Shown: positions 1 through 62,037 of the stretch, in pieces
Position numbering within the stretch: position 1 is the first letter of the stretch
How the letters are laid out: each line of letters begins with the position of its first letter
IMG/VR virus record: IMGVR_UViG_3300044946_000086
Span: 1-62,037 of that record
Length of the DNA stretch: 62,037 nucleotides
Direction: 5' to 3' (one strand)
Origin: a virus
Position numbers and translations under genes: made by a program
Notes under the pieces: model-generated
Databases searched by the model: none
Seen by the model: the letters and a program-made list of their open reading frames with translations, nothing else
Told to the model about the DNA's origin: nothing

Positions 1-126
1 CCATTGATCGACCTCTGCTCCGTGGCCTTCGACAACGGCGTGCTGCTTGCCTAGATGCTCGGCTGTTGCGCCTTCGGGTAGTGGTTTAAGTTCTGTCGCC
101 GCCAGCCCAGCGTCGGTGGGTTTGGA
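1..126. repeat. Left copy of contig-end direct repeat
   Basis: Bases 1-126 are identical to 61910-62035. The next base differs (A at 127, C at 62036). The giant minus-strand reading frame runs through this repeat in one frame from both ends, so the repeat marks a circular or circularly permuted molecule, probably an assembly overlap. A true terminal redundancy cannot be excluded from sequence alone. Confidence 0.9.
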
Positions 127-3123
127 AGTTTCTGGCTGTGATTTGTCACCCAGCGAAGCTGGCGGCGAAGAAGTGGTTTCAGTGGGCTTTTCGGGAACTT
201 GGTATCCGGCCTTTTCCAAAGTGTCACGGCTGACCGTGCTCCCTTTTGGATGGTCAGGAATATCTTCATTCAGATGATAAAATTCTACGCTGGCCTTACC
301 AGCTTTTGCCTCATCCATGTTCGCTGAACCCATGTGAGCGAATGTCGCAGGAGCGGGCTTGGCTGCTGGTGCAGGGGCAACTTGAGTCGTCGGCGCAGCG
401 GGCTTTTCACCCGATTGTTTGAGCAGCGATTCCCTGAGTCCGGCTTCGGCAGATGGGGGTGTAGGCGCAGGCTCAATAGGGGGTTCGCCCTTGGGTTCAC
501 CAGATGGAGCAGCCGGAGGGTTCTCTGGCGTTGTTGGTGTGCCTTCAGCACCTTTCTCTGGCATGGCATGTGGCACGACATGGGAAAGAGCTGACATGAA
601 AACTCCAACGAAGCCCATGTTGTCTGCTCCTTCCAAGGCCTTTGTCGCTGACACCTTGCGGGTAGGATCATAAATGTTTTTCGCCGCCACGTCTGTCGCA
701 AGTGTTTGGACAAATCCAACGCCAGAAGTCTGAATGCCCTCGCGCACAACGTCGGCCAATGCCTTTTTACCTCCATCCCCAGCCAACCATTTCAAAGCCG
801 AAGAATTTCCTCCTTTTGCTGCGTAATTTAAGAACTGAGATAAAAATGTTTTTCCTGCTACCGTTCCGCTGATGCGTTGCGATACCCGAGCAAACGGAAT
901 GAATGCTGCCATGCCTAGTGTTGTCCCGGCAATTTCAGCCAGACCAACCGCCTTGCTATAATCTTCTTTGGATATTTTACCTGCGTCGAGTTGGGGTTTC
1001 AGTGTGTTGATCGCCTCGCGCCGCATTTGATTTCCTTGCTGCGCTCCACTAGTCATTGCCGCCGCTGATTTACCAAGAAGTCCTACGGTCTTTTCACTGA
1101 GGCCAGCAGCACGGCCAGCGACACTAGCGACACCATCACTCAGAAACATCGGCACCAGTTGTCCGACAAGCTGCGGCGCTGTTCCAGTTACGAATGATTT
1201 GTCTAGTTTTTCCTGAACTTCTGGAGATACTGTTGGGTCTCCAGGGGCATTCTGCTGACTACGTTCATAGGTCTGTATCGCATCCTTGGTCTTCTGAAAC
1301 GTCTCTTGAATCCCCGGATCGTCGTTTTGTATTGGCGAATGCCTAGTAGCGAACTCCGCTGCGTCCAGCACGCCCTCTCCAACGGTTCCAACAGCACTAC
1401 GAGCGAACCGAGTCAGTTTTTCCTTCAGCGTCGGATCACGAGTCGCGTTTATGACAGCCTTCTTTTTGTCTGCATCCAGATTATTGAATCGCTGGAGATA
1501 GAGGCTATTGAGATAATCATTTTCCTTTTGCAGACTCGGCTTCATTACGTCACTCGTCTGCTTGTCGGCCAGCATTTCTTTGATGTCGGACAGGCGATTG
1601 CTCATCTTGACCAAAGATGCAGGCGTAACATCACCATTCCCGCTGCCATAGTTTCGGGCCAATGCCTGAACAGAAACGCCGCCAACGCCTTTGATGCCAC
1701 TCGCCGCAAGCTGGTAGGGTTCTTGTGCAACGCCGACAGCGGGCGGTTGAGACTGATCAGGAGACACAGCCGCAGGGTTATTGTTTTTTATCCCCTGATA
1801 AAGAGCACCGCCAAACTTATCAATCGCCCGGCCATAGGTATCTATGGCTTGCGCGTTTGCCGCCAATGTGGGATTTTGGTCATCAGGAATACCATTCTGT
1901 TTTCCCGCCATCTTGATCTCATCGGTCTGACCTACATGCGCGTGATATGTCGCCGCAGCCTTATGTAGCGCAAGGTTAAGCTGCGCCTCTTGTTTCTTTT
2001 GCCATAGCGGGCCGGGAGCATGATCTTTGTCTGGCTCCTGAATCTGGGTGCCTAAATCGGCCTGCGCCTTTGTCGTTTGGTCGAGTTGGTTTTGAAGCAT
2101 CGCCCGCTGCGATTGAAGCTTGGTCGCTGCATCAGTCGGACTTCCGCCGAACCCCATGACACCTCCAGCCGTTTCGTTAAACTTAGGGTCTTTGTCGATG
2201 GCATCGATCTGTTGTTGAAGCGCGTATGCCGTCTGCCCAAGCTGGCCGTGCTGCATCTTCGCCGCATCATACGCCTCATTGGTCGCTGAAAGCACATCCT
2301 GCATTGGCTGGATGGCCTGCTTCCATACCGCAGATTGTTGCTCATTTCGCGCCTTTAATGCCGCCCTTGCCACCTTGAAATTCGGACTCTTAATCAGGTC
2401 ATCGATATTGCCGTATGGCACCTGCTTTTCGTTCCCGAAATCGGCATAAAGTTGTTTATCGTTAGGGTCAGTCGGGTTCGCCATCAGTTCCGGCGAATCG
2501 TACTGCTTCTGACCAAACTTGTCTCGGCTCACCCATGCCGGTTGTTTTGTGTCAGGATCAATGCCCTGTTCCCGCTTGCCTTCCTCGTACAGAAGTTTGC
2601 CTGTTTCTTGGTCGATCATCGGCTGAACAAGGCCGTTTGCGTCCCGATAATACTTCTGGCCAGAACCTCGCATCTGCTGCTCAATCTGAGCATTCTTGCC
2701 ACGCAGCGAATCACGAGCATCGAGATCAGATTGCCTCAAAGCCCGCTGGTACTCTTCTGGCGGCGTCTGAGGCTGCCAGCCGGACGGAGCAAAAGGGTGC
2801 TCTTGATTCCACTGATCGCCCATCTGCTTGTCGACCGTCTTGTAAACGTCGGCATGGCGGGCATCGGCATCATCTGCCTGCCACGGCATGACTGGCGGGG
2901 CTCCCGGCGCACGCTGCGCGGGCTGTGGCGGCGGCGCAGCCTCGTGGACGACGCTCAGGTTGCTATCCTCGTCTTCGAGCGGTTGTGGGGACGCAGACGG
3001 GTTATAGGCTGGTGCCTGCTGCTTTGCCGGAGCAGTCTTTTGGGCAGGCTGGGCGTCCGCAGCATCGGTTTGATTCTGCGTGGCGACAGTAGGTTCCTCC
3101 GGGTCGGCGACTGCGGGTGGCAC
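1..3123 (-). CDS. Giant virion/ejection-type large polyvalent protein, N-terminal part (split by contig ends)
   Basis: An open minus-strand frame starts at GTG 3123, just after an in-frame TAA at 3139-3141, and runs off the left edge. Through the terminal repeat it continues as 62037-57635, giving one protein of about 2465 aa. This 1041-residue part is rich in Q, A and P, with long charged helical stretches. A small hydrophobic Gly/Ala segment (around residues 690-790) could be membrane-active, and a Pro/Glu-rich linker precedes the junction. No catalytic motif is visible here. Giant proteins next to portal and terminase in podoviruses are usually internal virion proteins ejected with the DNA, and that role is inferred. 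The upstream gene ends at 3206, leaving about 80 bases without a clear Shine-Dalgarno, so the start is tentative. Confidence 0.8.
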   Translation of the reverse strand, partial: MPPAVADPEEPTVATQNQTDAADAQPAQKTAPAKQQAPAYNPSASPQPLEDEDSNLSVVHEAAPPPQPAQRAPGAPPVMPWQADDADARHADVYKTVDKQMGDQWNQEHPFAPSGWQPQTPPEEYQRALRQSDLDARDSLRGKNAQIEQQMRGSGQKYYRDANGLVQPMIDQETGKLLYEEGKREQGIDPDTKQPAWVSRDKFGQKQYDSPELMANPTDPNDKQLYADFGNEKQVPYGNIDDLIKSPNFKVARAALKARNEQQSAVWKQAIQPMQDVLSATNEAYDAAKMQHGQLGQTAYALQQQIDAIDKDPKFNETAGGVMGFGGSPTDAATKLQSQRAMLQNQLDQTTKAQADLGTQIQEPDKDHAPGPLWQKKQEAQLNLALHKAAATYHAHVGQTDEIKMAGKQNGIPDDQNPTLAANAQAIDTYGRAIDKFGGALYQGIKNNNPAAVSPDQSQPPAVGVAQEPYQLAASGIKGVGGVSVQALARNYGSGNGDVTPASLVKMSNRLSDIKEMLADKQTSDVMKPSLQKENDYLNSLYLQRFNNLDADKKKAVINATRDPTLKEKLTRFARSAVGTVGEGVLDAAEFATRHSPIQNDDPGIQETFQKTKDAIQTYERSQQNAPGDPTVSPEVQEKLDKSFVTGTAPQLVGQLVPMFLSDGVASVAGRAAGLSEKTVGLLGKSAAAMTSGAQQGNQMRREAINTLKPQLDAGKISKEDYSKAVGLAEIAGTTLGMAAFIPFARVSQRISGTVAGKTFLSQFLNYAAKGGNSSALKWLAGDGGKKALADVVREGIQTSGVGFVQTLATDVAAKNIYDPTRKVSATKALEGADNMGFVGVFMSALSHVVPHAMPEKGAEGTPTTPENPPAAPSGEPKGEPPIEPAPTPPSAEAGLRESLLKQSGEKPAAPTTQVAPAPAAKPAPATFAHMGSANMDEAKAGKASVEFYHLNEDIPDHPKGSTVSRDTLEKAGYQVPEKPTETTSSPPASLGDKSQPETSKPTDAGLAATELKPLPEGATAEHLGKQHAVVEGHGAEVDQW

Positions 3124-3205
3124 GGAGATAGCAAGTATTTACGTTTGGCCTACCTGTCAATTTACGAAAATAAGGAAAAGAGTGCTGGCTATTCGCACTT
3201 ACCAG

Positions 3206-3643
3206 CTAAGCGACAAACCTTGTGCGCAAGGATTCAGCTATGACTAACTGAGCTGCCGAGTCAGAACTTAACCATTTTTTCTGAAATTTTGACCAAATTA
3301 AGTGCTGGCTTGGATTCTCAACATCAAAACATAAATGAACCTGATTCGTGAACGCTTTCTTGCAACCTTTATTCCAACTTTGGAAATTCATGTAGAAATT
3401 TTTAACCAAAAATCCCTTGCTTGAAAATGACGACACCATCCAATTCTGTCCAGAGCCATTATGAAAATCGAAAAGAACTACGTCTCCCGTTAAAAACAGC
3501 CGATGATTATGAGCAATAACACCGATAAATACATCGGCCTTATCTTCTAAATAATAGGAATTTTTTAAGACCGAATCAATCTCTAAAATTAGTTTCGGTA
3601 TGTTGCCTAGAACGCGATCAGATGGATAAGTTTTATTTTTCAT
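3206..3643 (-). CDS. Hypothetical protein, AT-rich insert between terminase and giant protein
   Basis: This encodes 145 aa that I do not recognise. It starts at ATG 3643, three bases after the terminase stop, and ends 82 bases before the giant protein. The base composition is clearly more AT-rich than the flanking genes, and lysine, phenylalanine and asparagine are frequent, which suggests recent acquisition (a moron). Aromatic residues and a Cys/His scattering are present, but no membrane segment or known motif is visible. Confidence 0.75.
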   Translation of the reverse strand: MKNKTYPSDRVLGNIPKLILEIDSVLKNSYYLEDKADVFIGVIAHNHRLFLTGDVVLFDFHNGSGQNWMVSSFSSKGFLVKNFYMNFQSWNKGCKKAFTNQVHLCFDVENPSQHLIWSKFQKKWLSSDSAAQLVIAESLRTRFVA

Positions 3644-3646
3644 AAA

Positions 3647-5479
3647 TCAAGAATACGCCGCCCCGCCCATTGTCGCCTCTTGCTGGGCCTGTCTCAAGTC
3701 GGGATGGCTGGCTCCACGGAAGGTCTGCGGAAAGTATTTTGTCGCCTGTTCAATCAGGTGCAGCCCAAGAGCGATTGCGATCACATCGTCGTCGTGACTA
3801 CCGGGAGCCGCTTCGCTTCTACCCGAATCCGTTCTTACAAACTTTTGTAGTTCGCCTACAGCGTGTGGGCACCAAACGTCAATACCTGAACCCGGTGTAT
3901 CCCATTCCCTGATAGCCCGAGCCAGAGTTTCGATCAGAATTTCCCGAGTTTTCGAATTGGTCTGAAAACCTAGCGCCTTTGTCAGCGTAAATTCACGCTG
4001 GTTGAACATCTCTCGCTGATACAAATCAGCACCGCGAAGCTTCAGTAATTCCGTGAGCCCGCGATCCATGTTCATTTCGATGGCTATCTTGCAACCGTTC
4101 GATGGACCGTAAAACCGGGCCAACCTCCAAACGTCGAGTTCTAGAACGTCGATGTCCCACCGGCAAGGAATGACGCGAGCAACGGTTGCCGGTCTAACCC
4201 ACTTCCCGTCTTTTCCCCATTCGCCAGCTCGCATGATAAACGGCGCATGAAGGTCAGGGTCTTTTCCGCCAGTTTGGGTTGCGCCGGTCATCACGTCCAC
4301 TGCCTCGAGATACCTGCCGCCCGGAATCGGTTTCTCAAAAATCGTTATCCGCGCCTCGTTCTTTTCGGTCTGCCGCCATGCGAGCCTCTTGTCCTTGGTG
4401 TCCTCAAGCACGCCGTATTCTGGCGTCCTGTTCGTCAGCCGCTTCACGAGGATATTGAGCCCCGTCTGGTTGAAGCGGAGCGAACCAGATTCGATGAATG
4501 CCGTCTGCCAGCTATGTGGGTAATCTTGGTCAAAATTTCTTGGGTCTCTTTTGCATTCCCCATGGATAGCGTAGCGCCGCCAAGCAAGTTGTTCCCAAAC
4601 ATCGAAGTCATCTACCGCCGTTCCAAGTCGCGTAGTGCCGATGTCATCGCGGCCATACATTTCAATTAACTCTTTCTCGCCCTTGTATTCCTCTTCCGCG
4701 TCGATCGTGCGCTGGATGTCGCCTTTCTGCTGTGGCGTCAGGCGAATCGCGGAATCTGTGAACTCGTACCAGGGCGCGAAGCAGCGCACATACTGTCCCG
4801 GCTGAATATCGACCTCACCAGAAATGAAGGCTTCGGCGTCAACGGCACTCGTCCATCGTTCAACGAACGGCCCGGTTCCGCCTTCGGCAGTGCTCTCAAG
4901 GAAAATGTAACTGCCGGGAATGAGCGGCACGGCTTTGAGCAAGTTGGCGAGAACATCTGCGGCGTTCGCCACGCCAAACTTTGACCAGCGAGCAACCTCC
5001 GTTGCGTGCAGCAGTTGATAGGTGTCACCGATACCTGCCTGTACGTCCTTTGCCGTCTCCTTTTTAGCACGGCTGCTATTGGTAAAAGTAGCCCCCTTCT
5101 CATTTACTACGCCAGTGTTTCCCCAATCGAATGTGTCGTTCTGATGGTACACCTTGAGCATATTCCAAAGACCCACCGTCTGATCGGATTGACCACCGAT
5201 AAAGATGGCCGATGCAGAACGCCGCCGCATGAGCGTGTAGCCGAGCGCCATGCAATAGGTCGTCGATCCACGAGCACGAGGCTTCAGCAAAATCAGGCGA
5301 ACCGGAAGCTCAAGGTCTTCAAACCGATCGACCGTCTGCTGAAGCTTTTTTTGTAGGTAGTTCTGGCGAGGTTTAACCAAGCCTCCGGTTCGATCCTTAG
5401 GCCAGATTCGTCCATGCGTCTCAAACCAGGCTCCCGTGTTATCTCGCAAAGTCAGCTTTATAACGTCATTGATATTCAT
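3647..5479 (-). CDS. terL: Terminase large subunit
   Basis: This is the packaging motor ATPase/nuclease, 610 aa, which docks on the portal and drives DNA into the prohead. A Walker-A-like KPRARGST lies at residues 66-73. A Walker-B region HATEVARW carries the catalytic Glu near residue 161, and a coupling motif LESTAEGG is near 194-201. The C-terminal half has the RNase-H-like nuclease pattern, with acidic residues in AVDVMTG and a late HDDDVIAIALG motif. The start is placed at ATG 5479 (MNINDV), which forms an ATGA overlap with the HNH gene stop; an upstream in-frame start at 5494 is possible. It ends the coupled glycan cassette. Confidence 0.93.
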   Translation of the reverse strand: MNINDVIKLTLRDNTGAWFETHGRIWPKDRTGGLVKPRQNYLQKKLQQTVDRFEDLELPVRLILLKPRARGSTTYCMALGYTLMRRRSASAIFIGGQSDQTVGLWNMLKVYHQNDTFDWGNTGVVNEKGATFTNSSRAKKETAKDVQAGIGDTYQLLHATEVARWSKFGVANAADVLANLLKAVPLIPGSYIFLESTAEGGTGPFVERWTSAVDAEAFISGEVDIQPGQYVRCFAPWYEFTDSAIRLTPQQKGDIQRTIDAEEEYKGEKELIEMYGRDDIGTTRLGTAVDDFDVWEQLAWRRYAIHGECKRDPRNFDQDYPHSWQTAFIESGSLRFNQTGLNILVKRLTNRTPEYGVLEDTKDKRLAWRQTEKNEARITIFEKPIPGGRYLEAVDVMTGATQTGGKDPDLHAPFIMRAGEWGKDGKWVRPATVARVIPCRWDIDVLELDVWRLARFYGPSNGCKIAIEMNMDRGLTELLKLRGADLYQREMFNQREFTLTKALGFQTNSKTREILIETLARAIREWDTPGSGIDVWCPHAVGELQKFVRTDSGRSEAAPGSHDDDVIAIALGLHLIEQATKYFPQTFRGASHPDLRQAQQEATMGGAAYS

Positions 5480-6147
5480 TTCACATGAGCCCATTTTTTA
5501 CCGTGAATCACGTTGTATATGGTCGTGTCGCTAACACCAAATTTACGTCCTAACGCACTCTTATTTGTAAATCCTTCAGAGAAAAGAACCCTTATTTTTC
5601 TAACACGTTTCTCGGTCAACTTGTGCCATTTATACGCCTCTCCTCGAATGACCTTTTCTGGATACATGCGCATTGGATTCTTGTCTCCCCATGCCAATCT
5701 CTCAGGGTGCGTTCTTGAACCATTTCTATCGCCACGGGCAAGTCTTTCCGGGTGAAGCCTTGCAAAGCTTTGATCTCCGCGACGAATCCGCTCCGGGTGA
5801 CGCTTCATCCAGTGCATCTTCCCTCTTATCCAACGAGCCCTTCCCTTTCTTATCATGTCATGAGTATTGTCTTTATCTGTCCCTGCAAACAGATGGGCTG
5901 GGTTTACGCATGGAGGATTGTCACAATGGTGGCAGACATTAGGTTTGTCTTTCGGAATCGCACCGTTTTTTTCCACGAAAGAGACTCTGTGGGCCATAAC
6001 TGTTTTTCCGTTTAATCTCAATGTTCCGTATCCGGCCACGCTTTTACCACCAGTCCAAACCCAACAGGCGTTTGACCCATCAGATTTCTTTATCCTAGAA
6101 TAAAACCTCCGCCTGTCTTTATCAGAATGTATTCGAAGGTCCTTCAT
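5476..6147 (-). CDS. HNH homing-type endonuclease with internal repeats
   Basis: This encodes 223 aa. The N-terminal half is an HNH_3-type nuclease: a CWVWTGG start, a central CHHCDNPPCVNPAHL motif and a following GTDKDN segment, the usual zinc-binding and catalytic arrangement. Residues of about 115-170 contain four imperfect copies of a 16-18 residue unit built on HPER(L/I)xRGD. The C terminus (KLTEKRVRKIR to HGKKW) looks like a DNA-binding helix-turn-helix of intron-encoded nuclease type. It sits directly before terL with ATGA overlaps on both sides, typical of a free-standing homing endonuclease beside a conserved phage gene. Confidence 0.9.
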   Translation of the reverse strand: MKDLRIHSDKDRRRFYSRIKKSDGSNACWVWTGGKSVAGYGTLRLNGKTVMAHRVSFVEKNGAIPKDKPNVCHHCDNPPCVNPAHLFAGTDKDNTHDMIRKGRARWIRGKMHWMKRHPERIRRGDQSFARLHPERLARGDRNGSRTHPERLAWGDKNPMRMYPEKVIRGEAYKWHKLTEKRVRKIRVLFSEGFTNKSALGRKFGVSDTTIYNVIHGKKWAHVK

Positions 6148-6605
6148 GGGTCTTTTGCCATCACACCATTACACGGGGTAAAGCCAAACTTTTTGTAGAA
6201 TCTAGTCGCCGCTTCAGGGAATTGCGCCAACTCAGTGCCGAGGATGCAGCAAGTGCCTTTGACCTCTGGATGCTCCAAAATGTCCTGCATCAGTCGTGTG
6301 CCAAGTCCCTGCTTCCGATACTGCTCATCGATCACCAAGTCCATGATCGAGCTGAACGTAATGCCATCGCCGACCACACGAGCGAAGCCAATCATGTCGA
6401 GTTGGACGGGCTCGCCAACATGACGGTACAGGCCAAAGCACAGGCTTTTGTCCGATGAAATGGCATCGCATATTCGATCAACAGCCGCGCCTTTTCCCCA
6501 AGGCATCGACTGAATCTCGGGCACCAGCCAAGTGCAGTCGATCAGCTTTTTGTCGGTGCTGATAGTGAACTCGGTGACGGGGATTGCCATTGCTACCATG
6601 CTCAT
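6144..6605 (-). CDS. GNAT-family N-acetyltransferase
   Basis: This encodes 153 aa, the normal size for a GNAT domain. The acetyl-CoA pyrophosphate loop is QYRKQGLGTRLM (residues 95-106), and the ATRFYKKFGF segment near the C terminus is the usual last helix/strand. It overlaps both neighbours by ATGA. Between glycosyltransferases and terminase it may acetylate a sugar nucleotide or glycan, or a host protein; the acceptor cannot be read from sequence. Confidence 0.88.
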   Translation of the reverse strand: MSMVAMAIPVTEFTISTDKKLIDCTWLVPEIQSMPWGKGAAVDRICDAISSDKSLCFGLYRHVGEPVQLDMIGFARVVGDGITFSSIMDLVIDEQYRKQGLGTRLMQDILEHPEVKGTCCILGTELAQFPEAATRFYKKFGFTPCNGVMAKDP

Positions 6606-7312
6606 CCTTTTGAAAGTGCCGCGACGATTTCACGGCGTTTTTGGATTAAAAATTCCGTTGGCGACGTTGCGCGATCACCGCCGTCTGGGCCTTCGTTTAT
6701 TGGGTGACGGAGCCCACCAAGGCCGATGTGATCTAAATAACTTATTCGAGAGATAGCGCAGTGATTACCAAGTAGGTCTGGAATCTGCCAGTCAAATGCC
6801 GTGATCTGTCCGACAACAGGCAGAAGGATTTTAACGTGATTTCGGCTTAGAAGATAGCTGACGCCTGGAGCATACCTACGAATAATGACTTCTGATTGTG
6901 GATCGTCTATCCGTGTATTTCCAGCCAATCTTTCGTGCGCCTGCGTGTTGTAAAGCCCGATCAAAATATCGCCGTATTTTTCACGGAGATGAAGTGCATA
7001 TTCTCTCCATGAAATATCGTGTATCGTATCGTGATCCGTGAAATATAGTAGGTCGCAGTCTGACTCCCAAAATTCGTGCAACTGGATTCTGCGATTGGCT
7101 TCTATCCCAAGCGGGAGCCCAGACGGGGATGCCTCGATTGCCCTGTCAGCCCACTGACGAAGCCAATGCGTGTCATATTCAACAGAACCATCGTTCCTGC
7201 AAACAAACACGTCTTGGTCACCGACTGACGCACGAAGCGTCGGAAGGCATTGCTCGGCGATTTGACGCCGGTTATGACAGGATACCGCGATGTAGATGCG
7301 CTCTTGAATCAT
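6602..7312 (-). CDS. GT-A (family 2-like) glycosyltransferase
   Basis: This encodes 236 aa from ATG 7312 (MIQERI), chosen for its ATGA overlap with the upstream gene. The N terminus has the IAVSCHNR strand/loop, NDGS at 40-43 replaces the common DDGS of GT2 enzymes, and TDHD at 92-95 is the likely metal-binding DxD. Transfer of a sugar from a nucleotide donor is expected; the acceptor is unknown. It is one of four related enzymes in this cassette. Confidence 0.75.
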   Translation of the reverse strand: MIQERIYIAVSCHNRRQIAEQCLPTLRASVGDQDVFVCRNDGSVEYDTHWLRQWADRAIEASPSGLPLGIEANRRIQLHEFWESDCDLLYFTDHDTIHDISWREYALHLREKYGDILIGLYNTQAHERLAGNTRIDDPQSEVIIRRYAPGVSYLLSRNHVKILLPVVGQITAFDWQIPDLLGNHCAISRISYLDHIGLGGLRHPINEGPDGGDRATSPTEFLIQKRREIVAALSKG

Positions 7313-8004
7313 ACCCAATTCCTCAGTCCATCGGTTGCCGCTTCCGGGTTGCGCTCAAAGAAAAGTTTGCGGCCTTGCTCGTAGTTCTCAGGCGAGTTTT
7401 GCCTTTCGTAAGTCGCATCAAAAGGAACAGTCTTATTGTGGTAATGATGCTCGTGCTTGAACACCAAGTCTCGTGCATTGATTACATTGCAATTCCCGTC
7501 GCGTGAATCGCGGTAAGCCCTCCATGAAAATTCGTCATCTGAAAATACTGAGGTATAGCCCGGATGCAGGAACTCTCCTTGTTGGCAGTACCTTGATCTA
7601 TTGCAGATGGCCGTCACCAGCAAACCGTCTTTCCGGTAGCCATCTGACACGGCTAAAACCGTAGGCTTATAGAAGTCCATTCGACGCATAATCTGCAAAT
7701 CGAAACTTTCCGGTGGCTCAATGTCATCGCTGGCCTGAATCAGAATATGCCCCACGCTCCGCTTCGCCGCAGTATTCCATGCCGGTGCCGAGCCACGTCC
7801 TTCGTTAAAGCAGACGAACGCATGGTGGAACTTCGTCGGACCGAAAATCAGGTTTCGCCGCGTGTGCTCGTCTTCCTCGTCAACACAGAAGATGTATTCG
7901 ACTGCTGACGGCGCAGCGGCGCGAGCCTCCCACATTTTCATCGCGGCAATCGCCTTTTCAGGACGGCCACGGGTGGCGTGCAGAATTGAAAATGTCAGAT
8001 TCAT
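7309..8004 (-). CDS. GT-A (family 2-like) glycosyltransferase
   Basis: This encodes 231 aa from ATG 8004 (MNLTFS), overlapping the upstream stop by ATGA. It has the FSILHATRGRP first strand, a WNTAA segment typical of GT2 proteins and a DxD-like SDD at 92-94 followed by IEPPE. The fold assignment is reasonable; donor and acceptor are unknown. Confidence 0.75.
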   Translation of the reverse strand: MNLTFSILHATRGRPEKAIAAMKMWEARAAAPSAVEYIFCVDEEDEHTRRNLIFGPTKFHHAFVCFNEGRGSAPAWNTAAKRSVGHILIQASDDIEPPESFDLQIMRRMDFYKPTVLAVSDGYRKDGLLVTAICNRSRYCQQGEFLHPGYTSVFSDDEFSWRAYRDSRDGNCNVINARDLVFKHEHHYHNKTVPFDATYERQNSPENYEQGRKLFFERNPEAATDGLRNWV

Positions 8005-8729
8005 TCGACACACTCCAGTAGCAGTCGGCGGGCGATGTTATAGGCTGAGTCGTCTTTGTAGCCGTGAACAAGCACCGGGAATCTGCCGTCCGCATGACAG
8101 ACAGATCCTCGCATATCTTGCTCAGTAGCGTTGCGCGATTCAAAGCAGTTTTTAATCTGATGCGTCGGCCACCAGTTTTGATAGATGTCGGGCACGATTG
8201 AGCAGTCCCAAGCCAAATACTCATTAAACACGCCTTCGCTTAACACCTCGAAAATACTAGGCTTTAATATGCAGTTACCATTCAGGTGCCCGTGCTCGCC
8301 GCCAGACGGCCTCCATGCGCCCATCATCAGCACGCCATGAGGATGCGCTTGGTTCCATTCCTCGAGCAGTAGGTTTATCCAATTCGCGTGAACCGGAACG
8401 CAGTCAGGTTCGATTAGGATTAAAGCGTCTTTACGCGATACCTCGCCAGCCTTAACTCGGTTGAGCATCCAACGAAGAAGATCGAATGCCATGCCGTTCG
8501 GCCCAGCCGGCCACCCTGTCCACGGTGTCGAAGTATTGAACCTCGTCACCTGAAATCTATCCGCACAGTACCGCTCCGTCTCTTCGTCGTGATCACAATC
8601 GAACCGCGCACAGAACACGAGTTCAACGTCATCCCGTTTCACCGGCTCAATGTCCGTAATGAAGCGTGCCAGCCGCATCGCGGTGGCTTTGTCAGCTTCG
8701 TATAACTGGAGACAAATCACTGTTTTCAT
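8001..8729 (-). CDS. GT-A-like glycosyltransferase
   Basis: This encodes 242 aa. The central IEPDCVP motif (DxD-like EPDC at 107-110, followed by an aromatic WI) closely resembles EADAVP in the upstream two-domain enzyme, so the two are probably paralogous. The N-terminal CLQLYEADK strand and a C-terminal His/Gly-rich segment (VHGYKD) complete a small GT-A domain. Both ends overlap neighbours by ATGA. Confidence 0.7.
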   Translation of the reverse strand: MKTVICLQLYEADKATAMRLARFITDIEPVKRDDVELVFCARFDCDHDEETERYCADRFQVTRFNTSTPWTGWPAGPNGMAFDLLRWMLNRVKAGEVSRKDALILIEPDCVPVHANWINLLLEEWNQAHPHGVLMMGAWRPSGGEHGHLNGNCILKPSIFEVLSEGVFNEYLAWDCSIVPDIYQNWWPTHQIKNCFESRNATEQDMRGSVCHADGRFPVLVHGYKDDSAYNIARRLLLECVE

Positions 8730-8986
8730 TCGATTGTCATTCCCGGTTGTGTGCGCCTATGAATTTCAAGCCCGTCGTAAGTTGGAACGCTCGGGCCGAT
8801 GCAACTCACGCCTATCATACGCAAAATATCGTCCATCTCGTCTTGAAGTTGAAACCATTTTATATGCCCAAGGATGACACGACGCGGTTTATCACCAGTA
8901 GCCATCTCAAACTCTATCCGACCTTCATGGATACAGTCGGTGATAGAACGGTCTTGACCTCGCATGATTTTAATTACTGGTGTCAT
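8726..8986 (-). CDS. Hypothetical protein
   Basis: This encodes 86 aa starting at ATG 8986 (MTPVIKI), which overlaps the two-domain glycosyltransferase stop by ATGA; longer upstream starts would run into that gene. It is a soluble protein with beta-strand-like stretches and a central IKWFQLQDEMDD helix. No family is recognised. Its place among glycosyltransferases suggests an accessory role, which is only inference. Confidence 0.75.
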   Translation of the reverse strand: MTPVIKIMRGQDRSITDCIHEGRIEFEMATGDKPRRVILGHIKWFQLQDEMDDILRMIGVSCIGPSVPTYDGLEIHRRTQPGMTIE

Positions 8987-10629
8987 TTTGTGTAGTACGC
9001 CGGCACACGTTTGTTTAAAAAAGCATTCGCATCCGAAGCATACTGAGCGAACTTCGCGTGACTCCAAAATTCGACAATTCTGTTGCGATCTCTCCGGTAA
9101 ATATACTGCCATCCATCATTGCCGTCCAACGCGCATTCCTTGGCGTCCTGATGCCGGTCGTAATCGACGAAGTGATAGTCGAATCCGAAGTATCTGATTG
9201 CCACGGCTCCGAGCGTGTTGAACTCACAGAATGTCTGAGGAAACTCATTCTGCTGGGAAAATACAAAATCATCGAAGTTTTTTCCAGTATGCCTTTCGAT
9301 AAGCTGCCTCGTCTTGGCGAAGACCTCGCGGAGATAGACTTGAGGGTGACATACCATGCACTCGTAATCGGGCTTAAAGCCTACTGCCCGCTCCACGCAG
9401 CCCTGCCAATAAACACGGTTCGGGTTCTTGATGTCGGCATACCGCTCCCTAACCATCATCACCCGACCACCGCGAACGAAGTCCTGCGGGGTCGCCGTCT
9501 GCCAGAACATGCAGTCAGGGTCCATAATCAGGATGGCCTCGGCATTCGGACACCATTCGTCAGCCCTGCACTTCTGGATCATGTGGTGCAGAAATCCTTT
9601 GCCCGGAGCCTCGTCGAAAGTCTTGAGCACGGCATACCGCGAGACCCATGCGAATTGCTCTTTCTCAGCCGTCGGAACAACTACCGTTACCCCATGAAAT
9701 CGCCGTGCATACATTTCCACCGACTGAAGGCAGTTGCGCAGATAGTCCATATCGCGGGCAAAAGTCACGATCAGGATTTCCATGCCGGTGATCTGACGTT
9801 CTGGCGGTGGGCCAGCTTTGGCACCGTGCTGGAACTGTGGACCGCTGCCGTTGTGCCGGTCAGTCTCGTAGGTTGATTCGCAGAGAGCGGCGTCCAACGG
9901 AATTAAAGGCCATTCCCTTGCCTCACAAATTCTATCGATAAGTGAACCATCTTTACATTGATGGAAAAGTGCTGTTGATGGACGGATATTGTTATCCCAC
10001 CAAGTTTCGGTCATTGGAAGTTCTGGACGCCAGACTTGCTGGATCGTCTTAGCATTGTGCGCCTGCGGCACGATTTCATGGGCGCATTGAGAATCGAATC
10101 CCCAGCGAGGATCAGGCCCGGGAAGCAGGATCATTGACGGAGCGAACTTACGCCACTCAGGACTGTAAACTCCATTGCCAGTCATGTGATCGCGTTCACA
10201 CCGTATGATTTCACCCATGAACGGTTTTCCGCAGGCACGGTACTCGTCGCGGATTTCCTTGAACCAAGTTGGACGTGTAGGCACAGCGTCAGCCTCCAAC
10301 CATAGCATAGCTTGGCCGGGATGATTTTTTTCGACGTAATCGAGTGCGGCTTTGAAGACCTGATTTGCGACCCCGAAATATCCAGGCTTTTCATCGATAC
10401 CATCGGCCACGACAACGATGGCATTTGTGTCCAACGCTTCCCGCTGGCCGTCGGTAAGAGCAGGTGACGTTAGTACAATGACCGTTGCAATGTCCTTCGC
10501 GTCTTTAGTGGCATCGCCCAGCCGTTCCAACCACCGCAGCAGCTTCTTCGCTAAATTCCAATCGAAACGGGCGACCGGAATCACAACGACAATATCCAAT
10601 TCCGAGTTGTCTGTTTCTTGAGGGATCAT
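8983..10629 (-). CDS. Two-domain glycosyltransferase (tandem GT-A-like domains)
   Basis: This encodes 548 aa. Domain 1 (about 10-275) starts with VVVIPVARFDW and has an EAD motif at 112-114 followed by VPTRPTW. Domain 2 (about 283-548) starts with MEILIVTFARDM and has a DPDC metal motif around residue 370. The domain 2 layout resembles the DUF6492-like glycosyltransferases. A fused bifunctional enzyme could add two sugars in succession. It overlaps the MazG-like gene upstream and the small gene downstream by ATGA. Confidence 0.75.
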   Translation of the reverse strand: MIPQETDNSELDIVVVIPVARFDWNLAKKLLRWLERLGDATKDAKDIATVIVLTSPALTDGQREALDTNAIVVVADGIDEKPGYFGVANQVFKAALDYVEKNHPGQAMLWLEADAVPTRPTWFKEIRDEYRACGKPFMGEIIRCERDHMTGNGVYSPEWRKFAPSMILLPGPDPRWGFDSQCAHEIVPQAHNAKTIQQVWRPELPMTETWWDNNIRPSTALFHQCKDGSLIDRICEAREWPLIPLDAALCESTYETDRHNGSGPQFQHGAKAGPPPERQITGMEILIVTFARDMDYLRNCLQSVEMYARRFHGVTVVVPTAEKEQFAWVSRYAVLKTFDEAPGKGFLHHMIQKCRADEWCPNAEAILIMDPDCMFWQTATPQDFVRGGRVMMVRERYADIKNPNRVYWQGCVERAVGFKPDYECMVCHPQVYLREVFAKTRQLIERHTGKNFDDFVFSQQNEFPQTFCEFNTLGAVAIRYFGFDYHFVDYDRHQDAKECALDGNDGWQYIYRRDRNRIVEFWSHAKFAQYASDANAFLNKRVPAYYTK

Positions 10630-11051
10630 GCTTTGTTGTCTCCGTGCATGAATGGTCGTTTTTCGTTGTACGCCATCTTTTGAAGGATGACTTCGGCCAA
10701 CGGAAGTTCGTAGGCATTAGCGTAGTCCATGATGCGGATAATCGTATCAGCAAGCTCAACGACTTCCATGCTTCGGTTTGGCAGATGATCGTCCTTTAAG
10801 TCTTTGCGCAGGCCATGCACGCATTCCGATAATTCTTCGTGCATAAGCGCGATTCGACTCAGTTTGTGAATCACGCCATCAGGGTTATCGACAGCCCAAA
10901 ACCCATGATTAACTGAGTTCTGATGCGCCCGATAGCTCAACGAGGAAAATGCAGCGATGAATGATTCTTTCGCGTCTTGATATGCCGTTGCTCGTGCCTC
11001 TTCGACTTCTGAACGCGGTACGTCGGTTGGAAATTTATCGTCAGTATTCAT
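10626..11051 (-). CDS. MazG-like nucleotide pyrophosphohydrolase
   Basis: This encodes 141 aa. The all-alpha MazG metal site is visible as EELSE at 72-76 and ELAD at 99-102, followed by the conserved LAEVILQKMAYNEKRP segment. Family members hydrolyse (d)NTPs to monophosphates plus pyrophosphate. In phages they are linked to nucleotide-pool control or alarmone degradation. Here it could also act on sugar nucleotides, given its glycosyltransferase neighbours (inference). Confidence 0.85.
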   Translation of the reverse strand: MNTDDKFPTDVPRSEVEEARATAYQDAKESFIAAFSSLSYRAHQNSVNHGFWAVDNPDGVIHKLSRIALMHEELSECVHGLRKDLKDDHLPNRSMEVVELADTIIRIMDYANAYELPLAEVILQKMAYNEKRPFMHGDNKA

Positions 11052-11758
11052 TTTTTCGGCGTTGCTAAAATATCTCGTTGCGAAAGATGGGTGCCGTGTC
11101 CGGGCTCAAGCTCGTTCCATTCGTAACCAAGCCCTTCGATGGCCGGGCGAACATTCTTCTCAGTCAGTTCATTTCGAGCCAAGCACCGATGGTTGATTTC
11201 GATGACCAAGAATGGATGAAACTTTTTAATGATTTCAGACGCTCCGTAAAGCACCAATAGCTCTAACCCTTCCACATCCAAATGGATGAGATCGCACCGC
11301 GATAAACAGTGAAGATAATCATCAAGTATATCCGTCTCAACCTGAATACCGCCGTCTTCGATTTCACTGTCAACGTATGACTCTCCGGCATTTTTTTGCA
11401 ACTGAAACCAAGATGGCCAATCTGTTGATGAGAGTGCTTTATTAAAACATATCACATTTCTCCACGGCGCGAAGTTCAGCGCAAGGGCCTTGAAGGAAAG
11501 CGGGTGAGGCTCGAAGGCTAGAACCATGCCTGTAGGGCCGACGATCTTCGCGTAAGTCAACGTGTGATCGCCGATGCACGCACCAGCGTCGATCACCGTT
11601 CCACCAACCGGAATAAACCGCTTGAATTTGTCGATCTCCTGTTCAGCGATGTCCAACCGTTCATTTTTTTCCACCCAACGGCTCATGTGGTCGTCATCCT
11701 TCAGCACATAGATGCCTTGCGGCGTGCGAAGCAGTCCTTCTGGAATTGGATCATTCAT
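11048..11758 (-). CDS. FkbM-family methyltransferase
   Basis: This encodes 236 aa from ATG 11758 (MNDPIP; ATGA overlap). The SAM-binding motif VIDAGACIGDHT is at 55-66, followed by FEPHP. The FkbM-typical HLDVEGLELLVLYGA segment is in the C-terminal half. Family enzymes often O-methylate sugars of surface polysaccharides or antibiotics. Next to four glycosyltransferases it probably caps or decorates the same glycan. Confidence 0.88.
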   Translation of the reverse strand: MNDPIPEGLLRTPQGIYVLKDDDHMSRWVEKNERLDIAEQEIDKFKRFIPVGGTVIDAGACIGDHTLTYAKIVGPTGMVLAFEPHPLSFKALALNFAPWRNVICFNKALSSTDWPSWFQLQKNAGESYVDSEIEDGGIQVETDILDDYLHCLSRCDLIHLDVEGLELLVLYGASEIIKKFHPFLVIEINHRCLARNELTEKNVRPAIEGLGYEWNELEPGHGTHLSQRDILATPKK

Positions 11759-12084
11759 GGCGTTATCCCCAAACAATCTTTTAACTGCTTTAGCTCCTCG
11801 ATGACTTCTTGTTTTTCACGATACCTGCGTTGATATTCCGAATATAGCATGGCATTAGTTTTGCGGCTAGTTTCTTCATTGTCCTGCATCCTACTTACGC
11901 ACGAATTTAATATCCACTTGCGTTCCTCTTTGGCCGCACGAATCCAGTCGTGGAGATAATGGTCAGAGTTGTCCTGACAAAATTCTTGAGCGACATGCTC
12001 TAAGATTTCTTCGATTGTGCATCGCTTAATTTCCTCGCGGGTGAAATGAGCCCACGGTTTAGGCGGTGGAGTTTTGGTGCTCAT
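11755..12084 (-). CDS. Hypothetical charged helical protein
   Basis: This encodes 109 aa from ATG 12084 (MSTKTPPP), overlapping the HTH gene stop by ATGA. A Pro-rich N terminus is followed by long charged helices (EEIKRC, YREKQEVIEELKQLKD), probably a coiled coil. Function is not recognised. It is the second gene of the coupled cassette and could be a partner of the HTH protein. Confidence 0.75.
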   Translation of the reverse strand: MSTKTPPPKPWAHFTREEIKRCTIEEILEHVAQEFCQDNSDHYLHDWIRAAKEERKWILNSCVSRMQDNEETSRKTNAMLYSEYQRRYREKQEVIEELKQLKDCLGITP

Positions 12085-12305
12085 TTGATTAAAAACAACC
12101 GTGCCGCGATGGCCGGTGACCAGTCGAGGTGATGGCACAGCCGAAAATAAGCCGGTAGCTGAATCCAGTTTCTCCCGCATTCGATGTTGTAGAGCGTCTT
12201 GGCATGGACACCGATGACCTTAGCCAAATCGTCAACCGTGACCTTCAGCGACTCACGCCGGTCGCGAATCAACTGCCCTAAAAGTTTTTGTCGCGCTTTG
12301 TCCAA
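12081..12305 (-). CDS. Helix-turn-helix (XRE-type) regulator
   Basis: This encodes 74 aa. Residues 22-46 (TVDDLAKVIGVHAKTLYNIE) form a clear lambda-repressor-like HTH, with a short C-terminal helix and no extra domain. It heads the coupled minus-strand cassette. The 17-bp palindrome at 12333-12349 lies 28 bases upstream of its start, between it and the divergent gene at 12392, so autoregulation is likely (inference). Confidence 0.85.
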   Translation of the reverse strand: MDKARQKLLGQLIRDRRESLKVTVDDLAKVIGVHAKTLYNIECGRNWIQLPAYFRLCHHLDWSPAIAARLFLIK

Positions 12306-12332
12306 GATTGGTTCATATTCGCTGCTTACCGA

Positions 12333-12349
12333 TTCGCGTCAAGCGCGAA
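12333..12349. promoter_or_regulatory. 17-bp palindromic operator, copy 1
   Basis: TTCGCGTCAAGCGCGAA is a perfect 6-bp inverted repeat around a 5-base centre. It lies within a 20-base segment (12331-12350) repeated exactly at 55121-55140. A TTGACC hexamer follows at 12355-12360, with the plus-strand ATG 37 bases after its first base. It is the probable binding site of a phage regulator in the divergent 12305/12392 promoter region. Confidence 0.75.
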
Positions 12350-12391
12350 AAGAGTTGACCGCCAATTATCCATCTGACTGCATCAATACCG

Positions 12392-12598
12392 ATGAACGCC
12401 GACTTCCTTTTCTGCCTGCTTGTTTGGCTCATGGGCGTGCTGACAGGCGTTGGCATTGGCGCGACAGCAACCTTGCTCTACGTCAGGCGCGTGCCCCAGT
12501 TGTTCAAATTCCACCATCACCTTGCGCACCAAGTCGGCATCCAGATTGTGCCGGGTGAGCAGCCGGGCGATAGTGCCGATAAATGGAAAATGAATTGA
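12392..12598 (+). CDS. Small membrane protein
   Basis: This encodes 68 aa. One hydrophobic segment (about residues 5-30) contains a small-residue GVGIGATAT stretch, followed by a His-rich cytoplasmic or periplasmic tail. No family is recognised. It starts 42 bases after the operator palindrome, with no visible Shine-Dalgarno. A long opposite-strand frame here is not convincing as protein. Confidence 0.6.
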   Translation: MNADFLFCLLVWLMGVLTGVGIGATATLLYVRRVPQLFKFHHHLAHQVGIQIVPGEQPGDSADKWKMN

Positions 12599-12628
12599 CG
12601 GGGCGAGCCAACACTCAGACAGGTAGGC

Positions 12629-12865
12629 ATGGGCGTTTTGACCGCAGCTATGAGAAACAAACTTCCGGCCAGCAAATTTGCTTTGCCGGGTCGTCGCTAT
12701 CCGGTGCCGGACAAGGCTCATGCAAATAATGCCCTTGCTCGCGTCAGCCAGCATGGATCGCCAGCCGAGAAATCGGCGGTACGGGCGAAGGTCAAAAAGC
12801 TTTTCTCTACGTCCTCGCGCAAGTCCAACCCGCAGGACGATCACGACGCGGACGACGGGTATTGA
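12629..12865 (+). CDS. Conserved small phage protein
   Basis: This encodes 78 aa. The core (LPGRRYPVPDKAHANNALARVSQ followed by KSAVRAKV, quoted here in two pieces) matches a small basic protein family widespread in tailed phages, usually unnamed and often near structural genes. The start ATG 12629 follows an AGGTAGG sequence; ATG 12650 (MRNKLP) is the alternative and would fit the family length better. The C terminus is acidic (DDHDADDGY). Confidence 0.75.
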   Translation: MGVLTAAMRNKLPASKFALPGRRYPVPDKAHANNALARVSQHGSPAEKSAVRAKVKKLFSTSSRKSNPQDDHDADDGY

Positions 12866-12870
12866 TAGGC

Positions 12871-12908
12871 AAAAAAAGACCCGACTGCCTTTCGGCGCCG
12901 CCGGGTTC
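12871..12908 (-). terminator. Probable rho-independent terminator, minus strand
   Basis: On the minus strand a short GC stem (CGGG at 12902-12905 with CCCG at 12881-12884, plus an inner GCC/GGC pairing) is followed by seven T residues (the A-run at 12871-12877 on the plus strand). It lies between two converging genes and would end the 13598-12939 transcript. The stem is only moderate. Confidence 0.5.
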
Positions 12909-12938
12909 GCCCCGTAAAGGGTTGTGTCTTTACTGCGC

Positions 12939-13178
12939 TTAGGTCTTTGGAACCGGCGTGAAGTCCACGTAAAACGTGTCTCCAGGCTGGTAGACCCCAA
13001 GCAGCTCCTTGTTTGCGATGGTTAGTTCGATACTGCCGCTGGGCGTGGTCTTCGCAAACGAGTTATCCTCGTCGTTGGTAGACCCGCCATAAACGGCAGC
13101 CATCTTGATGACCTCGCCAGACCACATCTGTTTCGCAACAGACTGAATCTGCATCTTTGCCCGCATTGGTTTAGACAT
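12939..13178 (-). CDS. Conserved small phage protein
   Basis: This encodes 79 aa from ATG 13178 (MSKPMRAKM); upstream starts would add a non-conserved leader. The pattern MRAKMQIQSV, then NSFAKTTPSG, then GVYQPGDTFYVDFTP is shared by many unnamed small phage proteins of beta-sandwich appearance. Function is unknown. It is the last gene before the 12871 terminator. Confidence 0.75.
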   Translation of the reverse strand: MSKPMRAKMQIQSVAKQMWSGEVIKMAAVYGGSTNDEDNSFAKTTPSGSIELTIANKELLGVYQPGDTFYVDFTPVPKT

Positions 13179-13222
13179 AGCGATGAAGACAAGACGATTA
13201 GACTGATTCCGACTCAATCTAA

Positions 13223-13453
13223 TTATTTTCCGTCTTTCCAGTAGTCAGCCGGATCGCTTTCGTCGCGAACTTTGCCGATGGTGTTTTCCGGCCCAGCCTC
13301 GTCTTCGACCTTACCTAATTTCTGAAGCCTCGAACAGAGGCAGTGAATCTTCATCTGGAGCACGCCGATCAGTTCGACGACTTCCAATTCGCCGGAGCAC
13401 TCGTTGAGTGCCTTGTTCACCATCTCCTCGAACTGAAGAAGCTTATCGTTCAT
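13223..13453 (-). CDS. Conserved small phage protein
   Basis: This encodes 76 aa from ATG 13453 (MNDKLLQ). It is an all-helical acidic protein with a heptad-like segment (LQFEEMVNKALNE, ELEVVELIGVLQMKI). Function is unknown. It overlaps the end of the small membrane-type frame upstream by 11 bases and lies 44 bases before the 12939-13178 gene. Confidence 0.7.
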   Translation of the reverse strand: MNDKLLQFEEMVNKALNECSGELEVVELIGVLQMKIHCLCSRLQKLGKVEDEAGPENTIGKVRDESDPADYWKDGK

Positions 13454-13598
13454 CGCCGGGAAGTTTTGGGAGATGCGGCGGATCAAGTTTGTAAACGACG
13501 AAGCACAGGAAGCACGCCGCCAGCCATTGCCGAAACGTCTCGCAGTAAACCTGCCGAAACGGCACCTTCCAGTAGTTGCGAAGTGGTCGGTCTTTCAT
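13443..13598 (-). CDS. Possible 51-aa membrane-type protein
   Basis: A short frame, ATG 13598 to TAA 13443, encodes 51 aa. It has a basic N terminus (MKDRPLRNYWK), a hydrophobic run at about residues 26-37 (LAACFLCFVVY) and a Pro-rich end. There is no clear ribosome binding site. It overlaps the next gene by 11 bases, as coupled phage genes often do. Real but small, or a chance frame; I lean to real. Confidence 0.4.
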   Translation of the reverse strand: MKDRPLRNYWKVPFRQVYCETFRQWLAACFLCFVVYKLDPPHLPKLPGDER

Positions 13599-14489
13599 GG
13601 TGGTATATGTACGATAAAAGTTGCGCCCTGGCCAGCCGTTTGTTGCGGGCGCGGCAACTATGAACGGAGCGCAGTCAAAGTTCGTAAACCTGCCCCCTCA
13701 ACGGACGGCTCCAAGCCGGATGCAGCCATGACTTTAACGTGGTAAGCAGCCACGAGTGCGCGACGACACAAAAACACCGCGCAAATTACACCAATATGCA
13801 GGCGTCTCTTGTCCTGCCGCGAGGCCCGTGTGATGGAAGATACGCAGTAGCTTGACCATCATTTGTCGATTGCGTCTCTGCATGACGGATTGCCTTAGAG
13901 TTTCAGTTGCCGTCTATGCCACGCCGCAGCGCACCTGCGGAGATATTGGGTGAGTGGTAGTGAAGGCACAGGAATTTCTACCGGAGTTTCACCGATGTTG
14001 GGTGCTTATCAGGCTCCCGATTTGTTAATGAGCCGTAACCCTTGGTGCGCCGCGTTGCAACTTGGCATACCCGATTCGTGCTTCCAATCCAAGAAACTCC
14101 TTCGCCTTCACTTCAAAGAACAGCCGCACGAAAAAACATTTTACCGTTCTCGTCAAACGCGAAATTTTTTATTTCACGTAATTTTTTCTTGCGCACAAGT
14201 GGGGGTGTGCCCCATCTGTTACCTGCCAGCGTTCCATCTGAGGCTCCACTGGCGATTCCAACCCAACTGACCGCGATGACATCGCTACCACTTTTTCAAT
14301 TTGCCTGCCTTGGCGGGAGACAGCCGATTGCGTTATGCGCTTTCAGGCAAAGCCTCAGAAACTCGCGCTCGCTGCTGGGGCAGGCAATATTTTTACCGGG
14401 CGTCGGCACGACCATGCGGGCGTCACTTCAAACAGGGTTGAGATACCCGCGAGAGAATCGTTCTGTGCGCCCGGTTTAATTTTTACCCC
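13599..14489. other. Intergenic control region between divergent modules
   Basis: About 890 bases lie between the minus-strand small genes and the plus-strand early genes. Frames crossing it have random-looking composition, so I call no gene. It holds a GC-rich hairpin (13620-13628 pairing with 13647-13658), an AT-rich tract around 14155-14195 and an operator-like palindrome at 14147-14163. Divergent early promoters are expected here, but no convincing -35/-10 pair was found. Confidence 0.6.
14147..14163. promoter_or_regulatory. Operator-like palindrome, degenerate copy 3
   Basis: TTCTCGTCAAACGCGAA matches the exact repeats at 12333 and 55123 at 15 of 17 positions, with the same TCAA centre and an intact right half-site CGCGAA. 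It is followed by an AT-rich tract. It lies in the divergent intergenic region upstream of the 14490 early operon, a sensible place for a regulator site. Confidence 0.5.
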
Positions 14490-14897
14490 ATGAGCTTCGC
14501 CATCTCCCCAGCCGAACTCGCGGTCGTCGCCAAAAACGGGCTGCTGCATATCGACCGGCGCACGGCATTAGGTAAGAAAATCCCGGTCATCACGCCGGCA
14601 CCAAAGTTCAATGCGGACGTTGCCAAGGCCACGATTCACATGCTCGAAGGAAAGCTGGCTGCGATTGAATCGCACTGCAAAAAACAGGAGCGCATCGCCT
14701 ATATAAACCTGACAGGAATCACGACGATCCAAACTGAAATCGGGGCCAAGGTCGCTGAACTCGAGGAGATAATAATTCTGATCGAAGACGGAAAAGGCGA
14801 AGTCACTCGCATGGTTTGCCAGGCTGCCGTCGAGGCTTTCAAGGAAACATTGGAGTTGTTAGCTCAACACCAAACTAGGATGGAGGGGATGGCGTGA
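14490..14897 (+). CDS. Hypothetical helical early protein
   Basis: This encodes 135 aa. After about 45 residues with short strands it becomes a long helical region (about 48-130) with heptad-like Leu/Ile spacing, probably a coiled coil. No family is recognised. It is the first gene of the early plus-strand operon and is coupled to the next gene by a GTGA overlap. Confidence 0.75.
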   Translation: MSFAISPAELAVVAKNGLLHIDRRTALGKKIPVITPAPKFNADVAKATIHMLEGKLAAIESHCKKQERIAYINLTGITTIQTEIGAKVAELEEIIILIEDGKGEVTRMVCQAAVEAFKETLELLAQHQTRMEGMA

Positions 14898-15319
14898 AGA
14901 CCCGCCACAAATGCAGAACGAAATTCTGTCGAGGTCGGTCGGCTGACGAGCATCATCATTTTTGCCAAAAGTGTCGGCACCGGAAATGGAAAAAACGAAA
15001 TCCGATGCGTGCGATTTTTATAAGCCATGTTCGCCACGCAAAAGATCGCGGTATCACCGTAACATGGACGTTCAATGAATTTAAGGTCTGGTGTGTCAAA
15101 TGGAATTACGTTCACGAGCACACGGTTAACGAGATGACTATTCACCGCAAAAATTGTCTGCTCGGATATTGCTACGATAACTGTGTCCCGATGTCGCACG
15201 CGGAAAATTCCAAGCTCGGCTGGAGCGTCGAGCGTTGGATGAAGGCGAAGATCGATAAGTGGGAACAAAAAAAGGAGGCGCGGCGCCGGGCGACAATGCT
15301 GGCCGTGAGATCAGTATGA
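14894..15319 (+). CDS. Cys/His-rich HNH-like or zinc-finger protein
   Basis: This encodes 141 aa from GTG 14894 (GTGA overlap). The basic N terminus has paired Cys/His residues (HKCRTKFCRG, HFCQKCRHRKW) that would bind zinc. The C-terminal half, with GYCYDNCVPMSHAENSKLG, resembles the ordered end of phage HNH endonucleases (DNxVPxSxxEN). A complete HNH catalytic triad is not clear, so it may be a nuclease or a DNA-binding derivative. Confidence 0.65.
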   Translation: MKTRHKCRTKFCRGRSADEHHHFCQKCRHRKWKKRNPMRAIFISHVRHAKDRGITVTWTFNEFKVWCVKWNYVHEHTVNEMTIHRKNCLLGYCYDNCVPMSHAENSKLGWSVERWMKAKIDKWEQKKEARRRATMLAVRSV

Positions 15320-15450
15320 GCCTTCCAAAACAACGAAAGCGTAGCGCAGCTTGGCGGGAATACATGCGCTGGTACTCGGTGATGTGGCGCGAACTAAATC
15401 GCTCCTACATGCGCGACTACGGACGGAAATATCGGAGGCTTTATCGGTGA
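15316..15450 (+). CDS. Small basic Tyr/Arg-rich protein
   Basis: This encodes 44 aa from ATG 15316, overlapping the upstream stop (ATGA) and the downstream GTG (GTGA). It is very basic, with Arg/Lys, Tyr and Trp along one amphipathic helix (WREYMRWYSVMWRELNRSY). No family is recognised. It could bind nucleic acid or help the helicase that follows. Confidence 0.6.
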   Translation: MSLPKQRKRSAAWREYMRWYSVMWRELNRSYMRDYGRKYRRLYR

Positions 15451-17204
15451 GCAATGAAACCGACTTTTCCGACGAGCTGCCCCCTGACGACCCACCGCCT
15501 CCAGAGTCGTTCGAGACGGCTAAGCCGGTTGCGAAGGTGGCGCCAAAGCTGGAAGTCGCGCCACGACCGGATGAGCGTGACGCAGAGCCACGTCCCGAGT
15601 CGAGGATAGTGCCACGCAGCACGGCATCAGGTCGCACGCTCCCGCACAGCTTGGAGGCCGAGGAACAACTACTGTCCTGCTGCTTGCTCGACGGGGCAGA
15701 TACTATTGCGCGGTGTGCAGAGGCGCATTTGACGCCAGCAGCCTTCTTTAACCCTCACAACCGATTTATTTACGACTGGATGATGGCGGCGCCAGGCCGA
15801 GGGCTGGTCGTCGATTTTCAGATCATGGCTGACGATTTGCGGGCTCGAGGAAAGATCGAGGAGGCGGGCGGGCTAAACCATCTGCTCAAAATCTCTTCGT
15901 TTCCAGGCACGACTGCGCAAGCCTCGTATTTCATCGAGCGCGTAAAGACCACGCACACCCAGCGCGAACTCATTAAACTGGCGACAGGCGCGATCGAGGG
16001 TGCCTACACCTGTAATGGAAGCCTGACTGAGTTGCTGGCCGAGACCCAAACGCGCATAAACCAGCTTGGGCACAGCGGTCCAAATGGCGTCGGGCATAGC
16101 GTGACCGAGTTCACGGTGCCCTTGAAAGGCGACCACAGTATCCTGCTTGGTGATCGCTACCTGAATAGGGGTGATGGCGGGGTACTGGTATCGACGAGCG
16201 GCATGGGTAAAAGCTCGATGAGTATCCAGGCTGCGACGAGCTGGGCGTTGGGCCGTGATTTTTTTGGGATCAAGCCGAACGGGAAACTGAAGTCGCTGAT
16301 CGTCCAATCTGAGGACTCTGATGGTGACATTGGTGAGGTCATAGCCTCGATCCGGCACGCGATGAAACTGACGCCAGACGAACACCAACAAGTCGGTGGC
16401 AACGTCATCATCCATACCGAGCGCGTGGCTCGAGGCGCCGTGTTCATGGCTGTGCTGCGCCGGCTCATCTCCAAGCACAAGCCCGACTTGGTTTGGGTGA
16501 ACCCGCTGCAAGCGTTTATGGACGGCGATGTGACGCAGGGAAAAGACCTGTCGGCATTCTTGCGTGCTGGGCTGAACCAACTCAATGAGCCACCGACTTT
16601 CGGCTATATCATCGTCCACCACACGACCAAGCCAGCGACAGGCAAGGAGCGGGCAGACAGGCTGTGGCATGAGGTGATGTACGATATGGCTGGCGGCGCA
16701 GAAATCATCAACTGGGCGCGGTTTATTATGAGCCTGAGGGCAACCGACACTCGCGGACAATTTACGCTCGAGCTGGCTAAACGCGGGCGCAGGGCGGGGG
16801 TGACAAAGCGGGTAGATAATGGAGTTGGGTGGCGAGATGAAGTCGTCACTAGTATTCCTCTCAAGCACAGCGACGATCGCATCAGGATTGCTGGCCATGA
16901 CCACGATATGCCTGTCGTGTTCTGGGAAGGTCGAGAAGAGACGGCGGAAGAAAAGGCTGGAGCTAAGCCGAAGGCTGATAGGCCGGGCGCCCAAGAGAAA
17001 TATCCGTTTCAGGATTTCAAAGGGATTTTCCCTGCAAAGACCGAGCCAGGTGAAAGAGCCCCAGTCCTTCACCGCAAGGCACAGGGAAATTTTCAAATCT
17101 CCAACGGCAGTTTTAACGCCGTATTAAAACGGTTTGAGGCGTCTGGATTGATAGAGCGTCTTGAAGACGAAAAAGGCACGCACCGTTATCGTCTAACCGT
17201 TTAA
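15447..17204 (+). CDS. DnaB-like replicative helicase / RepA-type ATPase
   Basis: This encodes 585 aa from GTG 15447 (GTGA overlap). After an acidic Pro-rich leader (1-65) there is a DnaB N-terminal helical domain (about 66-175, SLEAEEQLLSCCL). A RecA-fold AAA_25/RepA-like ATPase follows, with Walker A STSGMGKS at about 249-256 and a Walker-B/acidic strand LIVQSEDSD. The C terminus (about 520-585) is a winged helix (SNGSFNAVLKRFEASGLIERL). It should unwind the phage DNA at the fork and recruit host primase and polymerase, because no phage polymerase is visible. It ends tail to tail with 17201, sharing the bases TTAA. Confidence 0.87.
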   Translation: MSNETDFSDELPPDDPPPPESFETAKPVAKVAPKLEVAPRPDERDAEPRPESRIVPRSTASGRTLPHSLEAEEQLLSCCLLDGADTIARCAEAHLTPAAFFNPHNRFIYDWMMAAPGRGLVVDFQIMADDLRARGKIEEAGGLNHLLKISSFPGTTAQASYFIERVKTTHTQRELIKLATGAIEGAYTCNGSLTELLAETQTRINQLGHSGPNGVGHSVTEFTVPLKGDHSILLGDRYLNRGDGGVLVSTSGMGKSSMSIQAATSWALGRDFFGIKPNGKLKSLIVQSEDSDGDIGEVIASIRHAMKLTPDEHQQVGGNVIIHTERVARGAVFMAVLRRLISKHKPDLVWVNPLQAFMDGDVTQGKDLSAFLRAGLNQLNEPPTFGYIIVHHTTKPATGKERADRLWHEVMYDMAGGAEIINWARFIMSLRATDTRGQFTLELAKRGRRAGVTKRVDNGVGWRDEVVTSIPLKHSDDRIRIAGHDHDMPVVFWEGREETAEEKAGAKPKADRPGAQEKYPFQDFKGIFPAKTEPGERAPVLHRKAQGNFQISNGSFNAVLKRFEASGLIERLEDEKGTHRYRLTV

Positions 17205-17560
17205 TCGGTGTGCGGGGCGACTTCGACTGGCGGCAAAGCTTCAGTCGGTTTCTCGGTCTGAACAGGGTCAGGCTCGGCCTCGGTAATCACGATGTCGTAG
17301 GTCTTCGTCGAATCAAAGACGATCGCCGCCTCTCGAGTGAGCCCACTCACGTTCAAAAAAATATGCTGGGCCGAAGGGTCTTCAAACATGTGGTCGTTCG
17401 GACTCTTATCGAAGCGCCGAACCACCCCAGTTCCCTGACCGTTTAGCGTCGGGTACTTCTCTTGGCGAAGACCAACACCCTCCATCACGATCTGCTTTGA
17501 GTCGCCGGATGATGCGTCAGCCGGCATTTCAGAGTCATAATAGGTGTTGGCATAGGGCAC
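17201..17560 (-). CDS. Hypothetical protein
   Basis: This encodes 119 aa from GTG 17560, overlapping the upstream TAG by one base. It is acidic, with beta-strand-like central stretches (QHIFLNVSGLTREAAIVF, YDIVITEAEP) and a Pro/Glu-rich C terminus. No family is recognised. Its stop overlaps the helicase stop on the other strand. Confidence 0.7.
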   Translation of the reverse strand: MPYANTYYDSEMPADASSGDSKQIVMEGVGLRQEKYPTLNGQGTGVVRRFDKSPNDHMFEDPSAQHIFLNVSGLTREAAIVFDSTKTYDIVITEAEPDPVQTEKPTEALPPVEVAPHTD

Positions 17561-17757
17561 TATGATTCGGCGATAGGGGTGGGGTCAATACCAAGCGCAG
17601 CCCGACCAGCCTGAATCTTGCGCCGCTTGATAGCCGCGACACTCGCCGCCTGTGCCCGGCGCAGGGCATCCAGAGACCGGCGTTTACTCGCGCCACGTCC
17701 AAGCGATCCGAGATGCGTCATCACGCGCTTTATGTCTTCTGGAGTTGGAGGCTGCAT
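17560..17757 (-). CDS. Small basic hypothetical protein
   Basis: This encodes 65 aa from ATG 17757 (MQPPTPEDIKR). It is basic, with two helices (IKRVMTHLG; SLDALRRAQAASVAAIKRRK), and looks like a nucleic-acid-binding small protein. No Shine-Dalgarno is visible. It is the middle gene of a three-gene minus-strand operon. Confidence 0.65.
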   Translation of the reverse strand: MQPPTPEDIKRVMTHLGSLGRGASKRRSLDALRRAQAASVAAIKRRKIQAGRAALGIDPTPIAES

Positions 17758-17794
17758 TAGACAACCGTTGCGCCGCGTGGAATTGTCGTCAAGT

Positions 17795-18469
17795 TTACTC
17801 GGGTAACTCAGATTCGGCATCCTTCCCGACAGGAATCCAGCCAGCCTCCTCAAGCTCCTGAATTGTGCCAAACAATGAATCCGGTTTTTCAGTCCATGTA
17901 ACCCCTTTTTGTGCGTAGGCTTTTTTAACCTCTTCAGCCACCTTTCTGACAGGATAAATCCCACCAACTTTTAAGCAGGCGTCGATCAATATCTGGGTGT
18001 CGGCATCCGGCTTCTCATCGTCGATCGCCGTGCTTTTTTGAGCCGAAGCGAGTCGGTAGGTCTTTTCGGTTTTAATAACTTCGCCTGTCTTTAGGAGGAA
18101 TCGAAGCGAGTGAATCACAGTCCAGTGCCCGCACTTGTCACCCATCTCCTCGAGATCAGCCTGAATCTCGCCAAACCTTTTAGACCCAGTTTTAAGCGCA
18201 GTGAGCACAGACTCTTTCTTCGGCCACGTCGAACCCCATGTCTTACCAACGTAAGCCAATAATTCGCCTCCATCTTTTTCTTTGTGATAGCCGCCCTGGC
18301 CACCGATCAGCTCCCCTGATTCTGTGACCTCAAGTGCTCCTCGGTCGATCAGCACTTCCAACACATATTCAGCGAGCATAGGCGCCTTTTTTATGGCCGC
18401 TCTCGCAGCATCATGATCAGCGAATTTCTGTGCCCTAAACTTGTCTTCAAATACCTGTTTTGTGCTCAT
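17795..18469 (-). CDS. Hypothetical protein with winged-helix-like segments
   Basis: This encodes 224 aa, Lys/Glu-rich and mostly helical. Two stretches (about 90-135, KRFGEIQADLEEMG to FLLKTGEVIK, and about 155-210, LIDACLKVGG to IQELEEAGW) look like winged-helix modules, the second half resembling the first. It starts at 18469, directly beside the AT-rich palindromes of the origin-like region, so a DNA-binding role there is plausible but unproven. Confidence 0.75.
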   Translation of the reverse strand: MSTKQVFEDKFRAQKFADHDAARAAIKKAPMLAEYVLEVLIDRGALEVTESGELIGGQGGYHKEKDGGELLAYVGKTWGSTWPKKESVLTALKTGSKRFGEIQADLEEMGDKCGHWTVIHSLRFLLKTGEVIKTEKTYRLASAQKSTAIDDEKPDADTQILIDACLKVGGIYPVRKVAEEVKKAYAQKGVTWTEKPDSLFGTIQELEEAGWIPVGKDAESELPE

Positions 18470-18492
18470 ATATTTTTCTCCTATTTTAAACC

Positions 18493-18595
18493 ATCATTAA
18501 TTGGTAATAATTGATGATGATGGTGCAAAGGCCGCTAGCAGAAATCAAGCCTTTTGTGTGACCATTAATTAATATACCTAATTAATTGATGATTA
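18493..18595. repeat. Paired AT-rich palindromes
   Basis: ATCATTAATT (18493-18502) pairs imperfectly with AATTGATGAT (18509-18518). A second set, ATTAATTAATATACCTAATTAATTGAT (given here as adjoining parts ATTAATTAAT at 18564 and TAATTAATTGATGAT at 18579), repeats the TTAATTGATGAT word. The palindromes are easily melted and lie directly upstream of the 18469 start, so they could be an unwinding element or an operator. Confidence 0.55.
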
Positions 18596-18634
18596 TTTCG
18601 CAGCCTATGCAGGCCATTCCTCGATGAAACAGTG

Positions 18635-18706
18635 TCTATATGATCGCATTTGCTTTGCTCGGCGGGCTAATGCTACCGCCGCCCGCTCGCACAATGCGAT
18701 TATAGA
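18635..18706. other. Long stem-loop
   Basis: TCTATATGATCGCAT (18635-18649) pairs with ATGCGATTATAGA (18694-18706), with a 2-base bulge. Inside it CGGCGG (18660-18665) pairs exactly with CCGCCG (18676-18681). The result is a 72-base extended hairpin or cruciform. There is no T-run, so it is not a simple terminator; it could be an origin hairpin or a structured RNA. Confidence 0.55.
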
Positions 18707-18788
18707 AACAATTTCGAGTTCTGTCAATAGGATGGTGGTTTCAGAAAAACAAACAGATGAAAAATAACCCGAAATTTCACAGCAAAAA

Positions 18789-18976
18789 CACCCCTATCTA
18801 CCACCAAAATTTATTTCCGGCATAGGGGTGTCTGAAATCAAGGCATAGGGGTTAAAATAGGATAGGGGTGGCGTGCACGGAACCAAGGCAACGGAGGGGA
18901 AGAAGAGAGAAAGACCTTCCTCACACTCCGTCTGCTGGCCACCTACTCGGGCGAAAAGCGGGGCATAGGGGTGTCT
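18789..18976. repeat. GGCATAGGGGT iterons
   Basis: GGCATAGGGGT occurs exactly at 18819-18829, 18842-18852 and 18962-18972; the first and last share GGCATAGGGGTGTCT. A variant AGGATAGGGGT lies at 18859-18869, and an inverted copy ACACCCCTATCT at 18789-18800. This spacing is like iterons bound by a replication initiator or regulator. Confidence 0.7.
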
Positions 18977-19399
18977 CCCGGCCCACCAGGCGGCTCCGGG
19001 CAGCGGAAAGCCGCTGCTCGATCGCAGTCAGAATCTTTCACGCTCGGCGAAGGAGGGTGAACCGTTGGCCGGATGGTCTCACGCTGGACGCTCAGACCGC
19101 CCGCCGTGCAACGCTGGGTGTGCTCAGGCTTGCGCGGACCGCGTGGCGGCTGTCCTGATACCCACTGGGCAAACGTCGGGCAACGTGGCGCGGCGGCGCA
19201 GTGATTCGCAACACGGTTTCCGCTGGTCTCATCACCGTTTTCTTTCACTGAGTTGCAACGACTTGCATTTGTCTCAATAGCAAAAAAGAACAATAAACTC
19301 GCAAAGTGTTGATGCTCTAAGAAATCACATTTCGGACAATAAACATTATGGGAAATATAGAAACGACTTCGTAAAACCATTTCCAACGACTTGCGTTAT

Positions 19400-19813
19400 T
19401 CACTCCACCGGCAGCTCCGATGGCTCGGCCTCGATGGCCTGCACTTTCCGTGGCGCCTTCTTGCCGCCTTTCCACTCCACTTTCTCAATCTGCCGTTTCA
19501 TCGCCTCGATGACGGCAGGTGAGTTTTCAAGCATTTCCTGCATCTTGCCGTAGGTCTCGCCGGCCACCGCAAAGGCAACGCTGCGCTGCAATGGCAGGCC
19601 AGCAGAGTAGGCGAAGATCAGTTTAACGGCGTCAATGCGCGTCCTAAAGTCCGGCTCTTCAGCCCAGTCTTTTAATGACTTATCCCATCGGCTATTCGCT
19701 GCATCCAGACAGCCCTCAATCGTTTCTTTCAGACGATCCACGAAGCCAGGATCATTTTCCCAACGCTCGCAGAGCTGGGCGGCGATGTCTCTTTTTTTAT
19801 CAATGGTTTGCAT
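19400..19813 (-). CDS. Hypothetical protein
   Basis: This encodes 137 aa from ATG 19813 (MQTIDKK). It is mostly helical. The central segment RIDAVKLIFAYSAGLPLQR recalls the DNA-binding small-terminase-like or DUF5681-like proteins (the pattern ends in a Gly-x-Pro after a helix), and the C terminus is basic then acidic. A small-terminase role is possible but weak, because it lies far from terL. It starts about 50 bases from the 23-bp palindrome array, which probably controls it. Confidence 0.7.
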   Translation of the reverse strand: MQTIDKKRDIAAQLCERWENDPGFVDRLKETIEGCLDAANSRWDKSLKDWAEEPDFRTRIDAVKLIFAYSAGLPLQRSVAFAVAGETYGKMQEMLENSPAVIEAMKRQIEKVEWKGGKKAPRKVQAIEAEPSELPVE

Positions 19814-19862
19814 GCGTCCGGGCAGGCGCGAAGTTACGCAAACCAAAACACCCTGTCAATTC

Positions 19863-19975
19863 GAGTATACCTTTTAGTTATGCTCGGAGTATACCTTTAA
19901 AGCATGCTCACCTATGAGGATTTTGGTCTGAGCATAACTTTTAAGCATAGTTGAGTATAACCTAAAGGTATGCTC
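19863..19975. promoter_or_regulatory. Array of four 23-bp palindromes
   Basis: Sites lie at 19863-19885, 19887-19909, 19930-19952 (weaker right half) and 19953-19975. The half-site is GAGYATAMC and each full site is a near-perfect inverted repeat (for example GAGTATACC...GGTATGCTC at the fourth). It lies between the minus gene starting at 19813 and the plus operon, 33 bases before a DnaA box. It could be a multi-operator control region or initiator-binding iterons. Confidence 0.8.
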
Positions 19976-20007
19976 GCCTACATCCTGTGTGCAACCTACT
20001 GGCAGTG

Positions 20008-20016
20008 TTATCCACA
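20008..20016 (+). promoter_or_regulatory. Consensus DnaA box
   Basis: TTATCCACA matches the bacterial DnaA box consensus TTATNCACA exactly. A single 9-mer can occur by chance, but its position just beside the palindrome array and in the only gene-poor replication region supports a role in recruiting host DnaA. Confidence 0.6.
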
Positions 20017-20126
20017 GTTTAAGTGCAAGCCACGCTTGGTGTTTGTCGCATCACATCAACGTATGCGGATACGAAAATATGTTACCTAACTTCTTAGCTT
20101 GCAGCGTCTTTGCCTTGCTGCCGCCG

Positions 20127-20155
20127 ATTATGCTTCTACTAGAGCGGCTTTAGTG
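20127..20155 (+). promoter_or_regulatory. 29-base repeated element, copy 1 (possible early promoter)
   Basis: ATTATGCTT, five variable bases, then AGAGCGGCTTTAGTG. The same element occurs at 23191-23219 with only the five central bases changed. TATGCT could serve as a -10, but no standard -35 is at the right distance in either copy, so it may be a phage-specific promoter or a transcript leader. A possible ATG follows at 20168. Confidence 0.6.
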
Positions 20156-20167
20156 TATGGTGATGGC

Positions 20168-20323
20168 ATGAAGCTTACTTTGACCGTTCGCCAAGTCCGT
20201 GCCCGCAGCTACTTATTCCAAGAGCTGATCGCGGACTACGTGCAAGCGTTTCGGAGCTCGCCGACATTTGGCGAGTGCCGGACGTTCTTCTTGTATGCGA
20301 CGCGCAAGGCTCGCTTTTACTGA
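20168..20323 (+). CDS. Possible small basic protein
   Basis: This encodes 51 aa from ATG 20168, 12 bases after the repeated element. It is basic with a plausible amphipathic helix (YLFQELIADYVQAF), but there is no recognised family and no clear ribosome binding site. It may be real as the first gene of the operon. Confidence 0.4.
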   Translation: MKLTLTVRQVRARSYLFQELIADYVQAFRSSPTFGECRTFFLYATRKARFY

Positions 20324-20332
20324 ACAACCACA

Positions 20333-20347
20333 CCCGCAAGACGCGGG
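20333..20347 (+). other. Small hairpin before the early operon
   Basis: CCCGC pairs with GCGGG around an AAGAC loop, 16 bases upstream of the 20363 start. There is no T-run. It could be an RNA-stability or attenuation hairpin. A comparable small hairpin lies at 22145-22160. Confidence 0.3.
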
Positions 20348-20362
20348 GCAACCACGACTAAA

Positions 20363-20623
20363 ATGAAAACTGAAACCATCGAAAGAAAAGACCCTGTTAA
20401 ATCTCTGTTACCTTGGCTTGGTGCGCTTGGTCACACGTTTTTTGTAATTGAGCCTGACGACTCGCCAAACAGCCTTTATGGAGGCTGGCGCTGTTGCTCT
20501 GAAAACGGCTGTATCGAACATGCCTTAATTGACCTAAAGCCCGGTCGCCAAGTTTGGCAGAAGATCATGAAGCGCGGTCGCTACGGGTCAATCAAGGTCA
20601 CTTATAAGGAGGTCACGCCATGA
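20363..20623 (+). CDS. Hypothetical protein
   Basis: This encodes 86 aa. It has three Cys residues (WRCCSENGC) in a possible metal-binding or beta-hairpin segment and a basic C terminus. No family is recognised. It is coupled to the next gene by ATGA; the sequence before the start lacks a Shine-Dalgarno. Confidence 0.7.
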   Translation: MKTETIERKDPVKSLLPWLGALGHTFFVIEPDDSPNSLYGGWRCCSENGCIEHALIDLKPGRQVWQKIMKRGRYGSIKVTYKEVTP

Positions 20624-20934
20624 GAGAAAATTTTCCTATTTTAGGGTGGCGCAAAACCGTCAGCGAGTGCGGTAACGAATGGCATCAATGTATCGCGCCG
20701 CTCTCAGTCGTTGGGGACGTTTGGAAGATCACAAATTCCACGCGCCCAGAAAAAGAAGATATCGGTCTATATCTCTGGAACGTGCGCACAATGTTCTGGT
20801 CGCGATACAATAATAAAACCCCGCGTGGTTACGCCAAGACTCTTGAGGCGGCTAAGGCTATCGTTGAATGCGTGCTTATTAACACCGATACCTGTAATCC
20901 GCAGGAGCTTCCTAATAACTTAACTTCCGCCTAG
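20620..20934 (+). CDS. Hypothetical protein
   Basis: This encodes 104 aa with an ATGA overlap upstream. It is Trp/Tyr-rich, with a TLEAAKAIVECVL helix near the C terminus resembling the end of many small phage proteins that follow a Tyr-Ala-Lys turn (RGYAKTLEAAK). Function is unknown. Confidence 0.7.
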   Translation: MRENFPILGWRKTVSECGNEWHQCIAPLSVVGDVWKITNSTRPEKEDIGLYLWNVRTMFWSRYNNKTPRGYAKTLEAAKAIVECVLINTDTCNPQELPNNLTSA

Positions 20935-20989
20935 TCGTGGAACTCATCCGAAACGGCGAGGAGCCGGTGAGAGCGACGGCACACACACC

Positions 20990-21337
20990 ATGAACGCACA
21001 GAACACAAAAACGACGCACACGCAGGGCCCTTGGAGATTATTGACAGCCTTGGTTCTTCCCGGTTGCTCAATTCTTATCGAAAACACGGAGGGTGATGTT
21101 GTCACTCGCCTTGGTGACACGCAACGCGGAGCCCCACTTTTGACAGAGCAAGACCATGCCAACGCACGCCTAATCGCCTCCGCGCCGGAGCTGCTGGCGG
21201 CTTTGCAGGACTTGGCCGACAGCGCAGCGCATAACTTAGAGCAAACGGGTTATCCGCACGACCAAGCTATGCTTACCCTCGCGCATATTGACGCCGCCCG
21301 CGCCGCAATCCTGAAAGCAACGGGAAGGCAGTCGTGA
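20990..21337 (+). CDS. Conserved small protein of phage/prophage operons
   Basis: This encodes 115 aa. The pattern HANARLIASAPELLAALQDL followed by a C-terminal DAARAAILKATG is common in unnamed proteins of phage early regions. The N terminus (HTQGPW) is the usual start of that family. It is coupled to the next small gene by GTGA. Confidence 0.8.
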   Translation: MNAQNTKTTHTQGPWRLLTALVLPGCSILIENTEGDVVTRLGDTQRGAPLLTEQDHANARLIASAPELLAALQDLADSAAHNLEQTGYPHDQAMLTLAHIDAARAAILKATGRQS

Positions 21338-21483
21338 AAACCTTTATCTTCACAGACCGCACGCCTGCCATGAACCACTTTGAGATTCAGGCAGAAACCC
21401 CCGCCGAGGCAATTCGCCGTCTTGTCGCGCTACACGGCAAGCAACCTTACCGGATCGTCAACATCATCCCATGCGCGTCCTAA
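21334..21483 (+). CDS. Small conserved-looking protein
   Basis: This encodes 49 aa from GTG 21334 (GTGA overlap) to TAA 21483, overlapping the methyltransferase start by 13 bases. It has a strand-helix-strand layout (FEIQAETPAEAIRRLVALHG, then YRIVNII), as in many small phage proteins that end in a short beta strand. Confidence 0.6.
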   Translation: MKTFIFTDRTPAMNHFEIQAETPAEAIRRLVALHGKQPYRIVNIIPCAS

Positions 21484-22115
21484 TTGCCTGTGAATTTTCC
21501 GGTGTCGTGCGTCGTGCTTTTCGTGAGCGCGGTCACGATGCATGGAGCTGTGATTTACTGCCGAGTGAGGACTTGTCGCAATTTCATTTGCGCGGTGATG
21601 CGCTTCAATATATCCAGCCGGGAAAAGTTTTCCTGCATGGATCGACCCGCGTCTTTACCGATTGGGATTTGATTATCGCGCATCCTCCGTGCACCTATCT
21701 TTGCAATTCAGGCGTGCGATGGCTAAAGCCGGATGGACGCTTAAACGTGGAGAGGCATCAGGAAATGATGAACGCATGCGACTTATTTGCCGCGCTTTAC
21801 AGTTCAAAATGCCCGCGAGTCTGCATTGAGAATCCGATAATGCACAGCTATGCGCGGGACTATCTGCAATCGGCATGGAGCGTGCCTGTCTTCACGCAAT
21901 CAATTCAGCCTTGGCAGTTTGGTCACGGCGAGGTTAAGCGCACCTGCCTCTGGCTGCGCGGCCTGCCTGACCTGAAGCCGTCAAACATTGTCGCGGGGCG
22001 CACGGCTCGCGTGCATCGCGCTTCACCCGGCCCAGATCGCTGGAAGGAACGAAGCCGGACACTTTCAGGCATAGCCAAAGCGATGGCCGAACAATGGGGG
22101 AGCCTGCCAGTTTAA
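21471..22115 (+). CDS. DNA (cytosine-5) methyltransferase-like protein
   Basis: This encodes 214 aa. The N terminus RVLIACEFSGVVRRAF is the SAM-binding strand/loop. HPPCTYL at 71-77 holds the catalytic PPC, and IENP near 119-122 is the ENV-like motif. C-terminal KRTCLWLRGLP matches the compact phage methylase family, which lacks a large target-recognition domain. It may protect phage DNA from host restriction or mark it. The target sequence cannot be predicted. Confidence 0.82.
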   Translation: MRVLIACEFSGVVRRAFRERGHDAWSCDLLPSEDLSQFHLRGDALQYIQPGKVFLHGSTRVFTDWDLIIAHPPCTYLCNSGVRWLKPDGRLNVERHQEMMNACDLFAALYSSKCPRVCIENPIMHSYARDYLQSAWSVPVFTQSIQPWQFGHGEVKRTCLWLRGLPDLKPSNIVAGRTARVHRASPGPDRWKERSRTLSGIAKAMAEQWGSLPV

Positions 22116-22144
22116 TTTTTCAGCCTAACCCCCGCAAGGGCGTC

Positions 22145-22160
22145 GCCGGACGTTTCCGGC
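22145..22160 (+). other. Perfect small hairpin
   Basis: GCCGGA pairs with TCCGGC around CGTT in the 76-base gap after the methyltransferase gene. No T-run follows on either side, so termination is doubtful; it could protect or process the transcript. Confidence 0.3.
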
Positions 22161-22191
22161 AGTCGGATCAGACTCAAAACGATAACAAAAT

Positions 22192-22404
22192 ATGCAAACA
22201 TACGCTATCAGGAATCAAACAGAGCTTCGCGCCGATTTTTGGCGGGAGCATGGGCACTTAGTGTGCCGGACAAATGCGCGGGGCAACCCGCTTCCTCAGA
22301 ATCAACAGCCGACAGACACGCGGTGTGCGTTCGTCGAATACGTGGACATGCTCTGCAAGAACGGAAACATTTCCGCCAAACTCGCGGAGGTCGTCACGCT
22401 ATGA
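22192..22404 (+). CDS. Hypothetical protein
   Basis: This encodes 70 aa, helical in its C-terminal half (AFVEYVDMLCKNGNIS), with a compact WREHGHLVCR segment. Unnamed. It is coupled to 22401 by ATGA. The start ATG 22192 has no Shine-Dalgarno. Confidence 0.7.
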   Translation: MQTYAIRNQTELRADFWREHGHLVCRTNARGNPLPQNQQPTDTRCAFVEYVDMLCKNGNISAKLAEVVTL

Positions 22405-22916
22405 GCACACAAAAAGCAAAGTTTGAACTATTCGCCCGGCTGCAAGCCTTGGGCTTTACTTATGACGAAGCTGCGAGCCTGCGGCGTATTGAAATGACAC
22501 TTCACCGCTGGGCGGAAGCTGAATGCAATGGTGAAATTCAGCGCGAGGAACGCCTTGACGATCGAGGCTGGGATCAGGGCGATGGTAAACCGTTTCGCGT
22601 TTACGGCCAGAGCCATCAGAACCGTTACCCGATTGCAGACCGTGAAGCCGGGGCGCTGCGCAGGCTGGCCGCTATCGTCAAGGCTCGCAATAAACGCGCA
22701 ACCACCGACGAAGGCGCAAGCAACTTCGTGTTCGCCTATCATCAAGGCGATTGCCGGGGCTGCATGCTATACCTCGTTACACGCGGACAACTGCGCGAGG
22801 TGGATCGCGCCACAATTGAACGCCACTCAGGCAAGAACGCCGCTCGAAGCGAAGAAAGCCGCCTGCAATGGACTATCTCCCAATACTACAATAACGGGCT
22901 GGCAATCTGCGCCTAA
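22401..22916 (+). CDS. Hypothetical protein
   Basis: This encodes 171 aa from ATG 22401 (MSTQKAK; ATGA overlap), chosen over longer frames that read through the previous gene. The N-terminal helical pattern LFARLQALGFTYDEAASLRRIEMTLHRWAE looks like a small DNA-binding head, here cited only as a position range (about 9-38). The rest is mixed alpha/beta with FVFAYHQGDCRGCMLYLV in the centre. Similar unnamed genes are common in phage early operons. Confidence 0.72.
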   Translation: MSTQKAKFELFARLQALGFTYDEAASLRRIEMTLHRWAEAECNGEIQREERLDDRGWDQGDGKPFRVYGQSHQNRYPIADREAGALRRLAAIVKARNKRATTDEGASNFVFAYHQGDCRGCMLYLVTRGQLREVDRATIERHSGKNAARSEESRLQWTISQYYNNGLAICA

Positions 22917-23257
22917 CCTAAACCACCGCTAACCCCGCCAAAAGCTCCCGCCAAGTTGGATTTATGGCCGGCATGTCAGCCTTTCGCTTTGTCCATGCTC
23001 GCCAAAAGACTTCTCTCTGCCCGCAAGACCAACGCTTTTCTTGCATTCATTGACCGCGCTCTCTTCTGTGCGGGGGTATTCGCATTGCCGCCTTTAGCGC
23101 CGATCTGCGACAGGTATTTTGCGATGGGATTTCGTGCCATATAGTGAGCATTAGACCGGCTTTCGTAAGACGCAAGAAAAAATCTTTAAAATTATGCTTG
23201 AACAAGAGCGGCTTTAGTGATGCGAATTGAGGACATAAACTTCTGAGGTTATAAACC
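22917..23257 (+). other. Intergenic stretch with repeated promoter-like element
   Basis: About 340 bases carry only weak frames; a 49-62 aa frame around 22956-23144 looks random. The second 29-base repeat (23191-23219) lies near the right end, so an internal promoter for the following genes is likely. Confidence 0.5.
23191..23219 (+). promoter_or_regulatory. 29-base repeated element, copy 2 (possible early promoter)
   Basis: ATTATGCTT then five variable bases then AGAGCGGCTTTAGTG, as at 20127-20155: 24 conserved positions flank five variable ones. It lies 39 bases before the ATG at 23258. Confidence 0.6.
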
Positions 23258-23980
23258 ATGATCACAACAAAACTACTCGCATTCCACGGCAAAAAATCCG
23301 TGAAGAAAAAGTATCTGTCCAGAATCCAAGCGCACCGTAAAGCTGATGAACTCGCCAGCGGTTTTTACTGGGAAAAGAAAGGTGATCGCATGATGGGCTG
23401 CGCGGTTGGCTGCATCCTGCACAGCAACCAGCACGAAAACGCCGCGCCTGAACTCGGCATCCCGCCGATATTGGCGCGCCTGCTCGACCGACTGTTTGAA
23501 TCGCTATGGGGCCGCGACAAGGAATTTGCCAAGGCGCTACCCGAACGCTTTATCGCAGCACCAAAGCCGGGCGCTGACTTGTCGCTTGTGTGGGCAAAAT
23601 GGTGTCTCTGGATGCTGCTCGACGAAAAGGATGGCGTCATTAACTTTACGAAGCGGGAAAATTCCATCGAAGCGATCAAGGGAGTCGGCGCGCTTTACCG
23701 TCGCTGGGCAGCGGGCGATAAGCCCGCAACCAGCGAGTGGGAAAGCGCGAAAAAATTAGCCGCCGCCTACGACGACGCCGACGCCGCCGCCGCCGCCGCC
23801 TACGCCGCCTACGCCGACGCCGCCACCTACGCCGCCTACGCCGCCTACGCCGCCTACGCCGCCGCCTACGCCGCCGCCGCCGCCTACGACGCCGCCTACG
23901 CCGCCTACGATGCCGCCCGAAAGCGTCATTATCTGCTCATGGCCGATAAACTGATCAAACTCATGACCGAGGCGAAATGA
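23258..23980 (+). CDS. Protein with Ala-Ala-Tyr repeat domain
   Basis: This encodes 240 aa. Residues 1-165 are an ordinary soluble domain (basic start, MGCAVGCILHS, WAKWCLWMLLDEKDG). Residues of about 168-222 are a low-complexity run of Ala with periodic Tyr and Asp (AAYAAYAA units), coded by near-identical GCCGCCTAC triplets of codons. A basic helix closes the protein (ARKRHYLLMADKLIKLM). AAY-repeat tails occur in other phage and bacterial proteins of unknown role. The DNA repeat could change length by slippage without frameshift. Confidence 0.8.
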   Translation: MITTKLLAFHGKKSVKKKYLSRIQAHRKADELASGFYWEKKGDRMMGCAVGCILHSNQHENAAPELGIPPILARLLDRLFESLWGRDKEFAKALPERFIAAPKPGADLSLVWAKWCLWMLLDEKDGVINFTKRENSIEAIKGVGALYRRWAAGDKPATSEWESAKKLAAAYDDADAAAAAAYAAYADAATYAAYAAYAAYAAAYAAAAAYDAAYAAYDAARKRHYLLMADKLIKLMTEAK

Positions 23981-24195
23981 ACACCTCGAACAAAAACGAA
24001 GAGGCTCAACGCAGGGTAGAAGAGATGGCGTTGCGCCAGGAGCGGCGTGATAATTTCTTTCGGTGCGGCGGGTATGACCATCTGCCTGCTATGACGCCGA
24101 AACAACAGGCCGCTGAACGCACGAAGTTTGAAGATCACGCTGACTTGCTGGCGAGCCGTGAATTTGGAGAAGAGAAAGACGACGACATTTTATGA
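23977..24195 (+). CDS. Small charged hypothetical protein
   Basis: This encodes 72 aa, overlapping both neighbours by ATGA. It is a charged helix (EEAQRRVEEMALRQERRD) with a CGGYDHLPAMTPKQ turn and an acidic end. Unrecognised. Confidence 0.65.
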   Translation: MNTSNKNEEAQRRVEEMALRQERRDNFFRCGGYDHLPAMTPKQQAAERTKFEDHADLLASREFGEEKDDDIL

Positions 24196-24812
24196 CCACC
24201 GAACAATCCGACAACCCACCCGCCAGCGTACCGACGCCTGCGCCGGAACTGGATAAAATGTCCAACGAAGCACTGCTGAGATTAACCTTGGAAATCTACG
24301 CCCGTTGGGGTGCATACGGCACGCGCGAAATGTGGCAACGGAATACCGAGTGCCAAGACGAGATGCTGCGCCGATTTCGCCTGTTTGAACTCGAAAAGAC
24401 CGCCAAGGAGATTGCTCAAAAGGAACGGGACGACGCTTTCGCTTTCGTGCGAAACAAGGCAGATAATCAGATGATCGACGCGGACGGCATGAGACGCGAG
24501 AACGCCGCGCTGAGAGCGGAACTTGCCATCTTGCGTAATTATTCGCGTGCAGCAGACGAACTGACGGTTCTGCGACAAGCAAATAAAGCAGCAAACAGGT
24601 TGATTTCAGAATCCGCCGATGAGAAAAAGAAAATCAGTGACTCGCTGACCGCCCTGCGCAGCGCGAACGCGGAGCTGGCGAAAGCATTGTCCGATATTAA
24701 AATATGCTTTGATGCATCTGAGGAGAAAGCTTTAGTTGCTACGTGGGAACGAAAAGAAGCGTGGTGGCAAGCCCTGGCCTCGCACGCCACACAGAAAGCG
24801 GGTGGAGCGTGA
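24192..24812 (+). CDS. Coiled-coil hypothetical protein
   Basis: This encodes 206 aa. A Pro-rich start is followed by helices with strong heptad character from about residue 70 to 185 (RRENAALRAELAIL, LTALRSANAELAKAL). It is probably a parallel coiled coil. No family is recognised. It is coupled to the next gene by GTGA. Confidence 0.7.
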   Translation: MTTEQSDNPPASVPTPAPELDKMSNEALLRLTLEIYARWGAYGTREMWQRNTECQDEMLRRFRLFELEKTAKEIAQKERDDAFAFVRNKADNQMIDADGMRRENAALRAELAILRNYSRAADELTVLRQANKAANRLISESADEKKKISDSLTALRSANAELAKALSDIKICFDASEEKALVATWERKEAWWQALASHATQKAGGA

Positions 24813-25723
24813 GCACGCATCTTGAATCGGTATCCAATGGGCTGGGCGCTCCGTCACTGTGGCTGCTGCTGATGGCGATCCGCAAGGAGATACCGGCCAC
24901 GGTTAGCATCACGGCTGATACCGGGGCTGAAAATGACCGGCTCTGGAACACGGGCCGGAGAAGCACCAATCAGGAATACTTCGATGAGATAATCGTTCCG
25001 CTTTGCAAAGGCACGCATGTCACGCCTTATTTCGTGCGCTCAGTGGATGAAAACAAAGCAGAGCTTCTGCCCTTGATGGATGAGGTGGCCCTTAACGCCT
25101 TAGATGGCCGAGCAACTTTTATCCCGCTATTTGGCTCTAAAGGAGGACGACAAATGCAGTCCTGCACCGATAAATTCAAGATCAGGGCAATTCGTCAACA
25201 GCAGCGTCGGCTTGGAGCTAAGACAGGCCGAACGGCTCAAGGAATACATTTCCACGAGGCTTCGAGGCGCGTGAAGGGAATTTATATGGGAACCTACATG
25301 ACAACCACGGGAGAGAGTGATTTGTCTGCTGGCCCTTGGCATGTGTACCGAACAACCTTGATGCGAAAAAAGAAAGAGGTTCCTGTTAAATGGCAGGCAC
25401 ACTATTATCCATTGGTGGATTTGAAAATGAGCCGCCAGCAGGTTTACGATGCCGTAAACAAAGAGGGCATCCCGTTCATTATTTCGTCCGAATGCGATTT
25501 GTGCCCCCATAAAGATTTAGCCCGATGGGAGAGAAGTAGTGAATCCACGATTGCGGATGGGGAGCGGATCGAGACGCTACTGAAGGGTAAATACTTTTTC
25601 ACGGATCGCCGCATTCCTCTCCGGCAGGCTATCGCCGCCATGCAGGCCGAACGTGCTGCCAATCCAGAACGCTATAAGCAAGAGTCGGATTTCGGGTGCA
25701 GAAACGATCTATGCGGAGTCTAA
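24809..25723 (+). CDS. PAPS-reductase-like (PP-loop) protein with degenerate loop
   Basis: This encodes 304 aa from GTG 24809. SNGLGAPS near residues 9-16 aligns with the ATP-pyrophosphatase SGGxDS loop, but the Asp is replaced. ITADTGAEN fits the second PAPS-reductase-like motif. A C-terminal CDLCPHK and a final FGCRNDLCGV supply paired Cys. Relatives in phages are annotated as PAPS reductase or DndC-like sulfur-transfer proteins. With the loop altered, nucleotide hydrolysis is uncertain. Sulfur modification of DNA or RNA is a possibility only. Confidence 0.6.
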   Translation: MSTHLESVSNGLGAPSLWLLLMAIRKEIPATVSITADTGAENDRLWNTGRRSTNQEYFDEIIVPLCKGTHVTPYFVRSVDENKAELLPLMDEVALNALDGRATFIPLFGSKGGRQMQSCTDKFKIRAIRQQQRRLGAKTGRTAQGIHFHEASRRVKGIYMGTYMTTTGESDLSAGPWHVYRTTLMRKKKEVPVKWQAHYYPLVDLKMSRQQVYDAVNKEGIPFIISSECDLCPHKDLARWERSSESTIADGERIETLLKGKYFFTDRRIPLRQAIAAMQAERAANPERYKQESDFGCRNDLCGV

Positions 25724-25727
25724 ATCA

Positions 25728-26108
25728 ATGAACGACCCAACCCCCACCCAACCCGCAGGCCAGCCCACCGAGGCGCGTGTCGCGGCAAAAGCTCTCTACG
25801 ATCAGGAGTTTCTTGAGAGCGACATTATGCAAGATGATACTGGCGTAATTGCTATCGTTGAACGCGCCGTAGCGGAGGCGACGAAGGAACTGCGGGTAGA
25901 GAACGCCAAGTTGTCGATTATGGTTTCAGATAGAAACCACCGAAACGACGACCTCCGCGCCCAGCTCGCGCAAGCCGAAGCCGCGTTGAGTCAGGTTAGG
26001 CTGGCCACAAGTTTTGCGCGTGGCGTCCTCTCTATTGTCGAAAAGACACGAGAATTTAGGGTTGATGGCGTCATTGAAGCATTGAAGCGCATCGACGCTT
26101 CCATGTAG
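25728..26108 (+). CDS. Hypothetical coiled-coil protein
   Basis: This encodes 126 aa from ATG 25728 (MNDPTPTQ). A Pro/Thr-rich start is followed by a long helix with heptads (ELRVENAKLSIMV, LRAQLAQAEAALSQVR). It is similar in style to the 24192 gene. Function is unknown. Confidence 0.68.
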   Translation: MNDPTPTQPAGQPTEARVAAKALYDQEFLESDIMQDDTGVIAIVERAVAEATKELRVENAKLSIMVSDRNHRNDDLRAQLAQAEAALSQVRLATSFARGVLSIVEKTREFRVDGVIEALKRIDASM

Positions 26109-26130
26109 CAGAAACCGGGAGGGAAATAGC

Positions 26131-26508
26131 ATGATTACAAACAAAACCGACAGAGTAATTTATAAGCTGGCCGAGGCGTTTATCGCGTGGCCTTTGCCAG
26201 AGAGTGTTAACGCTGATCTATGCACCACAGAACAAATTAAAGGTCGGGTAGGAACAAATCTACTAACGTTCGCAGAGGCTCAACAGATGTTCAGTGAGAT
26301 TGCAGGCCCACAAATCAAAGAGCTGATCGAGCAGCGGGAAAATATGTGCGGGCTTATCTCTCGACTCTGCCGTCAGAGCTATAAACTAGGCGTGAAAAAC
26401 AAGCTCACTGATTCAGCAATGGACTACATCAACACGACCGACGCGGATAACACGCCAGCTTCAAGGCTTCTTCGTAAACTCGTGTCAGCACCCGCGCAAA
26501 AGCCATGA
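26131..26508 (+). CDS. Hypothetical protein with strong ribosome binding site
   Basis: This encodes 125 aa of helical character. The start ATG 26131 is preceded by GGGAGGGAAA, one of the few clear Shine-Dalgarno sequences in the window. No family is recognised. It is coupled to the next gene by ATGA. Confidence 0.7.
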   Translation: MITNKTDRVIYKLAEAFIAWPLPESVNADLCTTEQIKGRVGTNLLTFAEAQQMFSEIAGPQIKELIEQRENMCGLISRLCRQSYKLGVKNKLTDSAMDYINTTDADNTPASRLLRKLVSAPAQKP

Positions 26509-26648
26509 GCCGCCTTTACCTATACGCTGAACCAGCGAATCCACCCATCAAGATGGATAGCCTTAACGTCACGGCTCGACCTTCCAAACCGCCGATCAAA
26601 CCCATGCCGATGACCAAGCTGAAACGCCGCACCAAGCAAAAGCCATGA
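26505..26648 (+). CDS. Small basic protein
   Basis: This encodes 47 aa, too short for most gene callers. ATGA overlaps on both sides (26505 and 26645) support it. It is Pro/Lys-rich and basic (TKLKRRTKQKP end). Unrecognised. Confidence 0.6.
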   Translation: MSRLYLYAEPANPPIKMDSLNVTARPSKPPIKPMPMTKLKRRTKQKP

Positions 26649-26842
26649 GCCGCACCCATAGAAACTGGCCGGGCGGAATACTCTACTGCTCAAAGTGCAA
26701 AAAAGCCTTTAAGCAGGCATCGAGCATTGCCTCACATTCCCGCGTTTGCACCGGCCCCACAAAGTCAAAGCGACCACGTTACCCAAAAGCGTTCCAAAAA
26801 CTTTTGGACGCGATACCCCGCCAGCCCGCACCAAATTTATGA
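26645..26842 (+). CDS. C2HC zinc-finger protein
   Basis: This encodes 65 aa. YCSKCKKAF...SHSRVC gives a Cys-x2-Cys ... His-x4-Cys zinc finger, followed by a basic TKSKRPRYPK tail. It is a probable nucleic-acid or protein-binding module, coupled by ATGA on both sides. Confidence 0.7.
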   Translation: MSRTHRNWPGGILYCSKCKKAFKQASSIASHSRVCTGPTKSKRPRYPKAFQKLLDAIPRQPAPNL

Positions 26843-27147
26843 AGACCAAATTAAAGGACGGCGCATCCTTAATTGCGCATGAACGGCGCAGACAAATTCT
26901 TAACGAGGGATTCGACTCGAACCATGACGCTGGCCACCGAGATCAATCTCTTGCCGTGGCCGGAGCCTGCTATGCGCTTACCGGCGACCTGTGCGATAAG
27001 GAAATATGGGATAAGCCGCTCCTGGATTATCTCTGGCCGTGGGAATCTCAATGGTGGAAACCCGACCAATCCCGAGTAAGAAATCTCGTCAAGGCTGGCG
27101 CGCTCATCGCCGCGGAAATCGACAGGCTCCAAGGAACTACGCCATGA
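26839..27147 (+). CDS. Conserved phage protein (ERRRQ...KAGALIAAEIDRL family)
   Basis: This encodes 102 aa from ATG 26839 (ATGA overlap). LIAHERRRQILNEGFDSNHDAGH (quoted as positions about 11-33), a central WPWE/WWKP block and the ending LVKAGALIAAEIDRLQ are hallmarks of a common unnamed phage family. The role is unknown; the all-helical shape resembles MazG-like folds. Confidence 0.8.
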   Translation: MKTKLKDGASLIAHERRRQILNEGFDSNHDAGHRDQSLAVAGACYALTGDLCDKEIWDKPLLDYLWPWESQWWKPDQSRVRNLVKAGALIAAEIDRLQGTTP

Positions 27148-27602
27148 ACCCATCCACCGACACTTGGACTCCGCTCAATGAACGCCAGCCGACCGCACAG
27201 GACTGGGATGAGACACACGCGGTTGAAGTTTGCCATATCGAGACAAGTATGCGCTGCGTGTTAAATCGTGTTGAGAAATTCACGTGGGGAAACGGCTGGA
27301 CTCACTGGCGGCGCGTGGAGCTGCCGCCGTTGCCTGTCGCTTATAGGCACAACCAAAAAGAAGTGGATCAATACGCTTACCGCGACGAGTGCGGGAAATG
27401 GCAATACGATAAGATTGGCCCGGAGCACGCATGGCACGCAGCCCTAGCCCGCGAACGCTCACACCTCGGCGGAATCAGTGCCGAGTTGTTCGTCAAGGAG
27501 CTGCGGGAGATCAGTAAAAAGTGGCAAACCGGGAAAATAACTAGAGCCGAAAACGCGATGGCTTATATCCACGATATGCTCGACCGCACAGCAATTGGGT
27601 GA
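27144..27602 (+). CDS. DUF551-like protein
   Basis: This encodes 152 aa. The first half, TWTPLNERQPT ... WTHWRRVELPPLP, has the DUF551 layout (W-x-x-x-x-R-x-P start, H-W-x-x-x-x-x-P end). The second half is helical and charged. It is a common phage and prophage domain of unknown role. Confidence 0.65.
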   Translation: MNPSTDTWTPLNERQPTAQDWDETHAVEVCHIETSMRCVLNRVEKFTWGNGWTHWRRVELPPLPVAYRHNQKEVDQYAYRDECGKWQYDKIGPEHAWHAALARERSHLGGISAELFVKELREISKKWQTGKITRAENAMAYIHDMLDRTAIG

Positions 27603-27606
27603 ACCA

Positions 27607-27801
27607 ATGAAATCCATCCTTATTCGCCTACTCTGCCATCTCGGTTGTGTCTGGAAGGTAGTGCTGATTTTCGATGACGGAACGTCTGTATTTTTTACGG
27701 TGCTCAGCCCAATCACATCCGACATGCTTCCGCCTTTTGGAACCCGCTGGAATAACGGGAAAATGATTGTTGGTAATCGCGTAGAGAGGGTTATTTACTG
27801 A
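27607..27801 (+). CDS. Hypothetical protein
   Basis: This encodes 64 aa from ATG 27607 (MKSILIR). A hydrophobic start is followed by beta strands (VWKVVLIFDDGTSVFFTVL). It overlaps the next start by one base (TGATG). Confidence 0.6.
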   Translation: MKSILIRLLCHLGCVWKVVLIFDDGTSVFFTVLSPITSDMLPPFGTRWNNGKMIVGNRVERVIY

Positions 27802-27971
27802 TGCAGGCTACCCGCAAACTTCCTTGGCGTGCCCGCTGCGAGCTACTGATTCGTTCTGGACTAGCTTCTGATTTTTATACCGCCGCGTCATTACTTTCGA
27901 AAATGCGAGGCAAAAGAAAAGCGCCAAAGCTGCCAGACCCGGCTACGGCTAGGTTGCCGTACAAAGACTAA
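27801..27971 (+). CDS. Small basic protein
   Basis: This encodes 56 aa from ATG 27801, with a TGATG overlap upstream. Helix (WRARCELLIRSGLASDFYTAASLLSKM, positions about 9-35), then a basic RGKRKAP stretch. It is probably a nucleic-acid-binding small protein. Confidence 0.6.
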   Translation: MQATRKLPWRARCELLIRSGLASDFYTAASLLSKMRGKRKAPKLPDPATARLPYKD

Positions 27972-28016
27972 TTTTGTGCTTGCGCGAAGTCGCTACACTA
28001 CTTTACACCATTTCAC

Positions 28017-28202
28017 ATGCAGCTCACGTTCTCCTGTTCCAAGAAATCTGCGGCCAATCGCACGGAAGAAGCAAAGCGTCTCGGACGTTCCCGCAGCTCT
28101 TACATTGCGCTAGTGCTCGACCATTGCGCAGAGAAGTTTGCCGATTCTTGCGTCCCACCATTACCGATCAAAACTCAACTCCGGCCACGCCGAAAGAAAT
28201 AA
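28017..28202 (+). CDS. Ribbon-helix-helix-like small protein
   Basis: This encodes 61 aa. A short strand (MQLTFSCS) is followed by two helices (NRTEEAKRLGRSRSSYIALVLDHCAEKF, about residues 14-41), as in CopG/Arc regulators, then a basic tail. It sits directly before recT and may control it. Confidence 0.6.
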   Translation: MQLTFSCSKKSAANRTEEAKRLGRSRSSYIALVLDHCAEKFADSCVPPLPIKTQLRPRRKK

Positions 28203-28203
28203 T

Positions 28204-29358
28204 ATGTCACAGCAAAATCAACTCGCCGTCATCGGCGATTCACTCGAAATTAGCACGATGGATCAGGCCATCGCGTTCTCATCTAAAATGGCCGAAGCAA
28301 AACTGCTTCCGGCGCATCTCCAAAAAAGTCCAGCCGACTGCCTTCGTGTTGTTATCCAAGCATCGAAATGGCGCATGGACCCGTTTGCGGTTGCCGACAA
28401 AACCAGCGTCATCAACGGTAAGCTGAATTTCGAGGGCCAATTAATTTCTGCGGTTATCAATGCACGCGGCAACTTAGTTAAGCGCCTCGATTACTCGTTT
28501 AGCGGTCAAGGCGATGCTCGCGTGCTCACTGTTTCGGGAACGATCAAAGGCGAATCTGAGCCGCGCACCATCGAACTTCCTTTCTCTCTGGCAAAACGAA
28601 TCAACAAAAACGGCCAGATGAACATCAATCCCGACCAGCAAGCGACCTACATCGGTGCCCGCATTTGGGCGCGGCGCCACATGTCCGAACTTCTGCTTGG
28701 CGTTTACGCGCCAGATGAAATGCCTGATGACGACGAGCCGAAGAACGTGACGCCGGGCGCTGAAGGAGAACCCGCCAGCGGCCCCGGCATATCCACCGAA
28801 ACCACCGCCAAACGTCGTGGCCGTCCTCCAGGGCGAAGCGCGACGGGGGCGGCGGCAGTCGTCGATACGGAGCCTGCTACGGTCACAGAGAGCAAGACTA
28901 TCGACGTGCAAGCTACGGCGACGGCTGACGCACAGGCCGAGGTTGAGACGCCAAAGGCTACCGAGAAGCGGGTAAAAGCGGCGTCGGCACCAACTGCCGA
29001 GCAGGCCAAGCCCGTCACCTCACTTTCTGCCGGCGAAAAGAAATCGTTTGCCGGCGTCATGGTCGTAGAGATCGTGGCACAAAACTTCGGCACAGTCGAA
29101 AAGCCGAGGCTGGCAGTCAAAGCCAGCGTCGAAGGCGCATTCACTGGATTGGTTTACGACACGCGCATTGGCAGCGCGGAGTGGGTCGATGCCAAAGACC
29201 CGGCCAAAGGCGTCAAGGCGGCTTTGCCGTGGCAGCTTGACCATCCGATCAACCTCGTGATTGTCGGCAAGAAACGGCCAGATGAGACGATTGCAAACGT
29301 CGTCGAATCAGCAGAATTATCGGAGGGCGCGGTGCAAGAGGCCGGTGAACTGCCGTGA
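28204..29358 (+). CDS. recT: RecT-family ssDNA annealing protein with AT-hook
   Basis: This encodes 384 aa. Residues of about 20-175 carry the RecT signature (VIQASKWRMDPFAVADKT, VINGKLNFEGQLISAVI, QATYIGARIWARR). Such proteins coat and anneal single strands made by a partner exonuclease. A flexible acidic linker contains an AT-hook, RRGRPPGR (about 204-211), which is unusual for RecT. A further C-terminal domain (about 290-384) with SVEGAFTGLVYDTRIG is not part of the usual family. It is coupled to 29355 by GTGA. Confidence 0.88.
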   Translation: MSQQNQLAVIGDSLEISTMDQAIAFSSKMAEAKLLPAHLQKSPADCLRVVIQASKWRMDPFAVADKTSVINGKLNFEGQLISAVINARGNLVKRLDYSFSGQGDARVLTVSGTIKGESEPRTIELPFSLAKRINKNGQMNINPDQQATYIGARIWARRHMSELLLGVYAPDEMPDDDEPKNVTPGAEGEPASGPGISTETTAKRRGRPPGRSATGAAAVVDTEPATVTESKTIDVQATATADAQAEVETPKATEKRVKAASAPTAEQAKPVTSLSAGEKKSFAGVMVVEIVAQNFGTVEKPRLAVKASVEGAFTGLVYDTRIGSAEWVDAKDPAKGVKAALPWQLDHPINLVIVGKKRPDETIANVVESAELSEGAVQEAGELP

Positions 29359-29537
29359 TCTACAAAGTTCAAGTAGGCGATTTCATACGGATTTGCCACA
29401 ACGGCAATAAGCAGCGGCGCACTCGGGTATCTGAGCGGGCCTACTGTGTCGGCGCTGTTTACTCGGACAAAATCCGAATCTTTGACTATGGCAATTACGT
29501 CCGCAGTTGGATTCTCGTGAGAAAGGATGCGCCATGA
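29355..29537 (+). CDS. Small beta-rich hypothetical protein
   Basis: This encodes 60 aa from GTG 29355. It is a small SH3-like beta protein by pattern (YKVQVGDFIRIC, then VYSDKIRIFDYG, then WILV). Overlaps on both sides (GTGA, ATGA) support it as a member of the recombination operon. Confidence 0.6.
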   Translation: MIYKVQVGDFIRICHNGNKQRRTRVSERAYCVGAVYSDKIRIFDYGNYVRSWILVRKDAP

Positions 29538-30385
29538 CACAAGACATTACAGGCAACACAATCTCAGTCATCCCGGTAATCCCTCCGGCGCCGCACGTCT
29601 TAGGTGACAGCAAGTTCGTGGCGACGTTGGCCGAGGTCGAGAACCAAGTGTCTGCGCTTAGGGTTGCTGACACGGCTACAGCTCAGTTGGCTGCAAGCCT
29701 CCAAGTCAGGCTCACGCGAGCCAAGGGCACGCTGGAGGCCACGCGGAAGACGCTAATTCAGCCATTCCTCGACGCACAGAGGCTCATCAACAAGACGGCT
29801 GAACCTGTCGTTACTCGGATCGACGCTGCAATCAGTCGCCTGAAGGCGTCACAGACGGCCTACGACGACGAACAGCAGCGCATTGCGGCAAAGTTAGAGA
29901 GGGAACGCAGGGCGGAGCTTGACAGGCTGGAGAAGATACGGCTGGACGAAGAGGCGGCTGCCGCACGCAAGGCCAAGGAAATTGCTGAGGCTGCGGCCAA
30001 GGTCGAAGCAGATCGTTTAGCCAAGCTGACGGCAGACCAGAAGGCAAACGAAGCCGAGCTTGGCTTTGTCGAAGACGAGGTGCCAGAACTTCCGCCTGAA
30101 CCTGTCCAAAAGACGGAGACAGAGCAGAAGATAGAGGCGCTGAAGTATGCGCCGGTCGTCGTCGCGGCCAAGCCTGTCGGCGTGGCGTTTAGGGTTACGC
30201 TGCGCATCAAGTCGATTGACGTGATGAAGCTACCAGAGGTCTTCGTGGAGCGGAAGGCGAAGGAGAATGCCATTAGGGCAGCGTTTTGCGTAGGCTTTCG
30301 AGAAGGCCAGCCCATGCCGGTGTGCGAAGGCTGCGTTTTCGAAGTGGACAAGCAACCAATCAGCACTGGAAGGGAGCAGTTTTAA
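29534..30385 (+). CDS. Coiled-coil recombination-associated protein (DUF1351-like position)
   Basis: This encodes 283 aa from ATG 29534. Residues of about 30-200 form a long charged helix (EEAAAARKAKEIAEAAAKVEAD, about 145-166). The compact C-terminal domain begins VAFRVTLRIKSIDVMKLPEVF. Proteins of this shape, with a coiled coil then a small beta/alpha domain, often sit between RecT and its nuclease (DUF1351-type). It may organise the annealing complex. Confidence 0.68.
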   Translation: MTQDITGNTISVIPVIPPAPHVLGDSKFVATLAEVENQVSALRVADTATAQLAASLQVRLTRAKGTLEATRKTLIQPFLDAQRLINKTAEPVVTRIDAAISRLKASQTAYDDEQQRIAAKLERERRAELDRLEKIRLDEEAAAARKAKEIAEAAAKVEADRLAKLTADQKANEAELGFVEDEVPELPPEPVQKTETEQKIEALKYAPVVVAAKPVGVAFRVTLRIKSIDVMKLPEVFVERKAKENAIRAAFCVGFREGQPMPVCEGCVFEVDKQPISTGREQF

Positions 30386-30386
30386 G

Positions 30387-30761
30387 ATGCCGCACTTCGA
30401 TATAGGGCTTTCTTTCGAGGCTCACCGCGAACTTGTTCGTCGAGCGGAGGAAGGTGACGTTGCGGTTGCGCGACTCCGCGATGAATGCCGACGCATCGAA
30501 CAAATGGAAATGTACGGCGGCGATGCCCAGGTCGTGCTCCGCACCAGAGATGGCCTTCAGGTGCCGGTAACAATGGGCTTTGAAGTCGGTTGCTTCACAC
30601 ACGAACTGCGACGCCCTATCCTTTCCGCATACATGCCGATTCAAATTGACCGACCGCCATCCATCGAGCCAATCGAGGAGCGCCGATATCAACGAACAGG
30701 AGAGCGCATTTATGGTCGCGCTGTGTTCGAGGAAGTCTTTGAACGGAAGATAGCCACATGA
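30387..30761 (+). CDS. Hypothetical protein
   Basis: This encodes 124 aa. The start is preceded by GGGAGCAG, a good Shine-Dalgarno. Mixed alpha/beta (FDIGLSFEAHRELVRRAEEG; AQVVLRTRDGLQVPV). No family is recognised. It is coupled downstream by ATGA. Confidence 0.68.
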   Translation: MPHFDIGLSFEAHRELVRRAEEGDVAVARLRDECRRIEQMEMYGGDAQVVLRTRDGLQVPVTMGFEVGCFTHELRRPILSAYMPIQIDRPPSIEPIEERRYQRTGERIYGRAVFEEVFERKIAT

Positions 30762-31153
30762 AAATCTGCGAATTTAGCGAATGGGAGTTGATGCACACTG
30801 CCTTCGACGGAAAGAGCACGGGTGTTTTTATTAGCAATCCTATGATGAACGGACTGGCTCTTATTCAGCGGGCGCTGGAAACCGTCAATCAAGCCGGGCT
30901 CGACGGCAAAAAGCTGACCGACATGAAAGTGATCCATTTCAGCAATCCGGCAGACGGGCCGGATGGCGGACGCTTCGAAGTCCACGCCAAGGTTAGGCAC
31001 CGACTTTCCGCGCCGGCCATGACGAATCAACCTGACTGTGGAAATCCTGCGTGTCCCGAGTGCTACAGCCACCTGACCGAACGTGAACGATTGGCAAAGA
31101 TTGGACTGACGCCGGAAATCCTGAACCCCGCAACGCCAGCGCAGAATTTATGA
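30758..31153 (+). CDS. Hypothetical protein with C-terminal Cys motif
   Basis: This encodes 131 aa. The C-terminal third has CGNPACPECYSHL, a Cys-rich zinc ribbon-like motif followed by a RERLAKIGLTPE helix. The N-terminal half is soluble and helical. It is coupled on both sides by ATGA. Confidence 0.68.
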   Translation: MKICEFSEWELMHTAFDGKSTGVFISNPMMNGLALIQRALETVNQAGLDGKKLTDMKVIHFSNPADGPDGGRFEVHAKVRHRLSAPAMTNQPDCGNPACPECYSHLTERERLAKIGLTPEILNPATPAQNL

Positions 31154-31557
31154 GCAACGATAAACACGCTTACGGATGGTGCGGGCACATTCTTGTGTCC
31201 GACGCAGACCATGATGACGACAAAGCCGCTGGCCCATTCGTCGTCATTCCTGACATGGCATTCCGGTCGCTTGTAGCGGCCTTTGAAAACAATAAGCTAG
31301 ATGGACGAATTGGCATCGAACGCCTTGGGGTGGTCGATAGCGATTGCTACTTTCTGGCCGTCGGTCATCCCACAACGTTCACGACCGGCTACACCTACTA
31401 TGGTGCAGTCTTCGAAGAAGCAGAGAACCGCGTCGAAGGCGGGGAGGCCGTTGATCCTAAAGACCGGGACGCCGAATACCTGAAGGCGATGAAGGAAATC
31501 TACAACCTCAACATGCCGCCGTGCAAACTGATGATCGGTTGCGCGGTGGAACACTAA
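31150..31557 (+). CDS. Hypothetical protein
   Basis: This encodes 135 aa, an acidic protein with aromatic strands (YFLAVGHPTTFTTGYTYYG). No family is recognised. It is coupled upstream by ATGA and followed by a 13-base gap. Confidence 0.65.
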   Translation: MSNDKHAYGWCGHILVSDADHDDDKAAGPFVVIPDMAFRSLVAAFENNKLDGRIGIERLGVVDSDCYFLAVGHPTTFTTGYTYYGAVFEEAENRVEGGEAVDPKDRDAEYLKAMKEIYNLNMPPCKLMIGCAVEH

Positions 31558-31570
31558 CCCGACCCCGCCA

Positions 31571-31840
31571 ATGATCACACCTGAAAATCCTCCTGCATTT
31601 CCTCTGCCGCCACAACACTTCTCGTCAGGAACTACTATTACACAGGATGGTATGAGCCTGCGGGATTATTTTGCTGGTCAGGTTCTTTGTGGGATGCTCA
31701 ACAATCAAAATATGACCGACAACATCACCAATCTAGCGACATCCAGTGGCGTGAAAAATATCGACATTCGCGCAAAATACTGCTACGAACTAGCCGACGC
31801 GATGCTGGGTGCCCGCGCGCCGAAAGGCGGCGCGGCGTGA
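31571..31840 (+). CDS. Conserved small protein (GMSLRDYFAG family)
   Basis: This encodes 89 aa. A Pro/Phe-rich start, GMSLRDYFAGQVLCGML and the ending YELADAMLGAR are shared by many unnamed phage and prophage proteins. Function is unknown. No Shine-Dalgarno is visible. Confidence 0.8.
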   Translation: MITPENPPAFPLPPQHFSSGTTITQDGMSLRDYFAGQVLCGMLNNQNMTDNITNLATSSGVKNIDIRAKYCYELADAMLGARAPKGGAA

Positions 31841-32052
31841 GCAATAAATATTCAATCGAGTGGCATGAAGGTTGCCTGAAAAACTGGGAATCAAACATGG
31901 TTCGAGAGGATCAACGCGCTGAACGTATCCTCGCAGAATTGGCCGATCAAAGGAAGCGGTTAGAGTTTTACCGCCGCCAAATTACGGAGGCCAAAAAGCA
32001 GCGCAAAGACGGCTTTGACCTCGAACGCTTCCTTAAAGGCACCCCCCGCTGA
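31837..32052 (+). CDS. Small charged helical protein
   Basis: This encodes 71 aa from GTG 31837 (GTGA overlap). Charged helix with heptads (ERILAELADQRKRLEFYRRQI, about 28-48). Unrecognised. Confidence 0.6.
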   Translation: MSNKYSIEWHEGCLKNWESNMVREDQRAERILAELADQRKRLEFYRRQITEAKKQRKDGFDLERFLKGTPR

Positions 32053-32062
32053 AGACCGCGCC

Positions 32063-32266
32063 ATGAAAATTCCTCGCGTTGGCCAAGTTTGGTGCTACGG
32101 GAATCAAAATGGATACCCGAGAACTATCACGCGCATTTCTCGTGGCATGACTGCCCGCACTGAACACGCCGCGCATTGTCTCTTTGTGACATGCTCACCC
32201 TCGTGCTACACGCAAAGCCTGCGTTCATTTCTAACTAATTTTGTGCCACAAAAAACTTCGCCATGA
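32063..32266 (+). CDS. Hypothetical protein
   Basis: This encodes 67 aa from ATG 32063 (MKIPRVGQVW). Small beta protein with a GQVWCYG start like the SH3-like small phage proteins. Two Cys/His pairs in the centre could bind metal. It is coupled downstream by ATGA. Confidence 0.6.
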   Translation: MKIPRVGQVWCYGNQNGYPRTITRISRGMTARTEHAAHCLFVTCSPSCYTQSLRSFLTNFVPQKTSP

Positions 32267-32718
32267 ACTTCCACAAAACTACGCAGGACGTAGCCAAGGC
32301 TATCGACCCCTACGCTCGCAAGAAATATCGCCCTGGCCCTGTGCTGAAGACCTTCGAACAAGTGCTCGATGCTGCTCAACGTGGCGTCTGGATTTTCTAT
32401 AACCATAAGGCATACCATCCATCGTGGGCACTCAACTGGTCGTTATGGAGAACGAAGCAGGCTCTTGCTGCCGGAAATATCCGCATCGGGATTCGCAACA
32501 AAGCGTTCCCTCTCGTCTTTGAGGCTATCTGGACTGGCTCAAAGGCTGAGCCGCGTCCAAACTCAGACTCGTATTACATGACGTGCAGCGAGCTTCCCGG
32601 CTATCACAGCCAAGCTCTTGACGCCGAGATCGTTTTTCACCGCGCCTACGAAGTTGCGAGAAAGCATGGTCACTTTGGCGAGGTCGATGTGAAATTTCAG
32701 AAGGAGTGCCCGTTTTGA
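32263..32718 (+). CDS. Hypothetical protein
   Basis: This encodes 151 aa, Trp/Tyr-rich, with a WALNWSLWRTKQALAAGNIRIG block. No family is recognised. It overlaps the exonuclease start by 4-13 bases, so it is part of the recombination operon. Confidence 0.65.
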   Translation: MNFHKTTQDVAKAIDPYARKKYRPGPVLKTFEQVLDAAQRGVWIFYNHKAYHPSWALNWSLWRTKQALAAGNIRIGIRNKAFPLVFEAIWTGSKAEPRPNSDSYYMTCSELPGYHSQALDAEIVFHRAYEVARKHGHFGEVDVKFQKECPF

Positions 32719-33878
32719 AACCTGTCATCCGTTGCTCCTCTCTCGGCCAGCTTCTTTCCTGCCACGGATCACAGTTGCTTCGTTCACTCGTCAATTCACG
32801 CGAAGGCGACGAGTCGCACGAAGGCCAGTATCGGCATTGGGAGACGGCTTGGCGCATCGTCAATGAGCTTGGCGCCGACCAGCCTGACGGTGGGCTTCAA
32901 CTTCCTCGCGTCCCTGCCGGATACAAGGCACCAAAGGCTAGTGAATGGCTGACAGGTTTCTTTTTCAACCACGCGAAGCACGCCTATCCTGACGACTGGG
33001 CGATTGAGGTTGAGCTTCCGATGGCGTATGAGTTCCCGCGATTCATTCTCTCCGGCCACCAAGACTTGAACGGTGTCAACCTCGACGCCTCTGCCTGCCG
33101 AGGATCAGACTGGAAGTGCGTTTACAAGCCTGTTCCACCTGCCCCTGAGAATGATCAGGTCTTGGGCTACATCTGCCTCAATGCTCGTGCCTACCCAAAC
33201 CTAAGCCATCAATCTTTCGACATCGTGCAGCCTCGCATCAGTGAAGACGACACTGGCATCCCTCGCATATCGACCATTGAACTCGACCGCGACATGATTC
33301 AGAAATGTCTGCATAGCCTTGAGACGAGAGTGAATGCGGCACTCGACAGTCCGATGGAACTGAACACCGGGCCGCGTCAATGCTCTTGGTGCGATGCTGC
33401 AATCTCATGCCCTGCAATAATTCAAACCCGAGAAAACATGAAAATGACGCTCACGCCAGAGATGCTGGCTAAGATTAAAAAAGAACCTGACGACGGGCTG
33501 CTCGGCGACATCATCATCGACGCCGGCATTCTCAAGCGGCCTTTCGAGGACGCCAAAGACATCATCAAAGAACGAATCGCCGCCAAAGGCGAAGTGTTCT
33601 CTGCCAGCGGCACCCGCATTACCGCCAAGATCACGAAAGGATCGTGGGACTGTCTAGACCCGGTTTCAATGTACCGCACGCTTCACGAACTGATCTCGGA
33701 CAAGGACAAGCTGGCCAAAGCCCTGTCCTATCCTGGTGGTCGCATCAAAGATGCGATTGCCGAAGACCGCGATATTCCGAAGTCCGGCAAATCCGGCAAC
33801 AACGCCGAAGCCATTTTTAACGCCTCGCTCGCGCCGTTCTGCGAGCAGGGCACACGAACGATACTGCAATTCGACTGA
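32706..33878 (+). CDS. PD-(D/E)XK exonuclease (DUF2800/Cas4-like), RecT partner
   Basis: This encodes 390 aa from GTG 32706; TTG 32715 is an alternative start. The nuclease core is visible as ILSGHQDLNGV (the Asp of the fold), then SDWKCVYK (the D-x-K element), then a Gln/Tyr helix (NDQVLGYICLNA). CSWC...CP near residue 225 could bind an Fe-S cluster or zinc. Phage enzymes of this type resect DNA ends to feed RecT, matching the operon context. The C terminus (about 250-390) has a GSWDCLDPVSMYRTL domain of unknown role. Confidence 0.8.
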   Translation: MPVLKPVIRCSSLGQLLSCHGSQLLRSLVNSREGDESHEGQYRHWETAWRIVNELGADQPDGGLQLPRVPAGYKAPKASEWLTGFFFNHAKHAYPDDWAIEVELPMAYEFPRFILSGHQDLNGVNLDASACRGSDWKCVYKPVPPAPENDQVLGYICLNARAYPNLSHQSFDIVQPRISEDDTGIPRISTIELDRDMIQKCLHSLETRVNAALDSPMELNTGPRQCSWCDAAISCPAIIQTRENMKMTLTPEMLAKIKKEPDDGLLGDIIIDAGILKRPFEDAKDIIKERIAAKGEVFSASGTRITAKITKGSWDCLDPVSMYRTLHELISDKDKLAKALSYPGGRIKDAIAEDRDIPKSGKSGNNAEAIFNASLAPFCEQGTRTILQFD

Positions 33879-33879
33879 C

Positions 33880-34257
33880 ATGATTGATCTTAAAGGCGAC
33901 GGTCGCGTTCATGTTACTGTCGTTGATCGTGTGTTTCAATATCGCTTTCCCAAATCAAAGAAGCGAAGAATCCGTCGTAAATGGGCGAAGCGAGAAAGTA
34001 ATTTCAGGCCAAATATGAATTTAATTGGCGTTCAATTTATAGTGGGCTCGATGGCTCGATTAAAGGAAATCGAATCAAGTGAAAAGCCGACCGTAGATTA
34101 CGGAGACAGATACCTTGAAATGTCCACAGACCTTTGGTGCTATATCTCGGCAATGAACCCTGATTTTGCAGAACGATGTGACCTATACGAAAATGTCTTA
34201 GAAGAACAAAACGGAGTTAAAATGACAGCCAAGGTTTTGATATACGAACCGAACTGA
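33880..34257 (+). CDS. Hypothetical protein, AT-rich
   Basis: This encodes 125 aa from ATG 33880. Strands near the start (VHVTVVDRVFQYRF) are followed by a basic KSKKRRIRRKW stretch. Composition is more AT-rich than the exonuclease gene before it, hinting at separate origin. Unrecognised. Confidence 0.62.
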   Translation: MIDLKGDGRVHVTVVDRVFQYRFPKSKKRRIRRKWAKRESNFRPNMNLIGVQFIVGSMARLKEIESSEKPTVDYGDRYLEMSTDLWCYISAMNPDFAERCDLYENVLEEQNGVKMTAKVLIYEPN

Positions 34258-34259
34258 CC

Positions 34260-34499
34260 ATGAAAACAAAAACACTTACTAAACCCCAAAGAGATGCTGC
34301 TGAAATGGCTGTCGCTAGCTTTATGATTTATGCGGCAGTTGTGCGTTCGCCAGATATTGATGCCTTGTCGAATGAATTTAGGAACAAGGTGATTGGATTA
34401 ACGTGTCTGATAACTCAAAACATCATACCGCCACAGGAGAAAAAGTTTGTGACAAAATCCATATACAAACAAGTCTTTAAATCTTTGCTCAAAACCTAA
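34260..34499 (+). CDS. Small helical protein, AT-rich
   Basis: This encodes 79 aa, helical, with a moderately hydrophobic middle (AAEMAVASFMIYAAVV, about 13-28) that could be a membrane segment. It abuts its neighbours closely. Unrecognised. Confidence 0.58.
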   Translation: MKTKTLTKPQRDAAEMAVASFMIYAAVVRSPDIDALSNEFRNKVIGLTCLITQNIIPPQEKKFVTKSIYKQVFKSLLKT

Positions 34500-34733
34500 A
34501 TGCAAACCACCCGACACGGCCCAGCCAAGATCACTGACCTCGACGCATTTATGCGGGACAGAGAAAAGCGTCCGCGCAAATACTCGAGAATGCCGCAATG
34601 CAATAAAATCAACCGCCTGAAACGCCGTTACATTCAACATGGGCTAAACGGAACGATAAGCAGCCTGTTCGCGCCGACCAAACTCAAGACGGTGTTCAAG
34701 GTACTGGCGCGAGAAGAAATGGAGGGAACGTGA
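34500..34733 (+). CDS. Small basic protein
   Basis: This encodes 77 aa, very basic (RDREKRPRKYSRMPQ, INRLKRRYIQHG). It is a likely nucleic-acid-binding protein. It begins directly after the preceding stop and is GTGA-coupled to the next gene. Confidence 0.6.
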   Translation: MQTTRHGPAKITDLDAFMRDREKRPRKYSRMPQCNKINRLKRRYIQHGLNGTISSLFAPTKLKTVFKVLAREEMEGT

Positions 34734-35095
34734 GCCCGAACACGCAGGCCGCAGTCATCCAACAGCAACGCCGTTGGCCCGGTCTGTCAGAGCAAGAGGC
34801 TCTGGCTGATCTTTGGTCTCATGGAATCAAGGATAACGATACCTATCGTGGATATTACGAGCGCATGGCCAACGCCGAGGATGATGATCACAACGTATTC
34901 AAACACCCAAGCCAATTCAATGGCTGGCACGTCGCTATCTGTGAACTCTACAAACCGAAGGTTTATCGTTTCGAGATAAGCCGTTGGCTAAACAACGGTG
35001 CAGAGAAACGGATTGGTTACTGCAATCAGGATATTCTGCGAGTCGCTATCGAACAGAGGCTCTGCACTAAGCCGAACGGTTTCATGCTGCCATGA
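34730..35095 (+). CDS. Hypothetical protein
   Basis: This encodes 121 aa from GTG 34730. Soluble, with a helical start (QQQRRWPGLSEQEALADLWSHG) and a beta C terminus. No family is recognised. It is coupled by ATGA to the RusA-like gene. Confidence 0.63.
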   Translation: MSPNTQAAVIQQQRRWPGLSEQEALADLWSHGIKDNDTYRGYYERMANAEDDDHNVFKHPSQFNGWHVAICELYKPKVYRFEISRWLNNGAEKRIGYCNQDILRVAIEQRLCTKPNGFMLP

Positions 35096-35460
35096 GCCAC
35101 GAACTCGACTTCCTTCCAGAGAAATACCAGAAGCAGGTAGCCGCTCAACTTCATGCACATAACCCTCGTCGTAAAATATCGAACCCCAAGTCTGAACGTC
35201 ACCAAGCGGCAGCATTGGACGAAGCAGTTGGCGACCAAGCAGCGTGCGATAGTCGCCCTATCGTTCGCTTTACGCTCCACCGCGTCAAACCCCTTGATCC
35301 AGACAACGCAGCCGGAAGTTGCAAAGACTTGCTCGACGGCCTGCGACACGCTGGACTTATTCCTGGCGACGAAGCATGGCGTATAAGGTTCGAGACTGAG
35401 CAAGAGAAAGTGGCTCACTACACCGACGAGAAAACCGTCATCGAAATCATCACGCCATGA
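35092..35460 (+). CDS. RusA-like Holliday-junction resolvase
   Basis: This encodes 122 aa, the normal size for RusA. The diagnostic run PLDPDNAAGSCKDLLDGLRH (about residues 67-86), then AGLIPGDEAW, holds the catalytic Asp residues and the Lys of the family pattern (DNxxxxxKxxxDxL...D). It would resolve branched recombination intermediates before packaging and fits the RecT/exonuclease operon. Confidence 0.82.
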   Translation: MSHELDFLPEKYQKQVAAQLHAHNPRRKISNPKSERHQAAALDEAVGDQAACDSRPIVRFTLHRVKPLDPDNAAGSCKDLLDGLRHAGLIPGDEAWRIRFETEQEKVAHYTDEKTVIEIITP

Positions 35461-35519
35461 ATCCGCTTTACTCTGACCGCCCCGGCTGCCAAATAACCAT
35501 AACCCAGCTTACGAAATGA
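35457..35519 (+). CDS. Possible 20-aa coupling ORF
   Basis: A 21-codon frame, ATG 35457 to TGA 35519, overlaps the RusA-like stop by ATGA and the next start by ATGA. The peptide (MNPLYSDRPGCQITITQLTK) is too short to name. The double overlap suggests a translational relay. Confidence 0.4.
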   Translation: MNPLYSDRPGCQITITQLTK

Positions 35520-35914
35520 ACATCGAACCTGCCTCGTCAGAGTTAGATTTCGTCACGCCAGTCGTAACAGCGCCGCTTCAACCGCCAACCGTCGAAAAGT
35601 TCAAGGGCCGATTGCCAGATTCACCAGCCGAGATTCCAGAGGTAGATATTGACGACGAGGAGCCGAAGGTTGACGGGCGGAAAGGGCATGGCGGTCTATC
35701 GCCGCGCCGCAGGGAAAGTTCTTGGCCAAGGGTCATGGCGATGTACCTGAAAGACAGATTCACTTTTGAACTGCATCGAGGCCCAATTACGCAGGCCCAA
35801 CTTACCGATTTGGTTAATGGCCTAGATTCCAGCATCTGGAATGTTGTGGTTTGGGATAAAATGCCAGATCGCGCAGGCATGTTCAGCATCGAGGATGAGG
35901 CTTTAAATGGATAG
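35516..35914 (+). CDS. Hypothetical protein
   Basis: This encodes 132 aa. An acidic Pro-rich half is followed by a compact alpha/beta C-terminal part (MYLKDRFTFELHRGPITQAQ, about 78-97). No family is recognised. Its end overlaps the helicase start by 8 bases. Confidence 0.62.
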   Translation: MNIEPASSELDFVTPVVTAPLQPPTVEKFKGRLPDSPAEIPEVDIDDEEPKVDGRKGHGGLSPRRRESSWPRVMAMYLKDRFTFELHRGPITQAQLTDLVNGLDSSIWNVVVWDKMPDRAGMFSIEDEALNG

Positions 35915-37661
35915 CGAGATAGATTTTTTGGAGGATGAGGCAGAGGAGTTGCCTCCAGAGGTGTCGCTACCGATGCCGAATGGCTTTGCGCTACGCGACT
36001 ATCAACTGCGGTGCCTGATTGCGATTAACGAAGCATGGCGCAATTACAGTCGCGTGCTCGTCGAGATGCCAACCGGCACTGGCAAGACCGTCGTTTTCGC
36101 TCGACTTATAAAAGAGGAGATCGAGTCCGGCGGTCGTGTGCTGCTAATTGCACACACCGATTTTCTGCTTCAGCAGGCCGCTGAAAAGCTGGAGGATGCC
36201 GGCGTTGAATGCGAGAGAGAGAAGGGTGATGAACACGCATCTCTGTCAGCCCGAGTTGTCGTCGCGTCCATTCAGACGATAGCCAAAGACAACCGGCTGA
36301 TGGGTTTTCCTGACGATCACTTCACGCTGGTCGTCGTAGATGAATGTCACCGACAGCTCGCTTTTTCGTACATCAAAGTCTGTTGCTATTTTCATTTCGG
36401 CGAGGCTTCGCTCGACGAGGCATGGGTGATGCCGGAGCCTGGATTCCCGTTCAAATACAAGGCGCGTTGCTGCGGGTTTACGGCCACGAGCGACCGAGGA
36501 GATAAGCGTAGCCTCGGTGAATTTTATCAAAGTTGCGCCTATTCGTTTGGATTGATCGAAGCCTGCCGAGACGGTTATCTCGTGCGTCCAATCGTCAAAA
36601 ATATCCCACTGAAGATAGACCTGAAAGGTGTTCGAATCAGCCGAAGCCAAGGTGGTGCTGATTTTGACAAGATGGAAGTTGCGGCTCGACTCACGCCGTT
36701 ACTTCGAGAACTCGCGGCTCAGATCGCCAAGGAGGCTATCGACAGAAAGGTGATCGTCTTTGTCCCGTCAGTCGATTCAGCGCAGCGTATGGCCGAGGCT
36801 GCCGCTGAAGTCGGGTTTCACGCGAGCTATGTTTCCGGTGCCTGCCAAGATCAGGACGCCAAGATCAAGGCGTTCAAGGCTGCTGGGCCGGGAACGCTGA
36901 TCGCCAATGCGATGCTACTCATCGAGGGATTCGATGCGCCTGATGTGTCCTGCATCTGCGTGCTTCGTCCGACAAAGATCAGAAGTCTTTACGTCCAGTG
37001 CTGCGGGCGCGGTTCCCGTCCACTCACAGGCACGCTGGACGGGCTTAATACCGCCTCGGAGCGTCTTGCGGCTATCGCAGCCAGCGGAAAAAAGGACATG
37101 CTTATTTTAGACCCACTCTGGCTGTCAGACCGCCTCGACCTAATCCACCCGATCGACCTTGTAGCCACACGCGCCGAGGTCAGGCAGAAGATGGCCGAGG
37201 CTATTGAATCCGGCGCGACGACCGACCTACTGAGCCTCGAGGCCACCGCCACCCGCGACCTGATGAAAAGCCTCGAGGCGGCGGCAAGGAAGCACGCCAA
37301 CAAGCAGGCCAGGGTGATCGATCCTCTGAGTTGGGCGGTGAGCTTGGGCGATGCTGCGCTGGGCTCATTCGAGCCTCAGACGGCATGGGATGAACTTCCG
37401 GCGACGGTTGGCCAGCTCGATTTTATAAAAAAGCAGCACATCGACACGACGCATATCGTCTTCCGAGGCCATGCGAATAAAATCATCGCACGGTTACTCG
37501 CTAGGATGAAGACCGGCCTTGCTACGCCTTTGCAGTTGAACTTCCTTCGCCAACTCCAAGTGCCTGAAGAAAAGGCTATGACGATGACGATCAAGGAAGC
37601 GTCAGCCGCCTGCGACGCCATACTGAAAGAGAAACAAGCCCGTCGTGCCATCCCCGCATGA
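35907..37661 (+). CDS. Superfamily 2 DNA helicase
   Basis: This encodes 584 aa. An acidic leader is followed by a Q-motif-like LRDYQLRC, Walker A MPTGTGKT (54-61), DECH at 145-148, GFTATSDR (motif III), a second RecA lobe with VFVPSVDSAQRMA, and motif VI QCCGRGSR. The C terminus (about 440-584) has a helical tail (AARKHANKQ, LQLNFLRQLQVPEEKAM). It is a type III restriction/XPB-like SF2 helicase for recombination or replication-fork work. It is the last large gene before the operon end. Confidence 0.85.
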   Translation: MDSEIDFLEDEAEELPPEVSLPMPNGFALRDYQLRCLIAINEAWRNYSRVLVEMPTGTGKTVVFARLIKEEIESGGRVLLIAHTDFLLQQAAEKLEDAGVECEREKGDEHASLSARVVVASIQTIAKDNRLMGFPDDHFTLVVVDECHRQLAFSYIKVCCYFHFGEASLDEAWVMPEPGFPFKYKARCCGFTATSDRGDKRSLGEFYQSCAYSFGLIEACRDGYLVRPIVKNIPLKIDLKGVRISRSQGGADFDKMEVAARLTPLLRELAAQIAKEAIDRKVIVFVPSVDSAQRMAEAAAEVGFHASYVSGACQDQDAKIKAFKAAGPGTLIANAMLLIEGFDAPDVSCICVLRPTKIRSLYVQCCGRGSRPLTGTLDGLNTASERLAAIAASGKKDMLILDPLWLSDRLDLIHPIDLVATRAEVRQKMAEAIESGATTDLLSLEATATRDLMKSLEAAARKHANKQARVIDPLSWAVSLGDAALGSFEPQTAWDELPATVGQLDFIKKQHIDTTHIVFRGHANKIIARLLARMKTGLATPLQLNFLRQLQVPEEKAMTMTIKEASAACDAILKEKQARRAIPA

Positions 37662-37873
37662 ACGAACCGCAACCAGCCTGCTACACGGCGGAGACCATTC
37701 TGCGCGATGGATACCTGCTGGCCGTAAAATACGACGCGCCTGCCGAGACTCAGGAGCGGCTGGCTGCGGCTCACAGAACCGTGGTGAATGGTAGGGAAGA
37801 ACCCCATCGCATTCAGCACACCGAAGGCGCATTATGCGGAAATGAATCACTCTCCTTATCCAACGTCACCTAA
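37658..37873 (+). CDS. Small hypothetical protein
   Basis: This encodes 71 aa, starting at ATG 37658 with an ATGA overlap with the helicase stop. Moderately polar; residues 10-45 could form a helix. It is the last gene before the 37921 terminator. Unrecognised. Confidence 0.5.
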   Translation: MNEPQPACYTAETILRDGYLLAVKYDAPAETQERLAAAHRTVVNGREEPHRIQHTEGALCGNESLSLSNVT

Positions 37874-37920
37874 ACCGCTAAGGCTGCATATTGGGGGTCA
37901 ACACAAGCGGGAGACAACTT

Positions 37921-37957
37921 GAGCCGGGGTGCGGGGGCATCCCGGCTCTTTGCTTTT
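37921..37957. terminator. Strong rho-independent terminator (convergent)
   Basis: GAGCCGGGGTG pairs with CATCCCGGCTC (one G-T wobble) around CGGGGG, an 11-bp stem followed by TTTGCTTTT. It ends the long plus-strand operon. The stop codon of the opposing 37956 gene touches the tail, so it may also act on minus-strand transcripts. Confidence 0.85.
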
Positions 37958-38237
37958 ATGGAATAGTCGCTATCGATTTACCGTGAGGCTGACCGCCCTG
38001 CTCCCGAACCAGCCATGCCACATCCGCCTGCATCTGGTGCTGCGCTTCTTTAAGCTCAAAAATCTGCGTTTGGAAAGACTCCAGCTTCGCCTGCAAATTC
38101 GTGGCCCACACTCCGCAGGTAAAAGCCCCGCTGAGGCCGGCAATGACGACAGCCCAAGACATCCACGCCCCCTTGCCTTTGATGCGGAATGGCACGCCGG
38201 TATTGTCATCTTGGCGCTGCCAATGTTTCGGGGGCAT
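37956..38237 (-). CDS. Rz-like or holin-like membrane protein
   Basis: This encodes 93 aa. One transmembrane helix (about 25-44, MSWAVVIAGLSGAFTCGVW) is followed by a coiled-coil segment (about 48-78, QAKLESFQTQIFELKEAQHQM). This is the layout of inner-membrane spanin (Rz) proteins or single-pass holins. It is the last gene of the lysis-like cluster. Confidence 0.65.
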   Translation of the reverse strand: MPPKHWQRQDDNTGVPFRIKGKGAWMSWAVVIAGLSGAFTCGVWATNLQAKLESFQTQIFELKEAQHQMQADVAWLVREQGGQPHGKSIATIP

Positions 38238-38246
38238 AGTATTATT

Positions 38247-38864
38247 TTAGACTAACGCTTGGTTGATCGCCGCCTCGTAGTTTGCGAAGATGTGGTGAAG
38301 GCGCACGCTCAAAATCGGCACATCGGACGGCGCAGGCAGATGGATCGTTTGTGGGACGTCAGGATACATCGGTGCAGCCAGCGGCACAATATCACCATCC
38401 ACCCAGTAGGCTGCGGCAATCTGTGCCTTGGCCAATACGTCCGCGCCCACCAGCTTCGGACAGGCGTAGAGTATGGCTGGGAGGCTGAGCATGGCTGAAA
38501 GCGTGATCGCGAGCGGACCACCCCGGCTATGTCCAGTCACGCGGGCAATAGAATAGGAGTCTAATGGTTTCCCTGATACCCACCGCCAGCTCTTGGCCGT
38601 CTGCCAGATGCCGCGAGCCATGACCCCCAGCGGGGTGTCGATCTGAAAGAAGTCGAAGTCCAAAATCCATTCAGCGGCGTCACGCGTGCCCGCAATAGCT
38701 AGAGTCAATGACCCGTCTGGCTGGCCCACCAACGCGCCGTAGGGCATCGGCCCGTCAATATCGTCGCCAAAGAGGGTGTCCACCAGTCCCGAAACCGTTC
38801 CGGCCACAGGAAGGGCATAGGCCGCTTCCTGAGCTGGAAAGAAAGGTCTCGGGTCGAAGAGCAT
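38247..38864 (-). CDS. Class 3 lipase-like alpha/beta hydrolase
   Basis: This encodes 205 aa. The nucleophile elbow is GHSRG (Ser 113). An AIAGTRDAAEWILDFDF segment matches the substrate-side strand of class 3 lipases (the usual FRGT...W...D). DGDIV (Asp 156/158) and LHHIF (His 190/191) complete the Ser-Asp-His triad. It probably cleaves acyl esters of host lipids. It lies in the lysis-like cluster, where no peptidoglycan hydrolase was recognised, so a role in lysis or outer-envelope disruption is an attractive inference. There is no signal peptide. Confidence 0.8.
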   Translation of the reverse strand: MLFDPRPFFPAQEAAYALPVAGTVSGLVDTLFGDDIDGPMPYGALVGQPDGSLTLAIAGTRDAAEWILDFDFFQIDTPLGVMARGIWQTAKSWRWVSGKPLDSYSIARVTGHSRGGPLAITLSAMLSLPAILYACPKLVGADVLAKAQIAAAYWVDGDIVPLAAPMYPDVPQTIHLPAPSDVPILSVRLHHIFANYEAAINQALV

Positions 38865-38866
38865 TA

Positions 38867-39346
38867 TTAGGGAACCAGCGAGGGATTAGCTTGCGCGACA
38901 GCGATGGCGGCATTGATGCCGGCCACAATGTCCTTCAGCTGGCTCCACTCTGCGCCTTGGATGAGCGTTGGAGAGGCTCCGGCGTTCACCTTGGCCACAT
39001 CACCGTTGATAGCGTCGATCACGCTCACGACGGTCAAATCAACCTTGGCGTTTACCAAGTGTGCGACGTAACCGGCGAGAATGGAGTTGTCGGCGGGCGT
39101 GAGCGCCACACCAGAAGCCACGCCCGGCAAGTCTGCGGCGAGCTGCTGAAGCTGAGGAACGGTCGCCAGCTTGTTTTGGATGGCGTAGGATGCGCCGATC
39201 TCGGCCCCGTTGGTCAGGGCATCTGCGGACACGACAGCGGTGATCTGTGCCCCGGTGCAGCCAGAAAGGATGACAACGAGTGCTAGCAGTGGAAGCAAAA
39301 GCGCAGCGTAAAGAGCCGTGCCGATATTGTAACGGATGTTTTTCAT
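38867..39346 (-). CDS. Secreted lipoprotein
   Basis: This encodes 159 aa. A long hydrophobic signal with lipobox ILSGC puts the lipidated Cys at residue 30. The mature part is Ala/Val-rich and helical. It could be the outer-membrane spanin (Rz1-like) or a superinfection-exclusion lipoprotein, but it is long for Rz1. It overlaps the holin-like gene by ATGA. Confidence 0.75.
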   Translation of the reverse strand: MKNIRYNIGTALYAALLLPLLALVVILSGCTGAQITAVVSADALTNGAEIGASYAIQNKLATVPQLQQLAADLPGVASGVALTPADNSILAGYVAHLVNAKVDLTVVSVIDAINGDVAKVNAGASPTLIQGAEWSQLKDIVAGINAAIAVAQANPSLVP

Positions 39347-39540
39347 GGTTGTTTTGTGGGAGGAGTTGGCGGAGGTGTCGAATCTTTAAGAAGCTGATTT
39401 CCTACGTTGACGAGAAGCGCGATCACGATGCCCACCCAGGCGGGGACGTGGTCGTTTGCGGCTAACTGCGGGATGGCGGCCTGCGCCATACCAAGGATGG
39501 CCACTGATTCTGCGATGGCGTTGCGGATTTTTGGGTTCAT
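39343..39540 (-). CDS. Holin-like small membrane protein
   Basis: This encodes 65 aa with hydrophobic segments at about 8-26 and 34-47 (AWVGIVIALLVNVG), a short loop and a Pro-rich tail. Size and topology fit class II/III holins. It heads the lysis-like cluster, overlapping the lipoprotein start. Confidence 0.65.
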   Translation of the reverse strand: MNPKIRNAIAESVAILGMAQAAIPQLAANDHVPAWVGIVIALLVNVGNQLLKDSTPPPTPPTKQP

Positions 39541-39585
39541 ATCTATGATTTGGTTTTCGGTCTCAAAAAAGCGATTTGTTCTACT

Positions 39586-41475
39586 TTAGTCAGCGAACCA
39601 GGTCCATGTTGGCGGGGCAGAGTAAGTCAGTGTAATAGACGATCCAACCTTCAACCTGAATCCCCCTGATGTCAGCCCGGTTGCGGTGCCACTCACTTTC
39701 ACGATAGTCACTGTGCCCCCCGTCAGGTAAACTGTCACATCAAACGGAAATGGGTTAACGAGGGTCACAGTTGTGGCGGGCACTGATGGCGCAACTAACA
39801 CACCGAAAGGATTAATTCCAATGCAGTCGCGAATGACGACGGTAGGGCCATAAGTGGAAAGGACGGATTGGTTGTTTAAAGGGGTTCCAGAACCAGAGCA
39901 ATCGAGATTATTTACGACAACACTATTGGGAAATGCAGCCGTTCCAAGGGTCAGGCCCTTCGTTGTTGTTGCTGCCCCAACATTTATTTTCACTCTTCCC
40001 GGTGAACTAGCCGCATCATTTTGCAGGAGGTATCCGTACTGCCCGATGTCTGCCAAGCAGTTATTGAACGAGATCAAGTCTATGTTGCAGGTGGCGCCCA
40101 AGTGGAATGCTGCACCGCCTGTCGCGCCGGCGATACCGCGCACATTAGAGAACTCGACATCATACCCCGCACCGTTCAGTAAAACCCCGTCGCCTGTGGC
40201 TCCGTTTACGCCACCGGCAACCCACCCGGTATTGAACACGATCCGGTTACAAACTGCCCCGCCAGTGGCATTGAACACAATGCCATTATTCATCTGATCG
40301 ACAACGAAGTTTGAAAAATAGTAGTCGCTACAAGCTCCACCCGCCGTGGGCTGAAGGCTCATTCCGGTGTCGAAAGAATTAACCAGGAAGTTTGAAAAAA
40401 CAACGGTGTCTTGGACCACGCTAATAGGGAAACGAATACCAATCGACCCCGTGACAACGGGATTTGACCCTACAAGCGCGAATCCGTTTCCGTAAATCAA
40501 AGATGTGGAAGTTTGGAGATCGAGCCCGATGCTCGCTCCAGCCACGGTGATATTCGTATTATTACCAAGGAAATAATGCAGCGCAGACGTTCCGGTCAGC
40601 CCAACGCCATTCCATGAGGTGCGTATGTTTACGTTGCCGGCCACGAATGATTCCGTTCCCCCGTTGATGTTAACTACGTAGCCCGATGAACGCACGCCTG
40701 AGTCAGTTAGGCTAATATTTGTGACCCCCTGCTGCCCTCCCGCAGCAGTAAGCTTGATGCAGTCACCCGTGGTGCCGGTGAATTTTATCGTTCCTCCACC
40801 ATAACCTGAAACGACCTGATTTGACTGCGTCAAAAGGATCGGGCCGCTGGCTGTCTGGTTATAAAGGAAAGTGCCAAGAGGGAAATTAATCGAGCCCCCA
40901 GGTGTAAGTGAATTTGCGTAGGCGACGAGATTCAAAATCGCCGCAGAGTCATCGGTAGAGTTGTCGCCCCGACAGCCAAACCAGTAGGCGTTGACCGCTC
41001 CCGAGTAAGAAAGAATCCACCTTCCAGATCCCGCGTTTGGCGCGATAATTGTCCCGCCATTGTCCGTGGAGCTACTCGCCGAATTGTAGACGTAGGTGCG
41101 CGTGCCTGCGGCATCGCCTGCGGAATAGTAGCCAAGGACGTTCTCCGCATACCCCGTAGAAATACCACTCACAGGCAGTGCCTTCAATGCAGCAATCGTC
41201 GAACATGATGGCATCAAGATACCCATTGCCGGAAGGGTTACGCCGCCGTTAAGATCGATTGTACCAGCACTGAAGTTCCATATTCCTGTTCCATTATCAG
41301 TTCCGTTCATCACCTCAATTCCGTTCATCGCAAATGTCTGAGCTGATGGAATGCTAATTTGTCCTGTCAGTGCGTTCGTTCCATCGCTCTTTTTCTGGAC
41401 ATTGGTATATACGGTCTGCGCTATGCATGAAGCGGACAATAACAATACCTGTAGAAATAAAATAATGCGTTTCAT
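39586..41475 (-). CDS. Beta-helix tailspike/fibre protein with signal peptide
   Basis: This encodes 629 aa. The N terminus is a signal peptide (MKRIILFLQVLLLSASCIAQ). Near residue 170 the NAYWFGCRGDNSTDDS motif and the following PLGTF block are the usual start of a pectate-lyase-like right-handed beta-helix, as in phage tailspikes. Gly/Asn-rich strands follow to the end. It probably binds or cuts a surface polysaccharide. It is one of four neighbours with export signals. Confidence 0.8.
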   Translation of the reverse strand: MKRIILFLQVLLLSASCIAQTVYTNVQKKSDGTNALTGQISIPSAQTFAMNGIEVMNGTDNGTGIWNFSAGTIDLNGGVTLPAMGILMPSCSTIAALKALPVSGISTGYAENVLGYYSAGDAAGTRTYVYNSASSSTDNGGTIIAPNAGSGRWILSYSGAVNAYWFGCRGDNSTDDSAAILNLVAYANSLTPGGSINFPLGTFLYNQTASGPILLTQSNQVVSGYGGGTIKFTGTTGDCIKLTAAGGQQGVTNISLTDSGVRSSGYVVNINGGTESFVAGNVNIRTSWNGVGLTGTSALHYFLGNNTNITVAGASIGLDLQTSTSLIYGNGFALVGSNPVVTGSIGIRFPISVVQDTVVFSNFLVNSFDTGMSLQPTAGGACSDYYFSNFVVDQMNNGIVFNATGGAVCNRIVFNTGWVAGGVNGATGDGVLLNGAGYDVEFSNVRGIAGATGGAAFHLGATCNIDLISFNNCLADIGQYGYLLQNDAASSPGRVKINVGAATTTKGLTLGTAAFPNSVVVNNLDCSGSGTPLNNQSVLSTYGPTVVIRDCIGINPFGVLVAPSVPATTVTLVNPFPFDVTVYLTGGTVTIVKVSGTATGLTSGGFRLKVGSSITLTYSAPPTWTWFAD

Positions 41476-41484
41476 TGGTAAATT

Positions 41485-41889
41485 TTAGGCTGGTACTTGA
41501 GCGCGAAGCGGCTGCCAGACAGATGAAGCATTGAAGTAAACTTCAAATGTCGCGGCAGCACTTATTCCGTCTGTGTTGTACGAGAAAAGTAGAGGGCCAC
41601 CTATCGTGCCAGAAGTAATGTTTATTGTTATTCCAGCTGTTGCCGGAAGTTCAGCGCGGATCACGCATCGATCACCTGCGGTGCGATTGATGGTATCTAC
41701 AAAAACGATGCGCGTACTAGCAGTACCACCAAACGTGATGTCTTCAGTATGAAGTCCTGAACCCGGAGAGACCTCAGAGTTTCCGCCGTTATTGGTCTGT
41801 GAATTAAAGGAGGTTTCCATAATCGGCGGTGGAAATGGTGATGGCCCCGGAGGCGGATTGTAAACGGCGGGGCCGGATCGGGTTTTCAT
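41485..41889 (-). CDS. Hypothetical fibre-associated protein
   Basis: This encodes 134 aa with a Pro-rich N terminus (SGPAVYNPPPGPSPFPPPI) and then beta strands (ITINITSGTIGGPLLFSY). It has no signal peptide, unlike the fibre genes on both sides. The layout resembles the small virion protein at 45609. It may be a fibre cap or collar component. Confidence 0.65.
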   Translation of the reverse strand: MKTRSGPAVYNPPPGPSPFPPPIMETSFNSQTNNGGNSEVSPGSGLHTEDITFGGTASTRIVFVDTINRTAGDRCVIRAELPATAGITINITSGTIGGPLLFSYNTDGISAAATFEVYFNASSVWQPLRAQVPA

Positions 41890-41891
41890 GT

Positions 41892-43445
41892 TTAGTTCCC
41901 ATTAGATGTTCCGTTTCCGAACTTGAAGCAATTCAAAATAGCGGCAGCTACGGGTGCGGCGGCGTACTGCAACGCCCCGATGTCCCATGCGGCGGAAGGT
42001 GGGCGAGTCACGCCAGCGAAGTCCATCGTGAAGAAGGACGATAGATTAACCCCTGCGGAGATCGCGGCACTGGTCGGCTGCGGGACATAACTACCGTTGA
42101 GATTCGGGTTTCCGTTGGTTCCATGTGTATCGAACCCGTCGGACTGCCACTGCGCAAACGTCTGCGGGTTTGAACCGCCGCTGGACGACCACGAATACGC
42201 CTGCCCGGAGTTCAGGTTATAGCCCAGATTGTAATCCGCCGTGGCCGTGTAAAGGTTAACGTGAAAAAACGCGATGGCCGTCCCATCCCCAGAGAATAGA
42301 TTATTCTTTAGTAACACCGTCCCAGAGGTTCCGCTAAGAGCATCTATATCTACGCCAATTCCTGAAGAATTATAACCAATTGAGGTGTTATTGTAGTAAT
42401 TCAAAGTCGTGCCTGTACCATACTTGTTGTCAAAATATATGTTACCGTTGTTAGGATTTCCGGTTGAATCCGCTAAAAATATGTTGTTATAGATCGTGAA
42501 AGTTCCGAGAAGATCGCCTGAAAGGAAGATATGAGCAGTAGCATTGGTTCCAGCACCGGGGCCTATCTGGTTATCATAGATCGTCGCCCCGGTGATGCCC
42601 CCGCCAGATTCAGCGTATCCATAAAATCCGTTGTGATGGTAAAGGTTCGATACCGAATCATCCCAATTAGAGAAATTATAAAATAGGTTATGGTGGATTG
42701 TTGCCCCGGTGAGGTTCTGTCCAGAGGTTCCTGCGTCCCCGAACGAAGATCCCCAGTTGCAATTATAGGCCGTGCAATAAGACACTTCCCAAGTCGTGCA
42801 CGCGCTCCCTCGGTAGGCGGCGGCGACACCAGTATTCATGTCATGGAACACGCAATTTGTGACCTTTAGGTTGGTCAGGTTTCCTGAACTGTTTAGCACA
42901 TAAATACCGCTGCTGCTGGAAGCACCTGCGCTTTCATCAGTCGAAGAATTTCTGACGTATAGGTTTCGGATTACCAACCCTTGGATCGTCAGGTTGTTGC
43001 AGTCGGTTGCAGCAATTGCATTCGTAACTGCGGTATTGGCCAACCCCGTCCCATTAGCCGTGTTTTGGATGTACCCGTTGGTCGTTCCAGCCGCGCCCGG
43101 GCCTCCGATAGTACCGGTCGCACCACCATCAATCGTGATGTAGTTATTATTTGCGAGAGTGAAAGCGGAGTTCCAAACCGTCGTGCTCATGGACGCACCT
43201 GATGCGAAGAGGTAGGTAATCGGGTTGCCGGATGCTCCGCTACCATTGACCGTGATGCCACTGGTGATCGCCCCATTCAGGCTCACTGTATCACCGGCAG
43301 CTGGCATATGTCCATTGAGGGTTGTGATGCTCGCGGCATTGCCTATGGAGCTGCCATTGCCAGACCCAGCACCGGATTGGGTGACGTAGTACGTGGCAGC
43401 GGTTAGGCGCACCGTCAAAATAAGGCTTAAAATAAAATACCTCAT
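41892..43445 (-). CDS. Right-handed beta-helix fibre protein with signal peptide
   Basis: This encodes 517 aa. Signal peptide MRYFILSLILTVRLTAA is followed by a long Asn/Gly/Thr-rich parallel beta-helix (repeated short strands such as NNYITIDGGA, GLVIRNLYVRN, KVTNCVFHDM). This fold is typical of surface-polysaccharide lyases and tailspikes. ATGA-overlaps the LamG-like gene upstream. Confidence 0.75.
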   Translation of the reverse strand: MRYFILSLILTVRLTAATYYVTQSGAGSGNGSSIGNAASITTLNGHMPAAGDTVSLNGAITSGITVNGSGASGNPITYLFASGASMSTTVWNSAFTLANNNYITIDGGATGTIGGPGAAGTTNGYIQNTANGTGLANTAVTNAIAATDCNNLTIQGLVIRNLYVRNSSTDESAGASSSSGIYVLNSSGNLTNLKVTNCVFHDMNTGVAAAYRGSACTTWEVSYCTAYNCNWGSSFGDAGTSGQNLTGATIHHNLFYNFSNWDDSVSNLYHHNGFYGYAESGGGITGATIYDNQIGPGAGTNATAHIFLSGDLLGTFTIYNNIFLADSTGNPNNGNIYFDNKYGTGTTLNYYNNTSIGYNSSGIGVDIDALSGTSGTVLLKNNLFSGDGTAIAFFHVNLYTATADYNLGYNLNSGQAYSWSSSGGSNPQTFAQWQSDGFDTHGTNGNPNLNGSYVPQPTSAAISAGVNLSSFFTMDFAGVTRPPSAAWDIGALQYAAAPVAAAILNCFKFGNGTSNGN

Positions 43446-44230
43446 TGGAAATTTGTATAAGCGTATCCTGCTCCGCCGTTGTAGAGAGTCGCGATACTGG
43501 TAGTGCCGGTTAATGGCAATGCCCGACCAACCCAGTACCCTACTTGGCCAATTGAGCCATTGTAGGATGCAGTCCCAGTAGCATCCTGAAACACTTCAAA
43601 GTTACCGATTCCGGAGAATAATGTCGTGCTCCATGCCGTAGTCGCGAAAGCGCCGCCATCAAAACTGATCTTTATATTGGATCCGTCCCACTCGGCCACA
43701 ATCAAATGAAAAGTGGTCGTATCTGTAAATGCTGTGGAAGCTGTAACGGATGTACTGGTTGTTCCATTTGCACTTACCTGCAACACTGCCTTAGAAGACG
43801 GGGCATCCCAATAAATAAGCCATTCGATAGAAGTAGGATTGCCTCCCTTTTCTGCAAAAGTAGGATAGGCAGCTTGTGTCAAGCTGGCAGCTTTAGTCCA
43901 AAAAGCTACTGTGAAACTATTGGAACCGGGGCTGAATGAGCCTACGCTAGCCAATGTAAAATTATTACCCGGAGCTCCGTTGCTCGTTCTACAATTTGTT
44001 ACTATGCCAGCGGACGAACCAATCGTTCCATTCAGTGTCATATTGTGCGCAGCGAATATGTCGGTTGCGCCAGACCCCGCCGAATCGTCCATGTTGTAAA
44101 AAGCCACCAAGTTCGTCTTGAAATTGTTGGATGCAGCCGTTGTATACGCCGTCAGCAAGCATTGCTGCGCCGCTCCACCAAAGGCCAGAGAAGCGAAAAA
44201 TAGACCTGCGAAAAATATCAGTTTTTTCAT
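43442..44230 (-). CDS. LamG/concanavalin-like lectin protein with signal peptide
   Basis: This encodes 262 aa. Signal peptide MKKLIFFAGLFFASLAFGG is followed by a lectin-type jelly roll: LVAFYNMDDSAGSGATDIF, FTVAFWTKA, FHLIVAEWDGSNIKISFDG and GYWVGRALP are the canonical LamG/LamGL strands. It is a likely glycan-binding tail or surface protein. Confidence 0.8.
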   Translation of the reverse strand: MKKLIFFAGLFFASLAFGGAAQQCLLTAYTTAASNNFKTNLVAFYNMDDSAGSGATDIFAAHNMTLNGTIGSSAGIVTNCRTSNGAPGNNFTLASVGSFSPGSNSFTVAFWTKAASLTQAAYPTFAEKGGNPTSIEWLIYWDAPSSKAVLQVSANGTTSTSVTASTAFTDTTTFHLIVAEWDGSNIKISFDGGAFATTAWSTTLFSGIGNFEVFQDATGTASYNGSIGQVGYWVGRALPLTGTTSIATLYNGGAGYAYTNFQ

Positions 44231-44234
44231 GAGA

Positions 44235-45608
44235 TCAATTCATTGAGATGAACCAGCGCGTGCTCGCGACCTTGACCGCCGTGGCGGTGTGGCCGGCCAG
44301 TAGTGTTACCGATCCCGTCGTGCCCGCAGGAGACAGCACCAGCGTGTCTGACGTGATGGCAATCGTCACCGTGCCCGCGCTCGTATCGTTGTAGAACGAG
44401 AGTGAAGTGCCAATAGGTGCCGCGACGTTCGCGTTGCTGTCGATCGTCCACGTCCTCGCCGTCGTGTCTGCACTGGGATGGTAGATGATGTCGCCTTGGT
44501 CGGTAAGCAACGTCGTATAGGCCGCCGACTGCGAGTTGACGTGGATGTGGGGATATTGGTAAGTGGGATTGGCCGAACCGTTTCCAGTAAGCACGGTGTC
44601 CGCTGCACCAGCAGCTGTCACTTGGGGAACGGCTCCCGCGCCGCCACCCACCACTACGCCGTACTGAGTCAGGACACCCGATGAAGCGAGCGTCCCTGAT
44701 GCGGTGTAGGCGAGGACGCCACCAGATGTGCCGGAGGTAAGACCAGTTCCGCCGGCCGCTACAGTCAAAGGTGAGGCAAAGATGTCGTCCGAGTAAAACC
44801 AGATGCCGTTAACATACTCGAAATATAGCTTGTGGTCGCCGGATGGAGCCGGGGTGATAAGCGTGATCGTTGCGCCGCTGCCGCCGAATCGCTGCACGTT
44901 GCCCGAAGTCGTGAAAGTGGAAGTGCCGTTGCAAGCCAATGCGTATAACGTGAAATTGTTCCCCGAGGCCGGCGAACCTGGCAACGTGATCGAAGTCGTC
45001 GTGCCATTGGTGAACGGCGTAAAGTAGAGCTTACTGCCCACCGAGGGTGCGTTGGTTGCGCCTGTGGTGCCTGCGGAGGCTGAGATGGTGATGGAGGTTG
45101 CGGTGGCACCTCCAAGAGCCGGAGTTACAAGCGTAGGGGACGTGGCGAAGACGAGTGCTCCCGTGCCCGTGGCACCAGTAGAAGTAACCCCCTCGATGGT
45201 TTGATGGCCTGTGAAGGTGTTCGCAGCGTCAGTTCGTGCGAGGGTGGCATTCGTTGATGGGAAGGTCATCGTCGTGCTGTCAGTGCCGGCCAGCGTAATC
45301 GAATTGTTGAATGTGAGTGTCTTTGCTGCGGCACCTGTCAGCGTATAGGTCCCGGTAGTGAACGTGTTGCCGTTTACGGTAGTGGGAGTGATCGCACCGA
45401 GCGTCAGCGTAATAGCTGGCGTGGTTGTAGCTGTCGCAACGCTTCCTGAAACGCCGTTGTTTGTAACCACTGAAACGCTTGTGACCGTGCCTGAGCCACC
45501 ACCACCACCAGGATTATAGGTATTCCCGCCGCCGTTTGATGGATATTGCGCCTGAGCAATCGAAACTCCTGCGATAAGAACTGAGATTAGATAGCGGAGG
45601 AGTTTCAT
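44235..45608 (-). CDS. Repeat-rich tail-fibre protein with signal peptide
   Basis: This encodes 457 aa. Signal peptide MKLLRYLISVLIAGVSIAQA is followed by a Gly-rich linker (about 25-40). Then come Thr/Gly/Ala beta repeats typical of phage tail fibres (TLARTDAANTFTGHQTI, GTGALVFATSPTLVTPALG). The C terminus (about 360-457) looks like a fibre head domain. It starts directly after the stop of 45609. Confidence 0.8.
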   Translation of the reverse strand: MKLLRYLISVLIAGVSIAQAQYPSNGGGNTYNPGGGGGSGTVTSVSVVTNNGVSGSVATATTTPAITLTLGAITPTTVNGNTFTTGTYTLTGAAAKTLTFNNSITLAGTDSTTMTFPSTNATLARTDAANTFTGHQTIEGVTSTGATGTGALVFATSPTLVTPALGGATATSITISASAGTTGATNAPSVGSKLYFTPFTNGTTTSITLPGSPASGNNFTLYALACNGTSTFTTSGNVQRFGGSGATITLITPAPSGDHKLYFEYVNGIWFYSDDIFASPLTVAAGGTGLTSGTSGGVLAYTASGTLASSGVLTQYGVVVGGGAGAVPQVTAAGAADTVLTGNGSANPTYQYPHIHVNSQSAAYTTLLTDQGDIIYHPSADTTARTWTIDSNANVAAPIGTSLSFYNDTSAGTVTIAITSDTLVLSPAGTTGSVTLLAGHTATAVKVASTRWFISMN

Positions 45609-45917
45609 TTACTTGTATTTCCTCCAGATGAATTGCACGTTGGTGCCGGTCGCTGATTTATCATTTCTCCGAACCTGAATCTCCATTGCATTTGCCACAA
45701 CATTGATGACGATACCTGAGTTTGCGCCAATCGTAACAAATTGGCCGGGCGCGTCGGTGCTCGCACAAGCAATGTCAAGTGCCACTCCGGGATTGATGAT
45801 CGTGACTTCATCTGCCGGGATATTAGGCAGTGAGACGAAGGCAGAACCGGGTGAGCCGGTGTTGACCGAATTATTGGCTCCCCATGAGGAGGTTGGGTTG
45901 AAAAAGTTTTGAGGCAT
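45609..45917 (-). CDS. Small virion protein
   Basis: This encodes 102 aa, beta-rich (FVSLPNIPADEVTIIN, GANSGIVINVVANAMEIQVRRND). It lies between the tail connectors and the fibres, where short-tailed phages keep small tail or decoration proteins. Exact role unknown. Confidence 0.68.
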   Translation of the reverse strand: MPQNFFNPTSSWGANNSVNTGSPGSAFVSLPNIPADEVTIINPGVALDIACASTDAPGQFVTIGANSGIVINVVANAMEIQVRRNDKSATGTNVQFIWRKYK

Positions 45918-45929
45918 TTTGATGATAAG

Positions 45930-46817
45930 TTAGAAACCGAGAGGTGTTCCGATTTGGTTGGCTGGTGTGGATGGACTTCCGAGTTGATTTTTTGCGAACT
46001 GCCGACCGTCTTCGGCCTGCTTTAAGACCTGCGCCTTGTCCCCGCTTTTATCCCATGTTGGCGTGGACATCAATGCTTCAATTGCAATTGGTATCAGGCT
46101 TTTGTTCACAAACTGATCTGGAACAGGGATGGTTGTGGCATTGTCGTAATCGGCCTGCGTGAGCAGTTTTGGCCAGTAAGACATGCGTGCGTTTATCGCA
46201 TAATTTTGATCGGGTGCCGGTGACACACGGAGCACAAGAAGCGGCTCGTTTCCTTGGGAATTTCCGAGTGGCTGAACCCACCATGTCAGAGGCCGACCGA
46301 CCGTTTGCTGGAATGGCCATGAGAGTAGCTGACTTGGAGCCTTGGCCAGTTCGATATTGATTAATCCTGTGGCGCCTTGGGCGAAGCGAGGATTGCCCAC
46401 AATCCGGTCAAAAGGATAGCGGGTTGAATAGACCGCATCACCATAGATCGTGGAAACAACGGTGCCCGTCGGCCCAAGGTAGGGATTAAGCAAGGTGTCT
46501 GGACTTGCCCCAATAATCTGGTTCCAGCTCGAGTCTCCGGGAAGAACAATAGACCGACCAATTTCAGCCGCAGTAAAAAGGCTCGAGGCAAGTTGATTTG
46601 ATCCTTGTACGGGTGAAAGCGTTACCGTCGTCGGTGCAGGCAGAAGAAAACCTTCCGTCAACTCCTTGAAATATGCCGGTAGAGAGTTGTAAATCTCCTG
46701 AAGCGCAGTGTTCGCCGCCTCCAGCACATCGAACTGCTCGCTCAGCGTGAGCTTGGTAAAGTCATTGCCGCGAGCCCGGCGCCCAATACTGTAAACTAGT
46801 TGTGTGACCGTAATCAT
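45930..46817 (-). CDS. Tail connector / tubular-like protein
   Basis: This encodes 295 aa. The N-terminal helical block (MITVTQLVYSIGRRARG, LEAANTALQEIYNSLPAYF) and a later loop with beta strands match the head-to-tail connecting proteins of short-tailed phages (gp4/gatekeeper type). It shares its overall pattern with 46814 and probably stacks with it below the portal. Confidence 0.68.
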   Translation of the reverse strand: MITVTQLVYSIGRRARGNDFTKLTLSEQFDVLEAANTALQEIYNSLPAYFKELTEGFLLPAPTTVTLSPVQGSNQLASSLFTAAEIGRSIVLPGDSSWNQIIGASPDTLLNPYLGPTGTVVSTIYGDAVYSTRYPFDRIVGNPRFAQGATGLINIELAKAPSQLLSWPFQQTVGRPLTWWVQPLGNSQGNEPLLVLRVSPAPDQNYAINARMSYWPKLLTQADYDNATTIPVPDQFVNKSLIPIAIEALMSTPTWDKSGDKAQVLKQAEDGRQFAKNQLGSPSTPANQIGTPLGF

Positions 46818-47542
46818 TGATTATCGACAACCTCCCTTCCTGGGTTGCGCGGCTGGACATTCGGGAAGCCGCCTGTCGCGCCAAGACGCTGCATGGCAAC
46901 CTCAGCGTCGGCAGTAAGTTGCTCGAGCAAGTCTGGCCGGCTGAATTGACTGCTGCGGGTCACCAGCATGCGGGCGATAGGCAGAAAGATGCTCTCCGTG
47001 TATTCGTGGGCAACTGGCAGTAGCGCGGTCGATCCTATATTTGCCACGGTGTACGATGGGGCACCAGCAATCGCGTCAAACGTGATGTTCCCGTTGGAAT
47101 TTGGAACTGGGGCGAGATAGATCGAAATCTGATCGATGTCCGACTGTGGAGAGCCGCTGACCTGATTTTGAACCCAGTATGCCGATGGGATTCCCGTGGC
47201 CTGTCCATAGGTCGAAGACCCAAGGAAAATCCTGTCGTACTGGTCAAGCTCACCACGGCTGGCAATGGCCCGCAGTGGTTTCACGTCATTCAGCCGCATG
47301 TTTCCGAGCACAGCCTGAGTGCCGAGAGCCAGAGGGTAGATGGACGTGCCGGCCTGGATATTTTGCGTAATCCTCGTCCGCGTGAAGTAATCCTCGCCGG
47401 CTGCCTGAAGCTGCTGCAACGCTGCGTTAATCGCTACAATCACGTCCTGCTGAGCCAAGGCGGGTGCCAGCGTCGGATCGGAACCCTCGATACCGAGCTT
47501 GCTCAAAAGGTCATTGGCGACTTGGATGATTTGAAGTGACAT
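46814..47542 (-). CDS. Head-tail connector protein
   Basis: This encodes 242 aa. The pattern IIQVANDLLSKLGIEG ... VAINAALQQLQAAGEDYF, then TYPLALGTQAVLGNMRLNDVKPLRAI, is that of phage adaptor or tail-tube proteins of short-tailed phages. It overlaps the second connector by ATGA. The role is to bridge portal and tail. Confidence 0.68.
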   Translation of the reverse strand: MSLQIIQVANDLLSKLGIEGSDPTLAPALAQQDVIVAINAALQQLQAAGEDYFTRTRITQNIQAGTSIYPLALGTQAVLGNMRLNDVKPLRAIASRGELDQYDRIFLGSSTYGQATGIPSAYWVQNQVSGSPQSDIDQISIYLAPVPNSNGNITFDAIAGAPSYTVANIGSTALLPVAHEYTESIFLPIARMLVTRSSQFSRPDLLEQLTADAEVAMQRLGATGGFPNVQPRNPGREVVDNQ

Positions 47543-47545
47543 CGA

Positions 47546-47911
47546 TCATGCAGGTACGAGGGCAGATTTTGGGCCGGGTTTCTTTTTCAGACGGTGCGGG
47601 GCAAGGCGCTCGAGAGTATCCTCGGCGCGGGCGACAAGAATTTCGTCAGTAGTGTCTTCAGCGATCGGCAGTTCATCTGCGGTCAACGGTGGCGTGATCT
47701 GCGCCGGAGGGTTCTCCTCCACGAACTTCACCAAAGGGAAAAGCGAGTGATAGCGTGTAAAACAGAGGGTGAATGCGTCGTTGAAATTGGTTTCATCGAA
47801 CACCTTGTTTTGAAAGAGGTAGCATTGGTGTGCTTCGCTCCATTGAAACTCGCCTCTCGAGTAACCGTTTACGCGGGGATGCCCGGTGAAGTATATGATG
47901 ATTTTCGACAT
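47546..47911 (-). CDS. Hypothetical virion-region protein
   Basis: This encodes 121 aa. The first half is aromatic and compact (IIIYFTGHPRVNGYSRGEF); the second is acidic, then basic (RLKKKPGPKSALVPA). It sits between connector and capsid genes. A small head-completion protein is possible. Confidence 0.6.
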   Translation of the reverse strand: MSKIIIYFTGHPRVNGYSRGEFQWSEAHQCYLFQNKVFDETNFNDAFTLCFTRYHSLFPLVKFVEENPPAQITPPLTADELPIAEDTTDEILVARAEDTLERLAPHRLKKKPGPKSALVPA

Positions 47912-47966
47912 AAAGTGAAGCTGGCCGGAGGTTTAGTCCGGCCAGCTTGTGAGTCAACGACTCGTA

Positions 47967-49451
47967 TTAAACGACCGTCGGTAGCGCGAGTTCCGGGTAA
48001 AGAATCGCGTGTTCCATCTGGACGTAGCCCGGATAGACACCGCGATTGTTCTTGCGGAGCACCTGACCGAAGACGGTCGTGATGTAGGTGTTGGTCTGGT
48101 GTTCGCCGTCAACCAGCCATTGCGTGCGGTTGTTGCGATACATGCCGTAGCCACGGAGCATTGAGCCAGCAGCCAGCATGACCGTGCGGCCAATCGGGAC
48201 GCCATTGGCATTGCACTGGACGATGGTGGCGCCTTGGGGGTGGGTCTGCGTGTGCAGGTTGGCCCAAACACCCGTGCTCCACGTCACATTGCCCACGGTC
48301 AGGAGAGCGACCGGGCCGTTCTGGACGGGCGCGAGACGCTTGGTGATCGTGATCTGATTCCCGTTGTTTCCGGTCGTGTAGGCATACATGCAGGACTTGC
48401 CCGGATCGGTCGGGGCATTGCTCGGATTGACGATCAGGAAATACTTCTCGTCGGTCGGTGGGCTGAACGTATCGTTCGCCAAGAAGGGGAACGCATAGTT
48501 CGAGAAGAACCGGAAGTATTGCTTGAGGGTGTCTGGAGCGCCGACCGCCAGACCGCCGCCAGTGATAGCGATGGCCGAGGTTCCAGCCGTGATGGCCGTG
48601 CCAAGGAAGCCTTTGGCGTTGAACGCGCTGCCGACTGGGCCGTTGCCGTCGTGATCGATCGGATTGTACTCACGGATGGAGTGACCGTCGATTTCGGCAT
48701 AACCGCCCGTATAGAGAGGATTCTGCTCGTAGTTCTCACGGGGCATCGCCTGTTGCAGCATGAGCTGGTAGCCTGGGTCTTGCTTGAGGCTGAAGAGGCC
48801 AGGCGTGACGCCGACCACGCAGTACTTGAGCACGTCAGTCCCGCGAACAACCGCCGTTTTGCACGGCTGGCCACCGAGGGGCTTGAGGGCTTGTCCCATC
48901 GTCAGAATGCTGTTCAGCGATAGGCTGTCAGCCGACTTAAGCAGGCCAATGCTGGTTTTGCCGTTGGCAAACACCGTGTTCTGAGAACCGCCACGGAGGC
49001 GGTAGGTCATCATGGCGCGAGCCGTTTTTTCACGGCCCATCCACTTGCCGAGTTCCTCGACTTGGCCGGAACGCAGTTCGCCCATCATACCCATGTACTC
49101 GTCAGAGCGACGGGTGATCGACGTGGCGTTGCGCAGGTAGTCGGCGTCCAGTTCAAAGGAGCTGATGTTATCGACTTCGAAGTCGGTGGGCTGGGTGAAT
49201 TGATTATCGCCCAACTTGCCGGGGCCGTAGTAGCCCGAACGGACGGTGACGCGGAACTTGAGGCCGGCGCCCTTGCTCGTGTCGTTAGTGACCCAAATCG
49301 GATCAGTCCGATTCGCGCCTTCAAAAGTTGAGAAGAAGTCTTCGGTTTGTTCGAAGACGTCGATATTCTTCTGCCAAAGGATGCGCAGAGAATTTGCATC
49401 GAGTGCCGCAAGAGCGTCACCCGTGTTATTAGTGCCGAGATTCCATGACAT
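47967..49451 (-). CDS. Major capsid protein (N4-gp56/DUF4043-like)
   Basis: This encodes 494 aa. The N-terminal DANSLRILWQKNIDVFEQTEDFF, then FRVTVRSGYYGPG, an EYMGMMGELRSGQ helix, the MLAAGSMLRGYGM block and the end VFGQVLRKNNRGVYPGYVQME match the DUF4043/N4-type capsid family. Length fits. The start ATG lacks a Shine-Dalgarno. The upstream scaffold and position between scaffold and connectors support it. Confidence 0.83.
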   Translation of the reverse strand: MSWNLGTNNTGDALAALDANSLRILWQKNIDVFEQTEDFFSTFEGANRTDPIWVTNDTSKGAGLKFRVTVRSGYYGPGKLGDNQFTQPTDFEVDNISSFELDADYLRNATSITRRSDEYMGMMGELRSGQVEELGKWMGREKTARAMMTYRLRGGSQNTVFANGKTSIGLLKSADSLSLNSILTMGQALKPLGGQPCKTAVVRGTDVLKYCVVGVTPGLFSLKQDPGYQLMLQQAMPRENYEQNPLYTGGYAEIDGHSIREYNPIDHDGNGPVGSAFNAKGFLGTAITAGTSAIAITGGGLAVGAPDTLKQYFRFFSNYAFPFLANDTFSPPTDEKYFLIVNPSNAPTDPGKSCMYAYTTGNNGNQITITKRLAPVQNGPVALLTVGNVTWSTGVWANLHTQTHPQGATIVQCNANGVPIGRTVMLAAGSMLRGYGMYRNNRTQWLVDGEHQTNTYITTVFGQVLRKNNRGVYPGYVQMEHAILYPELALPTVV

Positions 49452-49517
49452 GGTAGTAAAATTTAAATGCCTGCTGGATGCCTTCCAGAGAGGGGATTCA
49501 TCGCACTAAAACCGGGC

Positions 49518-50654
49518 TTAGAACTCCTTAACCCCGAAACCTGCCATCAGTTTTCGTAGGTCTGCGGGAGTGCTTGCGGCGGTGATTTTCTTTGCGATTT
49601 CTCCGTTTGGACTTGTCGCGGGCGGTACAGTCGAACCTGTGGGCAGGATGTTCTTCTTGGGAGCGGCTGCGGCGGGCGCGGGTTTAGTCGGCGCGGGCTT
49701 GGCAATCTTACTCTTGGGTGCAATACCCATCTCCTTCGCAACCATCTGCGCAATTCGCAGAGGTTTTTCCGGGTCAAAGTAGAGCGGGTCTTTGTTGGCT
49801 TGGAGTTCCCCCTCAATTTCCAACATTCTTTTCCCAAACTCGCTGTCTGGCTTTGCGGCGTCTTGGTAGAGATCGGCTGCCTTGCGCTCGGATGCCGAGA
49901 AGTTGCGTTCGTAATCAGCGGCGGCTTGCACCTGCTGCTGTTCAGATTGCTTCTCGATTACATTGCGTTGGCGGTCGAGACGGCGAAGGTTGCGGTCAAT
50001 TTCATCAACTGATTCGAAGTTGAGGTCTTTGACGGCTTTGGTTCGTTCTGCCTCGAGACGTTCGATAGTGGAATCAACCGCTTCGATAGTCTGAGGAAGG
50101 TCGGAACCCGGCTTGGGCGGCTCTGGTTCGGCGGGCGCTGCGGTCGGGGTTTTAATTCCGAGTTCGGCGCGGGCGTTCATCAGGGCTTCTTCCATTGTCA
50201 AGCTGGGGTCGCCCCGCATAATTGAAATGGCTAATTTGCCTGCCTTGTCGTCTTGCTTGAGTCTGAGACGAAACCGATTCTTTTCCGTGGCCTCGGGTTC
50301 ACCCTCGGGGGCCGTATCTGGTTCGGCTGGAGTCTCAGGTTCGGCTGGTGTCTCTTCGGGCTCGGCAGGGGTTTCACCGCCTTCGGGCTCGGCTGGGATT
50401 TCGGCTGGTGTCGCCTCGGCTGCGGGTGGTTTCACCTCCGCAGGCGGCGGCGTTGCCGGTACGGGATCAGGTGCCTTTGGAGCACGGAGATCATCCATCA
50501 TCTTTCTGACATCTGCCGGAGTGGACGCGCTTTTGACTTTGTTCGTAAACTCCTGCGTTGCTGGTAAAGAACTAGGCGGCGGTGAGGCTGCCGGAGTGAC
50601 TGTAGGTTCTGCGGTTGCAGATTGCGGGGGAGACCCGGCAAGTGCTGTTGACAT
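49518..50654 (-). CDS. Scaffold-like protein with duplicated end motif
   Basis: This encodes 378 aa from ATG 50654. Extended Pro/Glu/Ala repeats (AEPETPAEPD) are followed by a charged helix (RLEAERTKAVKDLN) and a Pro/Ala-rich tail. A short motif, ASTPADxRKxM, occurs near residue 45 and again at residue 365, just before the C terminus. The position directly upstream of the capsid gene and the flexible acidic composition fit a scaffold protein; the duplicated motif may bind capsid subunits. Confidence 0.75.
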   Translation of the reverse strand: MSTALAGSPPQSATAEPTVTPAASPPPSSLPATQEFTNKVKSASTPADVRKMMDDLRAPKAPDPVPATPPPAEVKPPAAEATPAEIPAEPEGGETPAEPEETPAEPETPAEPDTAPEGEPEATEKNRFRLRLKQDDKAGKLAISIMRGDPSLTMEEALMNARAELGIKTPTAAPAEPEPPKPGSDLPQTIEAVDSTIERLEAERTKAVKDLNFESVDEIDRNLRRLDRQRNVIEKQSEQQQVQAAADYERNFSASERKAADLYQDAAKPDSEFGKRMLEIEGELQANKDPLYFDPEKPLRIAQMVAKEMGIAPKSKIAKPAPTKPAPAAAAPKKNILPTGSTVPPATSPNGEIAKKITAASTPADLRKLMAGFGVKEF

Positions 50655-50764
50655 AAATGACTTGTGCTTACCGCCGAGAATTATTGTCAAAACATTTTCT
50701 GTGGATTGGCCTACTATCCGTGTTATCTCTTGAAAAAAATGCCAGACGGTAAGTAGATGATTCG

Positions 50765-52381
50765 GTGTCTCCCGACCTGCAAAATCGAAGTCCTCAAGTT
50801 GAACGCCTTCCTGATCTTCGTCTTCGGGTAACAAGGATTTACGATGTCCTTAACAATGTTCCGAAGACACCGGCAGCGATTTTGTCGGCGTGCTGGTTGC
50901 CTTGGGCAACGGCGGACGCCTCCTATGCTAACTGCCTACTGATAAAGCAGGATGTGAGCGGTCAGGTCGGCCCGTTTGAAGAACCATGCAAGGAGCCGCC
51001 TATTCTCACTCGGGTTTACGAACAGATTTCACCGACCGCCGAGACGCAGGTGGGTAATTGCGGATTAGAAATCGGCCCGCAAAACGGTTTAACGGTAATT
51101 ATTGCCGAGTTCCTTCAGTTTTCCGGCCAGACCCCAACCTACGGCGTTCCTGGCACGACAACCGCCCCGGCACCGTTCGCCTCGTATCTAATGAAGACCG
51201 AGGAGCGGACGGATGACGGGACGCTCCAGAGGATCAAGCGCACTTACATCAACAGCGGACAGATTTCTTTGGACACCGAATATCTGAGGTCAGTCGATAC
51301 CGGAACGACAGGCGTTACCAAGACGACGATCAAATATCTCAGCGAGATTACGGTTAATTCAAATCCGATAACGCAACCCGGTGGAACCGCCTTACTTCAG
51401 AGCAGTTATGATAATGCTGATGGATACAGAATTTGGACGATGGTTTATGCCAGTGGAACTGGCACCGTCGAATCGTCCATAGAATACAAGAACAATGGGC
51501 TGCTCGTAATTTACAGCATAACGGCGCTGACAACTCCACCCACTGCACCGTCACCGACCATCGGAGGCACCGTCGTCCTGATTCGTTCATCGCATCGCAA
51601 TAGCCCGCGACTCGAGGAAGGAGCCATTGTTTATGATTATGTCTGGGCTGAAGGGTTGGGGTTGATAGAAAGTTCAATAATTGTTCGTGAAGATGGGTTA
51701 CGCGATCAGACATACGTTTCGCTTGGAACAAAACAGACTCCGACAGGCGCCATAGTCCGCGACGAATCCGAGCAGATAGATGGTGTCACAAAATACACGG
51801 TCACAGCCCGTCAATCTGCGGCTGGAGGAGCCCCGTCAGGTTACTCATTGAGCTATCAGCGATACCATCAGTTCAGGTATCCTGGTCGTCTGAAAGCGTA
51901 CATATACACTGCGGCTAGCGGTAAAAGATTTCTGGATGTTTTCAAATCACCCCCGGTTGACGTTGACATCCTCGCAACCGTCACAATCACCTACCAGACG
52001 ACAAACACAATTTCCCTTGTTGGAGGGTATCCATTTTGGCAGCCTACCGATGGCGCCACCATACAAGGCGATTGGGTTGGGCTCAATAACTATCAAGCTA
52101 ATTTGGTTGAAAGCTGGCCGGGATATAGGGCTGTAAATTCTAGCGCATCGATAACCTCTTCCGCATCTCAGCCGAACGACTCCGTTTTTGGTAATCTGGC
52201 GTATGGAGGAACAGCCGCCTCTATTTCCATTTCTGGTGGCCCGGCTAGTCCGGACAATAATAATTACACTATCGGCGTGCCTATGTTAGAATACGTTTTT
52301 ACTGACACTTCTGGCACAAAATACTATCGCCAGACACTTGTAACAGCCACCATACCAGCCCAGCCTGCATTACCAGTATGA
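50765..52381 (+). CDS. Beta-repeat protein of reverse-oriented island
   Basis: This encodes 538 aa from GTG 50765, the first possible start after an in-frame TAA at 50750. Residues of about 190-360 contain roughly three related beta units with an SSIxxxxxGL pattern (GTVESSIEYKNNGLLVI; LGLIESSIIVREDGLRD). Ser/Thr/Gly content is high. It looks like a structural or surface protein, but is not assignable. It is coupled to the next gene by ATGA. Confidence 0.7.
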   Translation: MSPDLQNRSPQVERLPDLRLRVTRIYDVLNNVPKTPAAILSACWLPWATADASYANCLLIKQDVSGQVGPFEEPCKEPPILTRVYEQISPTAETQVGNCGLEIGPQNGLTVIIAEFLQFSGQTPTYGVPGTTTAPAPFASYLMKTEERTDDGTLQRIKRTYINSGQISLDTEYLRSVDTGTTGVTKTTIKYLSEITVNSNPITQPGGTALLQSSYDNADGYRIWTMVYASGTGTVESSIEYKNNGLLVIYSITALTTPPTAPSPTIGGTVVLIRSSHRNSPRLEEGAIVYDYVWAEGLGLIESSIIVREDGLRDQTYVSLGTKQTPTGAIVRDESEQIDGVTKYTVTARQSAAGGAPSGYSLSYQRYHQFRYPGRLKAYIYTAASGKRFLDVFKSPPVDVDILATVTITYQTTNTISLVGGYPFWQPTDGATIQGDWVGLNNYQANLVESWPGYRAVNSSASITSSASQPNDSVFGNLAYGGTAASISISGGPASPDNNNYTIGVPMLEYVFTDTSGTKYYRQTLVTATIPAQPALPV

Positions 52382-52629
52382 ACAATCCTTTACACGGCTT
52401 TCAAGTTGGCCCGCTTGACTCGGCTCATCATTCTACGCCAACCAGTGTTTTCGGCTTCGCATCAAGGCCACCTGAACAAAATCGCGTTGACCGAACAGCG
52501 ATGTCTCCTAATAGTGAAGGGGATAGGCGTTGGATGCCTCAATTAATAAGCGCGTCTGGTTCAGTTACGGTCGGGGCTGGAACATCCACGATGTCTGGAA
52601 CAGCGAACATTACCTCATTTTTCTATTAA
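52378..52629 (+). CDS. Hypothetical protein
   Basis: This encodes 83 aa, polar with a Gly/Ser/Thr-rich C terminus (SASGSVTVGAGTSTMSGT). ATGA coupling upstream and 8 bases to the next start. It is the middle gene of the plus-strand island. Confidence 0.62.
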   Translation: MNNPLHGFQVGPLDSAHHSTPTSVFGFASRPPEQNRVDRTAMSPNSEGDRRWMPQLISASGSVTVGAGTSTMSGTANITSFFY

Positions 52630-52637
52630 TAAAACCA

Positions 52638-53582
52638 ATGAACGCAGCCTCAAAAGGTCGCCGTGGACCGCACAAATTATTCCGAGGTAATCAATCTCAG
52701 TTTACCAATGGAGAGATGGCGACAAATTCACCCGACCAAATGATTCGAAATCCGACAGGATATGATCCAAACGATAGCACAAAGTTGATTTACGGGGATA
52801 ATCAGCAGCATCCTACTTATGGCGCGGATGGTGAAATCAATTCGGAATACACACGGAGCATGGGCACAAAGTTTGGAAGTGCAGCCGGTCAGCCGGGTGA
52901 GATTACCGGATTAACTGCTGCTGTTCCGGGTTCTTCGCAAGCCCTGCCACTTGCTTCCTATAACGGTCCAGGAGCCACTTCAGCCTTTGCCCCATCCGGT
53001 CAATCTCAGTCTGACATCATCAATCGGATAAACCGTGGCCTCCCTCCACCAAGTTCATTCCAGAAATCAACAAGTTTTGCCATAGGAGGCAGTCTAGGAC
53101 CGGGCGGCGTGCCTATTCCCGGTTCATCACAAATTGAATCGACCAACCCTCTGACTGGTGGCAAGAGTCCTGCGCCGACAGGCAAGACGCAGACGGTTTC
53201 TTCGACGCCAGCCACGCCAAACTCTGGCGGCGTCATCACTCGAGGTAATGGAGACTTTGCACAGTTGAATCCTGATGCTGGTTACAAAGGCCCGAAGGCC
53301 ACGCTGGGCGCATCTGACACGATAGATCATGGCAGGGCGCTAGGATTTAGTTCTAGGGGTGGCGCAATGCCACAGAGTACCGACACAAACGCCCCATCTT
53401 TTACTGGCGGGACTGGTGCATTTCAGCGTGCTTTCAGCAACCCCGGCTCAGCCCAAATTTATCACTCATTTGTGCAAAACCTTTTTGGAAGTCAGAATGG
53501 CGGTGGTGGAGGCGGCGCTGCACCTTCGACCGGCATGACCCGGACTCCTAGCGGCGCAGGCCAAGGCGCATTAAGCCCCTGA
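52638..53582 (+). CDS. Low-complexity Gly/Ser/Pro-rich protein
   Basis: This encodes 314 aa from ATG 52638. It is almost entirely Gly, Ser, Pro, Gln and Thr, without clear domains. Basic start (KGRRGPHKLF), FQNLFGSQ-like end with a Gly-run. It could be a flexible virion appendage. Its stop overlaps the opposing gene by 12 bases. Confidence 0.65.
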   Translation: MNAASKGRRGPHKLFRGNQSQFTNGEMATNSPDQMIRNPTGYDPNDSTKLIYGDNQQHPTYGADGEINSEYTRSMGTKFGSAAGQPGEITGLTAAVPGSSQALPLASYNGPGATSAFAPSGQSQSDIINRINRGLPPPSSFQKSTSFAIGGSLGPGGVPIPGSSQIESTNPLTGGKSPAPTGKTQTVSSTPATPNSGGVITRGNGDFAQLNPDAGYKGPKATLGASDTIDHGRALGFSSRGGAMPQSTDTNAPSFTGGTGAFQRAFSNPGSAQIYHSFVQNLFGSQNGGGGGGAAPSTGMTRTPSGAGQGALSP

Positions 53583-53852
53583 TTGGTTTTCTATAGTCGT
53601 TATCGCAGCCTTGAAATCCCTGTCCATAAACGACAGAATTTCTTTCTCGTACTCGACGTAAAGTTGACGACTTTTTTCCCTGTCATACGGATCATCTAAA
53701 GTAAGGGCATCGTCTTTCAATTTATCCCTGCGCCGTTTCAGCCGCGCCATAAAATAGCGGTTGAACGACAGGTTATCGCGCAGCGTTTTGATGTCGTTGA
53801 TCTGCTGCTCGGAAACCTCAATCCGGCGTGAGTCTTCGGCGGGGTCGTTCAT
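53571..53852 (-). CDS. Small helical protein
   Basis: This encodes 93 aa from ATG 53852 (MNDPAED). Charged helices (NDIKTLRDNLSFNRYFMARLKRRR, about 22-45; EYEKEILSFMDRD). It may be a small head-related or regulatory protein. It ends convergently with the plus-strand island. Confidence 0.62.
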   Translation of the reverse strand: MNDPAEDSRRIEVSEQQINDIKTLRDNLSFNRYFMARLKRRRDKLKDDALTLDDPYDREKSRQLYVEYEKEILSFMDRDFKAAITTIENQSGA

Positions 53853-53854
53853 GG

Positions 53855-54013
53855 TTAATACCCAGTTGAAATCCACCCGTTATTTATGGCCCAGCACAAC
53901 AATTCTATGAATCCGAAATAAGCTACGGCCAAAATGAACGGAAGAGCGGGAAGCATTCCGTCCTTTGACATCGGCTTTCCGTAAGCATCTCTATTCCAAA
54001 ATGGAGCACTCAT
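53855..54013 (-). CDS. Small membrane protein
   Basis: This encodes 52 aa, not a long frame but well placed: ATG 54013 overlaps the glycosyltransferase stop (ATGA), and it ends two bases before the next ATG. One transmembrane helix (about 21-43, LPALPFILAVAYFGFIELLCW). Function unknown. Confidence 0.65.
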   Translation of the reverse strand: MSAPFWNRDAYGKPMSKDGMLPALPFILAVAYFGFIELLCWAINNGWISTGY

Positions 54014-55098
54014 AACGCAGCCAACGTAAGTTTCTTCGCGACCTGCTCGATCTTATTGACGATGCGCTCTGGCTTGATCGAAGCCAGAACCTCGCATTGT
54101 CCCGTCTTCTGGCATGGGCCGTTTTCAGGAAACTGTTTATGCAGGTGGACGTGATGGAAGCAGGGTGAGCACGCACCTTCGCCTTGGATGGCAAAGGTCG
54201 TCGGGCAGTAGGCCGTGCGCAGCTTCCATAGGAAAGGGCCATACAGACCGACAGCAGGCACGCCAAGAGCCCCGGCAACGTGCAGGAGCGCAGAATCAGG
54301 GGCCAGCACGCAATCGCACGTCTCGAGTACCGCGCAACTCTGCCGGAAGGTCGTGCCGATGGCCGCAAGGTTGATGACGTTCTCTTTCGGCGCACATTCG
54401 ATTGAGCCCCGATTGCCCATCAGCACAATTTCCCAGCCTTTTTCAAGGAGGCTGTCCATCACCGCCTGCATAAGCTTGGCCGGGTAGGTTCTGCATTGGG
54501 CTTCTGCCGCAACCTGGATGGCTATGCGCCGCGTACCGTTGACCCGAGGATAACCTTCTTCCGCCCATGTCTGCTCGCCGCCCGTTACCCGATATTCTGG
54601 CAGCAGGTTTTTGATGTCGGTAATACCCGTCACCTCCGCGAACCTGTCGGTCATGTGGATTTCTTCAGCTCGCTTGTTTCGCTCGATTGAGTTCTCGAGG
54701 AAAATCCATGCGTCGTAGGTTTCAGCATCGGCCTTGGTCGGCGGGAAATTTATCGTCTTATCGACGAACGGAAGATTCTGAAGTACCGGCGCATAGCGGC
54801 GGAAAGTCGTAACGTGAATCTCGCATGTCGGCCAGCGAAGTTTGATAGCCCGCAACACTGGCGTGAGGAGAATCAGGTCGCCGAATCCGCCTGCCCGAAA
54901 GAAAAGAATCTTTTTCCCGTTCCAGTCTGTGTTCTCGTCAAACCTGCGATACTGCTCCAATTCAAGCGGTCGCATTGTGCCACGGCCAACTTGAACCAGA
55001 AGTTGAGCGGCGGGCAGGTCATCGATCAAATACTCGCCTGCCTCCACGACATCCTGTTTGGAAATTACGAAGCGATCGGGCAGGGAAAGGTAATGCAT
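54010..55098 (-). CDS. Heptosyltransferase-like glycosyltransferase (GT9)
   Basis: This encodes 362 aa. ILFFRAGGFGDLILLTPVLRA near residue 63-83 is the GT9 N-terminal motif, and VLAPDSALLHVAGALGVPAVGLYG near 265-288 is the donor-binding motif. The family moves ADP-heptose or similar sugars onto LPS core or glycans. A phage copy in the structural block, separate from the main sugar cassette, suggests LPS change or virion glycosylation. It starts 24 bases left of the palindrome at 55123. Confidence 0.9.
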   Translation of the reverse strand: MHYLSLPDRFVISKQDVVEAGEYLIDDLPAAQLLVQVGRGTMRPLELEQYRRFDENTDWNGKKILFFRAGGFGDLILLTPVLRAIKLRWPTCEIHVTTFRRYAPVLQNLPFVDKTINFPPTKADAETYDAWIFLENSIERNKRAEEIHMTDRFAEVTGITDIKNLLPEYRVTGGEQTWAEEGYPRVNGTRRIAIQVAAEAQCRTYPAKLMQAVMDSLLEKGWEIVLMGNRGSIECAPKENVINLAAIGTTFRQSCAVLETCDCVLAPDSALLHVAGALGVPAVGLYGPFLWKLRTAYCPTTFAIQGEGACSPCFHHVHLHKQFPENGPCQKTGQCEVLASIKPERIVNKIEQVAKKLTLAAL

Positions 55099-55122
55099 GG
55101 CTCCAGACTTTCAGAAACCGGA

Positions 55123-55139
55123 TTCGCGTCAAGCGCGAA
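55123..55139. promoter_or_regulatory. 17-bp palindromic operator, copy 2
   Basis: This is an exact copy of the palindrome at 12333-12349, inside a 20-base identical segment (55121-55140). It lies between the divergent GT9 gene and the plus-strand gene at 55181. TTGACA starts 6 bases after it. Confidence 0.78.
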
Positions 55140-55145
55140 AGTTAT

Positions 55146-55174
55146 TTGACATATGGAAAGTCTTCTCGTGATAT
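55146..55174 (+). promoter_or_regulatory. Sigma-70-like promoter
   Basis: TTGACA (55146-55151), a 17-base spacer, then TGATAT (55169-55174). The predicted start falls at about 55180-55182, at the ATG of the following gene, so the transcript may be leaderless. The operator palindrome directly upstream suggests control of this promoter. Confidence 0.7.
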
Positions 55175-55180
55175 TTAGAT

Positions 55181-55408
55181 ATGCAACCTTCGGATATAGC
55201 CACTGTTTTACTTCAGTTGCCGGCAGAGCAAAGAGATTGGCTCAAGCAACACCCTGAAACTCGCCCATTATTTCTCGATTTTGTTAGGCTGGTTAAGTCC
55301 TCCGTTATATCTACGAATATGTTGCGAGACGCTCTAGCCCAGATAATGAACGAAGGTTATTTTCCCGGCGTTCCACCAGGAGCCGAAACCCCTGGCATCT
55401 GCGAGTGA
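55181..55408 (+). CDS. Small helical protein under operator control
   Basis: This encodes 75 aa with helical Leu/Arg/Phe content (IATVLLQLPAEQRDWLKQHPE; MLRDALAQIMNEGYF). No family is recognised. Its last 52 bases overlap the portal gene on the other strand. The good promoter and operator upstream support it as real. Confidence 0.65.
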   Translation: MQPSDIATVLLQLPAEQRDWLKQHPETRPLFLDFVRLVKSSVISTNMLRDALAQIMNEGYFPGVPPGAETPGICE

Positions 55409-57630
55409 GTCTGACCTAATTGTGTCGGCATGGCCGTGGCCGCGACAGGCTTGGCTGAGGCTGGCTGAGGCTGTCCCGGTGCGCCCGGCGTTGCTGGTTG
55501 GCCGTCAGGGCCGACTGGCCCCATGCCCAGCGGCACAATCACCTCGTCCGCATTGCACTTCGGCACAAGGGCACGGAGCTGCGCACGGATAAACCCGGCG
55601 ATATGAACCTGAACTTGCGGAGGTTGTAGGTAGAAATCTTTCACCAATGCTGTCGCCTGAGCGTTGAGCTGAAGTTGCTGCTGGTTCTTGTGAGTCGTCA
55701 GTTCGATCTTCACCTTGAATCGGAGCCCGCGAACGTCATCAGGCGTCAGCGTGCCTATCTGGACGTTATCACCTTCCAAGTAGGTGTAGGCTTCCTGCGG
55801 GTTCATGTTGGCCAGCGTCACGTTCACCTCGCGGTTGGTGATGGCTGTCAGCGCAGGCTCAAGATCGGCGATAATCGGCTTGGAAAGTTCGTCGCCCGAT
55901 TTCTCAATTTGAACGATGCCGGTTGCCAGCTTCGCCTGCTCCATGCCTGCAACCATATTGTCGTTGGCATTGGCCACGCCGGACTCATTCATCGCCATCT
56001 GCATGAAGAATTGCAGCATGGTTTGAATCTTTTCAAACTTCACATCGTTCAGATAAACGACGCTCAACGCATCTTCCGCCTTCTTGCCGGGCTTCAGCGT
56101 GTACGTTCCGCCCCAGTTAAGACGTAGGCTAGGGTCAGCATCCCCTTCTTGGGTCGATGTTGGATCCCAAAAGTCGATGCGGCCTGACCGGCTTTGCGAG
56201 AAGTTCCAGCGATTGACCATCAAATCGCAAACGATCTGGTAGCTCTCGAATAGCTCGATCAACCCCTGTCCATACCACCGCCCTTCAACCGGGTTGATGC
56301 GGACAATCTCGATAGGGCGAAGGCCGTCGGTCGTGACGTTCGGAACATTGTCATAGAAGATCGGCGACTGATTTTTGCGGTCAGCAATCAGCATGATGTT
56401 TTCAGCGATGCCGTCTTCGTTCGCGTCAAACCACATGTAGAACTCGGCAAACTCTGCCACCGGGCCGTTCGTCGCACTTGGCGCGGGATAGTAGTTTTCG
56501 TTAGGCCGTAGTTCGACGGTCGCTGCCGACTTCGATTGCTCTGAGTTGTTTTGCAGGGCATTGACCATCGCCAGCATCTTCTGCATGGCTTCCATCCTGC
56601 CTTGCGGGTCGTTGTCGGCCATGCCCCGCTTCACAATGAGATCGACGAACTCCATCACCGATTTATCGTAGAGGTGAACCACGCAATCGGCTGTCTGCAC
56701 ATCTTGGGCGGTAATTGGGCACAGGAAGTCTTTGTAATAAATCGGTTCGCTGCGCGTGCCCTCAAACAACACTTGGCGGCGGTTTAAGATTTGTTTCTGC
56801 CAGATAGGAGCGTCAGGCATCGGCGTTTGACCGTCTCGGGCCAACACCTGCTGGCCTGTCCCGTCTTCTGCGTCCTTCCACTGGTCGTCTTGGGTAATCG
56901 TATTACCATCAGCACTACGAATCGGAAGACCCTCAACGTCGGTAAGCACGATGGCTTCGATGTCGAAAAGCTGGTCGCGGACAACGTAGCTGGTTTTGAC
57001 CGCGCACTCGCCCAAGATAAGTGCCCGGCTGATAGCCCTCTTTTTGTCGGCTTCAGAATGGCTCTCACCAAGTTTGAACCGGCAGAAGCGTTCAATCTCG
57101 CTAGCCAACTCGTCGTCGATTGGCGAACTCGGCTCTGGGGCCGGATCGACCGAGAACCAAGGATCACTGCCAAAAAAGCTTTCTTGTGCCTTGGCGATCA
57201 TCTGCCGGCAAATGCGGCGGGACAGTGGCACGGCCAAATTCGAGTCCCAAAAGATCGAACTAACACCCATCGTGTACGGGCGCCATGTCACGTCGTTGTA
57301 GAACGTGGCATCAAACCGCGAACGCTTACCAAGGAAGGTCTCGCCTACCGGCACCGCGCCCTGAGTCGCCAGCAGCTTGCCAGCAGCCGCCACAGCGGCA
57401 CGGGACGTCGCCCACCATGTCGGATTAAGCGTTTGATTTCGGCCCATGTCATTGCTGATTTCGTCCAGCCGCTTAAAGGCGTGGTCGAGCATCTTTTTCT
57501 CCTGCTCGGCGGTCAGCTTGAGCGCGGTCTGGAAAGGGACACGAGGTTGGTCGTGAGGAAGCGGAGGAGCATCGGCAACAGCCTTTTGCAAGTTATCGGC
57601 TACCGTGCGAATCTGTTGTGCGTCGGCCAT
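55357..57630 (-). CDS. Portal protein
   Basis: This encodes 757 aa, a typical size for a short-tailed phage portal. The N-terminal arm is helical (HAFKRLDEISNDMGRN). Strands around the clip region, the long INPVEGRWYGQGLIELFESYQIVCDLMVN stem helix (about 450-480) and the FRVKVKIELTTH crown segment follow. The C-terminal tail is Pro/Gly/Gln-rich. It forms the ring through which DNA is packaged and ejected. It stops 52 bases inside the opposing small gene. Confidence 0.85.
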   Translation of the reverse strand: MADAQQIRTVADNLQKAVADAPPLPHDQPRVPFQTALKLTAEQEKKMLDHAFKRLDEISNDMGRNQTLNPTWWATSRAAVAAAGKLLATQGAVPVGETFLGKRSRFDATFYNDVTWRPYTMGVSSIFWDSNLAVPLSRRICRQMIAKAQESFFGSDPWFSVDPAPEPSSPIDDELASEIERFCRFKLGESHSEADKKRAISRALILGECAVKTSYVVRDQLFDIEAIVLTDVEGLPIRSADGNTITQDDQWKDAEDGTGQQVLARDGQTPMPDAPIWQKQILNRRQVLFEGTRSEPIYYKDFLCPITAQDVQTADCVVHLYDKSVMEFVDLIVKRGMADNDPQGRMEAMQKMLAMVNALQNNSEQSKSAATVELRPNENYYPAPSATNGPVAEFAEFYMWFDANEDGIAENIMLIADRKNQSPIFYDNVPNVTTDGLRPIEIVRINPVEGRWYGQGLIELFESYQIVCDLMVNRWNFSQSRSGRIDFWDPTSTQEGDADPSLRLNWGGTYTLKPGKKAEDALSVVYLNDVKFEKIQTMLQFFMQMAMNESGVANANDNMVAGMEQAKLATGIVQIEKSGDELSKPIIADLEPALTAITNREVNVTLANMNPQEAYTYLEGDNVQIGTLTPDDVRGLRFKVKIELTTHKNQQQLQLNAQATALVKDFYLQPPQVQVHIAGFIRAQLRALVPKCNADEVIVPLGMGPVGPDGQPATPGAPGQPQPASAKPVAATAMPTQLGQTHSQMPGVSAPGGTPGK

Positions 57631-57634
57631 AGGG

Positions 57635-60600
57635 TTATTTGATTTTTGGCATTATGCCACGAACCTTTTGTCGTTCATCTCGTTCGATTTCCTTTATCTG
57701 CTTGTCAGCTTCTTCGGAGGTCATTGAACGCAATTCAGGTAGCATTTCCTCAAGCCTAGACTTAATTCGCTGCCCGCTAAGTTTTTGGTAAAAATCATAC
57801 TCATGCTCGGTCATCACCCGGTTGCCTATCTTTGTATCACGACTCGGTGTGCTAACGAACACATTTTTTTCGTTTAGCGTGTCTCTCAACGCATCTGGCT
57901 TAACCCCGGACGAGAACCGTTGAGTCGGACTATAGGTCATGGGTGAGCCAAGCGCATCCGTCCGTTCACTGCCAAGACGACGGACAAACGGTATCTCTGA
58001 TCCCACCACTCCAAATGGGCCGTTGTCCTTATGCTGGGTAGGACTGAGGGCCATATCGATCTGCCGAACTCCATTGGGAATGACGGCGCTTGTTGCGGTG
58101 GAAGCCAAAAATTTTCCAAATCGGTTGGGCGTAACGCTTCCTTTGGCGAAATCCATTAACTGCGAAAGCCCCTGTAGCATTGACGTATCCATGACCGCAC
58201 GTCCAGCACCGCCAATGGCGTCGGCCACATGGCTACTCAGAAGCATCTCGTCTCGCTGCTTTTGGTACTTCAGTGAATCTGAAACATTTCCGACGACGGT
58301 AAGCGGAATCATTAGCGGCGAATACATGTAGTTGTACCACCGATCACCGATTTTAATAGAATGGGGTGCCCACCCTGTTTGTTGAAGTTGAACCCGCTTG
58401 TTGTAATCACGAGGCCCGGCACCGCTGATGTCGAAAGTTTTGTCTTTGGATTTATCCAAGGCCATCGCCGTCAGCGCACCCATTAGCATTGTCCCGCCTA
58501 CGCTCTTTATCAGAAGCCGCGTGCGATCATCACTGTTCATTTCCACCGGAGCCTTACCCTCCGCATCCAGCGTTCCTACCAATGCTCGCTTCGCTCCGAG
58601 CGGAGTATAATTCATCGACTCATTGAAAAGATTGGTTGGAATGCGAAGGAACGGCATGAACGGTTTTAAGACTGGAACGCCAGCAATTTTTATCTTGTTA
58701 TTCACCGCATCGTTTAGAACTCGGTAGATAGCTCCGGCCACGCCGGTTGGTTCCTGCCTATAAACCGCCTGTTCGCCAAATTTCGCCCCAAGTGATTGAG
58801 CTTGATTGCCAACATCGCTTTTATTTCGATGCTGCTCGATAAGTTGACCGACCCTTAATCCGAGATCAGTTCCTTTGAATCCTTCGACCTTTGCCTGTTT
58901 AGTGAACAACTCAAATTGCGATGGAGAGATTCCGAGCGTCGATTGAACCTTGGCATTGAGTTCTTTCCCGCTGTATTCCGATTCGAGTAACTTTGTTGCC
59001 ACCAATTTAGCGTAGGCTTCGCGTGCTGGCTGATAGAAAAATGCCTCAATAGCCTTGAAAGCACGCGGAACATACTTCAATGCGCCAGTATAAGGATTTT
59101 TGGCGTCTTCCAATGAACTGAGCTTATGCGGAGCCGTTCCAGCCTCGCCATAACCTCCGGTCAACGGATTGTATCCGATGCCGCCTTTTCCCTCTGAAAT
59201 AGTCGCCTTTGCGCGTTCCCATCCGGCACCGAGGCCATCCAGCCATCCAGAGATAAGCGTGTTTGCGTGCGCCGGATTTGCAGCAATAGCCGTCGTCATC
59301 TGCCCAAGTGAATTGAGAATATCACCACCCGTCTTCACGATTGTCGCCGTTCCAGCCAACATATTTGCATACCAGATACTTGTTCCTGTATCTATGGCCT
59401 TGGCCCACTTTCCTCCTTGCCTAGCTTTCCGCATTTCATCGGCCAAGTCCAATGTGGCTCTGGCCTTAGACGCAGGATTTTCCGCTGTCTCAACCTTGTC
59501 AGCTAGGTCAGCAATTTTCTTCAACTGCTCTGGTTTAACATTTGGCAAATGAAGTTCATTCGCCACTGCATCCTGAACATCGGCCCTAGTCAGAGCCCCG
59601 ATATTATTTAAGCTTGTGGCCTTTGAAACTGCGTCGAAAATCTTCTTCGCCTTGAGCGTATTGGCGAACCGCTTTTTCAGTGATTCTATCGCCTTGTCAC
59701 GTTCTTCCGAATAAATTGATTTTGTGCGTTCAGTTATTTCAGCAGCAAGGTTCGCGGCATCGGCACCACTGAGGCCGGCATCGCGCACAAGAGCATCGGC
59801 GAAGTCTCCAGCCTTCGCATCGCTCTTCGTGAAGTGTTCCTTGGCGATCTGCGCAACTGATGTTTGCATCAGTTTATGCGCGTCATTTATCGCATGATCC
59901 ACAAGTTTTTCGGAATACGGATGAAGCCCAAGGTTCGCCAGTTCGGTATCAATTGAATCCATTAACGGGCCGCCCTCTCCGTATTTATCTACGAATGCCT
60001 TGCGAACAGTAGTCAGAACATCGCCGTATTTGTCTTTGTTATCAATGGCCTCGCGCAGCAAATCACCTGGCGATGGAGGAGGTTTCCCTCCCGGTTTTTC
60101 AGGAAGGAGTGGCTTTATCCGGCTTTGGAGTTCGCTAACTACGCGCTGGGCGAACTCCTGAAGAGGAGCTTTTTCTTTTGGCGGCGTGACGCTGGAGTCC
60201 ACCAAGTCGATCATGCGCTGGGCGGCACTATCCCGATAACGCTGCCAGATGTCTTTCGTCACCTGCGTCTGCTGGGTCGCCTTGTTGAGCGCCTTGGTTG
60301 CCCTTTCTATCGCCTTGTTTTTGGCTCCGTCGATGGCTTTAGTTGCTTCGTCAACCGCCTTTTTACCATCACTACCCAAGCGCTTTGTCTGCTCGGTTTG
60401 AACGTCGTCAAGGTGCTGCTGGATTGATCCTGAACGCGCATTCTTATTGATCTGCGCATACATCGCAATTTGCTGGCCTTGTTCGGTTGCAGCCGGCGAT
60501 TTAGCTGTGCTGAGAGATTGTCTAGCCCGGACGGCTTTCGCTAATTCCTGCGGCGTCTTGGCCTCAACAACGCGCTTATCTGCGGCCTCACCCAGTTTAA

Positions 60601-62037
60601 CATAAATCGCGCTTTTAACTGGCAGGGGAACGCCATCGTCAGCCTTGCTCATAGAAATACTCATGGCCTTATCGGCACCGTGATGGTCTATGATGGCTTG
60701 AGCGGCCTCAAGATCAGGCTGTTGGCTTCGCCGTTGATAGGTCTGTCTCACAACCTCCGCATTTGCCTCACGCTCAGTATCAGGAAGGCTGCGGTAAAAT
60801 TTACCCGGCTGTCCTTTTACGGGTTCTGGTTTCACTGCTTTTTTCTCTTCAGGCTCTTCTTTGACGCTGGCATTTCCGTGCTCGGTTGTTTCAGCACCAG
60901 ACGACCCCGATTCGCGTAAATTCCTGAGCATAGCCCTTGCTGCCTGCTCATTCGTCAACGTGGCTAGACCTCGTTTAGCCAGCCAACCTTTGACTGCCTC
61001 TACGATCTTACCGAACACGCCGGGATTTTTCTCTGCGTTCTGTGCCACCCATTCGTTGACCAAGCGCAGCTTGTAATCTGCCGGGCTTTCACCGTCTCGC
61101 TGCGCATACTTACCTTTAAGCGCGTCCATCTGTTCCGCAGGAATTTCACGGGTGGCAAAAGCAGACAAAGCCACCTTTCCCTTTTTAGAGGCAAGCGTAT
61201 CGTGGGCGTGCTCATGGTTCAGAACTTCGTGGATGGACGCTGCATCGGTTGCGTGAGCCGCGTTTATCGTTATTTCTCCGTTGTGATGAAATCCTCTAAC
61301 ACCCTTTCCATCCTGCGTCCACTCAGGATCATTGATGACCTTGATGTTTTTCGGCGCATTAGGATTTTTCGCCTTCCAATCATCCACTGCTTTCTGAGCT
61401 TCGTCCGTTGACAGACTCCCTGTTTTTTCGCCTTTTTCAACCAATGAAGCTGAACCGATTTTGTCTGACACTTGGATGTTTCGAGAAGTATTTTGTCCTG
61501 CATCATTCGCTTTTCTGTTTTTAAACACGGCACTCATAAGCTCGGAATGATTAGCCGATTTCAATGGCTTCCCGTTGATGGTCTTAATACCTGATTTATT
61601 TAATTCGGCGCTAAGATCATCCGGCTTCATCGTGACTACGTTCGGCTTTTCTGAAACAGCTTCCGTACCGGCCTTTTCTTGACGTGCTCCGGCAGCGCCT
61701 TGATCGACGGCGTTTCCGCCGCCCACCGTTTCGCCATTGCCGGTTTGTTTGCGAACATCCACGCCTGTTGAGCCTTCGATTTTAGTGGCATTTGATTTGT
61801 CCTCCGTAGTTGGTTTTTCTGTGATTTCAGGTGCCTTGAATCCTTGCGCGGCTAGTTCCGCAGCGGTCATGGTGTGCCCGCGACCTTGCTCGCCCGGCAT
61901 CTTCACCTGCCATTGATCGACCTCTGCTCCGTGGCCTTCGACAACGGCGTGCTGCTTGCCTAGATGCTCGGCTGTTGCGCCTTCGGGTAGTGGTTTAAGT
62001 TCTGTCGCCGCCAGCCCAGCGTCGGTGGGTTTGGACG
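57635..62037 (-). CDS. Giant virion/ejection-type large polyvalent protein, C-terminal part (continues at 1-3123)
   Basis: This is the same protein as 1-3123; the open frame enters from the right edge. An internal GTG at 61906 is not the true start. HEHAH, a zinc-protease HExxH motif, lies at 61216-61202 (about residue 1273 of the whole protein), preceded by GEITINAAH. Long coiled-coil segments follow. The C terminus holds an LPD38-like region (NYTPLGAKRALVG, then GWAPHSIKIGDRWYNYMYSPL) and ends with EEADKQIKEIERDERQ. Large polyvalent proteins of phages carry several enzyme-like domains and are thought to enter the host with the DNA. The stop lies 4 bases from the portal start. Confidence 0.85.
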   Translation of the reverse strand, partial: SKPTDAGLAATELKPLPEGATAEHLGKQHAVVEGHGAEVDQWQVKMPGEQGRGHTMTAAELAAQGFKAPEITEKPTTEDKSNATKIEGSTGVDVRKQTGNGETVGGGNAVDQGAAGARQEKAGTEAVSEKPNVVTMKPDDLSAELNKSGIKTINGKPLKSANHSELMSAVFKNRKANDAGQNTSRNIQVSDKIGSASLVEKGEKTGSLSTDEAQKAVDDWKAKNPNAPKNIKVINDPEWTQDGKGVRGFHHNGEITINAAHATDAASIHEVLNHEHAHDTLASKKGKVALSAFATREIPAEQMDALKGKYAQRDGESPADYKLRLVNEWVAQNAEKNPGVFGKIVEAVKGWLAKRGLATLTNEQAARAMLRNLRESGSSGAETTEHGNASVKEEPEEKKAVKPEPVKGQPGKFYRSLPDTEREANAEVVRQTYQRRSQQPDLEAAQAIIDHHGADKAMSISMSKADDGVPLPVKSAIYVKLGEAADKRVVEAKTPQELAKAVRARQSLSTAKSPAATEQGQQIAMYAQINKNARSGSIQQHLDDVQTEQTKRLGSDGKKAVDEATKAIDGAKNKAIERATKALNKATQQTQVTKDIWQRYRDSAAQRMIDLVDSSVTPPKEKAPLQEFAQRVVSELQSRIKPLLPEKPGGKPPPSPGDLLREAIDNKDKYGDVLTTVRKAFVDKYGEGGPLMDSIDTELANLGLHPYSEKLVDHAINDAHKLMQTSVAQIAKEHFTKSDAKAGDFADALVRDAGLSGADAANLAAEITERTKSIYSEERDKAIESLKKRFANTLKAKKIFDAVSKATSLNNIGALTRADVQDAVANELHLPNVKPEQLKKIADLADKVETAENPASKARATLDLADEMRKARQGGKWAKAIDTGTSIWYANMLAGTATIVKTGGDILNSLGQMTTAIAANPAHANTLISGWLDGLGAGWERAKATISEGKGGIGYNPLTGGYGEAGTAPHKLSSLEDAKNPYTGALKYVPRAFKAIEAFFYQPAREAYAKLVATKLLESEYSGKELNAKVQSTLGISPSQFELFTKQAKVEGFKGTDLGLRVGQLIEQHRNKSDVGNQAQSLGAKFGEQAVYRQEPTGVAGAIYRVLNDAVNNKIKIAGVPVLKPFMPFLRIPTNLFNESMNYTPLGAKRALVGTLDAEGKAPVEMNSDDRTRLLIKSVGGTMLMGALTAMALDKSKDKTFDISGAGPRDYNKRVQLQQTGWAPHSIKIGDRWYNYMYSPLMIPLTVVGNVSDSLKYQKQRDEMLLSSHVADAIGGAGRAVMDTSMLQGLSQLMDFAKGSVTPNRFGKFLASTATSAVIPNGVRQIDMALSPTQHKDNGPFGVVGSEIPFVRRLGSERTDALGSPMTYSPTQRFSSGVKPDALRDTLNEKNVFVSTPSRDTKIGNRVMTEHEYDFYQKLSGQRIKSRLEEMLPELRSMTSEEADKQIKEIERDERQKVRGIMPKIK
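61910..62035. repeat. Right copy of contig-end direct repeat
   Basis: Identical to 1-126 (126 of 126). The repeat lies inside the giant gene in the same reading frame as the left copy, as expected for one circular molecule broken within this gene. Confidence 0.9.

Follow-up and report, generated by a model that had tools for sequence, protein, structure and literature searches.

Tailed phages are thought to be built wholly inside the cell, and export signals on their fibre proteins are therefore odd. The locus described here raises the question of whether such signals are real and, if so, what the exported proteins would do. It lies in a viral record of 62,037 bases (the window, i.e., the whole stretch of DNA analysed), which encodes an SU10-type portal, a phrog_334 major capsid protein and an internal virion protein, pointing to a podovirus-like phage. 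An earlier note on this DNA had described four consecutive fibre or adhesin genes, all beginning with Sec signal peptides.

Organization of the fibre block

The four open reading frames (ORFs) exist as claimed on the minus strand (Table 1; genes are named by their lower coordinate). The fibre block directly follows genes 46814 and 45930, with intergenic gaps or overlaps of only a few bases. The four genes are not consecutive, since the signal-less 41485 interrupts the series between 41892 and 39586. The c-region motifs had been listed in reverse order: CIAQ belongs to 39586 and SIAQA to 44235. The description of the neighbours 41485 and 45609 as devoid of signals was confirmed.

Table 1. Fibre block of the window and adjoining lipoprotein gene.
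Feature	Position	Strand	Remarks
102-aa protein without signal, start of fibre block	45609..45917	-	position of relatives' small protein A
Tail-fibre protein, 457 aa	44235..45608	-	Sec signal score 6.87; C-terminal ~100 aa form the tip domain
LamG (concanavalin-like lectin) protein, 262 aa	43442..44230	-	Sec signal score 5.78; Pfam PF13385
Fibre cassette (end of 44235, 43442, most of 41892)	41913..44569	-	97.0% identity to L018/L019
Probable parallel beta-helix protein, 517 aa	41892..43445	-	weak Sec signal, score 3.77; choice-of-anchor-Q residues 455-494
134-aa protein without signal	41485..41889	-	shares adapter B's N-terminal motif over its first ~13 residues (MKTRSGPAVYNPPPG)
Tailspike/depolymerase-like protein, 629 aa	39586..41475	-	Sec signal score 5.68; phrog_4250 match
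Lipoprotein, 159 aa, adjoining fibre block	38867..39346	-	lipobox LSGC

Beyond the fibres, a possible lysis or envelope block spans 37956-39540 on the minus strand. Besides lipoprotein 38867 it contains a gene resembling lipases/esterases (38247, phrog_21992), and its short ORFs 37956 and 39343 have hydrophobic segments. Elsewhere, two plus-strand ORFs (50765-52381 and 52530-53582) sit within the minus-strand structural module, and a run of HNH, acetyltransferase, glycosyltransferase and methyltransferase-like genes was recognised by eye at 5476-12180 (minus strand). A search for the host by scanning genome contigs with the capsid protein gave no relative, and the major capsid, LamG and beta-helix proteins had no match in INPHARED.

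Signal regions

Signal peptides were called with a home-made, rule-based scorer (threshold 4.5), calibrated on 153 E. coli K-12 genes from four 50-kb stretches, with the exported set assigned from general knowledge. Of the 29 exported genes it recovered 28; it also passed 15 of the remaining 124, and these 15 are nearly all integral membrane proteins. Three of the window's proteins score clearly above the threshold and fit a type I Sec layout, with a positive n-region, a hydrophobic h-region and small residues at -3 and -1: 44235 (MKLLRYLISVLIAGVSIAQA followed by QYPS, with predicted cleavage after AQA at residue 20), 43442 (MKKLIFFAGLFFASLAFG followed by GAAQ) and 39586 (MKRIILFLQVLLLSASCIA followed by QTVY). 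The claim of Sec signals on all four proteins thus stands for these three and only weakly for 41892 (MRYFILSLILTVRLTAA followed by TYYV), whose low score arises because an Arg sits right before the c-region; its homologue in the related contig L162 has a strong signal (6.52).

Scores of 3.0 or higher were found in only 7 of 80 non-overlapping ORFs of the window, and six of the seven, the lipoprotein among them, lie within 38867-45608 (hypergeometric probability about 6e-7, for a region picked post hoc). The mature parts hold no stretch resembling a membrane anchor, the maximum Kyte-Doolittle mean over 19 residues being 0.80-1.56. A Shine-Dalgarno-like GGAGG stands ahead of the ATG of 44235. 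Given the clustering, this Shine-Dalgarno-like site and the recurrence in relatives, we regard chance or start-codon error as an unlikely source of the signals. We also considered 39586 as a lipoprotein because of the Cys in LSASC; the residue at -3 is Ser, outside the lipobox [LVI][ASTVI][GAS]C, and the scorer calls the signal type I.

Identity of the signal-bearing proteins

The tip domain of 44235 has homologues in 46 IMG/VR loci and about 300 in a profile scan, which establishes its homology to tailed-phage fibres. In 43442, the LamG match (E 9e-9) is above the Pfam cut-off. No recognised adapter, i.e., N-terminal tail-attachment domain, follows the signal in either protein, and one is present in the relatives L003, L007, L164, L171 and L042. 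The beta-helix protein 41892 scores 29.9 bits against NCBIfam NF041518 (choice-of-anchor Q; cut-off 25), with about 23 residues after this domain, and no sorting family matched at E <= 1. Its structure model, of low confidence (mean pLDDT 52), bears a weak resemblance to polysaccharide lyases. The match of 39586 to phrog_4250, an EPS depolymerase family, has an E value of 1e-8; residues ~93-193 match annotated tailspikes, and a Pfam pectate-lyase-like match is weak and below cut-off. Sequence searches of solved structures with 39586 and 41892 found nothing. The small 45609 is 38% identical to its counterpart in L008.

The cassette aligns with positions 8593-11246 of contig L018 over 2658 columns (2.66 kb), and with L019 likewise. 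L018 encodes a siphovirus tape-measure protein, and in this siphovirus the cassette sits between head-tail and tail-tube genes. In 43442, 99% identical between the two, only two bases differ; 41892 diverges more towards its 3′ end. At 97% identity to a siphovirus contig, the cassette must have moved recently between unrelated phages. The L018 contig carries a further signal-bearing fibre-like ORF.

Signal-bearing fibres in related phages

The arrangement was sought among 86 relatives of the capsid protein, and signal-bearing fibre genes recur there. Signals on large ORFs were absent upstream of the capsid gene (0/208) and present in 17 of 190 downstream, or 11 when six calls judged doubtful by inspection are set aside (L001, an internal start; L206, L218 and L225-L227, membrane-type); these contigs may be incomplete, and related ones are not independent. 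In a capsid-protein tree, a clade supported 100/100 holds a signal-bearing fibre in 8 of its 15 rows, the window included, and one further row outside the clade also has one. The well-supported branches require the fibre signal to have been gained or lost six times or more. Four signal-bearing fibres occur in L162: the main locus has three, and the fourth, on the opposite strand, scores 4.2, just under the threshold. The signal-bearing gene takes the same locus as the signal-less fibre of sister phages, where no other fibre is evident. In L164, the signal-bearing fibre matches a PHROG tail-protein family and is accompanied by a separate gene for the adapter protein B; L165 and L166, nearly identical to L164 in capsid protein, have a wholly different fibre locus in which B is fused to a signal-less fibre.

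This protein B (88-96 aa, MKTRPGxAxYNPP..., without signal) lies ahead of the fibre in relatives with the fibre signal as well as in those lacking it. The fused copy and the stand-alone B of L171 are 64.7% identical (E 2e-35), and the fusion suggests that B and fibre work together. In a structure model of B the N-terminal motif is disordered, and the protein has a small folded part; a PDB search with the model gave no match. Gene 41485 was tried as a B family member and rejected: only about the first 13-17 residues align, i.e., the N-terminal motif out of a ~90-aa family, and the B profile does not detect it.

In L003, L007, L164 and L171, an adapter comes after the signal, and in the signal-less L006 and L170 this adapter starts at or near the initiator Met. 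In L042, the alignment of the post-signal sequence to a signal-less, annotated podovirus tail fibre begins at the first residue of the former and residue 2 of the latter. In both of these unrelated adapter families, the predicted mature N-terminus thus coincides with the start of the signal-less homologues or lies no more than about five residues from it. The cleavage site can be placed only to within a few residues: in L003, L007 and L171 the scorer prefers a site two to five residues before the choice by eye. Because the signal stands directly before an N-terminus of the signal-less type, cleavage would recreate an ordinary fibre N-terminus. A profile search with the N-terminal adapter recovered known members only. 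Signals ahead of homologous adapters differ in more than half of their residues, yet the n-h-c layout is preserved in every one. When neutral decay was simulated, roughly 10-20% of the copies free of stops retained their score at 50% identity or less, the set having been chosen by score.

Among 81 distinct complete tip-domain fibres (window excluded), five carry a signal, which is unusual but recurrent. Named genomes with the tip domain have signal-less versions, and those organisms are not shown as hosts. Four of the five signal-bearing tip-domain fibres, all from other phages, are Cys-rich when compared with 90 signal-less ones (p 0.003); they are mutually related and so are not independent cases. 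A Cys pair at two positions of the domain occurs in L024 and L039 and in none of 92 signal-less domains. These findings hint at an oxidising compartment as the place where the Cys-rich fibres fold. In the window's clade, several signal-bearing fibres are nearly free of cysteine, and we discarded disulfides as a general reason for export since only some signal-bearing fibres are Cys-rich.

Two further observations were made in the relatives. G001, G005 and L001 have large Ser/Thr-rich ORFs (660-773 aa, MWTWETT... or MWSYEQT...) that run opposite to the structural genes. Those tested matched no family, and such a signal-less ORF might be another tail protein, perhaps the true receptor-binding protein. 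Small signal-bearing or lipoprotein genes regularly trail the fibres (L003 18023-18448, L007 17626-18078, L012 15222, L016 15809). Spanins or other envelope proteins are possible identities; a family search with the L007 gene found none.

Discussion

Export-like signals on fibre and adhesin proteins had been called unexpected in the earlier note, and recurrence in the clade, placement before fibre N-terminal domains and the Cys excess uphold this. It is very probable, in our judgement, that the export signals on genuine phage fibre proteins are real.

The best reading, which we hold tentatively and from sequence comparison, is that these are genuine tail fibres or adhesins that would be exported by Sec and join tails at lysis. 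A cleavable Sec signal would have been added ahead of an ordinary fibre N-terminus, and signal-bearing fibres would be made late in infection along with the tail genes. They would cross the inner membrane, be trimmed by signal peptidase and either fold in the periplasm or arrive at the cell surface; tails with the signal-less adapter would assemble in the cytoplasm. Lysis would mix the compartments, and since fibre and tail would meet only then, fibre attachment would be the last, post-lysis step of assembly. P22 spikes and T4 fibres can reportedly attach to otherwise complete particles in vitro, which makes late joining physically plausible. Before lysis, an exported fibre could in addition act at the surface of the host; 41892 might deviate from this scheme by remaining outside the virion. 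The sequences directly show signal-like N-termini and where these sit relative to the fibre adapters, the gene order, the fusion of adapter and fibre in signal-less relatives and repeated gain or loss; from there we infer export and cleavage, disulfide formation and virion joining at lysis. With greater reserve, we propose as a possibility that a group of tailed phages assembles its virions in two compartments, with heads and adapter-bearing tails made in the cytoplasm and receptor-binding fibres brought to the periplasm by Sec, the parts being joined only at lysis and the signal acting as a rapidly gained and lost evolutionary switch.

Several findings weigh against the best reading, namely the lack of a recognised adapter in 44235 and 43442, the resemblance of 41892 to secreted host-type proteins, the mobile cassette, the Cys-poor fibres of the clade and the Ser/Thr-rich ORF. 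Most of them would suit the main, if somewhat doubtful, alternative, in which the exported proteins never enter the virion and are surface or secreted effectors evolved from fibres, proposed to mask receptors, exclude superinfection, or depolymerize capsule or matrix and thereby free progeny. Mobility between unrelated phages, signals with no recognised adapter behind them and another possible signal-less tail protein in relatives are all compatible with such effectors. So is 41892, with its weak lyase-like model and a domain typical of secreted proteins; as the sole protein with such a domain, it is the best fit for the secreted depolymerase suggested in the earlier note. However, a signal-bearing gene replaces a signal-less fibre at the same sister locus, with no other evident fibre, and the mature protein keeps a fibre adapter in L003, L007, L164, L171 and L042. 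Of the mechanisms offered earlier, the data therefore favour exported virion fibres over purely secreted effectors, without deciding between them.

The same adapters, being fibre rather than host domains, make it improbable that recombination with host genes for secreted proteins left the signals behind as fossils or passengers of little effect. Frequent gain and loss, the low share of signals among tip-domain fibres (5/81) and the resemblance of 41892 to a host-type secreted protein would agree with such an origin, but diverged signals before homologous adapters all keep their n-h-c layout, and the neutral simulation argues mildly against fossils. It is very unlikely that the hydrophobic N-termini are uncleaved membrane anchors, or virion-internal segments, for instance for docking to a tail protein or insertion into the target membrane. 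The scorer does pass N-terminal membrane anchors as well (15 of 124 non-exported E. coli genes), and the Arg right before the c-region of 41892 would suit an anchor; however, the n-h-c layout is clear, with AxA-like sites, a fibre N-terminus often lies directly behind the segment, some signal-bearing fibres have a Cys excess, and homologous fibres without the segment exist (L006, L170). Exported virion fibres remain our preferred explanation.

Our search of the open-access literature, in a limited library, found no report of Sec signals on tailed-phage fibres. Ordinary podovirus fibres and tailspikes (e.g., UOF81047.1 of MW202722, L247) likewise have fibre N-terminal, tip, tailspike-like and LamG domains and a late position after the tail genes, but they start directly with the adapter, without the Sec-type signal that comes first here. 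The beta-helix proteins of NF041518, secreted by bacteria, resemble 41892 in reaching the family cut-off and in a signal-like start; unlike them, 41892 lies in a phage fibre block, has no recognised sorting tail and is common to a siphovirus. The filamentous-phage coat proteins pIII and pVIII are virion proteins made with cleavable signal peptides, as proposed here, but they are unrelated to the window's proteins, and filamentous virions assemble in the membrane whereas tailed phages do so in the cytoplasm. Spanins, superinfection-exclusion lipoproteins and SAR endolysins are envelope-directed phage proteins that use the host Sec system; they are small lysis or exclusion proteins, whereas those of the window are fibres and tailspikes, with a lipoprotein adjoining.

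Signal-bearing fibre genes should not be thrown out by annotators as host contamination, and natural pairs with the signal on or off are at hand (L003/L006, L180/L170, L164/L165). If our reading is true, fibre attachment would be a post-lysis event in some tailed phages, or fibres would double as exported effectors; either case would change views of superinfection, of assembly and of adsorption to debris, and might account for disulfides or other periplasmic modifications on fibres.
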